64,000 nt of DNA, from the NCBI RefSeq assembly GCF_028826155.1, contig NZ_JAQGPN010000001.1, positions 2,857,501-2,921,500 of the forward strand, written 5' to 3'. Source of the DNA: Mesorhizobium shangrilense. Lineage in GTDB: Bacteria > Pseudomonadota > Alphaproteobacteria > Rhizobiales > Rhizobiaceae. The notes beneath the pieces were generated by a model. That model saw only the letters and a program-made list of their open reading frames with translations. It was not told where the DNA came from and searched no databases. Shown piece by piece: positions 1-64,000 of the stretch. The stretch's first letter is position 1; the number at the start of each line of letters is the position of its first letter. The position numbers and the translations under genes were made by a program.

Positions 1-1197
1 GCGCTCGAAAGTCAGATGGCCCAGAGCCAGAAGATGCAGGCTGTCGGTCAGCTCGCCGGCGGCATCGCGCACGACTTCAACAACGTGCTGACGGCCATCA
101 TCATGGCGTCCGACCTGCTGCTGACCAGTCACCGGCCATCGGATCCGTCATTCCCGGACATCATGAACATCAAGCAGAACGCCAACCGCGCTGCCTCGCT
201 GGTGCGGCAGCTGCTGGCTTTCTCGCGGCGCCAGACGCTTCGTCCGGAAGTCCTCAACCTGACCGATGTCCTGGCCGACCTGCGCATGCTTCTGGCGCGG
301 CTGGTGGGCAACGATATCAGCCTGAAGATCGACCACGGGCGGGACCTTTGGCCGATCAAGGCCGACATCGGCCAATTCGAACAGGTGGTCGTGAACCTTG
401 CTGTCAATGCGCGCGATGCGATGCCAGGCGGGGGCGATCTCACCGTGCGCACGCGCAATCTGACAGCCGAGGAATGCGCGCGCTACGGGTATCGCGAGTT
501 GATTGCGGCCGACTATGTGCTTGTGGAGGTGGGCGATACCGGCACGGGCATCGCCCCGGACGTGCTCAAGAAGATCTTCGAGCCCTTCTTCACGACCAAG
601 GAGGTCGGCAAGGGCACGGGCCTTGGCCTGTCCATGGTCTACGGCATCGTCAAGCAGACGGGCGGCTTCATCTTCTGCGATTCCGAAGTCGGCAAGGGCA
701 CGACCTTCCAGATATTCCTGCCTCGCCATGTGCCCGAGGCAAAACCCGTCGTGGAGGCGGGGGCGCAGCCGGCGACAGATGTGGCGCCGGCGCCGGCGAA
801 GGCGCCGGACCAGAACAAGGATCTCTCGGGCTCCGCTGTCGTGCTGCTGGTCGAGGACGAGGACGCCGTGCGCATGGGAGGCATGCGGGCGCTCACCTCG
901 CGCGGATACAAGGTGCACGAGGCGTCGTCCGGCGTCGAGGCCCTGGAGGTTTTCCACGAACTCGAAGGCAAGGTCGACATCGTCGTGTCCGACGTCGTGA
1001 TGCCGGAGATGGACGGGCCGACCCTGCTCGGCGAGCTGCGGAAACTGCAGCCGGACATCAAGTTCATCTTCGTGTCCGGCTATGCCGAGGATGCGTTCGC
1101 GAAAAACCTTCCGGCGGACCAGAAATTCGGGTTCCTGCCCAAGCCATTCTCGCTGAAGCAACTGGCGACGGTGGTGAAGGACGTGCTGGAGAGCTGA
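1..1197 (+). CDS. cckA: Hybrid histidine kinase CckA, C-terminal part (5' truncated by window edge)
   Basis: Reading frame is open from base 1, so the gene begins outside the window; no start is visible. The fragment holds the dimerisation/phosphoacceptor region (GGIAHDFNN, His codon at about 70-72), the ATPase lobe with N box ([12 protein letters not shown]), G1 box (GDTGTGI) and G2 box ([10 protein letters not shown]), an Ala/Pro-rich linker, and a C-terminal receiver domain (VEDEDAVR, phospho-Asp in [12 protein letters not shown], Lys in LPKPFS). The order HisKA-HATPase-REC and these sequences fit CckA, the alphaproteobacterial kinase that passes phosphate through ChpT to the cell-cycle regulator CtrA. 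The missing N-terminus should carry membrane segments and PAS domains. The family call is strong; the role is taken from the family. Confidence 0.88.
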
Positions 1198-1298
1198 GCC
1201 CCGTCTTCCACCGGCGCTGCCCGCCGGACATGCTGATCCGGGTTCGCGTACGACGTCTTTTATGACATAGTGTGCGGGGTGGGGTTGGGGATCTGCCG

Positions 1299-2033
1299 AT
1301 GACGCCGCATCTGGAAGCCGCCGCAGGCGACTATGCCGATGCAGTGCTATTGCCCGGAGATCCCGACCGGGCGGTGTGGATCGCCAAGACCATGCTGGAC
1401 AGTCCGCGCTGCGTGAATCGTGTCCGGGGCGCGCTCGGCTTTACCGGCACCTATCGCGGCGTGCGCGTCAGCCTGCAGGCCACCGGCATGGGCCAGGGGT
1501 CCTTCGCGATCTATGTCAACGAGTTGGTCAAGTTCTATGGCGTGAAGACCGTGCTGCGCATCGGCAGCTGCGGCAGCCTGACGCCCGAGGTGAAACTGCG
1601 CGAACTCGTGGCCGCCGAGGCGACGGTGAGCGATGTCGAAAGCGGCGGCTCGAGCTTCGGGACGTTCGAGAGCGCCAAGCGACCATCTGTCGAACTGCTG
1701 GACAAGGCCCGGGCGCGGGCGCGTGATCTCGGCCTCGTCCTGCATGTGGGGCCGACGGGCGCAAGCGACCATTTCTATCATCCGCTGGGCATGGCACGGT
1801 TGGCGGGGCTGATGGCTGACCGCGCGATCGCCATCGACATGGAAACCCATGCCCTCTATGCGCTCGCCGAACGGCTCGGCATTCGCGCCATCTCGCTCTG
1901 CACGGTCGTGGACAGTCTGGTGACGCACGAGGAGATCGACAATTCCGAGCGGCAGGCAGTGTTCGGGCCGATGGCGCGGCTGGCGCTGGAGATCGTCGCA
2001 GCCTCCCGCCTTGAGCAGGGGCACCCGCAGTGA
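1299..2033 (+). CDS. deoD: Purine nucleoside phosphorylase, DeoD type
   Basis: The 244-aa protein matches the hexameric DeoD family, which phosphorolyses purine (deoxy)nucleosides to free base and (deoxy)ribose-1-phosphate in the cytosol. Visible signs are the phosphate-binding GDPDR near residue 22, GMGQGS, the RIGSCG motif, the ribose-site MET of AIDMETHALY, and the C-terminal CTVVDSLVTHEE..SERQ, in which Asp and Arg align with the catalytic pair of E. coli DeoD (Asp204, Arg217). The ATG at 1299 follows a GGGG stretch; an in-frame GTG at 1272 would add nine residues (MRGGVGDLP) that do not look conserved. It lies 101 bases after the kinase gene and is probably transcribed separately. Confidence 0.87.
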   Translation: MTPHLEAAAGDYADAVLLPGDPDRAVWIAKTMLDSPRCVNRVRGALGFTGTYRGVRVSLQATGMGQGSFAIYVNELVKFYGVKTVLRIGSCGSLTPEVKLRELVAAEATVSDVESGGSSFGTFESAKRPSVELLDKARARARDLGLVLHVGPTGASDHFYHPLGMARLAGLMADRAIAIDMETHALYALAERLGIRAISLCTVVDSLVTHEEIDNSERQAVFGPMARLALEIVAASRLEQGHPQ

Positions 2034-2219
2034 GTTGCGGCCCCGTACCCGCAGTCTGCAAGCGATGCTAAAATTGCGTCCGTGAGTCGGCTTGAGAGTT
2101 TGGGGGGAGCCGCGAAAAATCGACCTTGAATGCGCAAGCTTGGCGCAGGCGTCGCGGACTAGAAGGAGTGCGGTAACAGTCAGTTCATATGCGTTGGCTG
2201 GTTGGGGCAGAGGGGACCA

Positions 2220-2396
2220 ATGCAGGACAACATCGAGGATTGCGCCAAGAGGCGCCTGACGGAGCGCGTGGATCTGGAGACTGCGATCTCAATCCTTCGC
2301 GCGCGAGGCTACGACGTCGAGGAGATGCTGACCGAGATGGTGCGGCTCTTCTATGTCGATCTCGACGAATTCAATGAATTGGTCCGGGCCGCCTAG
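2220..2396 (+). CDS. Small acidic protein of unknown function (58 aa)
   Basis: An ATG at 2220 preceded by AGGGGACC opens a 58-residue frame beginning MQDNIEDCAKRRL and ending FNELVRAA. It is rich in Glu, Asp, Arg and Leu, has no membrane segment or signal peptide, and reads like a short helical bundle (VDLETAISILRARGYDVEEMLTEMVRLF). An in-frame TTG at 2202 would add six residues but has no better ribosome site. I recognise no named family. The good ribosome binding site and codon use like the neighbouring genes support translation. Confidence 0.6.
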   Translation: MQDNIEDCAKRRLTERVDLETAISILRARGYDVEEMLTEMVRLFYVDLDEFNELVRAA

Positions 2397-2563
2397 GCGC
2401 GGCTGCTGGTCGTCCGCTCGATTTGCGATGAAGATGCGCCTTGCGCTGGCCGGGCGTGATCCAGTCTGGGCTCGGCAAATCGTTCCCCGTTTCGCCGCAA
2501 TTCGCCTTACAAGGCGAAGCGAGGTTGGCGAGTCGTCGCGGCCCGCAATTGAGAGGGATATTG

Positions 2564-3214
2564 ATGAAGACCAAGATCGTCGCTGCCGCGGCAGCACTCG
2601 CATTTCTCGCGGCATGCACGACCGACCCCTATACCGGCCAGCAGAAGATCGCCAACACCACCGGCGGCGCGGCCATCGGCGCCGGCATCGGTGCGCTTGC
2701 AGGCATGGCGCTGGGCGGCGGCAACGATCGGCGCAATGCGCTGATCGGCGCGGGTATCGGTGCGCTGGCGGGCGGCGCCGTCGGCAACTACATGGATCGG
2801 CAGGAATCGGAGCTGCGCGCCCAGTTGCAGGGCACCGGCGTCAGCGTTACGCGCGCCGGCGACCGGATCATTCTCAACATGCCCTCCAACATCACCTTCG
2901 CGACGGATCAGGATGCCGTGAAGTCGAGCTTCTACCCGACGCTCAACTCGGTCGGGCTGGTGCTGAAGAAGTTCAACCAGACGATGGTCGACGTCTACGG
3001 CCACACCGATTCGACGGGTAACGACCAGTACAACTACGATCTGTCCGAACGTCGCGCCATGTCGGTCGCCAACTACTTCTACGGCCAGGGCATCGACGGC
3101 CGGCGCTTCGTCGTCCGGGGCCTCGGCGAAACGCAGCCGATCGCATCCAACTCGACCGAAGCCGGCAAGGCACAGAACCGGCGCGTGGAAATCCAGCTTT
3201 CACCGCTGTCATAG
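2564..3214 (+). CDS. OmpA-family outer-membrane lipoprotein with glycine-zipper segment (YiaD-like)
   Basis: The ATG at 2564 follows GAGAGG and starts a lipoprotein signal peptide with a lipobox LAAC (predicted lipidated Cys18). Next comes a Gly/Ala-rich glycine-zipper region with two similar GAGIGALAG stretches (about residues 37-75), then a C-terminal OmpA peptidoglycan-binding domain (about 105-216) containing NITFATDQDAV, VDVYGHTDSTG and DLSERRAMSVANYF, including the diaminopimelate-binding Asp and Arg. The 216-residue length and domain order fit YiaD/YfiB-type envelope proteins that tie the outer membrane to peptidoglycan. It stands alone and converges on psuG, with a GC-rich hairpin between them. 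Confidence 0.82.
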   Translation: MKTKIVAAAAALAFLAACTTDPYTGQQKIANTTGGAAIGAGIGALAGMALGGGNDRRNALIGAGIGALAGGAVGNYMDRQESELRAQLQGTGVSVTRAGDRIILNMPSNITFATDQDAVKSSFYPTLNSVGLVLKKFNQTMVDVYGHTDSTGNDQYNYDLSERRAMSVANYFYGQGIDGRRFVVRGLGETQPIASNSTEAGKAQNRRVEIQLSPLS

Positions 3215-3227
3215 GCTCATCTGCGGA

Positions 3228-3260
3228 GGCGGCGCGTGCCTGACCGGCGCGGCCGCCTTT
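3228..3260. terminator. GC-rich hairpin between convergent genes
   Basis: GGCGGCGCG at 3228-3236 pairs with CGCGGCCGCC at 3248-3257, leaving one bulged base, and is followed by TTT. It lies 13 bases after the lipoprotein stop and 18 bases before the psuG stop on the other strand, so it may end both transcripts. The T tract is short. Confidence 0.45.
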
Positions 3261-3278
3261 CGACTTGGTGAAGCCGGA

Positions 3279-4196
3279 TCAGATGTCGCGCGCGATCCTC
3301 GCGGCTAGCCGCGCATTGTTCTCCACCAGGGCGATATTCGTCTTGAGGCTAGCGCCGCCGGTGATTTCGAGGAGCTTGGCGAGCAGGAAGGGCGTGACCT
3401 CCTTGCCACTGATCTTGCCATCGAACGCAGCCTGCTGCGCCTCGGCGATGTGAGCAGCCATGGTTTCGGCCGGGATCTCGTCGGCGGCTGGGACAGGATT
3501 GGCGACCAGCATGCCGCCGCCGAGACCCAGCGCATGGCGGGTCGCAAAGAAGCGCGCAATTGCCGCCGGTTCATCGAGCCTGAGCGGCGCGGTGAACGGG
3601 GATTGCCGCGACCAGAAGGCCGGCACGACGTCGGAACCAAACACCACGACCGGCACGCCGCGCGTCTCCAGCACTTCCAGCGTCTTCTCGATGTCGAGAA
3701 TGGCCTTGGCGCCGGCCGACACCACGATGACGGGCGTTCGGGCCAGTTCGTCGAGGTCGGCGGAGATGTCGAAGCTGGTTTCCGCGCCTTTGTGGACGCC
3801 GCCGATGCCGCCGGTGGCGAAGACGCGGATGCCGGCGAGCGCCGCCGCGATCATCGTCGCGGCGACCGTGGTGCCGCCGGTGCGGCCTTCCGAGACCGCG
3901 AAGGCGAGGTCGGCGCGCGATAGCTTCATTGCGCCGGTCGTCCGGGCGAGCGCTTCGCGTTCGGCTTCGGGAAGGCCGATCTTCAGCCTGCCGTCCACCA
4001 CGGCGATGGTGGCAGGGGTCGCGCCTTCCTCGGCGATGATGGCCTCGACCCTCGCGGCCATCGCGGCGTTGTCCGGGTAAGGCATTCCATGCGTGATGAT
4101 CGTGCTCTCAAGCGCGACGACCGGTTTGCCGGCGGAAAGCGCTGCCGCGACAGGTGCATCCAGGTCCATGAACTGCCGTGCGCTTTCGGGATTCAT
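3279..4196 (-). CDS. psuG: Pseudouridine-5'-phosphate glycosidase
   Basis: The 305-aa protein (E. coli PsuG is about 312) shows the family signatures: VVALESTIITHGMPYP near the N-terminus, GRTGGTTVAATM, FATGGIGGVHKGAE (Lys is the Schiff-base candidate), and ISGKEVTPFLLAKLLEITGG near the C-terminus. The enzyme splits pseudouridine 5'-phosphate to uracil and ribose 5-phosphate in pseudouridine salvage. It is translationally coupled to psuK: its ATG overlaps the psuK stop by four bases (4193-4196). The pair gives the complete two-step route. A pfkB-linked glycosidase could in principle prefer another C-nucleoside, but the motifs fit PsuG well. Confidence 0.9.
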   Translation of the reverse strand: MNPESARQFMDLDAPVAAALSAGKPVVALESTIITHGMPYPDNAAMAARVEAIIAEEGATPATIAVVDGRLKIGLPEAEREALARTTGAMKLSRADLAFAVSEGRTGGTTVAATMIAAALAGIRVFATGGIGGVHKGAETSFDISADLDELARTPVIVVSAGAKAILDIEKTLEVLETRGVPVVVFGSDVVPAFWSRQSPFTAPLRLDEPAAIARFFATRHALGLGGGMLVANPVPAADEIPAETMAAHIAEAQQAAFDGKISGKEVTPFLLAKLLEITGGASLKTNIALVENNARLAARIARDI

Positions 4197-5176
4197 CGAA
4201 ATGCTCCGCTTGTTGCGCCGCTCATTGCCACCTCGATGGGCTCGGGCACCAGCGCAAGCGCGCCCGAAAACTCCTCCGGCGTGAAATCCGGCACGGCCGA
4301 TGCGGTCTCGACGGCGAGCATCGCGGCTGCCACGCCTTCGCGAACGGCCCTGACGAAGGGCGCGCCTCGCAGGAGCGCGGCGACCGTCGCGCCGGCAATA
4401 GCGTCGCCCGCGCCGGTGACGTCGACGATGCGGCGCGGCGGCGGCGGCGTGAAGGTCCAGAACCTGCCTTCATCGAAGGCGATCGCCGCATCGCCGCCGT
4501 GGGTGATGACGGCGCGAACAATGCCGCGCGCGGCCAGCGCCTGTACGATCGACTGCGGATCGGCATGAAGGGGCAGCGCGGCGAGGGCCGCCGCTTCGCG
4601 GCGGTTCATGAAAAGGCAGGACAGCGAGGGAAGCATCCCGGCCAGCCGCACGGCCTTGGCCGGGGAGATGGCGATGGCGTAGACGGGCCGTCCGTTCGCA
4701 CAGGCGACGAGCCGCGCCAGCGCGGGTTCCGGCAGGTTGGCGTCGGTCAGGATTGCGTCATGTCGGGCAATGGCCTCGCGGACCTTGGAACGTCGCATCT
4801 GCTTGGGGAAGGCGAGTTCGTAGAGGCCCATGTCGGCAAGCGCGGCGACGACGTCGCCCGTGCGGTCGAGCAGCGCGGTGTAGCTGGGCGTCGACCGGTC
4901 GAGGAAGATCGCGGAGGCGTCTTCGATGCCTTCATGCGCTATCGCGTCGGCCACCAAAGCGCCCGGCCCGTCGCCGCCGCGAACGGACATCAGTGTCGCA
5001 GTGACGCCACGCCGGACCGCGATGCGCAACGCGTTGAAGGCGCCGCCGCCGATTTCCTCGCGCATCGTCCCGGGGATCGATGCGCCAGGCACGAAATCGG
5101 CGGCCATCTGGCCGCGCCGGTCGATGTGGGCGCCGCCGACGGCGAAGATTTTCTGGCGTTGGCTGGGTGAGTTCAT
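4193..5176 (-). CDS. psuK: Pseudouridine kinase, PfkB family
   Basis: A 327-aa sugar-kinase-fold protein with an N-terminal AVGGAHIDRRG, the Gly-rich substrate loop EIGGGAFN, and the C-terminal PfkB signature VDVTGAGDAIAGA, whose Asp is the catalytic base. PfkB kinases have a broad substrate range, but direct coupling to psuG by a four-base overlap makes pseudouridine 5'-phosphorylation the likely reaction. It is the first gene of the minus-strand pair and is divergent from the amide-hydrolase operon; the 185 bases between the two starts must hold both promoters, but I could not assign them. ATG at 5174-5176. Confidence 0.84.
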   Translation of the reverse strand: MNSPSQRQKIFAVGGAHIDRRGQMAADFVPGASIPGTMREEIGGGAFNALRIAVRRGVTATLMSVRGGDGPGALVADAIAHEGIEDASAIFLDRSTPSYTALLDRTGDVVAALADMGLYELAFPKQMRRSKVREAIARHDAILTDANLPEPALARLVACANGRPVYAIAISPAKAVRLAGMLPSLSCLFMNRREAAALAALPLHADPQSIVQALAARGIVRAVITHGGDAAIAFDEGRFWTFTPPPPRRIVDVTGAGDAIAGATVAALLRGAPFVRAVREGVAAAMLAVETASAVPDFTPEEFSGALALVPEPIEVAMSGATSGAFR

Positions 5177-5361
5177 GATCGGGATGTCGTTGGCAGGCGA
5201 CCATAGGCGGGCCGCATGCAGGGTGCAATCGGTCGTCCGCGCGGGCAGGTCTTGAGCCAGCGCGGGTGCTCCCGACGTGCCATCCCAGGAAAGCTATGGC
5301 GCAGCCCGGGCAAAGGGTGCTTATGTCGCGCCGCCATGAGGAGAGGGGAAGACGGCTCAGA

Positions 5362-6993
5362 ATGCGTCCGACGGAGTTTCCTGATTTCGGCCTGACCGAG
5401 GCCGAGCGACATGAGGCCGTGTTCGGCCACTATTTCGAATCGCCAGGCATGGACGGGGAGCGCGGCGAGATCTGGTGCTACACGGATCGCTTTTCCTATC
5501 GACCGGGCGACAAGGCGGAGTTCAAGGTCAGTTCGACCGCCCCGCGATTCGACATCGAGATCGTGCGGGACGGCGGCGTCGAGATGCCGGCCTTTTCCCA
5601 GCATGGAATCGCTGCCCACTGGCAGGAGACGCCGGAGCAATGCTCGGTCGAAGGATGCGGCTGGGAAACCACCTTCGACCTGACAATCCCCGACGAATGG
5701 CCGTCCGGCGCCTATCGGGCGACGTTGACGGCGGAAGGCCGGGATGGAAAGCCCATTCACAGCCACCATCTTTTCATCGTCTGCCCGAAACGGGCGAAGG
5801 CGGGGCGTATCCTCCAGATCGCGGCGACTGGCACCTGGACGGCCTACAATACCTGGGGAGGCTCGAATCATTATCAGGGGATCACCGGACCGAACCGCGA
5901 CCAGTTCGCGACGAGGGTGAGCACCCAGCGGCCCTGGTGCCGCGGCTTTGCCGTGCTGCCTCCCGATGCGCCGCGGGTGCCGCTGGAGATCGCATTGCCG
6001 CCGATGACGGAACCCCGCTATCCGCATATGGAATGGGCCTACGCCACCGGCCACTCGAAGAAATACACCTCGGCCGGCTGGGCGAGCTACGATTCCCATT
6101 TCTTCAAATGGGCGGAACGGTCCGGCTACGGAGTTGACCTCATCAGCCAGCACGAGCTGCATTTCTCGCCGGACATCCTCGATGGATACGACTGCATCGT
6201 GTGCGTCGGCCATGACGAATACTGGACCTGGGAGATGCGCGACACCGTCGACGCCTATCTGGAGAAGGGCGGACATGCGGCGCGCTTCGCCGGCAATTTC
6301 CTGTGGCAGACGCGGCTCGAGGACGGGGGGAGGCAGCAGGTCTGCTACAAGTACCGCGCGCGCAAGGAAGACCCGGTCTACGCGTCAGGCGACACCAGCC
6401 GCGCCACCAACGCCTGGGAGGCGCCCGAGGTCGGGCGGCCCGGCGCCACGACCTTCGGGCTCAGCGCGATGGCGGGCGTCTATGCCGGATGGGGGGGCTG
6501 CCTGCCGCGCGGCGTCCGCGGCTTTCCGATCTACCGGCCGGAGCATTGGGCGTTCAAGGGCTCTGGCCTCTACTACGGCGACGTGCTGGGCGACGAGAGC
6601 CACATCTTCGGCTACGAGGTCGACGGCCTCGATCACGTTATCTGCAACGGCCTGCCTGAGCCGACAGGCAAGGACGCCGCCCCTGCCGGCGTGCAGATCC
6701 TTGCGGTCGGCCTTGCAAGCCAGGTCGAGGAGAACGCCGACATTCCCCCGGGCTTCCTCAACGACGAGGATGGCCGCTTCACCGCCGCGACGCTCTATGG
6801 CGAGGCGAGCGACGAGAACCTCGAAAAGGTGAAGCGCGGCAACGGCATGATCGTCAATTTTTCCAAGGGGAAAGGCGAAGTCTTTCATGCGGGAACCTGC
6901 GAATGGGTCGCGGGCCTGCTGCGCAAGGACGCCATGGTGGAGAAGGTGACACGCAACGTGCTGGACAGGTATCTGGGGAGCTCGAATTCCTGA
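5362..6993 (+). CDS. N,N-dimethylformamidase large-subunit-like protein
   Basis: A 543-aa protein resembling the large (beta) subunit of N,N-dimethylformamidase, an iron-dependent amidohydrolase. Features include an N-terminal beta-sandwich part (RFSYRPGDKAEFKVSST, PDEWPSGAYRATL), then a core with ATGTWTAYNTWGGSNHY, VGHDEYWTWEMRD, GGHAARFAGNF and a C-terminal FSKGKGEVFHAGTCEW. No small alpha subunit gene (about 130 aa in known enzymes) is next to it. Start: the ATG at 5362 has GAGAGGGG 12 bases upstream; an in-frame ATG at 5323, preceded by AAAGGG, is a real alternative and adds 13 basic residues. First gene of a four-gene operon, 13 bases before the aminotransferase. The substrate is probably an amide other than dimethylformamide (inference). 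Confidence 0.72.
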   Translation: MRPTEFPDFGLTEAERHEAVFGHYFESPGMDGERGEIWCYTDRFSYRPGDKAEFKVSSTAPRFDIEIVRDGGVEMPAFSQHGIAAHWQETPEQCSVEGCGWETTFDLTIPDEWPSGAYRATLTAEGRDGKPIHSHHLFIVCPKRAKAGRILQIAATGTWTAYNTWGGSNHYQGITGPNRDQFATRVSTQRPWCRGFAVLPPDAPRVPLEIALPPMTEPRYPHMEWAYATGHSKKYTSAGWASYDSHFFKWAERSGYGVDLISQHELHFSPDILDGYDCIVCVGHDEYWTWEMRDTVDAYLEKGGHAARFAGNFLWQTRLEDGGRQQVCYKYRARKEDPVYASGDTSRATNAWEAPEVGRPGATTFGLSAMAGVYAGWGGCLPRGVRGFPIYRPEHWAFKGSGLYYGDVLGDESHIFGYEVDGLDHVICNGLPEPTGKDAAPAGVQILAVGLASQVEENADIPPGFLNDEDGRFTAATLYGEASDENLEKVKRGNGMIVNFSKGKGEVFHAGTCEWVAGLLRKDAMVEKVTRNVLDRYLGSSNS

Positions 6994-7006
6994 TGAGCAA
7001 CCGCGC

Positions 7007-8344
7007 ATGACGAACCAAAACCTCTTCTACTACACGCGCCTGCCGCGACCGATGGTCGATCGGGCCGAGGGAATCTACCTCTGGGACAAGACCGGCAAGC
7101 GCTTCATCGACGGGTCGAGCGGAGCGGTGAACGTCAATATCGGCCACGGCAACCGCAACGTCATCGACGCCATGAAGCGGCAGATGGACAAGGTCTGCTT
7201 CGCCTACACCATCCATTTCGAGACCGAGCCGGCGGTGGAACTGGCGCGCGATCTGGCACGGCGCATGCCCGGCATGGACAGGATCTACTTCGTCTCGGGC
7301 GGCTCGGAGGCGGTGGAGGCAGCGCTGAAACTGGCGCGGCAGTGGGCCGTTGCGACCGGCCAGTCCGAGCGTTGGAAGGTGATCGGGCGGATGCCCTCCT
7401 ACCACGGCATTACCATCGGTGCGCTGGGCGTGACCGGCGACCATGTGCTGACTGACGCCTTCGACGCGATCGGACGCGGCATGCCGCTGGTCCCGGCGCC
7501 GATGACGCATCGCGACCGGGACAACCTCTCCGATGAGGAGCGTGGACTGCGCTATGCCGACATGCTTGAGGAAAAGATCCTTGAGGAGGGGCCGGAGAGC
7601 GTGCTCGCCTTCATCATGGAGCCGATCGGCGGCGCTGCGACCGCGGCACTGGTTGCGCCGGACAGCTACTATCGGCGTGTCCGCGAGATCTGCGACCGCC
7701 ACGGCATCCTGCTGATCCATGATGAGGTGATGAGCGGGGCCGGGCGGACCGGCAAATTCCTCGGCGGTGAGCATTGGAACTGCCGCCCCGACATCGTCAT
7801 CCTGTCAAAGGGCTTGAGTTCCGGCTACCAGCCGCTCGGCGCCATCGCTGCGCCGGAGCGCATCGTCGGGCCGATCATCGCCATGGGGGGCTTCCTGCAC
7901 GGCCATACCTATGCCGGCAACCCCGTGGCCTGCGCCGCCGGTCTGGCGGTGCTGTCGGAGACCGACCGGCTGGGCCTTGTCGAACGGGCTGCGGTCATGG
8001 GCGAGGCGCTGAAGAGCGAATTGGAGCAACTCGGAAAGCGCTTCCCCTTCGTCGCCGACATACGCGGCAAAGGTCTTCTGCTGGGCGCGGAAATCTACGC
8101 TGATCCGGTAGCGAAGCGGCCGCTTCCTCCCGAAGCTTTTGCGAACACCCGTTTGCTCGACCTTGCCTTCGAGCGCGGCCTGATCATCTACTCGCGCCGG
8201 GTGAAGGGGGGAGCGTTCGGAGACAACTTCATGGTCTGCCCGCCCCTCATCGTCTCGCGCGAGCAGATCGGCGAGATCGTTTCGATCCTCGGCGATTCGC
8301 TGCAGCAGCTTGCGCGGGAATTGGATCTCCCGGTGGATGGTTGA
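7007..8344 (+). CDS. Class III PLP-dependent aminotransferase
   Basis: A 445-aa omega-aminotransferase-type enzyme. Visible are the N-terminal GIYLWDKTGKRFIDGSSG, the cofactor phosphate site VSGGSEAVEAALKLAR, SYHGITIGALG, the PLP-ring Asp in LIHDEVMSGAGRTG, and the Schiff-base Lys in VILSKGLSSGYQPLGA. The length and motifs fit enzymes that move the terminal amino group of diamines, omega-amino acids or polyamine derivatives to pyruvate or 2-oxoglutarate. It starts 13 bases after the amidase-like gene and ends three bases before the acetyltransferase gene, so the operon is compact. The exact amine cannot be read from the sequence; the context suggests acylated polyamines or related amines. Confidence 0.83.
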   Translation: MTNQNLFYYTRLPRPMVDRAEGIYLWDKTGKRFIDGSSGAVNVNIGHGNRNVIDAMKRQMDKVCFAYTIHFETEPAVELARDLARRMPGMDRIYFVSGGSEAVEAALKLARQWAVATGQSERWKVIGRMPSYHGITIGALGVTGDHVLTDAFDAIGRGMPLVPAPMTHRDRDNLSDEERGLRYADMLEEKILEEGPESVLAFIMEPIGGAATAALVAPDSYYRRVREICDRHGILLIHDEVMSGAGRTGKFLGGEHWNCRPDIVILSKGLSSGYQPLGAIAAPERIVGPIIAMGGFLHGHTYAGNPVACAAGLAVLSETDRLGLVERAAVMGEALKSELEQLGKRFPFVADIRGKGLLLGAEIYADPVAKRPLPPEAFANTRLLDLAFERGLIIYSRRVKGGAFGDNFMVCPPLIVSREQIGEIVSILGDSLQQLARELDLPVDG

Positions 8345-8347
8345 CCG

Positions 8348-8854
8348 ATGAAACCGTCTGCAGACGTTACGATCCGGTTCGCGGAAGCCGGCGATGTGGA
8401 TGAGATCCACCGCGGGCTTCTCACGCTGGCGACGCATGTCGGCGACGTCCGCAAGATCAAGAGCACCCCGGCGGACCTTTTGGCGCACGGATTTGGCGAT
8501 GACAGGGCATTCGAATGCCTGCTCGCCGAATCTGGTGGAGAAATTGCAGGCATGTGCCTGTTTTTCCGGAGTTTTTCGACGTGGTTCGGCCGTCCGGGAC
8601 TGTATGTCCAGGATCTGGTCGTGGATGACGCGCACCGCGGCAGGGGAATCGGCGAGAAGTTGATGCGGCGCGCCGCGGCAATCGCCAAATCGCGTGGCTG
8701 GATCTACATCCGCCTGGCCGTCGACCACGAGAACCATACCGCCATGGCGTTCTACGAACGCCTTGGCTTCATTCACCGCTACGACGATCTGATCTATGGC
8801 CTCTACGGCGAGGCGTTCGATGCGCTGGCGCGGGAAGAGGGAGAGACGCGGTGA
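8348..8854 (+). CDS. GNAT N-acetyltransferase, diamine/spermidine acetyltransferase-like
   Basis: A 168-aa protein with the complete GNAT fold: N-terminal IRFAEAGDVDEI, the pyrophosphate loop DDAHRGRGIGEKLM for acetyl-CoA, and the motif B helix NHTAMAFYERLGF. Two features recall spermidine/spermine acetyltransferases: the LxVQDLVVDDAHRGRGIG core (LYVQDLVV) and the aromatic FFRSFSTWFGRPGLYVQD. The enzyme probably acetylates a primary amine. Its stop overlaps the GTG start of the deacetylase gene (8851-8854), so an acetylating and a deacetylating enzyme are translationally coupled, which strengthens the polyamine assignment but also raises the question of a futile cycle. Confidence 0.8.
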   Translation: MKPSADVTIRFAEAGDVDEIHRGLLTLATHVGDVRKIKSTPADLLAHGFGDDRAFECLLAESGGEIAGMCLFFRSFSTWFGRPGLYVQDLVVDDAHRGRGIGEKLMRRAAAIAKSRGWIYIRLAVDHENHTAMAFYERLGFIHRYDDLIYGLYGEAFDALAREEGETR

Positions 8855-9870
8855 AGGCCTATTACGCGATCGAACAGAAGCGCCACGATCCGAAGGCGTT
8901 TTTGTCGAGCGGCGCGCCGCAGCCCAATCCTGAGCAGCCGGAGCGGGCGGAGCGGCTGCTCGCCGGCGCAAGGGCTGCAGGCTGCGAGATCGAGCGCCCG
9001 GCCAACTACGGCCTGGGACCCATTGCGGCTGTTCACACCCCGGAATACCTAGCCTTCCTGGAGCACATTTTTACCCGGTGGCGTCGCATCGAGGGGGCGT
9101 CGGAAGAGGTGATTCCCAACATCCATCCGCTCGCACGCACCGGCTCCTATCCTGCGTCGGCGGTGGGGCAGGCGGGCTATCATATGGCGGATACGGCCTG
9201 CCCGATCTCTGCCGAGACCTTCGACAGCACCTGCTGGAGCGCATGGAGCGCCGTGGCGGCGGCAGAACATGTGATGTCTGGCGCGCCCGCCGCCTATGCG
9301 CTCTGCCGCCCGCCGGGCCATCACGCCTTCGCCGATGTTGCCGGCGGCTTCTGCTTCCTCAACAACTCGGCGATCGCCGCACAGCATTTGCGCCGGTCCG
9401 CGGCGCGGGTGGCGATCCTCGATGTCGACCTGCATCACGGCAACGGCACGCAGGGCATCTTCTATGCCCGGCCGGACGTACTGACCGTGTCGCTGCACGC
9501 CGATCCGGTGCGATTCTATCCGTTCTTCTGGGGGCACGCAGACGAGCGTGGCGAGGGACCCGGGCTCGGCTACAACCTCAATCTGCCGCTGCCGCGCAAA
9601 TCGGGTGACGAGGCGTTCCTGGGGGCGCTGGCGTCCGCCTTCCAACGGATGAGGGCTTTTGCGCCCGATGCGCTGGTCGTCGCCCTGGGGCTGGACGCCT
9701 TCGAGGGCGATCCGTTGGGCGGATTATCGGTATCGACCCCCGGCTTCTCGCGCATCGGCGAGGCCATTGCAGGTCTGGGACTGCCGACGGTCGTCGTCCA
9801 GGAGGGGGGCTATCTCTGCGATGCGCTGGGCGACAACCTGACCGCCTTCCTGACGGGGTTCGAAGGATGA
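8851..9870 (+). CDS. Acetylpolyamine amidohydrolase-like protein, histone deacetylase family
   Basis: A 339-aa arginase/deacetylase-fold metalloenzyme, the usual length of bacterial acetylpolyamine amidohydrolases. It has the tandem catalytic His pair in CRPPGHHAF, zinc ligands in DVDLHHGNGTQ (Asp, His) and LGLDAFEGDPLGG (Asp), and the transition-state Tyr in QEGGYLCDALG. The N-terminal insert rich in aromatic residues fits the loop that closes the active site in polyamine deacetylases. The start is a GTG at 8851 overlapping the upstream stop. Predicted reaction: removal of acetyl from N-acetylputrescine, -cadaverine or -spermidine. Last gene of the four-gene operon; convergent with rirA. Confidence 0.85.
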   Translation: MKAYYAIEQKRHDPKAFLSSGAPQPNPEQPERAERLLAGARAAGCEIERPANYGLGPIAAVHTPEYLAFLEHIFTRWRRIEGASEEVIPNIHPLARTGSYPASAVGQAGYHMADTACPISAETFDSTCWSAWSAVAAAEHVMSGAPAAYALCRPPGHHAFADVAGGFCFLNNSAIAAQHLRRSAARVAILDVDLHHGNGTQGIFYARPDVLTVSLHADPVRFYPFFWGHADERGEGPGLGYNLNLPLPRKSGDEAFLGALASAFQRMRAFAPDALVVALGLDAFEGDPLGGLSVSTPGFSRIGEAIAGLGLPTVVVQEGGYLCDALGDNLTAFLTGFEG

Positions 9871-9923
9871 TTGCGTAGTCTGCGATTCGCGCCAGCGGAG
9901 CCCGACGATCCCACGCTGCGCGG

Positions 9924-10379
9924 TCAGTTCGTGAGCGCCGGCTGCATGTTCTCGATGCCCAGCAGGCTGCTGATCGGCCGCGACTTCACCAGGTCGGCGA
10001 TCGAGTGGCGCATGAGGACCTCGAAGAAGGCGTTCAGCGCCTCGCGCAGGGCCGAGTTCAGGCCGCAGCTGTCGATCAGCGGGCATTCGGTCGCTTCGTT
10101 CTCGAAGCACTCCGCCATGGCGAAATTCTCCTCGGTGACGCGCACGACATCGAAGAGCGATATCTCGCCGGCCGGACGCCCGAGCTTCACGCCGCCGTTG
10201 CGGCCGCGCACCGTGGTGACAAGTTTGTGCTCGACCAGCGGCTGCAGGATCTTGAACAGGAACAGCTCGGACACCGAATAAGCCGCCGCGATCTCCGGAA
10301 TGCGCGAAAGCCGCCCGTCGTTGGCGGCGCAGTACATCAGGATGCGGATGGCATAATTGGTTTGGCGCGTGAGGCGCAT
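9924..10379 (-). CDS. rirA: Rhizobial iron regulator RirA (Rrf2 family)
   Basis: A 151-aa Rrf2-type repressor. The N-terminal winged helix (MRLTRQTNYAIRILMYCA, SELFLFKILQPL, VRGRNGGVKLGRPA) is followed by three cysteines at residues 91, 99 and 105 (AECF..ECPLIDSCG), the exact ligand positions of rhizobial RirA that hold an iron-sulphur cluster. In rhizobia RirA represses iron uptake when iron is plentiful. The length, motif spacing and C-terminus (ALREALNAFFEVL) support orthology. A near-perfect Irr-type ICE box lies 45 bases upstream, which would place rirA itself under haem/iron control. Single gene, divergent from an acetyltransferase gene. Confidence 0.93.
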   Translation of the reverse strand: MRLTRQTNYAIRILMYCAANDGRLSRIPEIAAAYSVSELFLFKILQPLVEHKLVTTVRGRNGGVKLGRPAGEISLFDVVRVTEENFAMAECFENEATECPLIDSCGLNSALREALNAFFEVLMRHSIADLVKSRPISSLLGIENMQPALTN

Positions 10380-10423
10380 AATTCATCCTCGCAATCGAAG
10401 TCGGCCGGAATATGGCCCACAGC

Positions 10424-10439
10424 TTAGAACAATTCCAGA
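10424..10439. promoter_or_regulatory. Candidate Irr-binding ICE box upstream of rirA
   Basis: TTAGAACAATTCCAGA matches the iron-control element described for Irr in rhizobia (TTRGAAYNRTTCYAAA) at 15 of 16 positions. It lies 45 bases upstream of the rirA start, where it would overlap or flank the promoter. Known biology: Irr acts through such sites under low iron. That Irr binds here is inferred. Confidence 0.6.
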
Positions 10440-10604
10440 AAAGAATGCGGGCGCGGCTTTCCGACCCGCCTTCCGCCGCGCCCAAATGGCCGCGGAGGGA
10501 TGCCCGTTGCGCAAGGCTGCCATGCCTTGCATTTCATGTTGCATCGCACAATATTCGACGCGTCGGGAGTCAGCAGAATCGAGGAGGCACAGGAAGTTTG
10601 CGCC

Positions 10605-11144
10605 ATGTCGCACCGCACTCCGAAAAAGCCCGCTGGACGCATCCGCCAGCTGAGACCCTCGGACCAGCCGCGATTTCGTGACCATCTGATGCGGCTCGAT
10701 CCGGAGAGCCGCTGGGACCGCTTCAACGGCGTCACCAACGACACTTTCATTACGGACTATGTCGACCGCTCGTTTCACGATGGCACCACCGTCATCGCCT
10801 ATGTAGAGGGCGATGAGGTGAAGGGGGCAGCCGAACTGCACGAAAGGCCCGAGTTCGACATCCCCACCGGCGAGATCGCTTTCAGCGTCGAACGCGACCG
10901 TCAGGGACAGGGTATCGGGAGCAAGCTCTTCCGCCGGCTTCTCGCCCACGCCCATGCACTGGGCTACGAACGACTGCTGGTGACCACGCACTCGGACAAT
11001 CGCGCAATGAAGGCGCTCGCCCGCAAGTTCGACGCCCAGCTGACGTTCCATATCGGCGAGACCGAGGGCGTCATCGATCTTTCGCCGGAACGGGCTCTCC
11101 CCGTCTGGAGGCAGGAGATACTGGCGGCCACGGCGGCCCTCTGA
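10605..11144 (+). CDS. GNAT family N-acetyltransferase
   Basis: A 179-aa protein with a C-terminal GNAT domain: FSVERDRQGQGIGSKLFRRL is the acetyl-CoA loop (Q/RxxGxG/A type) and VTTHSDNRAMKALARKF is motif B. The N-terminal part (RIRQLRPSDQPRFRDHLMRL, ESRWDRFNG) resembles the acetyltransferase domain found in protein or small-molecule acetyltransferases of alphaproteobacteria. The ATG at 10605 follows AGGAAG by eight bases and is preferred over in-frame starts further upstream, which lie in the promoter region. It is divergent from rirA and followed by a membrane protein gene. The substrate is unknown. Confidence 0.72.
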   Translation: MSHRTPKKPAGRIRQLRPSDQPRFRDHLMRLDPESRWDRFNGVTNDTFITDYVDRSFHDGTTVIAYVEGDEVKGAAELHERPEFDIPTGEIAFSVERDRQGQGIGSKLFRRLLAHAHALGYERLLVTTHSDNRAMKALARKFDAQLTFHIGETEGVIDLSPERALPVWRQEILAATAAL

Positions 11145-11222
11145 CCTGCGAGGCGGCAGGCAGGCGGGAACATCTTCGGAGCGCGGTCGTTTGCCAAAGA
11201 CCGCGCCAGCGCGGAGTGCGCC

Positions 11223-11714
11223 ATGTTCCAGATCCTGCAGGTCATCACCCTCTCGCTCGTTACCCTCGCCATGGTCACTGCCGTGGCGCACGCCCTCGAG
11301 CTGCCGGGAAAGCTGCGGCTGCCGAGGGAAACCTATCTTCAGGTCCAGCCTATCTACTATCCGGGCTTCACAGTCGTAGGCGGCGCGGGCGAAGTTCTGG
11401 GCATCCTCGCCACGCTGACGCTCGCGGGCATGTCCTACGGGATGCCACAGTTTCCGCTCGTCGCCGGCGCCTTTCTCTGCATGCTGGCGATGCACGCCGT
11501 CTACTGGGTATTCACGCATCCAGTGAACGACTTCTGGCTGCGCCAAACCAGCGTCGGGCGCACGGGCGGCAGCTTTTTCGCTTTCGGCGCCGGAAGGGAC
11601 GGCGAGGGCGACTGGACCGTGATGCGCGACCGATGGGAGTACTCGCACGTCGGGCGCGGCGTGCTGTCCGCGGCGGCGTTCCTGATGCTCGCGATCTCGC
11701 TTGTCATGTCTTGA
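11223..11714 (+). CDS. Small integral membrane protein, DUF1772-like
   Basis: A 163-aa protein with four likely transmembrane helices (about residues 5-25, 50-70, 78-96 and 143-162). The motif HALELPGKLRL..YLQVQPIYYPGF near the first helix and a WVFTHPVN stretch after the third resemble DUF1772-type membrane proteins of unknown function. A soluble loop of about 40 residues (LRQTSVGRTGGSF..DRWEYSH) precedes the last helix. It starts 78 bases after the acetyltransferase gene; cotranscription is possible. No function can be assigned. Confidence 0.62.
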   Translation: MFQILQVITLSLVTLAMVTAVAHALELPGKLRLPRETYLQVQPIYYPGFTVVGGAGEVLGILATLTLAGMSYGMPQFPLVAGAFLCMLAMHAVYWVFTHPVNDFWLRQTSVGRTGGSFFAFGAGRDGEGDWTVMRDRWEYSHVGRGVLSAAAFLMLAISLVMS

Positions 11715-11818
11715 TCGGCGGTGGCCAAGATCTGGACGAACGGGCTAGAAACGACCGAGCGCGTATGGCTCCTGCCTTTCGGTTTGAGATGCCTGCGGGC
11801 TGAACGCAGCAAAGTGGA

Positions 11819-13129
11819 ATGCCGCCGGAAGCCCAGATGAACCTGCCGCCCCAAACACAGCCAGCCATCCTCGCCGACCCTGACGCCGAGAAGCTCGCAG
11901 CGCTCAGGCGAACGAAGTTCCTCGCCACCGCCGCCCTAGTGGCCTGTCTGTTCGTCTTCCTTGTCGCGAAGTCGCTCGAAAGCCGCTGGCCGCTGCTCGG
12001 CTTTGTCGCGGCTTTCGCGGAAGCGGCAACGATCGGCGGGCTGGCCGACTGGTATGCCGTCGTTGCTCTGTTCAAGCGGCCGCTTGGCTTGCCAATTCCT
12101 CACACCGCAATCATCCCGGAGAACCGGGGGCGAATCGCCGACAATCTCGGCCGCTTCATCGAGGTCAGCTTCCTCGCGCCGGAGCCCGTCAGGGCCAAGT
12201 TGGCAGAAGTCGACTTTGCCGCTCTTGTCGCCGAATGGCTGTCCGATCCCGAACGGGCGAAGGGTCTCTCCCATTTCATCGCGCGGCTGGTGCCGCGCAT
12301 GATGACCGCGATTGAGGGCTCGGGCCTGCGTGACTTCGTCAGCAAGCGGCTGATCGACCAGATCGACAAGGTCGAGATCGCACCGCTGGCCGCGGATCTC
12401 GTCTCGGCCTTCACCGCCGACCGTCGCCACCAGAAGCTGTTCGACCAGATCACCATCGTCATCGGCAACTTCCTGAACGACCAGGATGCACTCGATGCGA
12501 TGCGCGACAAGATCCGGCAGGAGCTGCCGACACTCTTCAACCTGTTCCGCGCCGACGCTTTCCTGCTGAAGAAGATCGTCGCCTCGGCCGGCGCGATGCT
12601 GGAGGAAGTGCGCGCCGACCCTGACCATCCGATGCGGCACGAATTCGACCGTTTCGTCGAAGGGTTCGTCGAGCGGCTGCGCACGTCCAAGGACTATGCG
12701 CGACGCGTCGAGCGGATGAAGCGGGACTTTCTCAAGCGCCCGGAGGTGAAGGATCTCGCCGGCGATATGTGGCAGGGTTTCAGGACCTTCATCGAGCAGG
12801 ATGCGAGCGCGAGAAAGTCGGTCGTGCGCAGTCATCTCACCGGCATCCTGGTGGACGTCGGCAAGCAGCTGGCGAGCGAACCACAGATCCGCGCGGATAT
12901 GAACCAAGGGTTCGTTGTGGCGCTGGCCTCCTTCGTGGAGAGCCAGAAGAGCGGCGTTTCGGCATTCATCGCCGATCAGATGAAGAGCTGGGACTTGGCG
13001 CAACTGGTCCGGGTGATCGAGACGAATGTCGGGCGTGACCTGCAATACATCCGCTTCAACGGCATGATCATCGGCGGCCTTGCGGGCCTGGCGCTCTACT
13101 CGATGGAGCTGATCCTTCTCGCGAATTGA
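11819..13129 (+). CDS. DUF445 membrane protein (YjiN family)
   Basis: A 436-aa protein of the DUF445 family. A Pro-rich start is followed by an N-terminal helix (FLATAALVACLFVFLVA) and the family motif GFVAAFAEAATIGGLADWYAVVALFKRPLGLPIPHTAIIPENRGRI split over two stretches at about residues 60-105. The middle is long and helical, and one more membrane helix closes the protein (MIIGGLAGLALYSMELILL). Family members are inner-membrane proteins of unknown role. Starts at ATG 11819 or, with a clearer GGAAG site, at ATG 11837; both are plausible. Confidence 0.78.
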   Translation: MPPEAQMNLPPQTQPAILADPDAEKLAALRRTKFLATAALVACLFVFLVAKSLESRWPLLGFVAAFAEAATIGGLADWYAVVALFKRPLGLPIPHTAIIPENRGRIADNLGRFIEVSFLAPEPVRAKLAEVDFAALVAEWLSDPERAKGLSHFIARLVPRMMTAIEGSGLRDFVSKRLIDQIDKVEIAPLAADLVSAFTADRRHQKLFDQITIVIGNFLNDQDALDAMRDKIRQELPTLFNLFRADAFLLKKIVASAGAMLEEVRADPDHPMRHEFDRFVEGFVERLRTSKDYARRVERMKRDFLKRPEVKDLAGDMWQGFRTFIEQDASARKSVVRSHLTGILVDVGKQLASEPQIRADMNQGFVVALASFVESQKSGVSAFIADQMKSWDLAQLVRVIETNVGRDLQYIRFNGMIIGGLAGLALYSMELILLAN

Positions 13130-13186
13130 CCCGCCCCGCGCATCGGCTATCCTCGTTCCGATCTTTTCCTGCACGGGAGGACGTTC

Positions 13187-13639
13187 ATGGCGAAGAAACC
13201 GCAGCCCGAATCCACCGAGAAGCCTCAGCCTGATTCCTTCGTGGACATGTTCGCGAGGCTTGGGCAGGACCTGAAAATGCCCAAGATGGATGTGGACGAC
13301 TTCCTCGCCCATCATCGCAAGAACCTCGAGGCGCTCGAGAAATCCGCGAAGGCGACCGCCGCAGGCGCATCCGCAGCCATGCACAAGCAGCGCGAAGCGC
13401 TGCAGGAGACGCTGCGCGAGGTGACCGAGATGGCGCACAATGTGAGGGCCAGCGGCAGCGCGCAGGAAGCCGTCTCGAAACAGGTCGAGTTCGCCCGTCG
13501 CTCTTTCGAGGTGGCGGTGAAGAACGCCAGCGACATCGGCGAGATCCTGCGTAAGTCCGGGTCGGAGACCGTCGACATCCTGCGCCAGCGCATCAAGGAT
13601 GCGATGGAGGAGATCCGCGGCGGGGCCGACAAGAAGTAG
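13187..13639 (+). CDS. Phasin family protein
   Basis: A 150-aa, almost wholly helical protein with the phasin-type middle KNLEALEKSAKATAAGASA followed by KQREALQETLREVTEMAHN and a C-terminal amphipathic stretch. It is rich in Ala, Glu and Lys and has no membrane segment. Phasins coat polyhydroxyalkanoate granules and affect granule size and number. Here no polymer synthesis gene is nearby, so the link to granules comes only from the family. ATG at 13187 follows GGGAGGACGTTC. It converges on the alcohol dehydrogenase gene. Confidence 0.78.
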   Translation: MAKKPQPESTEKPQPDSFVDMFARLGQDLKMPKMDVDDFLAHHRKNLEALEKSAKATAAGASAAMHKQREALQETLREVTEMAHNVRASGSAQEAVSKQVEFARRSFEVAVKNASDIGEILRKSGSETVDILRQRIKDAMEEIRGGADKK

Positions 13640-13678
13640 GACCGGCCGCCGCGAGCAGCGCGCATGGGGCGTCGGCGT

Positions 13679-14719
13679 TCAGAACTCCGTCACGACGCTG
13701 ATGCCGAGGCCCTCGAAGCGGTCCATCGCCATAAGGGCGGCGGGTGCCTCGTCGAGGCGGATGCGCTTGCCGACCAGCATCTGGGGCGACAATTTTCCGG
13801 ACGTGATCATGTCCAGCATGGGCGCATAGCGGAACGCCTGCATGCCGTGGCTACCTCGAATCTCGAGCTCGAAGGCGATGACCTTGCTCATCGGGATCGC
13901 CGCCCTGGCGTGATCTCCCAGCATCAGGCCGACCTGGACGTGGCGGCCGCGGCGGCGCAGGTTCGACACGGAGTTGTAGCAGGTCGTCGGATGGCCGAGC
14001 GCATCCATCGACATGTGCGCGCCGCCGTTGGTTATCTGCTTGACCGCCTTGACCACGTTCGGCGTGTCCTTGGCATTGATTGTGGCGGCTGCGCCCATCT
14101 TGCGCGCGAAATCCAGCTTCTCGTCGCTGAGGTCGATGGCGACGACATTGGCGCCCATCGCATTGGCGATCATGATCGCCGACAGACCGACGCCGCCGCA
14201 GCCGTGGACGGCAACCCATTCGCCGGGCTGCACGCGGCCCTGATCGACGATGGCTCGGAACGAGGTGACGAACCGGCAGCCGAGGCTGGCGGCGGTGGCA
14301 ACGTCCATGTCCTCGGGGAGGGCGACGAGGTTGGTGTCGGCATGATCGATCGCTACGTACTCGGCGAACGAGCCCCATGCTGTAAAACCGGGCTGGAACT
14401 GGTGCTCGCAGACCTGGTGGTTGCCGGAGGCACATTCGAAGCAGCGGCCGCAAGCGGCCACGAACGGCACGGTGACGCGATCACCGGCCCTCCAGCGGGT
14501 TACGGACTTGCCGACGGCCGCGACCGTGCCGGCAAGCTCATGCCCGGGCACGTGGGGGAGGCGGATGTCGGGATCGTGGCCCATCCAGCCGTGCCAGTCG
14601 CTGCGGCAGAGGCCGGTCGCCTCGACCTTGATGACGACGCCGTCATGCGCAGGTTTTGGGTCGGGCACCGTTGCAATGGTGGGTTCCTGACCAAATGCCT
14701 CGAACAGCACAGCCTTCAT
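13679..14719 (-). CDS. Zinc-dependent alcohol dehydrogenase family protein
   Basis: A 346-aa medium-chain dehydrogenase. The catalytic zinc site is complete: Cys of [10 protein letters not shown], the His-Glu of [10 protein letters not shown], and Cys in AASLGCRF. The structural zinc lobe has the cysteines of [15 protein letters not shown]. The nucleotide fold [26 protein letters not shown] ends its second strand in Asp, which points to NAD(H) rather than NADP(H). Substrate unknown: it may be an alcohol or sugar alcohol. Its start is 38 bases from the end of maiA on the same strand, so the two may be cotranscribed. Confidence 0.82.
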
Positions 14720-14757
14720 GTCTCAAACCCTTCCAGCTTCTTGAGTCGTCGGGCGCA

Positions 14758-15408
14758 CTATTCCGCATCGGGCTGGTTTTGGGGAGCCGCCTTCGTAAAG
14801 GCAGGGAGGTCGAGACATGCGGCATTTATGCGGGCGATCACCGGATAGGGCGTCATGTCCACGCCGAAGCGCTGGTTGTTGGCGACCTGAGCCACAAGGC
14901 AGATGTCGGCGAGGCCAGGGACGTCGCCGTGGCAGAAGCGTCCGGTGTGGGGGCTCTCCGCCAGGATTTTCTCCAGCGGGCCGAACGTCTCGCCGACCCA
15001 GTGCCGGAACCAGCCCGCGACGTCGTCATCTCCTGCTCCATAGAGCGTCCTGAGAGAGGTGAGCACCCGCAGATTGTTCACCGGGTGGATGTCGCAGGCG
15101 ATCATCTGGGCGATCATGCGCACACGCGCGCGCCCGCGCGCGTCCCTGGGAAGGAGCGGCGGTTCGGGATGGGTTTCGTCCAGGTATTCGATGATGGCGA
15201 GCGATTGCGTGAGCACCGAACCGTCCTCCAGCACCAGCGCAGGCACGAGGCCCTGCGGATTGAGCGCCCGGAACGGCGGCTCGAGGTGCTCGCCGTGGCG
15301 GAGGTGATGGGCGACATAGTCGTAGTCGAGCCCCTTCATCGCGAGCGCGATGCGCACCCGGTAGGAGGTCGACGAGCGGTAGTAGTTGTGCAGCGCGAGT
15401 CGGGTCAT
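14758..15408 (-). CDS. maiA: Maleylacetoacetate isomerase (zeta-class glutathione transferase)
   Basis: A 216-aa glutathione-transferase-fold protein beginning MTRLALHNYYRSSTSYRVRI; the SSTSYRVRIAL stretch is the zeta-class signature with catalytic Ser. NPQGLVPALVLEDG and LTQSLAIIEYLDE complete the glutathione site, and GDVPGLADICLV belongs to the C-terminal helical domain. The enzyme isomerises maleylacetoacetate to fumarylacetoacetate in tyrosine/homogentisate breakdown. No other gene of that pathway (hmgA, fahA) lies beside it, so it may serve another maleyl-type substrate. AGGAGG lies 13 bases before the chosen ATG. Confidence 0.82.
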   Translation of the reverse strand: MTRLALHNYYRSSTSYRVRIALAMKGLDYDYVAHHLRHGEHLEPPFRALNPQGLVPALVLEDGSVLTQSLAIIEYLDETHPEPPLLPRDARGRARVRMIAQMIACDIHPVNNLRVLTSLRTLYGAGDDDVAGWFRHWVGETFGPLEKILAESPHTGRFCHGDVPGLADICLVAQVANNQRFGVDMTPYPVIARINAACLDLPAFTKAAPQNQPDAE

Positions 15409-15508
15409 CGCGGTCAGATTGCCTCCTGGGCGACGTTGCGCATGGGAATGCAACCATCAAGCCATTTTGCCATCACTGCAAGGCACGGCGTTGCGCCGAT
15501 CTGGCCCC

Positions 15509-16339
15509 TCAGCGCAAAGACAGCCCCTTGAAGCTGGCGGTCTGGTCGCGGATGGCGGTTTCCGCGGGCAGCCGCTCCATGCTGGAGGCGCCGTAGAATC
15601 CGTGGATGTTGCAGTGCTTCAAGGTGTAGGCCGCATCGTCCGGCATGGAGATCGGACCGCCATGGCAGAGAAGGATGATGTCCTTGCGCACGGAGCGCGC
15701 CGCGGCCGCGATCGCGTCGATCTCCTTCACGCAATCATCGAGCGACTTTGAGCTGCTCGCGCCGATGCTGCCGCCCGTCGTCACGCCCATATGCGCGACG
15801 ACAATGTCGGCGCCGGCCCGCGTCATGGCCTTCGCCTCGTCCGGATTGAAGACATAGGGGGTGGTCAGCAGGTCCTGGCGGTGCGCCTCGGCGATCATGT
15901 CCACTTCGAGCCCGAAGCCCATGCCGGTTTCCTCGAAGCTGACCCGCATGCCGCCGTCGAAGAGACCGATGGTGGGGAAGTTTTGGACGCCGGAAAAACC
16001 CATGTCCTTTAGTTCGGCGAGAAAGCGAGGCATGAGGATGAAGGGGTCGGTACCGTTCACTCCGGCAAGCACGGGCGTCTTCTTCACCACCGGCAGCACC
16101 TCGACCGCCATTTCCTTCACGATCTCGTTGGCGTTGCCGTAGGCGAGGAGCCCGGCCGCCGAACCGCGCCCGGCCATCCGGTAGCGGCCGGAATTGTAGA
16201 TGATAATGAGGTCGATGCCGCCGGCCTCCTCGGCCTTCGCGGAAATGCCGGTGCCGGCGCCGCCGCCGACGATCGGGCGACCATCTTCAATCATCTTGCG
16301 GAACTTTGCGAGGATGTCTTTGCGGGGGATGGAGGGCAT
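15509..16339 (-). CDS. TIM-barrel protein of the Tm-1 C-terminal / PEP-hydrolase-like family
   Basis: A 276-aa protein starting [13 protein letters not shown] after GAGGACCCC. The conserved [72 protein letters not shown] and [13 protein letters not shown] motifs define the TIM-barrel family that is annotated as phosphoenolpyruvate hydrolase-like and forms the C-terminal half of the tomato antiviral protein Tm-1. The biochemical role in bacteria is not established. It follows the Tm-1 N-domain-like gene on the same strand with a 77-base gap, so the two halves of plant Tm-1 appear here as neighbouring genes. Confidence 0.83.
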
Positions 16340-16416
16340 GGGGTCCTCAAATGCTTGGATGAAGTCACCCCGTCGGCCGCGCGGGGCCTGAGCGGGCGAA
16401 GGGAGGATGAAGGCTG

Positions 16417-17610
16417 TCACGTCGCGATCTCGCGATACGCGGCAACGGCGGCCCGGGCGAATTCCGGGTCGTTGATGTGCAGCGGCAGGCGGATCAGTCG
16501 GCGGTTCGGCGTGATCTGAAGCGTGGTTTCGATGGCATCGAACAACGCTGCGTCGGCCTCGGGATCCCAGAATGCCCCGCCTTCGATGTCCAGGGCCGAG
16601 ACGCCCTTTTCGGGGATCAGGAAACGCACCGGCCCGTCGCAGGCGTTCAGCCGGTGCGCGATCCAGCTGCCGATTGCGGCGCACTCCTCGGCGGTGGTTC
16701 GCATCAGGGTGACGTTCGGGTTGTGCTGGTAGAGCAGGCGCTCGCCGTATTTCGCAGGAACCGTGGCGCGTGCCCAGAAATTGATCATGTCGAGCGCGCC
16801 GACCGAACCCACATAAGGAATGCGGGCGCGTGCGACGGCGCCGAACCTGTCTTCGGTTGCGGGCAGGACGCCTTCGAAGAGCAGGTCGCAGACTTCCGTC
16901 GTCGTGATGTCGAGAATGCCGGCGAGCAGCCCGCTGTCGGCCAGCTTCTCCATCGAGCGACCGCCGGTTCCAGTGGCATGGAAGACCATGCAGTCGTAGT
17001 CGCCACGCAACTGCTCGACCATCGCGGTGACGGCGGGCGTGGTGACTCCGAACATGGTGAGGCCGAGCGCTGGCAGGCCCCCGGCTTGGGGGGCAGGCGT
17101 CCTCGCCATGCCGGCAATCGCCTGGGCTGCATTGTGCAGGATCACCCGGCTCAGCCGGTTGAGGCCGGCCATGTCGGTGACGGACGGCATCATGACGATA
17201 TCGGACACGTCGACGAAGGGCGCAACGTTGCCTGAGGCGAGGGTGGAGACCATGATCTTGGGCAGGCCGAGCGGCAGCGCGCGCATGCCGGCAGTGATGA
17301 TCGACGTGCCGCCGCCGCCGCCGATCCCGACGATGCCCGCAACGTCGTCGCGGGCCGCAATGAAGGCGGTGAAGGCGACGCCCATCGCTGCGACGGCCTT
17401 GCCGCGATCGTCGGGTCCAAGCACGGCATCCCGGCCTTCCGGATGGCAGGCGGCGACCTCACGGGCATCGACGTCGTTTCGCATCGCCGAGGGGCGTGTG
17501 CCGACATCCACGCTGACGACCGCGGCTCCGGTCCATTCGATGCGCTCCGCCAGATAGGCGAGTTCGTCGCCCTTTGTGTCGGCGGTGCCGACGACGTAAA
17601 TCCTGCCCAC
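16417..17610 (-). CDS. Tm-1-like ATP-binding protein (UPF0261)
   Basis: A 397-aa protein of the UPF0261 family. Characteristic are the N-terminal [16 protein letters not shown], the Gly-rich [50 protein letters not shown] and [15 protein letters not shown]. In tomato the equivalent domain of Tm-1 binds a viral replicase and contains a nucleotide site; in bacteria the function is unknown. It is the first gene of a minus-strand pair and divergent from a TetR-type regulator, 89 bases away, which may control it. Confidence 0.85.
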
Positions 17611-17699
17611 GTCTCCTCCTCAGTCGCACGCCTTGCGGGGTCCGACCCGTCGCCAAAAACGCTGTTGCCTGCATTTTGAGACGAGAGTATCGTAATGAC

Positions 17700-18326
17700 A
17701 TGGATGTCTCACGTCAAGAAACGCGCGGACCCAAGGCCCGCACACGCCGGCTGATGCTGGCGACGGCCACGCGCCTCATGCAGGCCGGCGCCGTGCCGTC
17801 GGTGACGGAAGTGGCGGAGGCGGCGGACGTATCGCGGGCAACCGCCTACAGATATTTTCCGAGCCAGGCGGCGCTCGTGCATGCGGTGGTGGACGAGGCG
17901 CTGGGCCCAATCCTCGACTGGCAATCGGACTCCGACGACGCGCGGATAAGGACCCGGTCGCTGCTGGAAAGCTCGATCCCGCGCATCGAGGCGTTCGAAG
18001 CGACGTTCCGCGCGGCGCTGAAGCATGCGCTCGACCAGTGGGCAGTCAGCAATGCGGGGGGCGAGCTCCAGGAGCCGGCCTTCACGCGCGGGCATCGCAT
18101 CGACTTGCTGCGCGCTGCCATCGCCCCGCTCGCCGACAGGCTGCCACCGGTGGAGGCCGACAGGCTGGCGAAGGCGCTGTCGCTCTTGTTCGGGATCGAG
18201 GCGCTGGTGATCCTGAAGGACATTTGGGGCGTAGACGGCAAGGAGGCGCGGGAGGTCGTCGTGTGGGCAGCCGACATCCTCGTTTCGAACGTGGCTCGCA
18301 CCGGTATGGGAGGAACGGATGGTTGA
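17700..18326 (+). CDS. TetR/AcrR family transcriptional regulator
   Basis: A 208-aa protein with an N-terminal TetR DNA-binding domain: RTRRLMLATATRLMQAGAVPSVTEVAEAADVS with the recognition helix RATAYRYFPSQAALV. The C-terminal ligand domain is helical and unlike families I can name. The ATG at 17700 is the first that gives the normal TetR N-terminus. The gene is divergent from the Tm-1-like pair and shares its 89-base promoter region, the usual arrangement for a local regulator. It has no close coding partner downstream; the next gene is 375 bases away. Confidence 0.8.
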   Translation: MDVSRQETRGPKARTRRLMLATATRLMQAGAVPSVTEVAEAADVSRATAYRYFPSQAALVHAVVDEALGPILDWQSDSDDARIRTRSLLESSIPRIEAFEATFRAALKHALDQWAVSNAGGELQEPAFTRGHRIDLLRAAIAPLADRLPPVEADRLAKALSLLFGIEALVILKDIWGVDGKEAREVVVWAADILVSNVARTGMGGTDG

Positions 18327-18327
18327 T

Positions 18328-18340
18328 CTGGTCCGACCAA
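18328..18340. promoter_or_regulatory. Candidate GntR operator, copy 1 (ABC operon)
   Basis: CTGGTCCGACCAA, reverse complement TTGGTCGGACCAG. This is one of four intergenic copies of TTGGTNNNACCAG in the window and matches the FadR-type half-site pattern TNGTNNNACNA. It starts two bases after the TetR stop and 361 bases before the transporter start. Confidence 0.55.
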
Positions 18341-18486
18341 AAGAATCCGCAGAGCCAATGCGTCAAGCGCCGTATGGCCTTGCTGCAATCGATTACCAAG
18401 CCCCTTCAGTGACATAGGATTCGGGCAGCCATCGCAAGCGACTGCAAGGAAATCCGGTAATGCGAATGTGTGAACAAGAAAGGCCC

Positions 18487-18516
18487 TTGACCATCTGCGA
18501 CAATTGGTAATACCAG
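18487..18516 (+). promoter_or_regulatory. Promoter with overlapping GntR operator, copy 2 (ABC operon)
   Basis: A -35-like TTGACC (18487-18492) is followed by the motif TTGGTAATACCAG (18504-18516), whose arms TGGT/ACCA are perfectly inverted. The motif covers the place where a -10 element is expected, so a bound regulator would block transcription. The same layout, TTGAC followed by the motif 12-13 bases later, recurs at 33664-33694. The long leader (about 180 bases) to the first gene holds no clear frame. Confidence 0.6.
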
Positions 18517-18701
18517 ATTGAGCAGGTGGAGATCGAAAGTGGGATCGCGCAGGGAGGCGCGGTCCGCCGGTTCTTCCCAAGCCTGCGTGGAGGAACCCGA
18601 AATAAGGGAAAGCAGGAACTGCTCTCAGGCAGGCCATCTGGCGAGGCCGCAATGTGCTTCCAGGGTGGCAGGGAATGATGCGCCAAAGGGAGGAAACCAG
18701 G

Positions 18702-20012
18702 ATGCGCAGAACCATCACCGGCTTGCTTGCCGGTATATCCATGCTTGCATACGGAACGGCCGCCAACGCCCAGGAACTCACCATATTCTGGGCGGAGTGG
18801 GACCCTGCGAACTACCTGCAGGAACTGGCCAACATCTACGAATCCGAGACGGGGGTCAAAGTCACGGTCGAGACGACGCCCTGGTCGGACTTCCAGACCA
18901 AGGCCTTCACCGAATTCAACGCCAAGGGCAGCGCCTACGACATGGTGGTCGGCGATTCCCAGTGGATCGGCGCCGCATCGGAAGCCGGCCATTACGTCGA
19001 CCTGACCGACTTCTTCAACAAGCACAATCTGAAGGAGGTCATGGCGCCGGCGACGGTCAAGTACTATGCCGAGTATCCCTCCAATTCCGGAAAATACTGG
19101 TCGATCCCGGCCGAGGGCGACGCCGTGGGCTGGTCCTATCGGAAGGACTGGTTCGAGGACCCCAAGGAGATGGAGGCGTTCAAGGCCAAGTACGGCTACG
19201 ACCTCGCACCGCCGAAGGACTGGAAGCAGCTGCGCGACATCGCGGAGTTCTTCCACCGCCCGGATGAGAAGCGCTACGGCATCGCCATCTACACCGACAA
19301 CTCGTACGACGCGCTGGTGATGGGCGTCGAGAACGCGATCTTCTCGTTCGGCGGCGAGCTCGGCGACTATGCGACCTACAAGGTCGACGGCATCATCAAC
19401 TCCGACCAGAACGTAAAGGCGCTCGAAGCGTACAAGGAGCTCTACAAGTTCACGCCTCCGGGCTGGGCCAAGAGCTTCTTCATCGAGGACAACCAGGCGA
19501 TCACCGAGAACCTGGCCGCGATGAGCATGAACTACTTCGCCTTCTTCCCGGCGCTGGTGAACGAGGCCTCGAACCCGAACGCGAAGGGCACTGGCTTCTT
19601 CGCCAACCCCGCGGGGCCGAACGGCGACCAGTTCGCGGCGCTCGGCGGGCAGGGCATCTCGATCGTGTCCTATTCGCAGAACCAGGAGGAAGCCTTCAAG
19701 TTCCTGGAGTGGTTCGTGAAGGACGAAACCCAGAAGAAGTGGGCTGAACTCGGTGGCTACACCGCCAGCGCCAAGGTGCTGGAGTCGGAGGAGTTCCAGA
19801 CCGCAACGCCCTACAACAAGGCCTTCTACGAGACGATGTTCAAGGTGAAGGATTTTTGGGCGACGCCTGAATATGCGGAATTGCTGATCCAGATGAACCA
19901 GCGTCTCTATCCGTACATCACGGGCGACCAGGGCACGGCCAAGGAAGCGCTCGACGCGCTCGCCGGCGACTGGAACGCGACCTTCAAGAAGTACAACCGT
20001 CCGCAGAACTGA
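18702..20012 (+). CDS. ABC transporter substrate-binding protein (CUT1 sugar family)
   Basis: A 436-aa exported solute-binding protein. GGGAGGAAA precedes the ATG at 18702; the signal peptide MRRTITGLLAGISMLAYG..ANA ends before QELTIFWAEW. The mature part has the family features NIYESETGVKVTVETTPW, YDMVVGDSQWIG, the PAEGDAVGWSYRKDW strand and a C-terminal Trp-rich domain. It is a type I extracellular sugar-binding protein, but the sugar cannot be told. Two GntR operators lie in the 375-base upstream region. It is first in a six-gene transporter operon and is followed by two strong hairpins that may protect its mRNA. Confidence 0.87.
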   Translation: MRRTITGLLAGISMLAYGTAANAQELTIFWAEWDPANYLQELANIYESETGVKVTVETTPWSDFQTKAFTEFNAKGSAYDMVVGDSQWIGAASEAGHYVDLTDFFNKHNLKEVMAPATVKYYAEYPSNSGKYWSIPAEGDAVGWSYRKDWFEDPKEMEAFKAKYGYDLAPPKDWKQLRDIAEFFHRPDEKRYGIAIYTDNSYDALVMGVENAIFSFGGELGDYATYKVDGIINSDQNVKALEAYKELYKFTPPGWAKSFFIEDNQAITENLAAMSMNYFAFFPALVNEASNPNAKGTGFFANPAGPNGDQFAALGGQGISIVSYSQNQEEAFKFLEWFVKDETQKKWAELGGYTASAKVLESEEFQTATPYNKAFYETMFKVKDFWATPEYAELLIQMNQRLYPYITGDQGTAKEALDALAGDWNATFKKYNRPQN

Positions 20013-20027
20013 CGGACAATGCGGTCC

Positions 20028-20053
20028 GGAGGGGGCGGGCGCCCGTCCCCTCC
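20028..20053 (+). terminator. Intercistronic hairpin after the binding-protein gene
   Basis: GGAGGGG-G-CGGGC (20028-20040) pairs with GCCCG-T-CCCCTCC (20041-20053) and is followed by GTTTTC. It lies 15 bases after the stop. Such hairpins commonly cause partial termination or stabilise the 5' message, raising binding protein over membrane components. Confidence 0.55.
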
Positions 20054-20063
20054 GTTTTCATTT

Positions 20064-20089
20064 GAAGCGCGGGACCGACGTCCCGCTTC
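20064..20089 (+). other. Second intercistronic hairpin
   Basis: GAA..GCGGGAC (20064-20075) pairs with GTCCCGC..TTC (20080-20089) across a CCGA-type loop, with two bulged bases. It lies between the first hairpin and the ribosome site of the permease gene and may add to mRNA stability or attenuation. Confidence 0.4.
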
Positions 20090-20113
20090 AAAACTCTCAG
20101 GGGAGGAGAGTCT

Positions 20114-21019
20114 TTGGCCACTGCCGTCATGAGCACGCTGGACCCGAAGTCGCGCGCCGCGTCCCGCGGCATGAGCGACATCACGATCCGCAATCTCTTC
20201 ATCATTCCCACGATCCTCTTCCTGATCGTCTTCAACATCTTTCCGCTGATCTACTCGCTCGGCTATTCGTTCACCGACTTCCGCGCCAGCGGCAAGGCGG
20301 ACTGGAACTTCGTCGGCCTGCAGAACTACCGCGAGCTGCTCAACGACCCCTTCATCTGGTCGAACTTCTCGATCACGGCGAAGTACGTGATCGTCTCGGT
20401 GGTGGGCCAGGTCGTGGTCGGCTTCGGCACGGCCATGCTGCTCAACCGCGACATCCCCATGAAGGGACTGATCACGACGCTGCTGCTGCTGCCGATGATG
20501 CTCTCGATGGCGGTGGTGGGCCTGTTCTGGAAGCTGCTCTACGACCCGTCCTTCGGCATCATCAACTATGCGCTCGGGCTCGGCACATTCGAGTGGCTCT
20601 CCAACCCCGACATGGCGCTCTACGCGGTGGCGCTGACCGACATCTGGATGTGGTCGCCCTTCGTCATGCTCCTGTCGCTGGCCGGACTGTCGGCGGTGCC
20701 GAAGCATCTCTACGAGGCGGCCGCGATCGACCGGGCAGGGCCGCTCTACACCTTCTTCCGCATCACGCTGCCGCTGGTGGCGCCGATCCTGATGATCGCG
20801 ATCATCTTCAGGACCATGGAGGCGTTCAAGACGTTCGACCTCGCCTACATCCTGACAAGCCAGCCGACGACGGAGGTGATCTCGATCCGGCTGTACAAGA
20901 TGGCGTTCCAGGAATGGCAGACGGGACGCTCCTGCGCGCTCGCCTACATCGTGCTGATCATGGTGCTCGCCATCACCAACATCTACGTCAAATACCTGAA
21001 CAAGGTGAAGGAGCGCTGA
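20114..21019 (+). CDS. ABC transporter permease 1 (MalF type)
   Basis: A 301-aa inner-membrane permease with six membrane segments (first at about residues 28-48) and the EAA loop EAAAIDRAGPLYTFFRITLPLVAP that contacts the ATPase. The start is probably the TTG at 20114, seven bases after GGAGG; an in-frame ATG at 20129 is the alternative. The gene lies between the binding protein and the second permease, three bases before the latter. It is a CUT1-family component. Confidence 0.86.
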   Translation: MATAVMSTLDPKSRAASRGMSDITIRNLFIIPTILFLIVFNIFPLIYSLGYSFTDFRASGKADWNFVGLQNYRELLNDPFIWSNFSITAKYVIVSVVGQVVVGFGTAMLLNRDIPMKGLITTLLLLPMMLSMAVVGLFWKLLYDPSFGIINYALGLGTFEWLSNPDMALYAVALTDIWMWSPFVMLLSLAGLSAVPKHLYEAAAIDRAGPLYTFFRITLPLVAPILMIAIIFRTMEAFKTFDLAYILTSQPTTEVISIRLYKMAFQEWQTGRSCALAYIVLIMVLAITNIYVKYLNKVKER

Positions 21020-21022
21020 GCG

Positions 21023-21982
21023 ATGGCCGCCGTCCGCACATCGTCCGAAATCGCGCTCAACCGCATCGCGATCGCCGCCGTCATCGTGGTGACGCTGATC
21101 TTCCTGGCGCCGATCTACTGGATCACGGCAACTGCCTTCAAGCCGCGCAACCTGTCGACCACGATCCCGCCGACGATCGTCTTCACTCCGGAGATATCGC
21201 CGTTCGTCAAGCTCTTCACCAAGCGCTCGCAGCTCAGAAGCGAGCCGACGCCGGAAGAATATGCGGCCGCGCCGTGGTGGGAGCGCATGGTCTTCGACGG
21301 CGGCGAGAAGATCGTGCGCGACGGCAAGGGCAACGTGCAGCTGTCGGGCTATCCCAGCCGCTTCATGAACTCGCTGATCGTGGCGGTGACCTCGACCATC
21401 CTGGCGGTCGGCATGGGCACCTTCACCGCCTACGGCTTCTCGCGCTTCAAGGTGAAGGGGGAGGCGGACCTTCTCTTCTTCATCCTGTCGACCAGAATGC
21501 TGCCGCCGGTGGTCGTCGCGATCCCGATGTTCCTGATGTACCGGGTGGTTGGCCTCAACGACACGCACTGGGGCCTGATCATCCTCTACACAGCCTTCAA
21601 CCTGTCCTTCTCGGTCTGGCTGATGAAGGGCTTCATGGACGAGATCCCGAAGGAGTATGAGGAGGCGGCCCTCGTCGACGGCTACACGCGCATGCAGGCC
21701 TTCTTCAAGGTGGTGCTGCCGGAGGCCGCCACAGGCATCGCCGCGACCGCCGTGTTCTGCTTCATCACGGCGTGGAACGAGTACGCCTTCGCGCTGATCA
21801 TGACCAACCGGCGCGCGCAGACCGCACCGCCCTTCATCCCCAGCCAGGTCGGATCGGGCCTGCCGGACTGGACCGTGATCGCTGCCGGAACCTTCCTGTT
21901 CCTGCTTCCGGTCGCAATCTTCACCTTCCTCCTGCGCAAGCACCTGCTGCGCGGCGTGACCTTCGGAGCGATCCGCAAATGA
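21023..21982 (+). CDS. ABC transporter permease 2 (MalG type)
   Basis: A 319-aa permease with an N-terminal helix (ALNRIAIAAVIVVTLIFLAPI), a periplasmic insertion of about 75 residues (FVKLFTKRSQLRSEPTPEEY...), four to five further helices, and the EAA loop YEEAALVDGYTRMQAFFKVVLP. A large first periplasmic loop is common in transporters of the glycerol/sugar-alcohol type. It begins three bases after permease 1 and overlaps the next small gene by four bases (21979-21982). Confidence 0.86.
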   Translation: MAAVRTSSEIALNRIAIAAVIVVTLIFLAPIYWITATAFKPRNLSTTIPPTIVFTPEISPFVKLFTKRSQLRSEPTPEEYAAAPWWERMVFDGGEKIVRDGKGNVQLSGYPSRFMNSLIVAVTSTILAVGMGTFTAYGFSRFKVKGEADLLFFILSTRMLPPVVVAIPMFLMYRVVGLNDTHWGLIILYTAFNLSFSVWLMKGFMDEIPKEYEEAALVDGYTRMQAFFKVVLPEAATGIAATAVFCFITAWNEYAFALIMTNRRAQTAPPFIPSQVGSGLPDWTVIAAGTFLFLLPVAIFTFLLRKHLLRGVTFGAIRK

Positions 21983-22188
21983 TGCGCAGCGACACCCTGC
22001 AGCGGGTGGCCGAGATCGTCATGGTGCTGGGCATCGTGGCGCTCTGCCAGCCGTGGAACTTCTTCCTGCACCGATACGGGTTGACGATCATCCTGATCGG
22101 CCTGGTGACCTTCCTTCTGACCAACTGGTTCGGCTCGAAGGTGGTCACCGAGGACGACGACGTTTTGCCGGAAGAGGGCCGCCCATGA
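21979..22188 (+). CDS. Small two-helix membrane protein in ABC operon (69 aa)
   Basis: ATGATG at 21979 overlaps the permease stop by four bases, and its own stop overlaps the ATG of the first ATPase gene by four bases (22185-22188). The 69-aa product has two hydrophobic segments (about 8-28 and 33-52) and an acidic tail (VTEDDDVLPEEG). It is not a permease fragment that I recognise. The double coupling shows that it is translated with the transporter, and it may be an accessory subunit, as small membrane proteins are in glycerol-type ABC systems. Confidence 0.75.
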   Translation: MMRSDTLQRVAEIVMVLGIVALCQPWNFFLHRYGLTIILIGLVTFLLTNWFGSKVVTEDDDVLPEEGRP

Positions 22189-23294
22189 CCCAGATCGAGC
22201 TCAGGGGCGTCCAGAAGTTCTTCGGCGCGGTTCAGGTCATCCGGGACCTGAACCTGAAGATCGAGGACAACGAGTTTATCGTGCTGCTGGGCCAGTCCGG
22301 CTGCGGCAAAACCACCACGCTGCGCGCGATCGCCGGCCTGGAAACGGTCGACGAGGGGGACATCCTGATCGACGGCCAGCCGGTGCAGCACCTGAAGTGC
22401 TCGGACCGGGACATCGCCATGGTGTTCCAGTCGTTCTCGCTCTATCCGCACATGACCGTCTACGAGAACATCGCCTTCCCGCTGCGGGCGACGCGCATGA
22501 ACAAGGGCGAGGTCGACAAGGCGGTGGGGGAGATCGCAGGCGTGCTGCGCATCACCGACCTGCTGGCCAAGAAACCGTCCGCGTTGTCGGGCGGGGACAT
22601 GCAGCGGGTCGCCATTGGGCGCGCGCTCGTCAGGCGTCCGAAGGCGATGCTGATGGACGAGCCGATCGGCGCACTGGACGCCAAGCTGCGCGAGGAGATG
22701 CGCGCCGAGATCAAGCGCCTGCACCTGAAGCAGGGTTCCACCACGATCTACGTCACCCACGACCAGATCGAGGCGATGAGCCTCGCCGACCGCATCGTCA
22801 TCATGCACGAGGGCGTGCTGCAGCAGGTCGGCTCGCCGCAGGATGTCTATGCGCACCCGACCAACCTGTTCGTGGCGCAGTTCGTCGGCAGCCCGGTGAT
22901 GAACGTCGCAGACGCCACCGTGTCGGCGAACGGCAGCGGCGCCAAGGTGGCAATGGAGGGTTCGCAGGAGGGGTTCACCTTCCCGAACCAGCTGCTCGGC
23001 ATGCTCGACAGTGCCAACGGCGCCAACGGCAACCTGGCGCTGGGCATCCGCCCCGAGGGCGTGCTGGTCGCCAAGGAGGCGCTGTCCGGCTACCTGCCCG
23101 TCGAGGCCCACATCATCGAACCGCTCGGCTCCTACGACATCGTCGACCTCAAGGTGGGCTCGCAGATGCTGAGGGCGCGCACGCGCTCCGGCTTCGTTCC
23201 GCGCGCGGGCGACAAGGTCTGGGCGAGGATCGACCCCGCGCAGGCGCATTTCTTCGACAAGTTGAGCGGGAACTCGCTGGGGGTGAGGCTGTGA
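22185..23294 (+). CDS. ABC transporter ATP-binding protein 1
   Basis: A 369-aa MalK-type ATPase: Walker A GQSGCGKTT, Q loop FQSFSLYPHMTV, signature LSGGDMQRVAIGRALV, Walker B AMLMDEPIGALD and the switch His in VTHDQ. The signature has Asp where Gln is usual (LSGGQ). The C-terminal part (about 245-369) is the OB-type regulatory domain (GIRPEGVL). It is the first of two ATPases in the operon and is coupled to the small membrane protein gene by a four-base overlap. Confidence 0.9.
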   Translation: MTQIELRGVQKFFGAVQVIRDLNLKIEDNEFIVLLGQSGCGKTTTLRAIAGLETVDEGDILIDGQPVQHLKCSDRDIAMVFQSFSLYPHMTVYENIAFPLRATRMNKGEVDKAVGEIAGVLRITDLLAKKPSALSGGDMQRVAIGRALVRRPKAMLMDEPIGALDAKLREEMRAEIKRLHLKQGSTTIYVTHDQIEAMSLADRIVIMHEGVLQQVGSPQDVYAHPTNLFVAQFVGSPVMNVADATVSANGSGAKVAMEGSQEGFTFPNQLLGMLDSANGANGNLALGIRPEGVLVAKEALSGYLPVEAHIIEPLGSYDIVDLKVGSQMLRARTRSGFVPRAGDKVWARIDPAQAHFFDKLSGNSLGVRL

Positions 23295-23303
23295 GAAGTC
23301 GGT

Positions 23304-23442
23304 CGACCCCCACTCCGCTTCGCTTCGTTCGGCACCTCTCCCCCGTTCGACGGGGGAGAGGAAATGCGGACACGCTGCCGCGCTTCCTTTCCCCCGGGCA
23401 GGGGGAGAGATGTCCCGCGGAGCGGGATGGAGTTGGGGTGCT
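23304..23442. repeat. Palindromic intergenic repeat of rhizobial type
   Basis: The gap between the two ATPase genes is filled by nested inverted repeats. CCTCTCCCCC/GGGGGAGAGG (23335-23344 and 23352-23361) forms one hairpin, TTTCCCCC/GGGGGAGA (23388-23395 and 23401-23408) another, and the outer arms ACCCCCACTCC near 23306-23316 and GGAGTTGGGGT near 23429-23439 can pair. This composition is typical of multicopy intergenic palindromes in rhizobial genomes. It may affect the relative expression of the two ATPases. Confidence 0.7.
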
Positions 23443-23475
23443 TGCAACCGCGATTGAGTCCGGGAAGAGCTTCTG

Positions 23476-24561
23476 ATGGCCCATATCCAGCTCAAGAACA
23501 TCACCAAGAAGTTCGGCAGCCACACGGCGCTGCGGAACCTCAGCCTGGACATCGCGGACGGCGAGTTCTTCGTCCTGCTCGGAGAGACAGGTGCGGGCAA
23601 GACGACGACGCTCAGGCTGATCGCCGGTCTCGAGAAGCCGACCGAGGGACAGGTCTATATCGACGGCGTCGACGTCGGCGACTGGGGGGCGGCCGAGCGC
23701 GACGTCGCGCTGGTGCTGCAGCAGTACTCGCTCTATCCGCGCTACACGGTGCGGGAGAACCTCGAGTTCCCGCTGAAGTCGAAACTCCGCCGCGTGCCCG
23801 ACGACGAGATCAAGGAGCGCGTCCTGCGTGTCGCCAGGACCCTGCGGATCGAGCACCTGCTGGATCGCAAGACGGACCGCCTCTCGGGCGGCGAGATGCA
23901 GCGCGTCTCGATCGGGCGTGCGATCGTGCGCAAGCCGCGCGTCTTCCTGATGGACGAGCCGCTGTCGGCGCTGGACGCCAAGCTGCGCGAGGCGCTGCGC
24001 ACGGAACTGAAGAACATCCAGATGAACCTCGGCCAGACCTTCCTGTTCGTCACGCACGACCAGGTGGAGGCGATGTCGATGGGCGACAAGGTCGGCGTGC
24101 TGAACCACGGCAGCCTGGTGCAGACCGGCACGCCGCAGGAGATCTACACGAACCCGCGCGACACCTTCGTCGCGAGTTTCGTCGGCTCCCCGCCGATGAA
24201 CCTGATCGACGGCAGGCTGGTCGGCGGCCGGGCGATGATGGCGCCGCTCAACTTCGAACTGCCCTATGCAGGGGCGGCCCCGGGCGGAGGCAATACGGAG
24301 GGGCGCCAGCTGGTGTTCGGAATCAGGCCCGAGGACCTGCAACTGGAGCCGGGCGCTCCGGTCGAGGCCAAGGTGCACGATGTCGAGAACCACGGCGTCG
24401 AGAAGATCGTGACGCTGCGCGTCGGCGATACGATGCTGCGCGCCACCGTGCCCGCCAACACCAACGTCGCGATCGAGGAAGCCGTGCGCTTCGCCTGGAA
24501 CGACACGAAGGTGCTGCTGTTCGACAAGGCGAGCGGGATCAGCCTGCGCCACGCAAGCTGA
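23476..24561 (+). CDS. ABC transporter ATP-binding protein 2
   Basis: A 361-aa MalK-type ATPase with Walker A GETGAGKTT, Q loop LQQYSLYPRYTV, signature LSGGEMQRVSIGRAIV, Walker B VFLMDEPLSALD and switch His (VTHDQVEAMSMGD), followed by the regulatory domain (FGIRPEDLQLEPG). It differs clearly from the first ATPase, so the pair probably forms a heterodimer rather than being a recent duplication. Two distinct ATPases with two permeases and a small membrane protein recall the GlpS/GlpT arrangement of rhizobial glycerol uptake. Followed at once by an IS remnant. Confidence 0.88.
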   Translation: MAHIQLKNITKKFGSHTALRNLSLDIADGEFFVLLGETGAGKTTTLRLIAGLEKPTEGQVYIDGVDVGDWGAAERDVALVLQQYSLYPRYTVRENLEFPLKSKLRRVPDDEIKERVLRVARTLRIEHLLDRKTDRLSGGEMQRVSIGRAIVRKPRVFLMDEPLSALDAKLREALRTELKNIQMNLGQTFLFVTHDQVEAMSMGDKVGVLNHGSLVQTGTPQEIYTNPRDTFVASFVGSPPMNLIDGRLVGGRAMMAPLNFELPYAGAAPGGGNTEGRQLVFGIRPEDLQLEPGAPVEAKVHDVENHGVEKIVTLRVGDTMLRATVPANTNVAIEEAVRFAWNDTKVLLFDKASGISLRHAS

Positions 24562-24574
24562 TCGGCAGCGCTCT

Positions 24575-25130
24575 AGAGCGGTTTGCGTTTTGTCTGAATC
24601 GGGATTCCCAAGGTTGAGGAAATCAGATTCGATGTCCTGACCGTTGGAGGTCGGGACAGATGGCGAAGCCCTATTCGATGGATTTGCGGGAGCGGGCGAT
24701 GGCCCGGCTCGCGGCGGGCGAGACGAGCCACCAGGCTGCGGCAGCGCTGAAGGTGGCGTTTCGAGCGTGATCAAATGGGCGGCGCGCAAGGCGCCGTCTG
24801 GGAAGTGCGGCGCCTGGCAAGATGGGCGGCCACCGGCCGTATCTGATCAGCGGCGAGCATCGGCTGTTCGTGCTGGGGGAAGTCGAGCGCGACCCGAACG
24901 TGACGCTTCACCAACTGACGGCGGCACTGGCCGAACGCGGCCTAAAGGTCCATCCTGCGAGCGTCGGCCGCTTCCTGCACCGCGAGGGCAAGAGCTTCAA
25001 TAAAACCGTTCTGCCGGCCGAACAGCTCAGGTCGAAGCTGGCGCGCCGGCGTCCCAGTGGGTCCGCAATCAGCCCCGCATTGACCCCTCCCGCCTGGTCT
25101 TCATCGACGACGCCCGAAGCTTTGTTGCGT
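24575..25130 (+). pseudogene. Degenerate IS630-family transposase / IS remnant
   Basis: From ATG 24660 the frame reads MAKPYSMDLRERAMARL..AGETSHQAAAALKVA, the helix-turn-helix start of IS630 transposases, but stops at 24768. The homology continues in a second frame (VIKWAARKAPSG), returns to the first (GGHRPYLISGEHRLFVLG..VERDPNVTLHQLTAAL, about 24822-25035), and shifts again near 25050 to SQWVRNQPRIDPSRLVFIDD, where the first catalytic Asp of the DDE domain would lie. There the element ends; the rest of the catalytic domain is missing. A left end is suggested by TAGAGCGGTTTGCG near 24574. Three frame breaks plus a lost 3' half make it inactive. Confidence 0.82.
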
Positions 25131-25173
25131 CATCGGCAAGTGCCGATGAAAGGGGGCTGATTGACAATCAGCC
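25131..25173. repeat. Two adjacent perfect palindromes at the IS remnant edge
   Basis: CATCGGCA-AG-TGCCGATG (25131-25148) and GGCTGATTG-A-CAATCAGCC (25155-25173) are both perfect inverted repeats, eight- and nine-base arms, six bases apart. They mark the end of recognisable transposase sequence and lie about 30 bases upstream of an AT-rich promoter. They could be operator sites for the downstream dehydrogenase fragment or a relic of the insertion event. Confidence 0.6.
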
Positions 25174-25201
25174 AGCACCACAACGGCGACACAACAGCAG
25201 A

Positions 25202-25231
25202 TTGACTTTAATGATATAGATCATATATATT
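25202..25231 (+). promoter_or_regulatory. Sigma70-like promoter in an AT-rich patch
   Basis: TTGACT (25202-25207), a 17-base spacer and ATATAT/TATATT (25225-25231) fit a vegetative promoter well. The stretch 25200-25245 is strongly AT-rich against a GC-rich background, which suggests imported DNA. It lies about 30 bases before the truncated dehydrogenase gene. Confidence 0.5.
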
Positions 25232-25260
25232 TTTACTGTTAACAGTGAGAGGAGAGCCCC

Positions 25261-25599
25261 TTGGACAGCAGGATGGGCCGTGACGGCGCAGTCGTTTGGG
25301 TGACTGGCGCGCGTGGCGGTATCGGCGCAGCCATTGCCAGGGCCTTCGTGGCAGAAGGCGCCAAAGTCATCGCGACTGATCTCAGCATCGATGCGACGCC
25401 GGACTATGCCACCAGGCGGTGCGACGTGCGCTCCGCCAGCGATATTGCCGAAATCATTGCGTGGTGCGAGGCGCAGGGAGGGGTGGATGTCCTGGTCAAC
25501 AATGCTGGCATCATGCGGCGGTCCGATCCGCTGGAAATTGAGCCCGAGTTCTGGGACGACGTAATCGGCGTCAACGTCAAGGGCGACCTGCTAGACTAG
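25261..25599 (+). pseudogene. Truncated short-chain dehydrogenase (SDR) gene
   Basis: GAGAGGAGAGCCCC precedes a TTG start. The 112-residue product is the N-terminal half of a classical SDR: TGARGGIGAAIARAF (the TGxxxGxG cofactor loop), DLS after strand 2, CDVRS, and VLVNNAGIM with the NNAG motif, ending at VIGVNVKG just before the catalytic Ser-Tyr-Lys part. The stop follows immediately in unrelated sequence that belongs to the minus-strand gene. A normal SDR has about 250 residues, so the enzyme cannot be active. Family members with the ATDLSIDATPDYATRRCDVR style often act on sugars. It probably lost its 3' half in the same rearrangement that left the IS remnant. Confidence 0.8.
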
Positions 25600-26030
25600 C
25601 GGGTGAGTTCGGCCTTGAGCGCAGGGCTCACGGTGGTGTTATTCGGGAGGTTGTTCCACAGTTCGGGATCGGTTTCCCGCGCGAAGTGGTTGAACCAGCC
25701 GATGACCCAGGGCGAACCCGGCGCGAAGGTCGCACCGCGAGCGGGAGACGCAAAGCCGTCGACGACAGGCATCTTGCCGAGTTGCTGGAAGCGGAAGATC
25801 CAGAAGCCGAGGATCGCATCGTATTGCGTGTCGCGCGGGGGCGGCAGCTGGTTGCCGTTTGCGATGCCGAACTTGGACACCTGCGGATGCCCCTGAGCCA
25901 TGATGAGGAGCAGCTTCATGAGCTCGATGTCGGTCGACCCGTTGGGGCAGTCCGATGAGGGACCGACACGGGCGGAAATATTCCAGAGAAAGGGCAGGGT
26001 TCCAGACATGAGTGGAAGACGTGCAGCCAT
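25596..26030 (-). CDS. Conserved-looking hypothetical protein (144 aa)
   Basis: ATG at 26028-26030 with GAGGGAGAACTCCT upstream opens a 144-residue frame starting MAARLPLMSGTLPFLWN. There is no signal peptide or strong membrane helix. The sequence is rich in aromatic residues and Pro (AILGFWIFRFQQLGKMPVVDG, ARETDPELWNNLPNNT). I do not recognise a domain. Its last bases overlap the end of the truncated dehydrogenase gene on the other strand. Good ribosome site and coding character support it; function unknown. Confidence 0.6.
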   Translation of the reverse strand: MAARLPLMSGTLPFLWNISARVGPSSDCPNGSTDIELMKLLLIMAQGHPQVSKFGIANGNQLPPPRDTQYDAILGFWIFRFQQLGKMPVVDGFASPARGATFAPGSPWVIGWFNHFARETDPELWNNLPNNTTVSPALKAELTR

Positions 26031-26203
26031 AGGAGTTCTCCCTCAACCGTGCACGTCGCCTTGTATCTGCTACGTTGCACGCTGCCGGACGCCGGCGCCT
26101 GTTGACTATCCGCCCGGAAAATCCTGAATTCAAGCGGGAGGAACGGCGCTGCTTGCCAGCGTTCGAAGAAGGGCGGGCCATCAACAAACACGGGACAGGA
26201 AAC

Positions 26204-27094
26204 ATGCCCAAGCGCATCGTGTTCACCGGCGGATCCGGCAAGGCGGGGCGGCACGTCGTGCCCTGGCTGAAGGAGCGCGGGGACTATGACATCCTCAACG
26301 TCGACCTGAAGCCGCTCGATTGTCCGGGCGTCAACACCCTCGTCGCCGACCTGACCGACAGCGGGCAGACCTTCAACGCGCTGTCCATGCATTTCGGCTT
26401 CGAGGGCTACGAGACGGCCGGGGGACCGAAGCCGGTCGACGCGGTCGTGCACTTCGCGGCCATACCGCGTGTCCTCATCCAGCCCGACAACGTCACCTTC
26501 CAGGCCAACGTGGTCTCCACCTACAACGTGATCGAGGCCGCGGTAAAACTCGGCATCCGCAAGATCGTGATCGCATCGAGCGAAACCACCTACGGGGTGT
26601 GCTTCGCGGAAGGCGACAAGGATTTTCACCACTTCCCCCTGGACGAGGACTATCCGATCGATCCGATGGACAGCTACGGACTGTCGAAGCAGGTCAACGA
26701 GCAGACGGCGCGGGCGTTCGCGGCGCGCTACGGGGCCGACATCTACCCGCTGCGCATCGGCAATGTGATCGAGCCACACGAGTATGGGCCGTTCAAGTCC
26801 TATGCCGCCAATCCGCCGGTGCGCAAGCGCAATGCCTGGAGCTACATCGATGCCCGCGACCTCGGCCAGATCGTGCATCTATGCCTGGAAAAGGACGGAC
26901 TGGGCTTCCAGGTGTTCAACGCCACCAACGACACGATCACCGCGAATGAGCCGACCGAGGCGTTCCTCAAGAGGTGGGCGCCGAGCACGCCGGTGACCCG
27001 GCGGATGGAAGGTTTTGAGGCGCCCCTCTCCAATCGCAAGATCAGGGAGGTGCTCGGCTTCAAGGAGGAGCACGATTGGCGGACGTACGTCTAG
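26204..27094 (+). CDS. NAD-dependent epimerase/dehydratase family protein
   Basis: A 296-aa extended SDR starting MPKRIVFTGGSGKAGRHVV, where GGSGKAG is the nucleotide loop and the Asp of LNVDLKPL favours NAD. Catalytic candidates are Ser-Ser in IASSETTYG and the YGLSKQ (Tyr-x-x-x-Lys) motif. The C-terminal region NRKIREVLGFKEEHDWRTYV is typical for nucleotide-sugar or uronate-type dehydrogenases/epimerases. ATG at 26204 follows ACAGGAAAC. It lies downstream of the ABC transporter and dehydrogenase remnant and may have belonged to that operon before the insertion (inference). Confidence 0.78.
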   Translation: MPKRIVFTGGSGKAGRHVVPWLKERGDYDILNVDLKPLDCPGVNTLVADLTDSGQTFNALSMHFGFEGYETAGGPKPVDAVVHFAAIPRVLIQPDNVTFQANVVSTYNVIEAAVKLGIRKIVIASSETTYGVCFAEGDKDFHHFPLDEDYPIDPMDSYGLSKQVNEQTARAFAARYGADIYPLRIGNVIEPHEYGPFKSYAANPPVRKRNAWSYIDARDLGQIVHLCLEKDGLGFQVFNATNDTITANEPTEAFLKRWAPSTPVTRRMEGFEAPLSNRKIREVLGFKEEHDWRTYV

Positions 27095-27155
27095 CGGAAG
27101 GTGGTGTTGAGGAGACAAGGGGCAACCCAGAATTAGGATTGCCCCCCGGCGACGG

Positions 27156-28298
27156 CTACGCCGCCGAAGGAAACTGGAGCCCCTCGGCGACAGTCCTGTT
27201 GCGGCCGGCGCGCTTGGCCGCATAGAGCATCTGGTCGGCGCGATCCACGGCGATCCAGATCTCCTCACCCGGGCGATGCTCCGCGACGCCGAAGCTGGCG
27301 GTGATCCGCTCCGGCTGCTTAACATCCCAGAACGCTGCCTCCTGGAGGCGCCTGCGCAGGCGTTCGGCAATCAGGAAAGCTTCCTTGCGCGGAGTGGAGC
27401 CGAGGAGAAGGACGAACTCCTCGCCACCGATGCGGGCCACGAGGTCCCCCGCGCGGCTTTCCTTCCTCAGGATGTCGGAGAAGGCCGAGATGACTTCGTC
27501 GCCGGCAGCGTGTCCGTGGACGTCGTTGATGCGCTTGAAGTTGTCGATGTCGCAGGCAACGATGGTCAGCGGTCTGGCTCGTCGGTCCTGCAGCAGGGTG
27601 CGGGCATGTTCCTCGAAGGCCCGGCGGTTGAGCAGGCCGGACAGCGGATCGGCATCGCGTTCGGTACGCAACCGCGCCAGCGTGTCGAGCGTGACCGCCG
27701 CAAGCAGCGTCAGCGCCATCGCGGCCCCGGCAATGGACACGGTGAACTGGAGGCCGAGCCAGAAGGGCGACGTGGCGAAGGTATCGAGATCGTCGACCAG
27801 TGCGTCAATGGTGATCCAACTGCGCGGGATGAAATGCAGTCCCAGGGCGAGGGCGCTCCAGAACACGGCGCGGTCAATGAGGTCTCCCCGAGACAGCTTC
27901 CACAGCCGTAGCGCAGCGGTGGCGACGATCGCCCCGAAGCCGCCATTGATGATGTAGATGCGGGCGACTACATCCCGGTCGACATAATAGTAATAGGCGA
28001 TGCCCCCCACGATCGCGACGAACACGACAGCGTTGTACCAGGCTGGCATTTTCAGTCCGGAGCGCCGCAGCAGCCCTTCGGAGAGGCTGATTGCGCCGCT
28101 TATGTAGAGCATCGCCGAGACCACCGCGTTTACGCCGAGCTCGGCAGGCCACAGGGCGACCTGGACGCCGAGCCCCAGGCCTGACAGCAGGAAACCGGCG
28201 CCGAACAGCGCCACATGGTGTGGCGAGCGCGTGATGCGCCAGAAGGCCAGGAAGCCGCAGCCGAACACTAAAAGGAGGATTGGAGGAACAAAGATCAT
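27156..28298 (-). CDS. Membrane-bound diguanylate cyclase (GGDEF)
   Basis: A 380-aa protein with about six membrane helices in the first 210 residues and a C-terminal GGDEF domain. The catalytic signature is RIGGEEFVLLL (GGEEF form, active in many enzymes), the substrate-binding DIDNFKRINDVHGHAAGD is intact, and RAGD five residues before GGEEF is a proper inhibitory I-site. The protein should make c-di-GMP in response to a signal sensed by its membrane part, with product inhibition. Single minus-strand gene. Confidence 0.88.
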   Translation of the reverse strand: MIFVPPILLLVFGCGFLAFWRITRSPHHVALFGAGFLLSGLGLGVQVALWPAELGVNAVVSAMLYISGAISLSEGLLRRSGLKMPAWYNAVVFVAIVGGIAYYYYVDRDVVARIYIINGGFGAIVATAALRLWKLSRGDLIDRAVFWSALALGLHFIPRSWITIDALVDDLDTFATSPFWLGLQFTVSIAGAAMALTLLAAVTLDTLARLRTERDADPLSGLLNRRAFEEHARTLLQDRRARPLTIVACDIDNFKRINDVHGHAAGDEVISAFSDILRKESRAGDLVARIGGEEFVLLLGSTPRKEAFLIAERLRRRLQEAAFWDVKQPERITASFGVAEHRPGEEIWIAVDRADQMLYAAKRAGRNRTVAEGLQFPSAA

Positions 28299-28399
28299 GA
28301 TATGCGGCGTGCCTGCACCGGCTGGTCCGGGTTCATGGCCCTGAGATCATAAAAGAATCGGTAATGCGAAATGCGTACATCGGCGGCCTGAGCCCAGGA

Positions 28400-29497
28400 T
28401 CAGGCAGCCTTCTCCCATTTTCGGGAAAGGAAGGCGGCACGTTGGAATTGCGGTGCGACCGTGATGTCCCGACCCAGCGCCGCGGCTGCCCGCCACGGCC
28501 ACCGGGGGTCGGCAAGCAGCGCCCGCCCCAGCGCAATGAAGTCGGCCCGCCCCTGCGCGACGATGTCGTTTGCCTGATGCGGCTCGTCGATCATGCCGAC
28601 GGCGCGGACGGGGATGTCGACCCGCTGCCTCACATATTCGGCGAGGTGGACCTGATAGCCCGGTCCGGTCGGAATCTGTTGGAGAGGCGAGTTGCCGCCG
28701 CTCGAGCAGCAGACGTAGCTGACGCCCTCTGCCTGCAAGGCCTTCACGACCTCGACCGTTTCGTGCTCGACGAGGCCGCCGTCCACCCAGTCCTTCACTG
28801 ACAGGCGCGCGCCGAGCATCAGCCCGGGCGCCGTCCTGCGCACTTCGCGTGCCACCTCCACCGCGAAGCGCATGCGGTTGTCGAGCGATCCACCCCAGTC
28901 GTCGGTGCGGTGGTTCGAGAGGGGCGAGAGGAACTGGTGGATGAGGTAACCGTGCGCCGCGTGCAACTCGATGAAGTCGAAACCTGCGCGTTCGGCCCGG
29001 CGAGCCGCCTCGCCGAATTTTTCGATGATGTCGCGGATGCCGGTTTCGGTCAGCGCCTGGGGCGTCTGCCATCCGGCGTCGAACGGAATCGCGGAAGCGG
29101 AGACGGTCTGCCACGGGTCCTGGCCGGACTGCAGGGGGGCGCCGCCTTCCCAAGGCCTCGTGCACGAAGCCTTGCGCCCGGCATGCGCGAGCTGCGTGCC
29201 GAACCACGTGCCCGGATTGGCGACGCGCCGAGCTGCAATCAAGGTGCGCTTGGCGGCGTCCTCGTTGGCGTCGGAATAGAGACCGAGGCAGCCATGGCTG
29301 ATGCGGCCGCGCCGCTCGACGTCAGTCATCTCCACGGTGACCATCGCCGCGCCCGACATGGCGAAATTCATCCAGTGATAAAGGTGCCAGACGCTGGCCG
29401 AGCCGTCATCGGCGGAATACTGGCACATCGGCGCGACCGCGATGCGGTTCTTGAACTCTAGCGTACCGATGGAGATCGGCGAAAACAGATCAGTCAT
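28400..29497 (-). CDS. NADH:flavin oxidoreductase, old yellow enzyme family (YqjM-like)
   Basis: A 365-aa FMN-dependent TIM barrel starting MTDLFSPISIGTLEFKNRI. The motifs VAPMCQYSADDG (YqjM-type Cys near the flavin), QLAHAGRKA, FIELHAAHGYLIHQFLSPLSNHRTDDWGGSLDNR and GRALLADPRWP are all typical. The enzyme reduces activated C=C bonds using NAD(P)H. The ATG at 29495-29497 has GGAGACCCG before it. A perfect 15-base palindrome lies 36 bases upstream and may be an operator. The gene follows the hydroxyacid dehydrogenase with a gap of 108 bases and may be separately controlled. Confidence 0.86.
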   Translation of the reverse strand: MTDLFSPISIGTLEFKNRIAVAPMCQYSADDGSASVWHLYHWMNFAMSGAAMVTVEMTDVERRGRISHGCLGLYSDANEDAAKRTLIAARRVANPGTWFGTQLAHAGRKASCTRPWEGGAPLQSGQDPWQTVSASAIPFDAGWQTPQALTETGIRDIIEKFGEAARRAERAGFDFIELHAAHGYLIHQFLSPLSNHRTDDWGGSLDNRMRFAVEVAREVRRTAPGLMLGARLSVKDWVDGGLVEHETVEVVKALQAEGVSYVCCSSGGNSPLQQIPTGPGYQVHLAEYVRQRVDIPVRAVGMIDEPHQANDIVAQGRADFIALGRALLADPRWPWRAAAALGRDITVAPQFQRAAFLSRKWEKAA

Positions 29498-29533
29498 GAC
29501 GGGTCTCCGGGATGGGCGCAATCTAAACGTGAA

Positions 29534-29548
29534 TTGTGCGGTGCACAA
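29534..29548. promoter_or_regulatory. Perfect palindrome upstream of the OYE-family gene
   Basis: TTGTGCGGTGCACAA has six-base arms (TTGTGC/GCACAA) around GGT. It lies 36 bases before the oxidoreductase start, a normal operator position. It differs from the TTGGTNNNACCAG motif. No regulator gene is adjacent. Confidence 0.45.
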
Positions 29549-29605
29549 CCGGACGCTGGAGCTCTTCACGCGGGCAACGCGTCCCTCGGGCGCCACGGTG
29601 GGTCG

Positions 29606-30619
29606 CTAGGCCGGAAACCGCTTGCGATAGCGCTCCACAACCTCGGGGTTACACAGGTTGACGGGGAGACGACCAGCGAGGACACGCAGCGTTTCCTCAG
29701 CAGCGCCAATTCCCATCCGCAACATGCTGTTTTCCGTGATGCCGGCCATGTGCGGCGTCACGATGACGTTGTCGAAGCAAAAATAAGGATGATCGGGCGG
29801 CAGCGGTTGCGTCGGGAAGACGTCGAGCGCCGCGCCGCCGACGCGTTTCGCGCGTAGCGCCTCGATCAGGGCGTCGTCGTCGATGACCGGTCCGCGGGAT
29901 ACGTTCACCAAAACCGCATGGGACTTCATCATGGCGATGCGCTCGCGGCTGATCAGCCCGGTGGTCTCCGGGGTGAGGGGGCAGCACAACACGACGATGT
30001 CCGCCTCGGAAACGAGTTCGTTGACGGTGACGAAGCGTGCGCCGTCCGGCAGGCTTTCCGGCCGGCGGCTGTTCGCGATCACCTCGAGGCCGAAGCCGTT
30101 CCTCGCAATGTGCGCGACGTTGGTTCCGACATTGCCCATGCCGACGATGCCCATGGTCTTGCCGGTCAGGTCTGCGCCGGAATTGGAGTGCTCCCGCGCG
30201 ACCAGCCAGCCCCGCGAGCGCAGGTCGCCATCTACCTGCCGGAAACGCCTCAGCAAGGCGATCGACGCGAAGATGACATGCTCGGCGACGGTGCGTGCAT
30301 TGACGCCGGGCACATTGGCGACCAGCACGCCAGCCTCGGTTGCGGCATCGACGGGGATCATGTCCAGCCCGGCGCCGTGCCGGACCGCCGCGCGCAGCCG
30401 CGGCGCACCGTCGAACAGGGACGGCGGCAACGGCGCTCGCACGATGACGATATCCGCCTCACGACCTTCGCGACCGAGAGTGGCAGTGTCGAGAGAGGAG
30501 GCGACGACCAGGCGGCCGGCGCCGGCAAGCCGTTGCTGCGCGAGCGGGTGCAGCGGATGGGTCGAGAAGATCAGCGGCTCAGGCATGCTGAAGCGGGCGT
30601 CCGGGATCGACGTCGTCAT
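29606..30619 (-). CDS. D-isomer 2-hydroxyacid dehydrogenase family protein
   Basis: A 337-aa protein with the NAD-binding loop GIVGMGNVGTNVA, catalytic Arg in VNVSRGPVID and catalytic His in VTPHMAG. The usual catalytic Glu of the DVFxxEP motif is Gln here (LDVFPTQPLPPDHPYF). The start at 30617-30619 has GAGAAG before it and overlaps the end of the GntR gene by about 40 bases; an ATG at 30586 has no good ribosome site. Last gene of the four-gene minus-strand operon. The substrate is probably a sugar-derived 2-hydroxy or 2-keto acid. Confidence 0.82.
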   Translation of the reverse strand: MTTSIPDARFSMPEPLIFSTHPLHPLAQQRLAGAGRLVVASSLDTATLGREGREADIVIVRAPLPPSLFDGAPRLRAAVRHGAGLDMIPVDAATEAGVLVANVPGVNARTVAEHVIFASIALLRRFRQVDGDLRSRGWLVAREHSNSGADLTGKTMGIVGMGNVGTNVAHIARNGFGLEVIANSRRPESLPDGARFVTVNELVSEADIVVLCCPLTPETTGLISRERIAMMKSHAVLVNVSRGPVIDDDALIEALRAKRVGGAALDVFPTQPLPPDHPYFCFDNVIVTPHMAGITENSMLRMGIGAAEETLRVLAGRLPVNLCNPEVVERYRKRFPA

Positions 30620-31298
30620 CGTTCTTCTCGATGAGCCCCTTCCAGTAGCTCTCCACACCCTGCAGGTGCGCGCTCATCAGCGCCTGGGCGAGGTTGCCGT
30701 CGCGCCGCTGCAGGGCTTCGAAGATCTGCACGTGTTCGGCGTGCGAGCGCCGGCAGCGCTCCGGATCGTTGAAGTAGATCGGCACGCGATCCTCGCCCAT
30801 CACGTAGTAGACGCTGCAGATGCGGTGGAACACGCTGTTCTGCGTAGCGCGTACGATCTCAAGGTGAAAATCGCGGTCTTCCTGGGCGAGGCCCTCGCCG
30901 GCAGCGATGCGCTCCTCCGAGGCCTGCAGGATCTCGCGCAGCCGGTCGTAGTTTTCTTCCGTCGCCCGGGAGCATGCGAGTTCCGCCGCCTTGATCTCGT
31001 GGATCTTCCTCAGTTCGACCATCTCGTAGATCTGGATCGGATCGAGCGGCACGCCGGCCTTGGCGAAGAGAGCCATGGCCTCCACGCTGGCCTGGCGCGT
31101 GGTCAGGTAGATTCCCGACTTCGCGCGGCGTTCGACGATCCGCATCGCTTCCAGGATCGCCAGCGCCTCGCGAATCTGGCCGCGGGACACTGCAAAATGT
31201 TCGGCAAGCTCGCGCTCGGACGGCATCCTGCCGCTTTCCGTCTTGGAGCAGGAGAACAGGTGAAAGGCCAGTTCGGCCAGCAGATTCTTCTCGGTCAT
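30579..31298 (-). CDS. GntR family regulator, FadR subfamily
   Basis: A 239-aa regulator with an N-terminal winged helix (RMPSERELAEHFAVSRGQIREALAILE is its core, residues about 24-50, with GIYLTTR closing the wing) and an all-helical FCD domain whose metal/ligand residues include EDRDFHLEIVRAT and the C-terminal HAEHVQIFEAL..AQALMSAHLQ. FadR-type proteins bind TNGTNNNACNA-like operators; four copies of TTGGTNNNACCAG flank this operon and the ABC operon. It lies between the enolase-superfamily gene (11 bases) and the dehydrogenase gene (overlap), so it is made with the pathway it probably controls, with a sugar-acid-like inducer expected. Confidence 0.88.
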   Translation of the reverse strand: MTEKNLLAELAFHLFSCSKTESGRMPSERELAEHFAVSRGQIREALAILEAMRIVERRAKSGIYLTTRQASVEAMALFAKAGVPLDPIQIYEMVELRKIHEIKAAELACSRATEENYDRLREILQASEERIAAGEGLAQEDRDFHLEIVRATQNSVFHRICSVYYVMGEDRVPIYFNDPERCRRSHAEHVQIFEALQRRDGNLAQALMSAHLQGVESYWKGLIEKNDDDVDPGRPLQHA

Positions 31299-31309
31299 GG
31301 GGACATGCC

Positions 31310-32482
31310 CTAAACCTTCACTGCATGCGCCTTCAAGAAGCTTTCCGAGACAGTGACACCAAGTCCCGGACGGTCGGGTATAGCAATCGTGCCGCAGCCC
31401 AGGTCCACATCTTCCTCAACCAGATCGTGCAGCATGGGATTCGCGCCAAGCGAGTACTCTATGATGAAGCTGGCAGGCGAAGCGGCGCAGACATGCAGGC
31501 CGGCATAAAAGGCCGGCGCGCCGGCCCACAGGTGGGGGGCGAGCCTCAGGTTGAAGGCTGACGCGATCGCTGAAATCCGCATCGCCTCCGTGATGCCGCC
31601 GCAGAAGGCAAGGTCCGGCTGGAAAATGTCGGCCGCCTTCAGCACCGCCATGTCGCGGAAGTCGAATCGCGTGGTCTCGCTTTCGCCGGCGGCGATCGGA
31701 ATGGTAGAGCCCGCCCGAACTTCGGCCATGCCTGACTTGTCGTCTCCGATCACGGGTTCCTCGAACCAGGCGAGGTTCTGATCCTCGACGAGGCGCGCGA
31801 AACGCTTTGCGTCGGCCACCGTGAAAGTGCCGTGGGCGTCGACCATCAGCTCGACATCGGGACCAACGGCGGCGCGAGCTGCGCGGACGCGCGCGGCTGA
31901 CACGTGCGGGGCGGCGTCCATCGCGCCGACCCTCATCTTCACCGCCCTAAAGCCCCCTTTCTCGATGTAGCCGAGCAATTGCTGGCCGATCGTCTCGGCG
32001 TTCGCCCAGCCGCCGGAGGCGTAGGCCCTCATGCGCTCCGCCTTGCGCCCTCCGAGCAGGCGCCAGACCGGTTGGTCGAGCGATTTTCCGAAAATGTCCC
32101 AAAGCGCAAGGTCGACGGCGCTGATCGCGGCGAGCGACAGGCCGCGGCGCGAAAGCTGCGGCATGGCATGGCCAGACGCCGACGCCGCGCGATGCCGCAC
32201 GCCATTATAAAGGAGCTCCCAGATGTCGTTGATGTCGCGCGGATCGCGGCCGATCAGCTGCGGCGCGACTTCGTGATTCAGCAGGTGGACCAGCGCCCCG
32301 TAGGCGCCGGCGCTGCCGGCGGCATTCTTGCCTTCCCCCCAGCCGACGATGCCGTCGTCCGTTTCGACGCGCAGGATCGCCGCATCGAAGGTCGTCACCT
32401 GCCCGAAGTCGCTTCGGTGCTGATTGGCCTCGGTGATGGGTATGCGGACCCACCAGGCTTCGACACGCTTTATCTTCATCAT
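31310..32482 (-). CDS. Mandelate racemase/muconate lactonizing family enzyme (enolase superfamily)
   Basis: A 390-aa enolase-superfamily protein. The capping domain begins MMKIKRVEAWWVRIP. In the barrel are KMR on strand 2 (AVKMRVG, a KxR form of the KxK motif), metal ligands Asp in MVDAHGTF, Glu in WFEEPV and Glu in AGESETT, and a His in LAPHLWAG that with Asp of FQPDLAF may form the base dyad of the mandelate racemase subgroup. Such enzymes usually dehydrate or epimerise sugar acids. Two adjacent start codons (32482, 32479); GAGG upstream favours the second slightly. Preceded by a 10-bp hairpin and followed by the GntR gene. Confidence 0.85.
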   Translation of the reverse strand: MMKIKRVEAWWVRIPITEANQHRSDFGQVTTFDAAILRVETDDGIVGWGEGKNAAGSAGAYGALVHLLNHEVAPQLIGRDPRDINDIWELLYNGVRHRAASASGHAMPQLSRRGLSLAAISAVDLALWDIFGKSLDQPVWRLLGGRKAERMRAYASGGWANAETIGQQLLGYIEKGGFRAVKMRVGAMDAAPHVSAARVRAARAAVGPDVELMVDAHGTFTVADAKRFARLVEDQNLAWFEEPVIGDDKSGMAEVRAGSTIPIAAGESETTRFDFRDMAVLKAADIFQPDLAFCGGITEAMRISAIASAFNLRLAPHLWAGAPAFYAGLHVCAASPASFIIEYSLGANPMLHDLVEEDVDLGCGTIAIPDRPGLGVTVSESFLKAHAVKV

Positions 32483-32490
32483 GAACCTCG

Positions 32491-32516
32491 GCCCTCTCGC
32501 GATGGCGCGAGAGGGC
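32491..32516 (-). other. Intercistronic hairpin before the enolase-superfamily gene
   Basis: GCCCTCTCGC (32491-32500) and GCGAGAGGGC (32507-32516) form a perfect 10-bp stem with a six-base loop. It lies between the isomerase stop and the ribosome site of the next gene. No T tract follows, so mRNA processing or stability is more likely than termination. Confidence 0.6.
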
Positions 32517-32535
32517 TCCAAGAGTGACCCAGGCC

Positions 32536-33423
32536 CTACTTGATGAGCGGCAGCAGCGTTTCGGCCGTGATGCGCATCTGGTCGGTGTAGAATTTTTCGG
32601 TGAGCACGCTGGATCCGTGATCCTGGATGAACTTCAGCTGCTCCGGGGAAATGTCGACCGGATTGCGCTCCACCATCTCTGGATAGCGCGCGGCCGGCGT
32701 GCGATCGACCGGCGCGACGAACTCGTTGGTCAGCGCGCCGTCATAGCCGATGTCCTTGAGGGTTTTTACGATGGCTTTCCAGTCGATGGTGCCGAGGCCC
32801 GCCGCGAAACGGTTGTTGTCGGCCACATGGAAGTCGAAGAGCCGCTTGCCGGCCTTGCGGATCGCCTCGTGGACGTCGAACTCCTCCATATGCAGGTGAT
32901 AGGCGTCGAGGCAGACGCCGCATTCCGGGCTCACCGCGTCGGCCAGCGCCAAGGCCTGCTCGCCGCGGTTGAACAGGTAGGTCTCGAAGCGGTTCAAGGG
33001 CTCCACTGCGATCTTCACGCCGACCTTCTTGGCGTGGCCGAAGCATTCACGCGTGGCGTCGACGACCCATTTCCACTCTTCTTCCTCGGTTCCGTCGGGG
33101 ACGACCTTGCCGACGGTGGCCGGCACCAGCGTGATGATCTCGCCGTCCAGCTCGCTCACCATCGTCAGCACGTCCTTGACGTACTGGACCGAGCGCTCGC
33201 GCTGGCCCTGGTCCTTTGCGGCGAGATTGCGCTCGCCGAGCATCAGCGTCACCGCGCCCCAGCAGCGAATGCCGTGCTCCTTCAGCAGCGCGCGCGTCTC
33301 CTTGGGCTTGTACTGCTCGGGCTCCCCCGAAATCTCGATCGACTCGTAGCCGAATTTCTTGATGCGCTTGAGCGTGGTTTCCAAGGGCTCCGCACGCATC
33401 CAGTTGTGCGTCGAAAGATGCAT
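32536..33423 (-). CDS. Sugar isomerase/epimerase, TIM barrel (D-tagatose 3-epimerase-like)
   Basis: A 295-aa AP-endonuclease-2-fold barrel starting MHLSTHNWMRAEPLE after AGGAGGACGAATT. The four metal ligands of ketose 3-epimerases can be matched: Glu in IAVEPLNRFE, Asp in GVCLDAYHLHMEE, His in FDFHVADNNR and Glu in LTNEFV. The Arg of DNNR is also conserved. It probably epimerises or isomerises a keto sugar or keto sugar acid. First gene of the minus-strand operon, with a GntR operator about 80 bases upstream. Confidence 0.82.
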   Translation of the reverse strand: MHLSTHNWMRAEPLETTLKRIKKFGYESIEISGEPEQYKPKETRALLKEHGIRCWGAVTLMLGERNLAAKDQGQRERSVQYVKDVLTMVSELDGEIITLVPATVGKVVPDGTEEEEWKWVVDATRECFGHAKKVGVKIAVEPLNRFETYLFNRGEQALALADAVSPECGVCLDAYHLHMEEFDVHEAIRKAGKRLFDFHVADNNRFAAGLGTIDWKAIVKTLKDIGYDGALTNEFVAPVDRTPAARYPEMVERNPVDISPEQLKFIQDHGSSVLTEKFYTDQMRITAETLLPLIK

Positions 33424-33501
33424 AATTCGTCCTCCTCGCGTTCGCTTGATCCTCGCTCCGTCGCTCTGGAGGAGGCCTCCTCCCCAATGGTGGAACACGA
33501 A

Positions 33502-33514
33502 CTGGTTCGACCAA
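33502..33514. promoter_or_regulatory. Candidate GntR operator, copy 3 (minus-strand operon)
   Basis: CTGGTTCGACCAA, reverse complement TTGGTCGAACCAG, lies 79 bases upstream of the isomerase start at 33423. It fits TTGGTNNNACCAG at every fixed position. Because the divergent operon starts at 33898, the site may serve both directions, but its position favours the minus-strand promoter. Confidence 0.6.
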
Positions 33515-33663
33515 TTGGGCTCGTTCCGACTTCTAACGGATTTCCACAATGGTCGCAAGCAGGTGAGAAGCGATGCAGGAGCAGATAGCTATATGCCTGA
33601 AATCAAAGATAAAAATCATGCAGCTATCAGCGGGTCGCTCAGGTGGCGGCCTCGCCGGAGCCC

Positions 33664-33694
33664 TTGACGTTTCCAATGTTCTTGGTCATACCAG
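33664..33694 (+). promoter_or_regulatory. Promoter with overlapping GntR operator, copy 4 (plus-strand operon)
   Basis: A -35-like TTGACG (33664-33669) is followed by TTGGTCATACCAG (33682-33694), which overlaps the expected -10 position, as at 18487-18516. The site is about 200 bases before the ATG at 33898. The rest of the 474-base divergent region has no credible frame. Confidence 0.6.
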
Positions 33695-33897
33695 AAAAAG
33701 CGGCTGCGGGACTGAGCTTGAGCGGGTGAAGGACAGTCCGGCATCTTCGGTGATCAACGGCGGTCGGTGGCGGGGCGATCATCAACCTACACACGTCCAG
33801 GGCCAGGCCATCGTGCATCCATCGATTGTCGTGCGGCGGTCTTGGCGATATGTAATCGATTGCGCGGGCGCTCGGCGGCCGTCGGAGGAGGAGCTTC

Positions 33898-34956
33898 ATG
33901 GCAACCACAATCAAGGGGCCGGCGGTTTTCCTGGCCCAGTTCGCCGGTGACGCGGCGCCGTTCAACTCACTGCCCTCCATCGCCAAATGGGCGGCCGGGC
34001 TGGGCTACAAGGGCATCCAGATCCCGACCTGGGATGGCAGGCTGTTCGACCTCAAGAAGGCGGCAAGCTCCAAGACCTACTGCGACGAGGTGAAGGGGAT
34101 CTGCGCTGACGCCGGCGTCGAGATCACCGAACTGTCCACCCACCTGCAGGGCCAGCTCGTGGCCGTGCATCCGGCCTACGATGCGCAGTTCGATGGGTTC
34201 GCGCCGGCGGAGGTCCACAACAATCCCAAGGCGCGCCAGAAATGGGCGGTCGAGCAGATGAAGCTCAGCGCCAAGGCGTCGAAGAATCTCGGGCTGAAGG
34301 CGTCGGTGACGTTCAGCGGGGCGCTGGCCTTTCCCTATCTGTATCCTTGGCCGCAACGGCCTGCGGGCCTGATCGAGGAGGCATTCGCAGAGCTTGGCAA
34401 GCGCTGGAAGCCGATCCTGGACGCCTATGATGACGCCGGCGTCGATGTCGGCTACGAAATCCATCCGGGCGAGGACGTTTTCGACGGCGCCACCTTCGAG
34501 ATGTTCCTGGACGCTGTCGGCGGCCATCCGCGCTGCGCGATCAACTACGATCCGTCGCATTTCCTGCTGCAGCAGCTCGACTATCTCGCCTTCATCGACA
34601 TCTACCACGAGCGCATAAAGGCCTTTCACGTGAAGGACGCCGAGTTCAACCCGGATGGCAGGCAGGGCGTCTATTCCGGCTACCAGGGCTGGGTGAACCG
34701 GGCAGGGCGGTTCCGCTCGCTGGGCGACGGCCAGGTCGATTTCGGCGGCATCTTCTCGAAGCTCTCCGCCTACGGCTACGACAGCTGGGCCGTGCTGGAA
34801 TGGGAGTGCTGCCTGAAGCATCCGGAGGATGGGGCCGCCGAAGGCGCCCCCTTCATCCAGCATCACATCATCCGTGTTACCGAGAAGGCGTTCGACGATT
34901 TCGCCGGCGGGACAACGGACAAGAAGATGCTGCGGGCGATGATGGGAATAGGATGA
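33898..34956 (+). CDS. Sugar phosphate isomerase/epimerase family protein, long form
   Basis: A 352-aa TIM-barrel protein of the AP-endonuclease-2 fold preceded by GGAGGAGGAGCTTC. Likely metal ligands are Glu in VGYEIHPGED, Asp in NYDPSHFLLQQLDY, His in KAFHVKDAEF and Glu in VLEWECC. It is longer than simple epimerases, with an extra loop around QGVYSGYQGWVNRAGRF. Proteins of this type next to Gfo/Idh/MocA dehydrogenases act on inositols or, in newer work, cleave 3-keto-glycosides. It is the first gene of the plus-strand operon and is divergent from the other isomerase. Confidence 0.82.
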   Translation: MATTIKGPAVFLAQFAGDAAPFNSLPSIAKWAAGLGYKGIQIPTWDGRLFDLKKAASSKTYCDEVKGICADAGVEITELSTHLQGQLVAVHPAYDAQFDGFAPAEVHNNPKARQKWAVEQMKLSAKASKNLGLKASVTFSGALAFPYLYPWPQRPAGLIEEAFAELGKRWKPILDAYDDAGVDVGYEIHPGEDVFDGATFEMFLDAVGGHPRCAINYDPSHFLLQQLDYLAFIDIYHERIKAFHVKDAEFNPDGRQGVYSGYQGWVNRAGRFRSLGDGQVDFGGIFSKLSAYGYDSWAVLEWECCLKHPEDGAAEGAPFIQHHIIRVTEKAFDDFAGGTTDKKMLRAMMGIG

Positions 34957-35034
34957 GTGAATGGCGAGTGGTGAGCGGCGCAACTTGATTGCCGCCAGGT
35001 GCCAGCTTCGGCGCCCGAACCACAGCGTATTTTT

Positions 35035-35062
35035 TACTCGCTACTCACTATTCGCTACTCGC
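35035..35062. repeat. Heptamer tandem repeat (TACTCGC)x4
   Basis: TACTCGC, TACTCAC, TATTCGC and TACTCGC follow one another, then TATCGGT. The upstream segment around 34955-34980 (GAGTG..GGCGAGTGGTGAGC) is roughly complementary, so the intergenic region could fold back on itself. It lies between the long isomerase gene and the dehydrogenase gene of the same operon, just before the latter's ribosome site. Confidence 0.7.
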
Positions 35063-35081
35063 TATCGGTTGGAGAAACAAA

Positions 35082-36269
35082 ATGGTCAGCGGCAGGCAGG
35101 TTGAATCCGGGAGCGGGCCGATCCGCTACGGCATGGTAGGCGGCGGGCAGGGCGCCTTCATCGGCGGGGTACACCGTATCGCCGCCCGGATGGACGGCGA
35201 GTTCCAGCTGGTTGCGGGCGCATTGTCGTCCAGCCCCGAAAAGGCGAAGGCTTCGGCCGCCGAACTCGGCCTCGATTCCGAACGCAGCTACGGGTCCTTC
35301 CAGGAAATGGCGAAGGCGGAGGCGAAACGCCCCGACGGGATCGAGGCGGTCGCCATCGTGACGCCGAACCACATGCACTATCCGGCCGCCAGGGCGTTCC
35401 TGGAGGCAGGCATCCACGTCATCTGCGACAAGCCGCTGACCTCAAATCTCGCTGACGCGAAGAAGCTTGCCGCCCTTGCCGAGAAGTCCGGCAAAGTGTT
35501 CGTTCTGACGCACAACTACACTGGCTATCCGATGGTCCGCCAGGCGCGCGAGATGGTTTTCAAGGGCCAGCTCGGCGATATCCGCGTCGTTCAGGCCGAA
35601 TACCCGCAGGACTGGTTGACCGAACCCATCGAGCAGTCGGGCCAGAAGCAGGCGTCATGGCGGACGGATCCGAAGCAGTCCGGCGTTGGCGGGTCGACCG
35701 GCGACATCGGCACGCATGCCTACAACCTCGCGCGCTTCGTCACCGGACTGGAACTCGACAGCCTTTCGGCCGACCTCGATTCGTTCGTGGCTGGCCGACT
35801 GCTGGACGACAACGCTCACGTGATGCTGCGCTTCAAGTCGAAGAAGAACGAGCCGCCGGCCAAGGGCATGATTTGGGCTAGCCAGGTGGCGCCCGGACAT
35901 GAGAACGGCCTGAAGCTGCGCGTCTACGGGACGAAGGGGGGCATCGAGTGGGTGCAGGCGGATCCGAACTATCTCTGGTTCACGCCGTTCGGCCAGCCCA
36001 AGCAACTGATCACCCGGGCCGGCGCCGGGGCAGGCGCAGCGGCGTCTCGGGTGACCCGCGTGCCGTCCGGCCATCCCGAGGGCTATCTGGAAGGCTTTGC
36101 CAACATCTACCAGGAAGCGGCGCGCGCCATACGTGCCGCCCGCAGGAAAGTCCCAAAGCCGCCGAAGGACGTGCTTTTTCCGACTGTCCAGGATGGTGTG
36201 GAAGGCGTCGCCTTCGTCGAGGCCTGCGTACGGTCCTCGAAGAAGAACGCGGCCTGGACGAAGCTTTAG
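35082..36269 (+). CDS. Gfo/Idh/MocA family oxidoreductase
   Basis: A 395-aa NAD(P)-dependent dehydrogenase starting MVSGRQVESG after TTGGAGAAACAAA. It has the nucleotide loop GMVGGGQGAFIGG, the TPNHMHYPAARAFLEAG strand, the catalytic Lys in CDKPLTSN (DKP in place of EKP), and the GDIGTHAYNLA motif with catalytic Asp and His. The family oxidises hydroxyls of sugars, inositols or glycosides, often at C3. Second gene of the plus-strand operon. Confidence 0.87.
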   Translation: MVSGRQVESGSGPIRYGMVGGGQGAFIGGVHRIAARMDGEFQLVAGALSSSPEKAKASAAELGLDSERSYGSFQEMAKAEAKRPDGIEAVAIVTPNHMHYPAARAFLEAGIHVICDKPLTSNLADAKKLAALAEKSGKVFVLTHNYTGYPMVRQAREMVFKGQLGDIRVVQAEYPQDWLTEPIEQSGQKQASWRTDPKQSGVGGSTGDIGTHAYNLARFVTGLELDSLSADLDSFVAGRLLDDNAHVMLRFKSKKNEPPAKGMIWASQVAPGHENGLKLRVYGTKGGIEWVQADPNYLWFTPFGQPKQLITRAGAGAGAAASRVTRVPSGHPEGYLEGFANIYQEAARAIRAARRKVPKPPKDVLFPTVQDGVEGVAFVEACVRSSKKNAAWTKL

Positions 36270-36426
36270 CCAGTCTGCCGACGCCCTGCCGCGAAGGCGG
36301 CCGGGCGCGCGCTTGTGCACGACTGGAGCACTCCCTTTGCGCCCTGTACTATTTGGCAATAATTAGCGGGCGTAACGATGGATATCCTGCTGCCCGGCGG
36401 TTTCGGCGCGCCGGAGACCGAATCAT

Positions 36427-37110
36427 ATGAACGCGCAAGGCGAGCTTGTCCGCTTCCTGATCATTGATGATCACCCGCTGTTTCGCGAGGCGCTGCACAG
36501 CGCGATCCAGCTGGCCTATCCCGAGGTCGAGACGGTCGAAGCCCGCACCATCGCCGAGGCCAACGAGCTACTCAGCGCAGGAAAACCATTCGACCTTGCG
36601 CTGCTCGACCTGAACATGCCCGATGTCAGCGGCTTCGAGGGTCTTCTGCAGCTGCGCACCCGCCATCCCCGGTTGCCGATCGTGGTGGTGTCGGGCCACG
36701 AAGATCCGCGCATCATCAGCGAGACGCTTTCCTACGGCGCCGCAGGCTTTATCCCGAAATCCTCCCGCAAGAGCGACCTTGCCGCCGCGATCCGAGCCGT
36801 GATGGAAGGCCAGGTCCATGTGCCCGAAGGCTATGAGGGGAAGCCGCCGGATGCAGACAGCGCCGACCGCGTCGAGATGGTCAGCCGACTCGCCAAGCTC
36901 ACGCCGCAGCAGCTGCGCGTGCTCCAGATGTTGCGCCAGGGACTGCTCAACAAGCAGATCGCCTACGAGCTGCAGGTCGGCGAAACAACCGTCAAGGCGC
37001 ACGTGTCGGAGATACTCCGCAAGCTCAACGTCTACAGCCGGACGCAGGCGGTCATCGAGGTGTCGAAGCTCGACAATGCCGATCTGTTCCGCGATCCGAC
37101 GGGGCTTTGA
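36427..37110 (+). CDS. LuxR/NarL-type response regulator
   Basis: A 227-aa two-domain regulator. The receiver has the acidic pair IDDHPLF, phospho-Asp in LALLDLNMPDVSG, Thr/Ser in VVSGHED and Lys in GFIPKSS. The C-terminal LuxR helix-turn-helix reads LTPQQLRVLQMLRQGLLNKQIAYELQVGETTVKAHVSEILRKLNV over about residues 158-202. No sensor kinase is next to it, so it is an orphan here. The start at 36427 gives the normal receiver N-terminus. The signal and targets are unknown. Confidence 0.88.
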   Translation: MNAQGELVRFLIIDDHPLFREALHSAIQLAYPEVETVEARTIAEANELLSAGKPFDLALLDLNMPDVSGFEGLLQLRTRHPRLPIVVVSGHEDPRIISETLSYGAAGFIPKSSRKSDLAAAIRAVMEGQVHVPEGYEGKPPDADSADRVEMVSRLAKLTPQQLRVLQMLRQGLLNKQIAYELQVGETTVKAHVSEILRKLNVYSRTQAVIEVSKLDNADLFRDPTGL

Positions 37111-37356
37111 GCCTGTCCGCGAGCGACGGGCCGTTCCGTTGCCGGCGCAGGTCTGATCCCGCCTCTTCGAATTTACCTCCATGCGAATCCCGATGCGGGG
37201 TTAACCCTGGCCGTCGATCTGCCGTAGCGGCAATCTTTAGTTAACCTTGCGCCGCGGCAGGGCAACGAATGCCGTCCGACGAGAGGAATGCAGCTTGACG
37301 CTCGGAACAAAATAAGAACATAATAAAAACAGATGCAAAACACGGAGGGTTTTCAC

Positions 37357-37443
37357 ATGCAGAACCTCGTTCAGGATGTCCTCTCCATGCTGTGCATGGG
37401 CGCGTTCCTCGTGTCGATGGCGGTGTGGATCGGAGCTCTTTGA
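37357..37443 (+). CDS. 28-residue single-helix membrane peptide
   Basis: CACGGAGGGTTTTCAC precedes ATG 37357 and the frame runs 28 codons to TGA at 37441-37443. The product starts MQNLVQDVL and continues with a hydrophobic helix of about 19 residues containing LSMLCMGAFLVSMAVWIG, with no charged residue after Asp7. The ribosome binding site, ideal spacing and one uninterrupted helix make it a likely small membrane protein. An AT-rich stretch at 37300-37330 may be its promoter. It converges on lipB. Confidence 0.6.
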   Translation: MQNLVQDVLSMLCMGAFLVSMAVWIGAL

Positions 37444-37459
37444 CGCTCGCCGGATAAGC

Positions 37460-38206
37460 TCAGGCGACATCGCTCGGCGTCGCCGGGCGATCGGCGATGG
37501 CCACGTCGCCGAACACCTCGGCGAACGCGCGCCGCAGCGCGACGTCGAGGTCGGTCAGGGTGACCGGCAGCCCGAGGTCGACGAGACTGGTGACGCCGTG
37601 CTCGGTGACCCCGCATGGCACAATCCCATCAAAATGGGTGAGGTCGGGATCGACGTTGATGGCGATGCCGTGGAAGCTTACCCAGCGCCGCAGGCGGATG
37701 CCGATGGCCGCGATCTTGTCCTCGGCAGGCCGATCGTCCGGCTGCGTCGCGCGGTCGGGCCGCACCACCCAGACGCCGACGCGGTCTTCGCGCCGTTCGC
37801 CGCGAACGTTGAAAGCAGCCAGGGTCGCAATGATCCAGGCCTCGAGCGCGGCGACGAAGGCGCGCACATCCTCGCGGCGGCGCTTCAGGTCGAGCATGAC
37901 ATAGGCCACGCGCTGGCCGGGGCCGTGGTAGGTGTATTCGCCGCCACGGCCGGAAGCGAAGACGGGAAAGCGGTCCGGATCGACGAGGTCGGCGGCGTTG
38001 GCGCTGGTCCCCGCCGTATAGAGGGGCGGATGCTCGACCAGCCAGACGAGCTCGTCCTCGACGCCGTCGCGAATCGCGGCGGCGCGCGCCTCCATGAAGG
38101 CGACCGCCTCCGTATAGCCGGTGAGACCGGGTTCGATTCTCCATTCGACCGGACGTGAACCGGCAGTCGGAAGGAACGTGGTGCTGATTTCGTCGCGAAG
38201 CGTCAT
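37460..38206 (-). CDS. lipB: Lipoyl(octanoyl) transferase
   Basis: A 248-aa octanoyltransferase that moves octanoyl from acyl carrier protein to lipoyl domains. The signature [16 protein letters not shown], the catalytic Lys in [17 protein letters not shown], and catalytic Cys in [15 protein letters not shown] are all present. The chosen ATG at 38204-38206 follows AAAGG; the frame is open further upstream but that part is not LipB-like. The gene is 19 kb from lipA and the pdh genes, whose E2 and E1-beta lipoyl domains are its probable substrates. Confidence 0.92.
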
Positions 38207-38740
38207 AGCGGACCTTTGCGGCACATATAGGCGTCCGATGCATGCGGGGTCCAGAGCTCGGGCCCACCGGAGGTCCAGGGCGCAGAAAGGCAGCGTCCAA
38301 GGCAGGCGGGAGGCAGCTTCGGCGCGGCGGCCGGATAGATCCGTCTGTCCGATGCGCGAAGGGGACATCGCTGCCCTCGCGGTCGCCGCGTGCCTGGCGA
38401 ATCAGGTGGCAAGCCGCGGCCAGCGCAAAGGAGGGGCTCGTTGCGGTGGCCGGTGCAGGCGATTGCTATCGACGGCGCTGTTTTCCCCGGCGCGGGACGA
38501 ATCGTTGAGACGATCGACCGGGATTTTCAGCCGGCTGCAATCTGTGGTGCGTCGATCGTCCCGGCCTCGCCACCACGGGACACCGAAGGAGCGGGGGAGA
38601 AGCGGCAAGTTGTCGCCGCCATGCGGGCCGGACGCCGGAGAAACCCAGCCCAAGCCCAGCAGATCCACGCTTCTGTAGTTCCGTGCCGGGCGCGTCTGTG
38701 GAGCATCGAAAAATGGATCGATTATTGCATTGGGTCAGGC
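38207..38740. other. Gene-free region upstream of tRNA-Leu
   Basis: About 530 bases without a credible gene. Frames in it lack ribosome sites and recognisable sequence. It contains the lipB promoter at its left end. Confidence 0.5.
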
Positions 38741-38769
38741 TTGTTTCGCCGAAATTGTTTTGCTACATG
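38741..38769 (+). promoter_or_regulatory. Possible tRNA-Leu promoter
   Basis: TTGTTT (38741-38746), 17 bases, then TACATG (38764-38769), about 35 bases upstream of the tRNA. The -10 match is weak but the position is right. Confidence 0.35.
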
Positions 38770-38804
38770 CCGCGAGCCGGTTCGGACCGGCCCTGTCGTG
38801 ACGT

Positions 38805-38889
38805 GCGGTCGTGGCGGAATTGGTAGACGCGCAGCGTTGAGGTCGCTGTGGGGCAACCCGTGGAAGTTCGAGTCTTCTCGACCGCACCA
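38805..38889 (+). tRNA. tRNA-Leu (anticodon GAG)
   Basis: An 85-base tRNA: acceptor stem GCGGTCG pairs with CGACCGC, the discriminator A is followed by an encoded CCA. The anticodon stem CAGCG/CGCTG encloses the loop TTGAGGT, giving anticodon GAG, which reads CUC/CUU Leu codons. A long variable arm (TGGGGCAACCCG) and a T loop GTTCGAGTC complete the class II structure. Confidence 0.95.
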
Positions 38890-39390
38890 TAACTCTCTGA
38901 AATCCCTTGTGGGCCAGATAGTTGATCGAAAGAGCTGTGGTCTCTTATCCCTCAAAAGGGCGCTGCAGACGACCACATTGCCGGTGTTCCTCGCGCGAAC
39001 AAGAGATTGCGACAGGTTATCCCTAGTGCCGTTTCTGCGGATGTCGGGGCTGCTTGAGGCGCGCGGATGGCGGTGAGGCTTCGAGCTCAACGCTCGTCGT
39101 CGGCCGGCGTTGGCGAAGCGCAGTCTTTCACCGGTCGCAGTCCCCGAGCTTAAGATTCGCGGCTGATCTTCATCTCCGCATTCCTGTCCTCCGGGTTTGT
39201 AGAACCCCAGCTTGGTGTCCCCGAAACGGACGACATGCAAGCTCGCGAACCTTTTGGGGCGCTGTGCGGACAGGTCGCATCCGCTTGGCGGACGGTTTTT
39301 TCAGTCGTGCCGCCGGGCTCCAATGGCGACCGGCATCCTGCGGCGCCGTTGGAAGTGGCAATGGCCACTGCCGGGACTGAAATCCTCGTC
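38890..39390. other. Region without recognisable genes downstream of tRNA-Leu
   Basis: About 500 bases between the tRNA and the DUF1214 remnant. I see no frame with a ribosome site or known motif. Together with the remnant it makes a gene-poor stretch of nearly 900 bases, which may be the decayed product of an integration next to the tRNA. Confidence 0.45.
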
Positions 39391-39600
39391 TCAGCCTGTC
39401 GGTTCGGGATCGGGAAATTTCCACGTACCGTTCAGGATTTCGTCACGCGGCCGATAGAGCCGCACCGTATAGTTCCAGCCGGATACGGTCGGCAGGCAGT
39501 TCGGAATTTTTCCGTCGCAGCCCCCGAATTGCATCGTGACCGCGGTCGCCTGTGTTTGGGGAACTCGTGGCGACCAATACGGACGGACGAGCCAGGTCGG
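39391..39600 (-). pseudogene. Remnant of a DUF1254/DUF1214 protein, C-terminal end
   Basis: The minus strand encodes a piece ending GWNYTVRLYRPRDEIL..NGTWKFPDPEPTG, which closely resembles the C-terminal tail of DUF1254/DUF1214 proteins, including a FGGCDGKIPNCLP stretch just before it. Only this tail is recognisable; a full protein has over 400 residues, and further upstream the frame shows no family resemblance. I read it as the 3' remnant of a deleted gene. The left limit of similarity (about 39600) is approximate. Confidence 0.5.
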
Positions 39601-39763
39601 GTCCACACATATTGTCGATCCCGATGCAGCGAAGAGCTTCGATAGCAGGGAACTCACGGCCGTAGGTAGGCGACTCGGTGGATATGCCGACGCGGAGGTT
39701 GGACTTTGCCCGTCGGGAGGCACCGGTCGGAAAAACTCGTCGAAGCGCCTTGCCGGCCGCGCC

Positions 39764-40084
39764 TCAGCCCAGCACGTCCGTCGCCTTGTGGTCTGCATCC
39801 ACGCCGTCGACGATCATCGTGTCGCCGTATGAGTTTTTCGTGCGCAAGGGCAGGATGGCCCGGTAGGCGGGGGAGGCATACCAGGCTTCGGCGCTGAAGC
39901 GGTCGGGGAACGCGATGACGATGAGGTCGCCTGTCCAGTCGCCTTCCAGCACGGTCTTGGGACCGCCATGGATGATGAAGCGACCGCCGAACGGCGCGAG
40001 CGTCGTGTCGATCCTTGCGAGATACTCGACAATGTCGGGACCGACATTCACGTTTCGGAGGTTGGCTACGGCATAGGCGGTCAT
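39764..40084 (-). CDS. DUF1330 domain-containing protein
   Basis: A 106-aa dimeric alpha/beta barrel-type protein: MTAYAVANLRNVNVGP, YLARIDTTLAPFGGRFIIHGGP, LEGDWTGDLIVIAFPDRFSAEAW and SPAYRAILPLR are typical DUF1330 motifs. AAAGGATCAGACA precedes the ATG at 40082-40084. The family has a ferredoxin-like fold, and no reaction is proven. Single gene, divergent from mgtE with 318 bases between. Confidence 0.85.
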   Translation of the reverse strand: MTAYAVANLRNVNVGPDIVEYLARIDTTLAPFGGRFIIHGGPKTVLEGDWTGDLIVIAFPDRFSAEAWYASPAYRAILPLRTKNSYGDTMIVDGVDADHKATDVLG

Positions 40085-40402
40085 TGTCTGATCCTTTCTG
40101 CTCCCGGGCCAGACGCCCGCATGACCTGATGATGCCAGTTCACCCATCGGGCAGCGATGACCTGCGAGGTAATCAGGCTGAGGTTCCCGGGTCGGCTTTG
40201 TGCCGGGCGGGCGCCGTTCGGTGGCTTGCAGTTGAGGGTTCCTGGCCTCGCTGGGCAGGGCAGTGCCGCCTCGGCCGACCCACAGTCGTAGCGCTCGCAA
40301 CCGGCGCCAATCGATGTCATCGGGGCTCAAGGGGGGCTTTGTTTTTCGGGGCCATGCAGGATAGACGTGGGCCGAACTCGCTCAGGCTTTCGGGAGGCGC
40401 CC
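40085..40402. other. Divergent intergenic region DUF1330 gene - mgtE
   Basis: 318 bases holding both promoters. I could not identify a riboswitch-like fold or an operator by eye, and no frame in it looks coding. Confidence 0.4.
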
Positions 40403-41818
40403 GTGGAAGGCACCGAACACGGAAATCACGCCGCCGCTGAGCCCGAAGCGGCGAACGCCGGCATCTACGGTGAAGACGGCAGCATCGCCGCTCCCTTCCT
40501 CGCGCACATCGGCGCCGCCATCGCCGACCGCGACACGATCGCGTTGAAGCGCGACGTCGAGCAGCTTCACCAATCGGAACTCGGAGACCTGCTCGAAGCG
40601 CTGATGCCGGACCAGCGCCGCGCACTCGTCGACCTCCTCGGTGCCGATTTCGACTTCTCGGCCCTGACCGAGGTCGACGACGCCATTCGTCTCGACATCG
40701 TCGACAGCATGCCCAACGAGCAGATCGCGCAGGGCGTGCAGGATCTCGATTCGGACGACGCCGTCTACATCCTGGAAGACCTCGATCAGGAGGACCAGGA
40801 CGAGATTCTTGCCCAACTCCCCTTCACGGAGCGGATCAGGCTTCGCCGCGCGCTGGACTATCCGGAGGAGACGGCAGGTCGGCGCATGCAGACCGAGTTC
40901 GTCGCCGTGCCGCCGTTCTGGACCGTGGGCCAGACCATCGACTACATGCGCGAAGACAAGGACCTGCCCGATCGCTTCTCGCAGATCTTCGTAATCGATC
41001 CGACCTTCAAGCTGCTCGGCGCCGTCGACCTCGACCAGATCCTGCGCACCAGGCGTACGGTGAAGATTGGCGAGATCATGCACGAGACGCGCCATGCAAT
41101 TCCCGCGACGATGGACCAGGAGGAGGCGGCGCGCGAATTCGAGCAATACGACCTGCTTTCGGCCGCGGTTGTCGACGAAACCGAAAGGCTGGTCGGCGTG
41201 CTGACGATCGATGACGTCGTCGACGTCATCCAGCAGGAGGCGGAGGAGGATCTGCTGCGCATGGGCGGCGTCGGCGACGAGGAACTGTCCGACAAGGTGT
41301 TCGCCACGTCGCGCTCGCGCGTGCCCTGGCTGCTGGTCAATCTCGTCACCGCCTTCATCGCGGCGTCGGTGATCGGGCTGTTCGACGAGACGATCGAGAA
41401 GATCGTGGCGCTGGCCGTGCTGATGCCGATCGTCGCCGGCATGGGCGGCAATGCCGCGTCGCAGACCATGACGGTCACGGTGCGCGCGCTGGCGACCAAG
41501 GACATCGACATCTACAATGCGGGGCGCATCATCCGCCGCGAGATGGGCGTCGGCTTCCTCAACGGCGTCATCTTCGCGATTCTCATCGGCCTCGTCGCGG
41601 CGGCCTGGTTCGGCGATCCCAATCTTGGCGGAGTCATCGCCTGCGCCATGATCATTAACATGTTCGTTGCAGCGGTGGCCGGCATCGTCATCCCCCTGGT
41701 GCTGGATCGGCTGCGCATAGACCCTGCCGTCGCGTCGGCGGTGTTCGTGACCTCGATCACCGACGTTGTCGGATTCTTCGCGTTTCTGGGCCTGGCGACC
41801 TGGTGGTTCAGCGCCTGA
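40403..41818 (+). CDS. mgtE: Magnesium transporter MgtE
   Basis: A 471-aa MgtE: an N-terminal superhelical domain (IALKRDVEQLHQSELGDLLEAL, PDQRRALVDLLG), two CBS domains (FAVPP-type stretch around VAVPPFWTVGQTIDYM; LLSAAVVDETERLVGVLTIDDVVDVI), the plug helix and five membrane helices with GGNAASQTMTVTVRALA and the pore motif SITDVVGFFAFLGLA (Asp is the ion-binding residue). The start is probably the GTG at 40403, which follows GGGAGG; an in-frame GTG at 40367 is possible. Imports Mg2+ and is gated by Mg2+ bound to its cytosolic domains. Confidence 0.92.
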   Translation: MEGTEHGNHAAAEPEAANAGIYGEDGSIAAPFLAHIGAAIADRDTIALKRDVEQLHQSELGDLLEALMPDQRRALVDLLGADFDFSALTEVDDAIRLDIVDSMPNEQIAQGVQDLDSDDAVYILEDLDQEDQDEILAQLPFTERIRLRRALDYPEETAGRRMQTEFVAVPPFWTVGQTIDYMREDKDLPDRFSQIFVIDPTFKLLGAVDLDQILRTRRTVKIGEIMHETRHAIPATMDQEEAAREFEQYDLLSAAVVDETERLVGVLTIDDVVDVIQQEAEEDLLRMGGVGDEELSDKVFATSRSRVPWLLVNLVTAFIAASVIGLFDETIEKIVALAVLMPIVAGMGGNAASQTMTVTVRALATKDIDIYNAGRIIRREMGVGFLNGVIFAILIGLVAAAWFGDPNLGGVIACAMIINMFVAAVAGIVIPLVLDRLRIDPAVASAVFVTSITDVVGFFAFLGLATWWFSA

Positions 41819-41849
41819 ATCGTCAAGCGCGGGATGGCTCCGGTTGCAA

Positions 41850-41865
41850 TTGACTTTTACGTAAA
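41850..41865 (+). promoter_or_regulatory. Promoter with palindromic operator for the MerR gene
   Basis: TTGACT (41850-41855) is followed at once by the perfect palindrome TTTACGTAAA (41856-41865), 48 bases before the MerR-type gene. MerR proteins bind between -35 and -10, which is where this palindrome lies. The pattern resembles boxes of LiuR-type regulators. Confidence 0.55.
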
Positions 41866-41913
41866 TGCCGTGCGAGATTCCTTTCCGATTCAGTCGACCA
41901 GATCGGGCAGCGC

Positions 41914-42300
41914 ATGCGGGAATATTACTCGATCACCGAGCTCACGCGAGAGTTCGACATCTCGACGCGCACCCTCCGTTTCTATGAGGACGAGGGGCTG
42001 ATCCAGCCTGTCCGGCGCGGGCGGACGCGGCTCTTCCGGCCGTCGGATCGCCATCTCGTCAAGCAGATCATGCGCGGCAAGCGTCTCGGCTTCTCGATCA
42101 GCGAGATCCGCGAGATCATTCAGATGTACAGGGAGCCGCCCGGCGAGGTTGGGCAGCTCAAGCTGATGATCAAGCGCATCGAGGAGAAGCGTGAGGATCT
42201 GAGGCAGAAGCGCCGCGACCTGGAGGAGACGCTGGCGGAGCTCGACCAGGCGGAGGATTCCTGCGTAGAAAGGCTTGCCGAGCTGGGCGTCAAGACCTAG
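41914..42300 (+). CDS. MerR family transcriptional regulator
   Basis: A 128-aa regulator beginning MREYYSITELTREFDISTRTLRFYEDEGL, the MerR winged helix, followed by RRGRTRLFRPSDRHLVKQIMRGKRLGFSISEI and a long dimerisation coiled coil (residues about 78-118). It lacks the metal-binding Cys set of metal-sensing MerR proteins; it has one Cys (DSCVERL). The sequence resembles LiuR/AtuR-like regulators of acyl-CoA and branched-chain amino acid breakdown, but no such genes lie beside it. Its own promoter carries a palindrome, which suggests autoregulation. Confidence 0.82.
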   Translation: MREYYSITELTREFDISTRTLRFYEDEGLIQPVRRGRTRLFRPSDRHLVKQIMRGKRLGFSISEIREIIQMYREPPGEVGQLKLMIKRIEEKREDLRQKRRDLEETLAELDQAEDSCVERLAELGVKT

Positions 42301-42354
42301 GCGCGGAAGCGCTGACGCAAATGAGGTGCGGCCCGCCGGGCCCAATGCGCTGCG

Positions 42355-43083
42355 TCAGCGCTGTGCAGAAACCAGGAGCATCATCGGGCGCTCGCGCTCC
42401 TTGGCGAGCGCAGGCGTCTCCTCGACCTGCTCAGGAGAGGGCGCGAATTCTTCGATCCCGCGAAGCTGGAAGCCCGCGCGAAGCAACGTGCCGACGGTCG
42501 TGCCGATGGTCCGGTGATATTTTACCACGCCCTTCGCGAACCAGTCCGTCCGGCGCTCACCCTCCATGGAGTACTGGTTGACGGGCCATGTCTCGCGGCC
42601 GTCCTCGTCGCTGATCCAATGCGGATGCGCCGCCGCCATGAAGACCGGATGCTCGATGGTGAATACCAGGTGTCCGCCGGGCATGAGGGCGCGGTGGATC
42701 ATGCGCACGAGGCGGTCGAAATCCTCGACATAGTGGAAGGCCAGCGCGCTGTAGGCGAGGTCGAAGGCGGCCGCCGGCAGCTGCAGGCTTTCGAGGTCGG
42801 CGAGGCCGTACTCGATCGCAAGGTCGTCCGTTTGCGCCTGCGCCCTGCCGATCATGTTGTCGGACAGGTCGACGCCGAGCACCGAGGCGGCACCATGCTC
42901 GCGCATCCATCGCGATGCCCAACCGAAGCCGCAGCCAAGGTCTACGACGCGCCGGCCGCCAAGTTCGGGCAGCATCGCGCGAATGGCCGGCCACTCAGGC
43001 GCGCCGTCGAGGCCGCGCACCTGGCGGGGCAATTGGCTGTAGCCGGCGAAGAAATCCGGATTGTCGTAGATGTTCTGCGCCAT
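42355..43083 (-). CDS. Class I SAM-dependent methyltransferase
   Basis: A 242-aa methyltransferase with motif I VVDLGCGFGWASRWMRE, motif II-like acidic residue in VLGVDLSDNM, and AFDLAYSALAFHYVEDF for motif IV. The C-terminal half (FTIEHPVFMAA, KYHRTIGTTVGTLLRAGFQL) resembles UbiE/BioC-like methyltransferases acting on small molecules. Substrate unknown. Single minus-strand gene convergent with the MerR gene. Confidence 0.83.
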   Translation of the reverse strand: MAQNIYDNPDFFAGYSQLPRQVRGLDGAPEWPAIRAMLPELGGRRVVDLGCGFGWASRWMREHGAASVLGVDLSDNMIGRAQAQTDDLAIEYGLADLESLQLPAAAFDLAYSALAFHYVEDFDRLVRMIHRALMPGGHLVFTIEHPVFMAAAHPHWISDEDGRETWPVNQYSMEGERRTDWFAKGVVKYHRTIGTTVGTLLRAGFQLRGIEEFAPSPEQVEETPALAKERERPMMLLVSAQR

Positions 43084-43241
43084 GGATTTTCAGAACCTGC
43101 ATTGATGGGGCCGGTTCTGCCGAATCGCCGGCGTCGACTACCTCAAAATGCGGGAGGGCAAGCTCGCTCCCGCCCTGCGTCGTCCATTGTTCTACGATAT
43201 CAGGAAATCAAAGAGATATCGTCGCATCATGCACCGACGGA

Positions 43242-43718
43242 TCAAAGCCAGCGTCGGACTTTCTTGCAATAGTCACGGTACTTCTTGCCGAACTTCGCCT
43301 CAAGGTGCCGCTCCTCCGGTTCGATCGCAAGCTTCTGGGTGAGGAATGCCGCGACCAGCGCGAGGATGAGGAACCAGGCGATGCCGGAGATCAGCGCGAT
43401 CCCGATCATCACCAGCGTGTTCGCGACGTAGATGGGATTGCGGGTCACCGCGAAGGCTGCCGAGGTGACGAGGTGCGCAGCCGCTCGATGCGGCGCAATC
43501 GTTGTGTTGCCCAGCTTCAGCGCACGCAAGGCCGACACCATGAATGCCACGCCGGCCGCGACGACGAGCCCGCCGATCGCGAACACGATGTCCGACGCAG
43601 GCGGCAACAACCAAGGCAATTTGTAGAGCAGGTGCAACAGGACGCTGGCGGCAATCGCTGCCACATAAATGAGCGGCGGCCAGGGGAAACTGCTCGGGCG
43701 TGCCTGAATGTCCGTCAC
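43242..43718 (-). CDS. Isoprenylcysteine/phospholipid methyltransferase-like membrane protein
   Basis: A 158-aa protein with four hydrophobic segments and the C-terminal ICMT/PEMT signature: TRNPIYVANTLVMIG (RNPxY motif) and EPEERHLEAKFGKKYRDYCKKVRRWL, where Glu-Glu binds S-adenosylmethionine in the family. It probably methylates a membrane-associated substrate, but prenylated proteins are absent from bacteria, so the true target is open. It overlaps the end of the upstream DUF1624 gene by four bases (43715-43718), so the two are coupled. Confidence 0.8.
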   Translation of the reverse strand: MTDIQARPSSFPWPPLIYVAAIAASVLLHLLYKLPWLLPPASDIVFAIGGLVVAAGVAFMVSALRALKLGNTTIAPHRAAAHLVTSAAFAVTRNPIYVANTLVMIGIALISGIAWFLILALVAAFLTQKLAIEPEERHLEAKFGKKYRDYCKKVRRWL

Positions 43719-44686
43719 GGCGCGGGAACCTCCAGCTCATCGGTTTCCGATGCACACATCTCGGCGAAGCCGGTAAGGCGCTGGTTCAGCTCAGTGCCGC
43801 CTTGCCCCGACAACATGCTGTCCAGCATATCCGCCGTTTCGATCCTGTCGAGCATGCAGGCGCAGTAGCTGGTGCAGAACAGCGCGGTACGCGTTTCGCC
43901 GCAACTCGCCTCGCAGGTCCGTGCGAATGCTGTCTGCGGCGGTTCTATCGGCGCCGGCCAGATCTGTGAGAAGATCCAGACGCAGGCGATGAGAACCGGC
44001 TGGTGGATCAGGTAGACCGCGAGACTGTGACGGCCGGCGAAGCGAAACGGCCGCGCCCAGCCGCCCGGCCGGAGGGCGGCAAGGCGGCCCCACAGACCGA
44101 ACCGGCAGGCGAGATTTACCATCGCGATGCCGACGAGGATGGCCGCGAACCAGGGGAAGACCGGCACGTAGTCGTTGGAGCGCGGGTTCACGGGCGCAAG
44201 GCCCAGCCACCACAGGAGCGGCTGGTCGAATGTCGGCGACCGGAGAAAGTGCGGAGCGGCGATCACCGCAGCGGCCACAGCCAGCGTCAGTTGCCAGGGC
44301 AGGCGCAGGAAAAGGAGGCCCAGCACGCTTCCAAGCGCGATCTGGTGGAGGATTCCGAAGAAGATGAAACCGCTCGGCATGGCGACATAGGTGGCCACCG
44401 AGATCGCGGCGGCGGCTCCAGCCACCATCGCCAGACGCTTCCAGAAGCCCGGCCAGCGAATGCCGTTGGCGTGGGCGAGCACCAGGCTGATGCCCACCAG
44501 GATCAGGAAGCTCGAGGCGATCCCCCGCGCATAAATTTTCCATGGTCCGCGCGCGGTCATGCCCGGATCGGCGTAGCCGAAGAACTCGAGATCCCAAGCA
44601 AAATGATAGGTGGCCATGGCCAGCAGCGCGACGCCGCGCGCCACGTCGAGCGCGTCGATCCGCGGGGGTCTTGCTGCTGAGGTCAT
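43715..44686 (-). CDS. DUF1624 membrane protein (heparan-alpha-glucosaminide acetyltransferase-like)
   Basis: A 323-aa multi-spanning protein starting MTSAARPPRIDALDVARGVALLAMATYHFAWD, the typical DUF1624 start with catalytic His candidate in YHFAWD. Eight or so helices follow, with FGILHQIALGSVLGL and GRHSLAVYLIHQPVL motifs. The C-terminal 70 residues form a Cys-rich soluble tail (TCEASCGETRTALFCTSYCACML). The family may transfer acyl groups across the membrane. The ATG at 44684-44686 is chosen from the conserved N-terminus. Coupled to the methyltransferase-like gene. Confidence 0.8.
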   Translation of the reverse strand: MTSAARPPRIDALDVARGVALLAMATYHFAWDLEFFGYADPGMTARGPWKIYARGIASSFLILVGISLVLAHANGIRWPGFWKRLAMVAGAAAAISVATYVAMPSGFIFFGILHQIALGSVLGLLFLRLPWQLTLAVAAAVIAAPHFLRSPTFDQPLLWWLGLAPVNPRSNDYVPVFPWFAAILVGIAMVNLACRFGLWGRLAALRPGGWARPFRFAGRHSLAVYLIHQPVLIACVWIFSQIWPAPIEPPQTAFARTCEASCGETRTALFCTSYCACMLDRIETADMLDSMLSGQGGTELNQRLTGFAEMCASETDELEVPAP

Positions 44687-44924
44687 CGGCCGGGCTCCGG
44701 GTTGAATGCCGCGCAGATGAACCGAGGGCGGGCGGGCGTCAACCTCGCTGCAGGAGTTTGGCGGCACAGGGCTGCGAGACGGCTCCGCGTCATGGCCGAC
44801 AAGGGATTGGGCCACGAGCCTGGAAGCTTTTGCATGATGCGGATTTGCGTCGTGACACGTCGGTTTCCTTGTACTGGAGAGCGCATCGTCACTGCCATCC
44901 TCGCATCAAATCCCCGGGACTCGC

Positions 44925-46124
44925 ATGGCGACGCAGGTACGGCACCCGATCTGGCTTCCGGCCCTGCGCGCCCCCGGCGCGCGGACGTTTGCCGCCCTCT
45001 ACGCAATCGAATCGTTCGCACGCGCCCTAGTGTCCAGCGTCATCCCGATTCAAGCTTATGAGATGCTGAAGGACGAGCAGCAGGTTTCGCTGCTCTACAC
45101 CGCGGTTTCCGTTTGCGCCCTCCTGATCACCTTGACGATTCCCCTGTTGATCGGGAAGCTGGCGCGCCGCTGGGTTTATTCGCTCGGCGCTGCCCTGCTC
45201 ATCGTGGGCGCGGCCGCCTTCCTCACCAATTCGCTGGCGGGGCAGGTGCTTGGCATGGTGGCGCGCGCGGCGGGCTCGGGGGCCCTCGCCATCACGCTCA
45301 ACCTCTACATCATGGATCACATCCGCAAGTCGGATTTCGTGCAGTCGGAATCGCTGCGCATGGCATGGTCGACGTTCGGGTGGATGGGCGGGCCGGCAGC
45401 CGGCGTACTGCTCTATACGAAGTTCGGCCTGGTCGCCGCGCATGGCGTATCCGCGCTCTGCGCGATCGCGCTGCTGGCGCTGTTCTGGTACTTCAGGCTG
45501 ACGGAAAACTCGGTTATCCGCCCTGGCACGACCAAGGCAGCGAGCCCGCTGCGCAACATCGGCCGCTTCGTCGCGCAGCCGAGATTGCGGCTGGCCTGGT
45601 TGATCGCGTTCGGACGCTCCTGTTTCTGGACGACGTTCTTCGTCTACGGGCCCATCCTGATGGTGGTGACCGGCGAGGGCAAGCTGGCTGGCGGCTTGCT
45701 GGTTTCGGCAGGCAACGCGCTGCTCTTCACCGCGATCTGGTGGGGACGCGTGGGCGGGCGTTTCGGCGCGCGACGCATCATGACGATCGCGTTCCTGGCC
45801 ATGTCGGTGACGCTGTTCGCCGCAGGCATCGCGGGGCAGGAGCTCCCGCTGGTGGCGGCGGGCTTCCTGCTCGCCTGTGCGTTCTTCGCCATAGCCTTGG
45901 ATTCGCTGGGCTCCATGGCCTTCTTCCGCGCCGTGAAGCCGAGGGAACGCGCCGAGATGACGGCGATCTATCGAACCTATCTCGACCTGTCGGACCTGCT
46001 GCCGCCGCTGGTCTACTCGATGGTGCTGGCCTTCTTCGGCCTCGGGGCAGCCTTCATCACGCTCGGAGTATTCATGGCGATCTGTGGCGCGATCACCTGG
46101 CGCCATCTGCCCAAAACCCTTTGA
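44925..46124 (+). CDS. MFS transporter
   Basis: A 399-aa protein with twelve predicted helices in two halves. The loop between helices 2 and 3 reads LLIGKLARRWVYSLGAALL, a degenerate form of the MFS motif GxLaDrxGrr. MVARAAGSGALAITLNLYIMDHIRKSDF and AFGRSCFWTTFFVYGPILMVV lie in helices 4 and 7. The substrate cannot be told. ATG at 44925 follows GGGACTCGC weakly. Divergent from the DUF1624 gene (238-base gap). Confidence 0.8.
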   Translation: MATQVRHPIWLPALRAPGARTFAALYAIESFARALVSSVIPIQAYEMLKDEQQVSLLYTAVSVCALLITLTIPLLIGKLARRWVYSLGAALLIVGAAAFLTNSLAGQVLGMVARAAGSGALAITLNLYIMDHIRKSDFVQSESLRMAWSTFGWMGGPAAGVLLYTKFGLVAAHGVSALCAIALLALFWYFRLTENSVIRPGTTKAASPLRNIGRFVAQPRLRLAWLIAFGRSCFWTTFFVYGPILMVVTGEGKLAGGLLVSAGNALLFTAIWWGRVGGRFGARRIMTIAFLAMSVTLFAAGIAGQELPLVAAGFLLACAFFAIALDSLGSMAFFRAVKPRERAEMTAIYRTYLDLSDLLPPLVYSMVLAFFGLGAAFITLGVFMAICGAITWRHLPKTL

Positions 46125-46385
46125 TGGGCGGCAGTCGAGGGCGGGTGCCTGCGTCGTGGCGCCTCGCCAATGTTCGCTTGCGGAACTTTTCCGTCATTTC
46201 GGCGTTCGATGCGAAAACTTCTTTGCATGTCAGTCGAATCAGCTTGCCGCTTTGCCCGCGGCACGACGGAGAGGACCGTTGGCCGGTGGGCACTCGTTCG
46301 GCGCCGGTGTGGTGGCGCGGTAACAAAGCGTTAATCGTGCGGGCGGAGGATTCGCGTTTGGGAGGATAACCTTGAGGAGCACGAC

Positions 46386-46745
46386 ATGTTCTGCTCAGGC
46401 CTCTCCCGCGCAGCCGAGACGTCCCTCGCCGTTGGTATCGCGGCACTTCTTCTCGCGCTGATCCCAAACGTTTCGTTCGCGCACGATGCAATCCCCACCG
46501 CGGCACAGCCGCAGGGCTGGTCCTACCCCTTCGCCTGCTGCTCGAACTTCGATTGCCGGATGGTTTCCTCCAAGTCGATCAGCGAAAGACCGGAAGGATA
46601 TATGATCAAGGATACGGGCGAGGTGGTGAGCTATGCTGACGCGCGTATAAAGCAGTCACCGGATGGAGAATTCCACTGGTGCTCGGTGGCCGGCGAAGAC
46701 CGCTCGCGAACGATCTGCCTCTTCGTTCCGCCCCGGGGCTACTGA
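46386..46745 (+). CDS. Exported cysteine-containing hypothetical protein (119 aa)
   Basis: ATG at 46386 follows GAGGAGCACGAC. The signal peptide has a hydrophobic core SLAVGIAALLLALIP and a cleavage site near SFA-HDA. The mature protein of about 87 residues has four Cys (ACCSNFDC..HWCSV..TICLF), suggesting periplasmic disulphides. Motifs such as GWSYPFACCSNFDCRMV occur in uncharacterised rhizobial exported proteins as I recall. Function unknown. Single gene. Confidence 0.7.
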   Translation: MFCSGLSRAAETSLAVGIAALLLALIPNVSFAHDAIPTAAQPQGWSYPFACCSNFDCRMVSSKSISERPEGYMIKDTGEVVSYADARIKQSPDGEFHWCSVAGEDRSRTICLFVPPRGY

Positions 46746-46852
46746 GCGGCGCATCCAATAATGGCGGCAGTATTCACGGCGACGAAACCGGAACTTTTCC
46801 CGAGGGCTCGTCATTGTGCTCACATCGAAATGAAACTCCAAGGAGCGCCACC

Positions 46853-47215
46853 ATGACCACCCATTCCGGGCACACAGCCGCCATTCCAGCAACGAAGGTG
46901 ATCGGGACGGCGGTCTACAACACGGCCGGCCAGAACATCGGTACGATCGAGGACGTCATGCTCGACAAGCTGTCCAACGGCATCATGTTTGCCGTCATAG
47001 GCTTCGGCGGCTTTCTGGGAATTGGCGAAAAGTTCCACGCCATTCCCTGGTCCGCGCTGGACTATCAGGCCAACACGGGCGGCTACGTCGTTCCCTTCTC
47101 CAAGGAACAGCTGCAGGCGGCTCCGGCCTACTCGGTTGCCGAATTGACCGGCAATGACGGCCAGGAAGCTCGCGACGCTTCCTACGCGTATTTCAAGATC
47201 GAACCCTATTGGTAA
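46853..47215 (+). CDS. PRC-barrel domain protein
   Basis: A 120-aa protein started by ATG 46853 after AAGGAGCGCCACC. The PRC-barrel runs over residues about 14-75: VIGTAVYNTAGQNIGTIEDVMLDK, AVIGFGGFLGIGEKFHAIPWSAL. The C-terminal tail is helical. Similar small PRC-barrel proteins in alphaproteobacteria are stress-induced, but this is not proven here. A clear terminator follows. Confidence 0.85.
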   Translation: MTTHSGHTAAIPATKVIGTAVYNTAGQNIGTIEDVMLDKLSNGIMFAVIGFGGFLGIGEKFHAIPWSALDYQANTGGYVVPFSKEQLQAAPAYSVAELTGNDGQEARDASYAYFKIEPYW

Positions 47216-47258
47216 TGACCACATACCGGTTCTGACCCCATAGCGAGGTGCGGCGGAC

Positions 47259-47288
47259 GCGGCCGGGCGATTACCCGGCCGCTTCTTT
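47259..47288 (+). terminator. Rho-independent terminator after the PRC-barrel gene
   Basis: GCGGCCGGG (47259-47267) and CCCGGCCGC (47274-47282) form a perfect nine-base stem with loop CGATTA, followed by TTCTTT. It separates this gene from eno. Confidence 0.8.
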
Positions 47289-47359
47289 GTGCGCATCCGT
47301 CGGCGTGATTCACCGCGAATTCCTTCGGTGTGCATTGAGTTTTGGCGTGCTTCAGTTAA

Positions 47360-48676
<1,317 letters not shown>

Positions 48677-48739
48677 TCGCGTCAGTCCGTGGGATTGCCC
48701 GCGGACGCTCTGCGCTCACCAACTTCACGTCATCAAGCG

Positions 48740-48773
48740 GCCCGCTCCCTCATGGGGGCGGGCTCTTTTCTTT
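48740..48773 (+). terminator. Rho-independent terminator after eno
   Basis: GCCCGCTCCC (48740-48749) pairs with GGGGGCGGGC (48754-48763) across loop TCAT and is followed by TCTTTTCTTT. The strongest terminator in the window. Confidence 0.85.
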
Positions 48774-48950
48774 CGTGCGTAGCGCGCCCACCGCTGCACC
48801 GGTTGGAGCAAGTGGCGACTGGGTCCAAAAGGCACAGCCCGCGCCAAGCGCATAAAAGAAAGCGGCGGGCCCACCCCAGGGCCGCCTGTCCGTAACTGTC
48901 CATTAAGCATGTCCGGGCGACAAGGGAGGTTCCCGCATGGATATTCGGCG

Positions 48951-49277
48951 ATGTGGACACGTCATCACAAGAACAGAAATACCGGCCGTCTGATCCTGCC
49001 GACAGTGTGCGCCGCGTTTCTCGCCTATTTCGGCTATCACACCTATAATGGCGAATACGGCATCAATTCGAAGCACCAGCTCGAGCAACGCCGCACAGAG
49101 TTGACCGCTCGGCTCGAGAAGTTGCACGACGAACGGATCCATATCGAGCGTCGCGCGAACCTGCTGAGGGACGGCAACCTAGAGAAGGACATGCTCGACG
49201 AGTACGCGCGGCGGGCGCTCAGCATGTCGAAGCCCGACGAGGTCGTCATCATGCTCGACGAGGCTTTTGTCAATTAA
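48951..49277 (+). CDS. ftsB: Septum formation protein FtsB/DivIC family
   Basis: A 108-aa bitopic membrane protein: a short basic cytoplasmic start (MWTRHHKNRNTGR), one membrane helix (LILPTVCAAFLAYFGYHTY), then a coiled coil (QLEQRRTELTARLEKLHDERIHIERRANLL) and the conserved end GNLEKDMLDEYARRALSMSKPDEVVIM. FtsB joins FtsL and FtsQ in the divisome. ATG 48951 gives the family N-terminus; an upstream in-frame start at 48909 lacks a ribosome site. Position between eno and pdhA is a normal alphaproteobacterial arrangement. Confidence 0.87.
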   Translation: MWTRHHKNRNTGRLILPTVCAAFLAYFGYHTYNGEYGINSKHQLEQRRTELTARLEKLHDERIHIERRANLLRDGNLEKDMLDEYARRALSMSKPDEVVIMLDEAFVN

Positions 49278-49335
49278 CCGAAAGTTGGTTAAGCACCAAG
49301 AAGTTTAATCATTCTAACGAGTTAAAAGCATGACA

Positions 49336-49357
49336 GCCATGCGTTTTTCGGCATGGC
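49336..49357 (+). other. Hairpin between ftsB and pdhA
   Basis: GCCATGC (49336-49342) and GCATGGC (49351-49357) form a perfect seven-base stem with an eight-base T-rich loop. It lies 106 bases before the pdhA start and 59 after the ftsB stop. There is no T tract, so termination is doubtful. Confidence 0.4.
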
Positions 49358-49462
49358 CGACGACCGCTTTGCGTGTTAGCCTTTCCTAAATTCAAAGGGG
49401 AGGCAGCCTTGCTGGAACTCCCTTTTGCTCTCCGGGACGAGACGCACGATAGGGAGTGTAGA

Positions 49463-50503
49463 ATGGCGACTGCCGCTCGAAAAGCGCCGGCGAAAGCCAA
49501 GTCTGACAGATCACCAGCGGCGCCGACAGCGCCAAAACCAGTCGAATTCACCAAGGAAGAAGAGCTTCGCGCCTATCGCGACATGCTCCTTATCCGGCGC
49601 TTTGAGGAGAAGGCCGGCCAGCTCTATGGCATGGGCTTCATCGGCGGCTTCTGTCACCTCTACATCGGTCAGGAAGCGGTTGTCACCGGCCTGAAGATGT
49701 CGCTGATCGAGGGTGATCAGATGATTACCGCATATCGCGACCATGGCCACATGCTGGCGATGGACATGACTCCGCGCGGCGTGATGGCCGAACTGACGGG
49801 GCGCAAGGGCGGCTATTCCAAGGGGAAGGGCGGCTCCATGCACATGTTCTCCAAGGAGAAGAACTTTTATGGCGGCCACGGCATCGTCGGCGCGCAGGTT
49901 TCGCTCGGCACCGGCCTCGCCTTCGCCAACAGGTATCGGGAAAGCAAGAACATCTGCCTGACCTTCTTCGGCGACGGTGCGGCCAACCAGGGGCAGGTCT
50001 ACGAGAGCTTCAACATGGCCTCGCTGTGGAAGCTGCCGGTGATCTACGTGATCGAGAACAACCGCTACGCCATGGGCACGTCGGTGACCCGCTCATCCGC
50101 CGAGACCGATTTCTCGCAGCGCGGCCTCTCCTTCCGCATCCCCGGCATCCAGGTGGATGGCATGGACGTGCGCGCTGTCAAGGCCGCGGGCGAACTGGCG
50201 GCGGACTGGGCGCGTTCCGGCAAGGGCCCGATCATCCTCGAGATGCTCACCTACCGCTATCGCGGCCACTCGATGTCCGACCCGGCCAAGTACCGCACCA
50301 AGGAAGAGGTGCAGAAGATGCGGTCGGAGCAGGATCCGATCGAGCAGGTGAAGGCGCGCGTCATCGGCAAGAAGTGGGCGACCGAAGACGAGCTGAAGGC
50401 GATCGACAAGGAAGTGCGCGACGTCGTCGCCGACTCCGCCGACTTCGCCCAGACCGATCCCGAGCCGGATGTGTCCGAGCTCTGGACCGACGTGTATCTC
50501 TGA
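49463..50503 (+). CDS. pdhA: Pyruvate dehydrogenase E1 component, alpha subunit
   Basis: A 346-aa E1-alpha. The first 35 residues are Ala/Lys/Pro-rich ([19 protein letters not shown]), followed by the conserved core [22 protein letters not shown], the thiamine diphosphate motif [12 protein letters not shown] to ENN, and the phosphorylation-loop-like [20 protein letters not shown]. With PdhB it decarboxylates pyruvate and acetylates the E2 lipoyl group. GATAGGGAGTGTAGA precedes ATG 49463. First gene of the pdhABC group, 14 bases before pdhB. Confidence 0.96.
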
Positions 50504-50516
50504 GGGAGGGCGAAAC

Positions 50517-51908
<1,392 letters not shown>

Positions 51909-51984
51909 GCGTGATGATGTTGACGGCGCCGGACCTTCGCCGGATGCTGGCGCCGTCGAGTTCCTTGCAACCGGGCTGATCGCA

Positions 51985-52599
51985 ATGGCCGAAGCGGGCA
52001 AAAGGCGCGCGACGTATGCCGATCTGGAAGCGGTCCCGCCACATCTGGTGGCGGAGATCATCGAGGGGGAGCTTGTCACCCATCCGCGACCTTCGCCGAG
52101 GCATGGCGTTGCGGCATATGCGTTGGGCGCGAAACTTGGAGAACCTTATCAGTTCGGTGGCAGCGGCCCGGGAGGGTGGATCTTCGTCGTCGAACCGGAA
52201 CTCCATCTGGGGAAGCATGTCGTCGTGCCGTACATAGCCGGTTGGCGGCGGGATCGAATGCCTTCGTTGCCGGATTCCGCATACATCGAGATCGCGCCGG
52301 ATTGGGTCTGCGAAGTGCTTTCGGCGTCCACCGAGCGCCGCGACCGCACGGCAAAGTCGCGCATCTATGCGATGCAGAGCGTCGGCCATCTCTGGTTTCT
52401 GGATCCGCGCGTGCAAGCGCTTGAAGTACTTGAGTTGAACAATGGCGGGTGGCTACCGGTCGGTTTCTGGCGCTCCGACGACCTGGTGAGCGCGCCGCCG
52501 TTCGATGCCATCTCGTTTTCGCTCGCCGACTTGTGGCCGCTCGATCGCCCGCTGGGTCTGAACGAGGACCCGCAGCACCTTTTCGTGGGAGACAGATAG
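51985..52599 (+). CDS. Uma2-family (DUF820) restriction-endonuclease-fold protein inside the pdh operon
   Basis: A 204-aa PD-(D/E)xK-fold protein. The visible nuclease signature is the Glu of EIIEGELV, the Asp-rich VPYIAGWRRDR (the D of PD is replaced by I/A at YIAG), and DWVCEVLSAST with Glu followed by RRDRTAKSRIYAMQSVGHLWFLDP. These are typical for Uma2 proteins, a family abundant in cyanobacteria and of uncertain role. It begins 76 bases after pdhB and ends one base before pdhC, so it must be cotranscribed. Why a nuclease-fold protein sits between two subunits of one enzyme complex is unclear. Confidence 0.85.
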   Translation: MAEAGKRRATYADLEAVPPHLVAEIIEGELVTHPRPSPRHGVAAYALGAKLGEPYQFGGSGPGGWIFVVEPELHLGKHVVVPYIAGWRRDRMPSLPDSAYIEIAPDWVCEVLSASTERRDRTAKSRIYAMQSVGHLWFLDPRVQALEVLELNNGGWLPVGFWRSDDLVSAPPFDAISFSLADLWPLDRPLGLNEDPQHLFVGDR

Positions 52600-52600
52600 A

Positions 52601-53974
52601 ATGCCCATCAACATCACCATGCCGGCCCTCTCCCCGACGATGGAGGAAGGCAATCTCGCCAAGTGGCTCGTCAAGGAAGGCGACAAGGTTTCGCCGGGCG
52701 ACGTCATCGCCGAGATCGAGACCGACAAGGCGACGATGGAAGTCGAGGCCGTGGACGAGGGCACCGTCGCCAAGCTCGTCGTGCCGGCCGGGACCGAGGG
52801 CGTCAAGGTGAACGCGCTTATCGCCATCCTGGCCGGAGAAGGCGAGGACGCCGGCGCTGCCGCAAAGGGCGGCAACGGCGCAGGCGCGAAGGCGGAAGCG
52901 ACCCCCGCAAAGGACACGGCCGCCAAGCCGGAAGCTGCGAGCGCCGAGACGCCCAAGCAGACTGCAGCGGCGTCGCAGGCCGCGCCCGCCGCTGCCGCTG
53001 CTCCCGCCGCTTCGACCAACGGGTCCGGCGAGCGCAGCTTTGCCTCGCCTCTGGCGCGGCGCATTGCAAAGGACGCCGGTGTTGACGTTTCCGCCGTGAA
53101 AGGCTCGGGACCGCGCGGACGCGTGGTCAAGGCCGACGTTGAGGCAGCCATCGCCGGCGGCGGCGCCAAGGCCGCTGCTGCGCCTGCCGTACAGCCCACC
53201 CAGGGGTCTGTTGCGCCCAAGCCGATGTCGGACGATGCGGTCCTAAAGCTGTTCGAGCAGGACTCCTACGAGCTCGTCCCGCACGACAACATGCGCAAGA
53301 CCATCGCGCGGCGGCTGGTTGAGGCGAAAAGCACCGTTCCCCATTTCTACCTCACGCTCGACTGCGATATCGATGCGCTGCTGGCGCTGCGCAAGCAGCT
53401 CAACGACGCTGCCCCCGTGAAGAAGACCGACAAGGGCGACCAGCCGACCTACAAGCTGTCGGTCAACGACATGATCATCAAGGCGATGGCCATGGCGTTG
53501 ATGGAGGTTCCGGATGCGAACGCTTCGTGGACCGAGAGCGCGATGGTGAAGCACAAGCACGCCGATGTCGGCGTCGCCGTCTCCATTCCCGGCGGGCTGA
53601 TCACGCCGATCGTGCGCAAGGCCGAGCTGAAGACGCTGTCCGCCATCTCCAACGAGATGAAGGACATGGCCGCGCGCGCCAAGACGCGCAAGCTGAAGCC
53701 GGAAGAATACCAGGGCGGCACCACTGCCGTTTCCAATCTCGGCATGTTCGGCATCAAGGATTTTGCGGCCGTCATCAATCCTCCGCATGCGACGATCCTT
53801 GCGGTGGGCGCCGGCGAGGAGCGGGCCGTCGTGAGGAACGGCGAGATCAAGGTCGCCACGATCATGTCGGTGACGCTCTCGACCGACCATCGCGCGGTCG
53901 ATGGCGCGCTCGGCGCGGAACTGCTCGGCGCATTCAAGCGGTACATCGAGAACCCGATGGGGATGCTCGTCTAG
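52601..53974 (+). CDS. pdhC: Pyruvate dehydrogenase E2, dihydrolipoamide acetyltransferase
   Basis: A 457-aa E2. One lipoyl domain (residues 1-80, Lys in [12 protein letters not shown]), an Ala/Pro-rich linker, the peripheral-subunit-binding domain (FASPLARRIAKDAGVDVSAVKGSG, about 145-180), a second linker, and the catalytic domain with DHRAVDGALGAELL at the C-terminus. The lipoyl domain is almost identical to that of PdhB, which suggests gene conversion or duplication. It is the core of the complex. The start ATG at 52601 follows GGGAGACAGATA just after the Uma2 stop. Confidence 0.96.
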   Translation: MPINITMPALSPTMEEGNLAKWLVKEGDKVSPGDVIAEIETDKATMEVEAVDEGTVAKLVVPAGTEGVKVNALIAILAGEGEDAGAAAKGGNGAGAKAEATPAKDTAAKPEAASAETPKQTAAASQAAPAAAAAPAASTNGSGERSFASPLARRIAKDAGVDVSAVKGSGPRGRVVKADVEAAIAGGGAKAAAAPAVQPTQGSVAPKPMSDDAVLKLFEQDSYELVPHDNMRKTIARRLVEAKSTVPHFYLTLDCDIDALLALRKQLNDAAPVKKTDKGDQPTYKLSVNDMIIKAMAMALMEVPDANASWTESAMVKHKHADVGVAVSIPGGLITPIVRKAELKTLSAISNEMKDMAARAKTRKLKPEEYQGGTTAVSNLGMFGIKDFAAVINPPHATILAVGAGEERAVVRNGEIKVATIMSVTLSTDHRAVDGALGAELLGAFKRYIENPMGMLV

Positions 53975-53999
53975 GAAAACCAAACAGGAGGGAACTGGC

Positions 54000-54542
54000 A
54001 TGTCCACGGGTGAACAGGTGCAAGGTCGGAGAAGGTCCTGGGTCTGGCTTGCGATCCTCGGCGTCATTTCCCTCATCGGTGGCATTCTGGCGCTCGCAAA
54101 TCCCTTTGCGGCGACGCTTGCCGCGGTCATGCTCGCCGGATGGACGTTCCTGATCTTCGGTATCCTTCAGATCATCCAGGCGTTCGGAGACCGCGGCTGG
54201 TCTGGGTTCCTGTGGTCTCTGCTGCTTGGCCTGCTGACGACCGTTGTCGGCATTTCGCTGCTGTTCAATCCGGCCGCAGGGGCGCTCTCGCTCACCATGC
54301 TGGTCGCCGTGCTGTTCCTCGTGCTCGGCGTCGTGAAGGTGCTTTACGCCTTTTCGCTGCGCCCGGTGTCGGGCTGGGGCTGGGCGCTGGCCTCCGGCAT
54401 CATCTCCATCCTGCTCGGCGTGATGATCTTTGCAGACTATCCATGGTCCGCCACGACAATCCTCGGCGTCCTGCTCGCGATCGAGCTCTTGTCGAACGGC
54501 ATCTTCCTGCTGATGGTGGGGCTCGGCTTGCGCAGGGCATGA
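54000..54542 (+). CDS. HdeD-like membrane protein (DUF308)
   Basis: A 180-aa protein with six hydrophobic helices arranged as three pairs: WVWLAILGVISLIGGILALANPFAA, VMLAGWTFLIFGILQIIQAF, LLLGLLTTVVGISLLFNPAAG and similar. This repeated pattern is typical of the HdeD/DUF308 family, named for acid resistance in E. coli. ATG 54000 follows GGAGGGAACTGGC. It lies 25 bases after pdhC and 40 before the hydrolase gene, so it is probably part of the pdh transcript. Function not established. Confidence 0.82.
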   Translation: MSTGEQVQGRRRSWVWLAILGVISLIGGILALANPFAATLAAVMLAGWTFLIFGILQIIQAFGDRGWSGFLWSLLLGLLTTVVGISLLFNPAAGALSLTMLVAVLFLVLGVVKVLYAFSLRPVSGWGWALASGIISILLGVMIFADYPWSATTILGVLLAIELLSNGIFLLMVGLGLRRA

Positions 54543-54582
54543 CGCTCGCCAAGGCACATAGACACAAGACTGGGGGAACATC

Positions 54583-55221
54583 TTGAAGAACATACTTTGC
54601 TACGGGGATTCCCTGACCTGGGGGTACGATGCGGGGAAACTGGCGCGTCATCGCTTCGAGGACCGTTGGTCGAACGTCCTGCAGGCAGAACTCGGCAACG
54701 CTGCCCACGTCATCGAGGACGGCCTGAACGGCCGCACGACCGCCTTCGACGACAAGCTGGTCGCGGAGGACCGCAACGGCGCCAGCACGCTGCCCACTAG
54801 CCTTGCCACCCATTCGCCGCTCGACCTCGTCATCATCATGCTCGGCGCCAATGACATGAAGCCGTGGGTTCACGGTCGCGCCTTCGTCGCCGCCAACGGC
54901 ATGGCGCGCCTGGTGAAAATAGTCCGCAATCACACCTACTTCTTCGAGGCGCCGGCGCCAGAGGTCATCATGGTGTCGCCGCCGCCGGTGACCCGCACGG
55001 ACAATGTCGAGTTCTCCGAATATTTCGAGGGCGCCAACGTGTCGTCGACCCATCTCGCCAAGGCCTACCGTCAGTACGCCGAGCAGCTCGGCTGCGGCTT
55101 CTTCGACGCCGGCACGGTGGCGCAGACGACCCCGGTGGACGGCGTGCACCTCGACGCCGAAAACACCCGCGCGATCGGCAAGGGCATTGCCCCGCTCGTC
55201 AAGGCGACGCTGGGAATCTGA
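54583..55221 (+). CDS. SGNH/GDSL hydrolase (arylesterase-like)
   Basis: A 212-aa serine hydrolase. The blocks are intact: block I ILCYGDSLTWGYD (nucleophile Ser), block II Gly in DGLNGRTT, block III GANDMKP (Asn), and block V DGVHLDAENT (Asp-His). It lacks a signal peptide and probably acts in the cytosol on esters or acyl groups. The start is a TTG at 54583 with GGGGGAACATC upstream. It lies 14 bases before lpd. The same gene order (pdhC, hydrolase, lpd) suggests cotranscription; it could hydrolyse acyl-thioesters or lipoyl-linked esters, but this is a guess. Confidence 0.85.
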   Translation: MKNILCYGDSLTWGYDAGKLARHRFEDRWSNVLQAELGNAAHVIEDGLNGRTTAFDDKLVAEDRNGASTLPTSLATHSPLDLVIIMLGANDMKPWVHGRAFVAANGMARLVKIVRNHTYFFEAPAPEVIMVSPPPVTRTDNVEFSEYFEGANVSSTHLAKAYRQYAEQLGCGFFDAGTVAQTTPVDGVHLDAENTRAIGKGIAPLVKATLGI

Positions 55222-55235
55222 GAAGGACTGTTATT

Positions 55236-56699
55236 GTGGCTGAATCCTACGACGTCATCATCATCGGCTCGGGCCCGGGCGGCTATGTCACTGCCGTGCG
55301 CTCGGCCCAGCTCGGCTTCAAGACGGCGATCGTGGAGCGGGAGCACCTTGGCGGAATCTGCCTCAACTGGGGCTGCATCCCGACCAAGGCGCTGCTGCGC
55401 TCGGCCGAGATCAAGCATTTTGCCGAACACGCCAGGGACTACGGCCTCAAGATCGACGGGACGGTGACCGCCGACACGGCTGCGGTCGTCGACCGCTCGC
55501 GAAAGGTGTCGGCGAGGCTCAATGGCGGCGTCGGCTTCCTCATGAAGAAGAACAAGGTCGACGTGATCTGGGGCGAGGCCAAGCTGACCAAGGCGCCGGC
55601 GGGCGCGCAGCCCGGCGAGATCGTGGTGTCGAAGACGTCGAAGAAGCCGATGGAGCCGCAACATCCCGCGCCGAAGGGCACCAAGGGCGAGGGCGCATAC
55701 ACGGCCAAGCACATCATCGTGGCGACCGGCGCACGGCCGCGCGCTCTGCCCGGCATCGAGCCGGACGGCAAGCTGATCTGGACCTACTTTGAGGCGATGG
55801 TGCCGAAGGAGATGCCGAAGTCGCTCCTCGTGATGGGGTCGGGTGCGATCGGCATCGAGTTCGCCAGCTTCTACCGGACGATGGGCGCGGACGTGACGGT
55901 GGTCGAGCTGCTGCCGCAGGTGATGCCGGTGGAGGACGCGGAAGTCTCCAAGTTCGCGCAGAAGCAGTTCGAGAAGCAGGGCATGAAGATCCTGCTCGAC
56001 GCCAAGGTGACCAAGGTCGAGAAGGCTGCCAACTCGATCACCGCGCATGTCGAGAAGAAGGACGGCACGGTCGAGAAGATCACGGCCGAGCGCATGATCT
56101 CGGCTGTCGGCGTCCAGGGCAATGTGGAGAACCTGGGTCTCGAGGCGCTCGGCGTGAAGGTCGAGCGCGGCGTCGTCGCGGTCGACGGCTACGGCCGCAC
56201 CAACGTGCCGGGCATCTATGCCATCGGCGACGTCGCCGGCCCGCCGATGCTGGCACACAAGGCCGAGCACGAGGGCGTCATCTGCGTCGAGAAGATCGCC
56301 AACGTGCCGGGCGTGCACGGGCTGGACAAGTCGAAGATCCCCGGCTGCACCTACTGCAACCCGCAGGTGGCGTCGGTCGGCCTGACAGAGGCGAAGGCCA
56401 AGGAGTCCGGCTACGACATCCGCGTCGGCCGCTTCCAGTTCGGCGCCAATGGCAAGGCCATCGCGCTCGGCGAGGATCAGGGTTTCATCAAGACCATCTT
56501 CGACAAGAAGACCGGGCAGCTGCTCGGCGCGCACATGATCGGCGCAGAGGTCACCGAACTCATCCAGGGTTTTGTGGTCGCCATGAATCTCGAGACGACC
56601 GAGGAAGAGCTGATGCACAGCGTCTTCCCGCATCCGACGCTGTCGGAGATGATGAAGGAGAGCGTCCTCGACGCTTACGGCCGTGCATTGAACGCATGA
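55236..56699 (+). CDS. lpd: Dihydrolipoyl dehydrogenase (E3)
   Basis: A 487-aa flavoprotein disulphide reductase. FAD loop IIIGSGPGGYVTAV, redox-active disulphide in GGICLNWGCIPTK, NAD loop VMGSGAIGIEFASFYRTMG, YAIGDVAGPPMLAHKAEHEG, and the C-terminal catalytic His-Glu motif HPHPTLSE (here FPHPTLSEM) are present. It has an insertion around residues 130-150 (TSKKPMEPQHPAPKGTKGEG) that is common in alphaproteobacterial Lpd. It reoxidises dihydrolipoamide of the E2. GTG start at 55236 after GAAGGA. 14 bases after the hydrolase gene. Confidence 0.95.
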   Translation: MAESYDVIIIGSGPGGYVTAVRSAQLGFKTAIVEREHLGGICLNWGCIPTKALLRSAEIKHFAEHARDYGLKIDGTVTADTAAVVDRSRKVSARLNGGVGFLMKKNKVDVIWGEAKLTKAPAGAQPGEIVVSKTSKKPMEPQHPAPKGTKGEGAYTAKHIIVATGARPRALPGIEPDGKLIWTYFEAMVPKEMPKSLLVMGSGAIGIEFASFYRTMGADVTVVELLPQVMPVEDAEVSKFAQKQFEKQGMKILLDAKVTKVEKAANSITAHVEKKDGTVEKITAERMISAVGVQGNVENLGLEALGVKVERGVVAVDGYGRTNVPGIYAIGDVAGPPMLAHKAEHEGVICVEKIANVPGVHGLDKSKIPGCTYCNPQVASVGLTEAKAKESGYDIRVGRFQFGANGKAIALGEDQGFIKTIFDKKTGQLLGAHMIGAEVTELIQGFVVAMNLETTEEELMHSVFPHPTLSEMMKESVLDAYGRALNA

Positions 56700-56779
56700 C
56701 GAGTTCGTCGGCCTGATGGAACTCCCGTTCGGCGGACGCCTTTCATCGGGCGTTCGCGGATTGCAGAGGAGACAGGCGC

Positions 56780-57028
56780 ATGAATGGTGTGGGATGGATC
56801 GCCGCCATCATCATTGGCGGGCTGGCCGGCTGGCTGGCGGAGAAGTTCATGGAGAGCGAAATGGGGCTCTTGATGAACATCGTGCTGGGGATTGTAGGAG
56901 CGGTGCTGCTCAATGCGCTCCTGGGCGCGATCGGCATAAATATCGGGATGGGCTGGATCTCGTATCTGGTCGCCGGCTTCATCGGCGGCTCGCTGCTGAT
57001 CTTCGTCGCCCGGGCGCTGAGACGCTGA
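56780..57028 (+). CDS. GlsB/YeaQ/YmgE family membrane protein (transglycosylase-associated)
   Basis: An 82-aa protein with three helices: [43 protein letters not shown] and [19 protein letters not shown]. The Gly-rich [12 protein letters not shown] and [11 protein letters not shown] are family signatures. Role unknown; homologues are stress-linked. Ribosome site AGAGGAGACAGGCGC. It lies between lpd and lipA. Confidence 0.87.
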
Positions 57029-57194
57029 ACGCGCGCATGGCTGCCATTCCCGAATGGGCGCAGCAGCACGCCGCAGTGGTCTTCCTATTGCGGCGCAAAG
57101 GCATTACATCGACCCGGAACGCTGGTGTTCCGGGCCGCAGGACCGGGTCCATCCGGCAGAACTGACACGAGATCGCGAAAGGCAGCCGAATTCG

Positions 57195-58157
57195 ATGGTC
57201 ACTGTCCTCGACACGATTGCTGCGCCACGGCCGCGCCATCCGGAAAAGGCGCACCGGCCTGACCAGGAGATGCTGCGCAAGCCGGACTGGATCCGCGTGC
57301 GCGCGCCCGTGTCGAAGGGCTACAGCGAGACGCGCGAGATCGTGAAGTCGCACGGACTGGTGACGGTCTGCGAGGAAGCAGGCTGCCCCAACATCGGCGA
57401 GTGCTGGGACAAGAAGCACGCCACCTTCATGATCATGGGCGAGATCTGCACGCGCGCCTGCGCGTTCTGCAACGTCGCCACCGGCATTCCGACCGCACTC
57501 GACCCGAACGAGCCTGAGAGCGTGGCGCAGGCCGTCGCCAAAATGGGGCTTTCCCACGTGGTGATCACGTCGGTTGACCGCGACGACCTCGACGACGGCG
57601 GCGCCCAGCATTTCGCCGACGTGATCCAAGCCATCCGCCGCGTCGCTCCGGCGACCACCATCGAGATCCTGACGCCGGACTTCCTGCGCAAGGAAGGCGC
57701 GCTGGAGGTGGTGGTGGCGGCCAAGCCGGACGTCTTCAACCACAACCTCGAGACGGTCCCTTCGAAGTACCTCAAGGTGCGGCCGGGGGCCCGCTACTTC
57801 CACTCGATCAGGCTGCTGCAGCGGGTGAAGGAGCTCGACCCGACGATCTTCACCAAGTCCGGCATCATGGTCGGTCTCGGCGAGGAGCGGAACGAGATCC
57901 TGCAACTCATGGACGACCTGCGCACCGCCAATGTCGACTTCATGACGATCGGCCAGTACCTCGCGCCGTCGAAGAAGCACCATGCGGTGATGCGCTTCGT
58001 GACGCCGGACGAGTTCAAGTCATTCGAGACGGTCGCCTATACCAAGGGGTTCCTGATGGTCGCGTCGAGCCCGCTGACGCGGTCGTCGCATCACGCCGGC
58101 GAGGATTTCGAAAGGCTGCGCGCCGCCCGTGAGGCGCAGCTCAAGAAGTCCGCCTAG
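57195..58157 (+). CDS. lipA: Lipoyl synthase
   Basis: A 320-aa radical SAM enzyme with two clusters: the auxiliary cluster cysteines in [14 protein letters not shown] (CxxxxCxxxxxC) and the radical [11 protein letters not shown] (CxxxCxxC). The C-terminal RSSHHAG supplies the serine ligand. It inserts sulphur into octanoylated lipoyl domains made by LipB. The ATG at 57195 has only a weak ribosome site (AAAGGCAG, far upstream). It follows the pdh-lpd genes and acts on their E2/E1-beta lipoyl domains. Confidence 0.95.
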
Positions 58158-58170
58158 ACGTCCTGGAGCC

Positions 58171-58641
58171 ATGCCGCAGTTCGAAACCACGCGGCGCGTG
58201 AAGCATGCAGCGGACAAGATGTTCGCGCTGGTCGCCGACGTCGAGAAGTACCCTGAATTCCTGCCGCTCTGCGAGGGGCTGACCGTGCGCTCGCGCCGCG
58301 AGCGGGACGGGCGGACGATCCTCATCGCCGACATGACGGTGGGCTACAAGGCGATCCGCGAGACTTTTACCAGCCAGGTGCACCTGAAGCCCGATGAACT
58401 GGCGATCGACGTCAAATATCTCGACGGGCCGTTCAAGTATCTGAGCAATGTCTGGCGTTTCGACCCGCAAGGCGATCAGGGGTGCGAAATCCATTTCTTC
58501 ATCGACTACGAGTTCAAGAGCCGCATCCTCGGTGCGGTGATGGGCGCCATGTTCGACCGCGCCTTCCGCATGTTCACCGACGCATTCGAGAAGCGCGCGG
58601 ATGCGATCTACGGTCTCAGCAAGGACGGGCATTCAGCATGA
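58171..58641 (+). CDS. Coq10/RatA family START-domain protein
   Basis: A 156-aa START-like protein: MPQFETTRRVKHAADKMFALVADVEKYPEFLPLCEG is the typical start, followed by TVGYKAIRETFTSQV, YLDGPFKYLSNVWRF and DYEFKSRILGAVMGAMFDRAFRMFTDAFEKRA. The family binds ubiquinone (Coq10) in eukaryotes and bacteria; the E. coli member is called RatA. Placement 13 bases after lipA, in an aerobic-metabolism cluster, fits the ubiquinone role more than a toxin. ATG at 58171 has GGAGCC before it. Overlaps the next gene by four bases. Confidence 0.86.
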   Translation: MPQFETTRRVKHAADKMFALVADVEKYPEFLPLCEGLTVRSRRERDGRTILIADMTVGYKAIRETFTSQVHLKPDELAIDVKYLDGPFKYLSNVWRFDPQGDQGCEIHFFIDYEFKSRILGAVMGAMFDRAFRMFTDAFEKRADAIYGLSKDGHSA

Positions 58642-59069
58642 CGGCAAACACCACGAAGGCCGCCGCCGACTATGTGCTGGCGATCGGTACGCCCGATGTC
58701 GACGACTATCGGCGGTTGCGGCACATTTCGGGACTCAGCAAGATGAGCCTCGAGGCTGCCATGCGCGGGCTGCCGAATACGATCCACGCGGTCACAATCG
58801 GCTGGAATGGAAGCGTCGTCGGAATGGGGCGCATCATCGGCGACGGCGGTTGCTTCTATCAAGTCACGGACATCGCCGTTGACCCCGACCACCAGGGCCG
58901 GGGTCTCGGCAAGATGATCGTGAAGGCGCTTGTCGACTATCTTCGCACGTCTGTGCCGAGCACGGCCTATGTCAGCCTGATCGCGGACGGGGAGGCGAGC
59001 GAACTCTATGCCCAGTTCGGTTTCGTGCCGACTGCCCCGGCTTCCATCGGCATGGCGTTGAAGCGGTAG
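58638..59069 (+). CDS. GNAT family N-acetyltransferase
   Basis: A 143-aa acetyltransferase: IIGDGGCFYQVTDIAVDPDHQGRGLGKMIVKAL contains the acetyl-CoA loop (HQGRGLG), and LIADGEASELYAQFGFVPT is motif B. It matches the small single-domain GNAT proteins. ATG overlaps the preceding stop (58638-58641), so it is coupled to the Coq10/RatA-like gene. Convergent with cinA-type amidase gene. Substrate unknown. Confidence 0.8.
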   Translation: MTANTTKAAADYVLAIGTPDVDDYRRLRHISGLSKMSLEAAMRGLPNTIHAVTIGWNGSVVGMGRIIGDGGCFYQVTDIAVDPDHQGRGLGKMIVKALVDYLRTSVPSTAYVSLIADGEASELYAQFGFVPTAPASIGMALKR

Positions 59070-59091
59070 CGGAAGCGAAGCGGAGGCCTTG

Positions 59092-59577
59092 TCAGGCCAA
59101 CGCCTTGAGGCCGAGTTCGAGCGCGGTCTTCACCGTCTCCCGGCGCACGAAGTCTCGGCCTTTGTTCTCGAACAGCCCTTTCTCGGCGAAGGCCGGCTGA
59201 CCAGTCACGGCGACCCCGAACCAGACCAGACCGACCGGCTTTTCCGCCGAGCCGCCATCTGGCCCGGCAATGCCGGTGACCGCGAGCGCAATGCCGGCGC
59301 GGGAATTCTTCAGAGCTCCGGCCGCCATCTCGAGCGCGGTCTCTTGCGAAACCGCACCATGCGCGTCCAGAGTCGACTTGCGAACGCCGAGCATCTCCAT
59401 CTTGGCGTCGTTGGAATAGGTGACGAAGCCGCGGTCGACCATGGAAGACGAGCCGGGAATGTCGGTCAGGCGCGCGATGATGAGGCCGCCGGTGCAGCTC
59501 TCGGCCGTTGCCGCCAGTATCTTGCGAGCCTCGCAAGCCTTCAGGAAACGATCGGCAAGAGGATCGATCTCGCTCAT
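59092..59577 (-). CDS. CinA-family nicotinamide-nucleotide amidase (PncC-like)
   Basis: A 161-aa C-terminal-type CinA protein: [37 protein letters not shown] and [20 protein letters not shown] are the conserved blocks with the catalytic Ser in ESCTGG. It deamidates nicotinamide mononucleotide to nicotinic acid mononucleotide. It overlaps the ispDF stop by four bases (59574-59577) and so is coupled to it. No N-terminal molybdopterin-like domain. Confidence 0.88.
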
Positions 59578-60791
59578 GCGGGCAGTTCTCCGGGATAGAC
59601 GACCGTCGCGGTCGCGATCGCCGCGATGCCTTCCTCGCGGCCGACGAAGCCAAGGCGCTCGTTGGTCGTCGCCTTGACGGAGATGCGCGACGGATCGATG
59701 CCGAGCATCTGCGCGACAGCGGCGACCATCGCCTCGCGGTGAGGGCCGATCTTCGGCGCTTCGCAGATCAGCGTCATGTCCGCATTGGCGATGCGCCCGC
59801 CATGCTCGCGCACGAGGCGCGCGGCATGCTCCACGAAGATGTGCGAGGCGGCGCCCTTCCACTGCGGGTCGGAGGGCGGGAAATGCGTGCCGATGTCGCC
59901 GCCGCCGCATGTCGCCAGCAGCGCGTCGGTCAAGGCGTGCAGCGCAACGTCGGCGTCCGAATGGCCGTTCAGCTTCCTGGTGTGAGGGATCTTTACGCCG
60001 GCGAGCCAGACATGATCGCCCGCCTCGAACGAGTGCACGTCGTAGCCGTTGCCGGTGCGCACGTCCGGGAAGAGCATGGTGTCGGAGAGCCGTTGGTCGG
60101 CCATTTCGATGTCCTTTGCCCAGGTGAGTTTCTGGTTGTCCGGCGAACCCCGGACAAGCTTGACCGGAATGTTCGCCCATTCGGCGATCGCGGCGTCGTC
60201 GGTGAAATCGGTCCTGCCCGCGCGATCGGCCTTCATGTGAGCAGCATGGATCGGCCAGAATGGGAAGCCCTGCGGCGTCTGTGCGGCAAACAGCCCCTCG
60301 CGCGCAACGGTCCCGGAGACCAGGTCGCCATCCCCACCACGTTTCAACGTGTCCGAAACGGGGATTGCAGGGAGGGCGGCTTGCCTCTCTTCTACCGCAT
60401 CGATGATCCGATCGATCAGGTCGGTGTCGACGAATGGCCGCGCGGCGTCGTGAATGAGAACCTTCGATGGCGCAGTCTCGCGCAGCGCCTGCAGTCCGGC
60501 CAATACGGACGCCTGGCGGCTGGCGCCGCCGTCAATGGCCTGCACCCTGGAGGCGAGGTCGCCGATTGCCGCTTCGTAGAGCGGGCGGTCGGCGGGATGG
60601 ATGGCGACCACGATCCGCCCAATGCCGCGATGGCTGAGGATCGCCTCGACGCTGCGGCGAAGAATGGTTTTTCCGCCAACGGATCTGTACTGTTTGGGCA
60701 GGTCGCCGCCGCCGGCCCGTTCGCCGCGCCCCGCAGCCACGATCACCACCGCCACGTTGCCTGCGGCGGCATTTTTCATATCCGTCGTCAT
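59574..60791 (-). CDS. ispDF: Bifunctional IspD/IspF enzyme of isoprenoid synthesis
   Basis: A 405-aa fusion. Residues about 12-235 are IspD (CDP-methylerythritol synthase; [44 protein letters not shown]) and 245-405 are IspF (MEcPP synthase; [19 protein letters not shown] with metal Asp-x-His, [29 protein letters not shown]). The intervening IspE step is not fused. The fusion is common in alphaproteobacteria. Minus strand, divergent from dusB with a 139-base gap. Confidence 0.95.
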
Positions 60792-60930
60792 GCTTCGGCC
60801 TTAGTACGGCGGTTTCGGTTCCGCCAGCTAATTCCAGAAATCGACATTTTGTGCGGCGACTTGCCGATTGCGCGTCCAACCAAATCTGGCTAGAGAATGT
60901 GCACGAGGTGTCTCTGCCCTGTTTTTGTGC

Positions 60931-61959
60931 ATGACGAAACTTGAACAACTCTCCCAGCCGCTCCAGATCGGACCGGTTTCCATCCGCAATCGCGTGTTCC
61001 AGGCACCCATGTCCGGGATCACCGACGAGCCAATGCGTCGCCGCGCCTATCAGCACGGCGCGGGGCTGGTCGTCTCCGAGATGGTCGCGAGCGGCGAACT
61101 TGCTCGCGGCCGGGGCGATACCGAGCGCCGGATACGGCACTCCGGCCTGGCGGTTCACATGATCCAGCTTGCGGGCCGCGAGGCGGCGGCCATGGCCGAG
61201 GCGGCGACCATAGCGGAAGGCGAGGGCGCCGATATCATCGACATCAACATGGGCTGCCCGGCGAAGAAGGTCACCGGGGGCTATTGCGGCTCCGCGCTGA
61301 TGCGCGACCTCGATCACGCGTTGAGGCTGATCGATGCGGTGATAGGCGCGGTCGCCGTACCGGTTACGGTGAAGATGCGGCTCGGTTGGGACGAGACGGC
61401 GCTCAACGCGCCGGTGCTGGCGCAAAGGGCCGAGCAGGCAGGCGTCGCCATGGTCACCGTGCATGGCCGCACGCGCTGCCAGTTTTACAAGGGCAAGGCG
61501 GACTGGGGGGCGATCGCCCGTATTAAGGAGGCTGTGTCCATCCCCGTCGTGGCCAACGGGGACGTTGGCACGCCCGCGGACGCCGCGACAATCTTGGAAC
61601 AGTCCGGAGCGGACGCGGTGATGGTCGGGCGCGCGCACTACGGCGCGCCGTGGGCCGCGGCCGAGATCGCGGCTGCGGCAGGCGGCGGGTCGGGCGAGCG
61701 GGTTGGACCAACGCCCGCCGCGATCGCCGACTACGTGGTCTCGCACTACGAGGACATGCTTTCGCTCTACGGCGTGGAGAGCGGGCTCAGGCAGGCGCGC
61801 AAGCACCTCGGTTGGTATCTCGACCGCCATGCTGGCGGATCGACGGAAGAGCTCAGGCGATCGGTGATGACATCATTCGACCCGGCACAGGTGATTTCAA
61901 GCGTCAGGGAAGCCTTTGCGCCGGCAGGCGACGGCTCGGGGGAAAGGGCGGCCGCATGA
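60931..61959 (+). CDS. dusB: tRNA-dihydrouridine synthase (NifR3/DusB)
   Basis: A 342-aa FMN-dependent enzyme that reduces uridines in tRNA. Seen are [41 protein letters not shown] with the catalytic Cys, [11 protein letters not shown] and [16 protein letters not shown]. The position directly upstream of ntrB with overlapping codons is the nifR3-ntrBC operon of alphaproteobacteria. The ATG at 60931 is preferred as the family start; no strong ribosome site is visible before it. Confidence 0.93.
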
Positions 61960-63092
61960 ATGTGACGTCCCCACAGGCGAACATGGAAGACGCCGCGCAG
62001 ATCGTTCTCAACACCATCCGCCGACCGGTGATCATGGTCGCTCCGGACGGATACATCACATTCGCCAACGCCGATGCGGAGGACTTCTTCCGTTGCAGCG
62101 CCAATGTGCTGGCGCGCAGCCTTCTGTCGAAGTTCGTGCCGTTCGACAGCCCCCTGCTGACGCTGGTGGAGCAGGTGCGCGAACGGCTGAGCCCAGTCAA
62201 CGAATATCGGGTCGACGTGTCGTCGCCGCGTCTGGGCGAGGAAAAGATGGTCGATCTGTACGCAGCGCCGGTGCCCGAGTTTCCCGGCTCGGTGGTGGTG
62301 ATGTTTCAGGAACGCTCGATGGCGGACAAGATCGACCGCCAGATGACGCATCGCGGCGCAGCGCGGTCGGTGTCCGGCCTTGCCGCCATGCTGGCGCACG
62401 AGATCAAGAATCCTTTGTCGGGCATCCGCGGTGCGGCCCAACTGCTGGAACTGTCCGCCTCAGACGAGGATCGCGCGCTGACGCGCCTGATCACTGATGA
62501 GACCGACCGCATCGTCGCGCTGGTCGACCGGATGGAGGTGTTTTCCGACGAGCGTCCGATCGATCGTTATCCGGTCAACATCCATGTTGTGCTCGACCAT
62601 GTGGAGGCAATCGCCAGGAACGGCTTCGCCAGGGGGATAAGGATCGTCCAGGACTATGACCCGTCGCTGCCCCCGGTCTATGCCAACCGCGACCAACTCA
62701 TCCAGGTGTTCCTCAACCTGATCAAGAACGCCGCTGAGGCGGTGGGGTCGGATCCGCAGGCCGAGATCACGCTGACGACAGCGTTCCGGCCCGGCATCCG
62801 CGTCTCGGTTCCCGGCACGTCCGACCGCGTGTCGCTGCCGCTCGAGTTCTGCGTCCGCGACAACGGGCCCGGCGTGTCGGAGGACATCCTCCCCATACTG
62901 TTCGATCCCTTCATAACCACCAAGCTCAACGGTTCAGGGCTGGGGCTGGCGCTCGTCGCCAAGATCGTCGGCGAGCATGGCGGCATCGTCGAATGCGAGT
63001 CGACACCGCGTGGCACGAACTTTCGTGTTCTCATGCCGGCCTGGAAGGAAAACACGCCCATCGGCGAAGACGAGGACGGAGGACATACATGA
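61956..63092 (+). CDS. ntrB: Nitrogen regulation sensor kinase NtrB (GlnL)
   Basis: A 378-aa cytosolic kinase. An N-terminal PAS-type domain ([21 protein letters not shown]), the phosphoacceptor box [24 protein letters not shown] (His), N box [16 protein letters not shown], and G boxes [20 protein letters not shown] and [13 protein letters not shown] are present. No membrane segment. It phosphorylates or dephosphorylates NtrC under PII control. Start overlaps the dusB stop and end overlaps the ntrC start, both by four bases. Confidence 0.95.
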
Positions 63093-64000
63093 ACGCGCCC
63101 GGCCAGATCCTCGTCGCCGACGACGATGCCGCCATCCGCACCGTTCTGAACCAGGCGCTGATCCGCTCCGGCCACGAGGTGCGGGTGACGTCGAATGCGC
63201 AGACCCTGTGGCGATGGGTGGCTGCCGGCGACGGCGACCTCGTCATCACCGACGTGGTGATGCCGGACGGCAACGCCTTCGATATGCTCCCGCGCATCAA
63301 GAAGGCGCGGCCGGAACTGCCGGTCATCGTGATGAGCGCCCAGAACACCTTCATGACGGCGATCCGTGCTTCGGAGACCGGCGCCTACGAGTACCTGCCG
63401 AAGCCGTTCGACCTCACCGAGCTGCTGAACATCGTGTCGCGTGCGCTGGCCGAGCCGCGCCGTCCGGCTGCGGAGACACGCCACGACGAGCAGCCGGACG
63501 CCATGCCGCTGGTCGGACGGTCAGCCGCGATGCAGGACATCTACCGCATGCTGGCGCGCATGATGCAGACCGACCTGACGGTGATGATCACCGGCGAGTC
63601 GGGCACCGGCAAGGAACTGGTCGCACGCGCACTGCACGAATATGGCCGCCGGCGAAACGGACCCTTCGTGGCCATCAACATGGCGGCGATCCCGCGCGAC
63701 CTGATCGAATCCGAGCTTTTCGGCCATGAGAAGGGCGCCTTTACCGGTGCGCACAACCGATCGACGGGGCGCTTCGAGCAGGCGGAAGGCGGAACACTTT
63801 TCCTGGACGAGATCGGCGACATGCCGATGGAGGCGCAAACCCGCCTGCTGCGCGTTCTCCAGCAGGGAGAGTACACGACGGTCGGCGGCCGCACGCCGAT
63901 CAAGACGGACGTGCGCATTGTCGCGGCGACCAACAAGGACCTGCGGGCGCTGATCAACCAGGGTCTGTTTCGCGAGGACCTTTTCTATCGGCTCAATGTG
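63089..64000 (+). CDS. ntrC: Nitrogen regulator NtrC (GlnG), 3' end beyond window
   Basis: ATG 63089 overlaps the ntrB stop; the frame stays open for 304 codons to the window edge. A receiver domain ([11 protein letters not shown], phospho-Asp in [15 protein letters not shown], Lys in YLPKPFD) precedes the sigma54-activating AAA+ domain with Walker A GESGTGKE, the sigma54-contacting loop GAFTGA, and Walker [12 protein letters not shown]. The rest of the AAA+ domain and the Fis-type DNA-binding domain lie outside. NtrC activates sigma54 promoters under nitrogen limitation. Confidence 0.95.

Follow-up and report, generated by a model that had tools for sequence, protein, structure and literature searches.

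Genes and motif sites of the window

We analysed a 64-kb stretch of the Mesorhizobium shangrilense genome, referred to here as the window, with genes assigned by Pfam unless stated otherwise. The leftward operon (minus strand) begins with SPI1, a TIM-barrel sugar isomerase/epimerase (32536–33423; Pfam AP_endonuc_2), and continues with MR, an enolase-superfamily protein and probable sugar-acid dehydratase (31310–32479; Pfam MR_MLE), a FadR-type GntR/FCD regulator (30579–31298; Pfam GntR and FCD, orthologs, conserved residues) and a D-2-hydroxyacid dehydrogenase (29606–30583), which follows the regulator gene in nearly all loci compared. The divergent, rightward operon (plus strand) comprises SPI2, also a TIM-barrel sugar isomerase/epimerase (33898–34956), and then a Gfo/Idh/MocA dehydrogenase, here called Gfo (35079–36269). 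The transporter operon, also on the plus strand, encodes an ABC transporter solute-binding protein (18702–20012), two permeases (20114–21982; the first by Pfam, the second by position and conserved order), a small conserved protein without a Pfam match (21985–22188; conserved order) and two ATPases (22185–23294 and 23476–24561; Pfam and NCBIfam). A TetR-type regulator gene precedes it (17694–18326, plus strand; Pfam and conserved order). The second permease gene appeared as two overlapping match pieces in one S. meliloti strain, where it is absent from the gene table (L218:16188–17143); it is listed in some other strains.

The best NCBIfam model for MR was galactonate dehydratase, with a score below its cutoff, and neither the regulator nor any operon enzyme tested reached a curated NCBIfam cutoff. 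Judging from the dehydratase family, the substrate may be a sugar acid or a related compound. Two neighbouring stretches of the window differ in how regularly they accompany these operons. UPF0261 (Tm-1-like) and PEP-hydrolase-like genes (15509–17610) diverge from tetR and neighbour the regulon in many relatives, and in R. leguminosarum a cupin gene and then an M24 peptidase gene come after them (L236:20578–24290). No GntR-type site above the threshold used was found in the tetR–UPF0261 gap of the window. Epimerase and old-yellow-enzyme genes (26198–29497) lie between the transporter and the regulator operon and are rarely there in relatives: among the loci compared, the old-yellow-enzyme gene occupied this place only in L041/L106, L047 and L051, and the epimerase gene only in L041/L106. 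In another genome (G080, locus L314) these two genes adjoin a DJ-1 gene instead.

The motif TTGGTNNNACCAG matched the window four times, with no fifth match, at 18328–18340 (minus strand), 18504–18516 (plus), 33502–33514 (minus) and 33682–33694 (plus), exactly where a sequence-only reading had located it. That reading had also placed all four sites between genes, which was borne out once one gene start had been corrected: 33502–33514 lies inside the longest mechanical open reading frame (32536–33558), and the ortholog-aligned ATG at 33423 puts the site 78 bp upstream of SPI1. The sites form two like-arranged pairs, each with the reverse copy on the left and the forward copy on the right, spaced 176 bp before the binding-protein gene (18328/18504) and 180 bp in the SPI1–SPI2 gap (33502/33682). 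A near match with one mismatch, GTGGTTGAACCAG, was seen at 25686–25698, about 500 bp before the epimerase gene.

An expected count well below one in 64 kb had been put forward for this motif, and 100 shuffles of the window agreed (mean 0.04 matches to TTGGTNNNACCAG, none reaching four). Genome-wide, the same figure loses its force as proof. Across the 5,545,526 bases in 5 contigs we counted 7 exact matches to TTGGTNNNACCAG versus 6 for the reversed control, and 18 matches to the wider motif YTGGTNNNACCAR versus 20. Since these counts are about those of the control, rarity of the motif alone proves little, and we discarded rarity as an argument for function. The unusual feature is the pairing rather than the count: with 18 sites placed at random, simple arithmetic predicts about 0.01 pairs within 200 bp in the whole genome. 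It is pairing together with conservation that singles the motif out.

Conservation of the two site pairs

To describe the SPI1 region in relatives, we took 95 loci with an aligned SPI1 start, which yielded 84 distinct regions, and scored them for a strict core (TGGT-N3-ACCA). Two strict cores were present in 80 of the 84, at a spacing of exactly 180 bp in 57 of these 80 pairs. In the remaining four regions a single strict core was accompanied by a weak partner, 176, 177, 177 and 139 bp away, with scores of 12.0–15.5 versus 15.6 for the weakest training site. S. meliloti and R. leguminosarum, which are outside the 84, likewise had one strict core with a weak partner, at 165 and 176 bp respectively. 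From 76 of the 84 sequences we built a weighted footprint, omitting 7 distant ones and 1 short one; conservation in it was 0.95 at 33502–33514 and 0.87 at 33682–33694, and 0.39 in the DNA between them.

The same footprint contained promoter-like blocks, which we assigned by reference to CTTGAC-N17-CTATAT, which we take to be the rhizobial promoter consensus. On the SPI2-Gfo side, a conserved CTTGAC block (33663–33668, plus strand) is the predicted −35 element; its first base lies 19 bp before the SPI2-side site, which would therefore cover the −10 position. Conserved CTTGC and TAGA blocks point towards SPI1, and are contained in a predicted −35 element CTTGCG (33554–33559, minus strand) and a predicted −10 element TTAGAA (33531–33536, minus strand), so that the other site would lie just past the start point of the SPI1-MR-GntR-dehydrogenase operon.

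At the transporter, matches to the binding-protein gene with at least 67% identity came from 33 genomes of the 151 in the family, M. shangrilense included. The 700 bp upstream held one or more strict cores in all 32 of the other orthologs, and two in 27 of the 32; in the other five, a weak second site was found at 169, 169, 171, 171 and 184 bp (scores 12.0–17.5, where the weakest training site at 15.6 again serves as reference). By contrast, a strict core within 1 kb was found in none of the 27 paralogs examined (43–65% identity), out of 44 paralog matches at 42–65% identity, one of which is a second copy at 65%. The transporter footprint (30 sequences, 3 of the 33 left out) showed strong noncoding blocks at the distal site (18328–18340; 0.81), at the proximal site (18504–18516; 0.97), at a fully conserved CTTGAC that we predict to be the −35 element (18486–18491, plus strand; 1.0) and at the ribosome-binding region, while the DNA between the sites scored 0.30. 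The proximal site would overlap the −10 position of this promoter. The tetR stop codon ends at 18326, two bases ahead of the start of the distal site, and the footprint shows no promoter-like block at that site, which implies that its role would be exerted at a distance or against read-through.

In both intergenic regions the sites were among the best-conserved bases, the reverse of the loss in relatives that the sequence-only reading had named as grounds for giving it up. Of the genome and the relatives that it had proposed to survey, the genome showed no enrichment of the motif and the relatives showed conservation. We also considered that the sites might be chance matches of a common GntR-family pattern, an idea to which the near-control genome counts and two unconserved sites near other ABC transporters (below) lend something. 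Set against the conservation, the pairing and the contrast between orthologs and paralogs, it is hardly credible, and for the four window sites a chance origin is refuted by their conservation.

The candidate regulator and its proposed regulon

A FadR-type regulator had been recognised within one of these operons, and both of its domains were matched: the GntR winged helix (PF00392; 45.2 bits, cutoff 27) and the FCD domain (PF07729; 89.2 bits, cutoff 24.3). Residues D141, H145, H189, H211 and R97 were conserved in at least 99% of 87 distinct orthologs and invariant in 31. The aspartate and three histidines, with R97, presumably belong to an FCD pocket that depends on a metal and accommodates a small carboxylate. 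By sequence, the nearest structures were 7xp0 and NanR, joined by PdhR when a profile was used. The nearest NCBIfam models were NanR, LldR, UxuR, ExuR, GlcC and PdhR, all far below their curated cutoffs; the best of them, NanR, gave 96.8 bits against a cutoff of 260, which places the regulator outside these equivalogs or subfamilies. The E. coli proteins of these names control other genes. TKGT/ACMA sites with a 3-nt gap lie near the regulator's own operon, as would be expected for the FadR type within the FCD group, and the earlier recognition of the motif as FadR-like agrees with the published FadR-subfamily consensus, TKGT/ACMA with boxes usually 3 nt apart (PMC4494728).

We next compared distributions among the 151 family genomes. 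The regulator (E value at most 1 × 10−40) was found in 34, SPI1 in 35 and the transporter protein (at least 67% identity) in 33, and these are nearly the same genomes. One genome (G089) has SPI1 and the transporter, with no regulator found in its assembly, and two (G043 and G134) have the regulator without a transporter ortholog in assemblies that are 76% and 85% complete. The named relatives are mostly Mesorhizobium and also include Aquibium, Chelativorans, Pseudaminobacter and others. The transporter had been described as distant from the regulator operon. This is true of the window and of several other genomes, in which the transporter has kept the motif though separated from the regulator by tens of kilobases or placed on a different contig; in many relatives, however, it adjoins the regulator operon. 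On S. meliloti pSymA and a R. leguminosarum plasmid, the regulator operon, an isomerase gene that we call SPIx, the transporter, a tetR-type gene, the UPF0261 group and the M24 gene are side by side (in pSymA of strain 1021, the stretch from regulator to binding protein spans 731–739 kb). SPI2 and Gfo are not in those two stretches.

At the level of the order, the regulator was found in 11 of 347 genomes, of which three lie outside the family. Two of these three, members of other families (58–59% identity), have kept the SPI1 site pair, with spacings of 139 and 127 bp. The ABC transporter next to it in these two loci (L228 and L229) is a different one (about 40% identity for the ATPase and permeases, 27–29% for the binding protein), which looks like a replacement of the transporter under an unchanged regulator.

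These distributions bear on which protein binds the sites. The genome encodes 23 FCD proteins, so another of them could bind, all the more as the family shares this type of consensus (PMC4494728), and TetR adjoins one of the two pairs. Yet the pair stays with SPI1 and the GntR gene in the two genomes of other families, with no TetR match found in the locus, the distribution of the GntR gene nearly equals that of the motif-bearing genes, and the motif has the FadR-subfamily form. We consider binding by a different FCD-family regulator or by TetR improbable.

Our main reading, to which we assign a probability of about 0.87, is that the GntR/FCD regulator encoded at 30579–31298 governs the regulon through these sites, with binding predicted from sequence. 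The sequence-only reading had proposed one regulator for its own operon, the SPI2-Gfo operon and the transporter, and the computed conservation, co-occurrence and ortholog/paralog contrast support that proposal. The four sites would be operators of a probable repressor, released by a sugar-acid-like intermediate, that controls three operons: its own (SPI1-MR-GntR-dehydrogenase), the divergent SPI2-Gfo operon and that of the transporter. The operator begins 18–19 bp after the first base of the conserved CTTGAC at the SPI2 and transporter promoters, where it would occupy the −10 element; at the SPI1 promoter it would sit just after the predicted start point.

The regulon may extend beyond the window. 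Three of the 18 wider-motif sites precede genes whose orthologs are part of the cluster in other genomes: SPIx (C1:4600755, directly before the aligned start with its first base at −30), the M24 peptidase gene (C1:2290852) and a DJ-1/PfpI gene (C1:461925). In Aquibium carbonis all three genes share one locus with the regulator and the transporter; same-cluster orthologs of all three occur in Aquibium and R. leguminosarum, and of SPIx and M24 also in S. meliloti. SPIx was found in 34 of the 151 genomes, 33 of them within the 35-genome SPI1-bearing set. The M24 gene occurs throughout that set of 35 and in 36 genomes overall. DJ-1 was found in 47, some outside the set. We then searched the best 30 loci for each gene for a strict core within 500 bp, finding one in 18 of 30 for SPIx and 19 of 30 for M24; for DJ-1, the core was present in 12 of the 24 loci in the SPI1-bearing set versus 0 of the 6 outside.

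Operon position accounts for some of the loci in this search. Of the 18 SPIx loci with a core, 12 have the gene detached, with a site of its own, and in 6 it occupies the divergent slot next to SPI1; there the core belongs to the pair already counted. Among the 12 without a core, 6 SPIx genes follow Gfo in the SPI2 operon, 5 have a same-strand ABC ATPase gene upstream and 1 is unclear. Of the 11 M24 loci without a core, 4 follow a cupin gene and 7 are unexplained by operon position; for the 12 such DJ-1 loci of the set, 2 follow another cluster gene and 10 are unexplained in this way. As many relatives have no motif there and operon position explains only part of this, the three extra units are less certain than those of the window. 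They probably belong to the regulon, under the same regulator and with a single site each. The description of a four-site regulon fits the window; the genome total is probably larger, at seven sites by our count.

Two further sites, each beside another ABC transporter, were rejected as members: within 500 bp upstream, the motif was found in 0 of 12 loci from 11 SPI1-bearing genomes for C1:4170183 and in 0 of 4 loci for C1:2271252. These may be sites of other FCD regulators, or chance. Of the remaining wider-motif sites outside the window, those at C1:260023, 881962 and 3182500 are intergenic or doubtful, and the rest are intragenic.

Spacing of the predicted operators and known regulators

The constancy of the inter-site spacing is a feature absent from the sequence-only reading. 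We measured it in 67 loci with an SPI2 ortholog, giving 51 distinct combinations, in which the inter-site distance was 139–181 bp over intergenic lengths of 338–1244 bp. For 48 of the 51 combinations the slope was 0.004 (R2 0.03), that is, distance was independent of intergenic length, and it stayed the same across 338–599 bp of intergenic DNA; inclusion of the 3 short-spaced combinations gave −0.034 (R2 0.84), an effect of distant relatives, whose gaps are long. Such independence is the feature by which co-operative double sites in divergons have been recognised (PMC4494728), and the SPI1/SPI2 region shows it. When the inter-site DNA was clustered, 35 of the 54 clusters had a spacing of exactly 180 bp, and the standard deviation of the spacing was 2.3 bp (50 clusters above 165 bp) versus 10 for the leader length. 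Ungapped identity between equal-length inter-site stretches went down to 0.20, with a median of 0.43.

At the transporter the spacing was 174–179 bp in 16 of 28 pairs, and the rest include 153–170 bp, 99 bp (one genome) and 65 bp. The 65-bp spacing (two genomes, L115 and L116), as opposed to about 176 bp, is a natural short-spacing variant. The two gaps of the window were no more alike than shuffled DNA (identity 0.514 versus 0.519), which leaves visible common descent of both promoter gaps unsupported as the cause of their equal spacing; an old, since-diverged duplication may lie behind it.

Constant spacing, diverged inter-site DNA and dissimilar window gaps together speak for a constraint on geometry, of which a loop joining two dimers would be one form. 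The partner operator, about 176–180 bp away, would probably let two regulator dimers hold the DNA in this way, and we rate a DNA loop joining the paired operators as somewhat better than an even bet. This is weakened by the spacings of 127–156 bp at SPI1 in distant relatives and of 65 and 99 bp at the transporter.

The same regulator might also act without a loop, with each operator of the divergent pair serving the promoter beside it and the distal transporter site, just past tetR, blocking read-through from tetR into the transporter operon. Each SPI-side operator does have its own conserved promoter-like elements, the distal transporter site is directly at the end of tetR, and Rayleigh tests of the spacings gave no sign of helical phasing (p 0.17 to 1.0, with few independent spacings). 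Among FadR-subfamily divergons with a regulator gene, moreover, independent double sites outnumber the co-operative class, 71 versus 29 (PMC4494728). What such a mechanism accounts for less readily is a distance held close to 180 bp despite varying leader and intergenic lengths and an inter-site identity that drops to 20%, and a similar distance at most transporter promoters, the two gaps of the window being no more alike than shuffled sequence. We regard action without a loop as a tentative possibility, appreciably short of even odds. A broader form of the looped reading, which we place just under an even chance, is that the FadR-type regulator acts mainly via a standard loop of about 17 helical turns at two unlinked promoters of one genome, and has held on to a hitherto undescribed sugar pathway of rhizobia after the genes were scattered. 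The pathway would comprise three TIM-barrel isomerases, an acid-sugar dehydratase, two dehydrogenases, the transporter, M24 and DJ-1, and its scattered genes would often have kept or gained their own operator.

Among the papers listed in literature searches, which covered mainly non-subscription papers and in part used presumed S. meliloti gene tags, we found no description of the regulon or of its S. meliloti genes. Three tags that we do not equate with this cluster or its regulator came up: SMa1354, listed as "Isomerase" among changed genes (PMC12542648), SMa1344, whose mutant had normal symbiosis (PMC3462710), and SMa0222, for which a regulon is named (PMC11387232). The analysis ties together an unnamed pathway across many Mesorhizobium genomes and the plasmids of Sinorhizobium meliloti (pSymA) and Rhizobium leguminosarum, and provides it with a candidate regulator and a set of genes for testing. 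The natural series of operator pairs, from 65 to 190 bp, also allows direct measurement of spacing and looping by an FCD regulator.

Among known systems, E. coli DgoR controls a gene set that differs from the one here, and no DgoR model was among the NCBIfam matches listed for our regulator. The resemblance lies in a FadR-type protein that represses a sugar-acid pathway and in a promoter bearing two inverted repeats (PMC7674646). Closer in arrangement is Atu1419 of Agrobacterium fabrum, a VanR-type FCD regulator of the GntR superfamily described as a tetramer that binds two palindromes about 190 bp apart, with looping proposed (PMC7797058). Like the present case, it is a Rhizobiaceae FCD regulator with a palindrome pair between divergent genes, one of them over a −10 box; unlike it, it recognises the palindrome ATGTATACAT and belongs to another subfamily and another pathway (PMC7797058). 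None of the PDB matches of our regulator was labelled Atu1419. The FadR-subfamily double-site divergons of Suvorova et al. 2015 share the TKGT/ACMA palindromes, in which GT and AC are mostly 3 nt apart, and include a class with constant inter-site distance that was interpreted as co-operative; the main text names none of the rhizobial genera that we looked for (PMC4494728). The present system differs from those divergons in that a pair is also found at a non-divergent promoter, that of the transporter. The FadR-type switch itself is familiar, and the paired-operator sugar regulon is a new, well-supported example of it.
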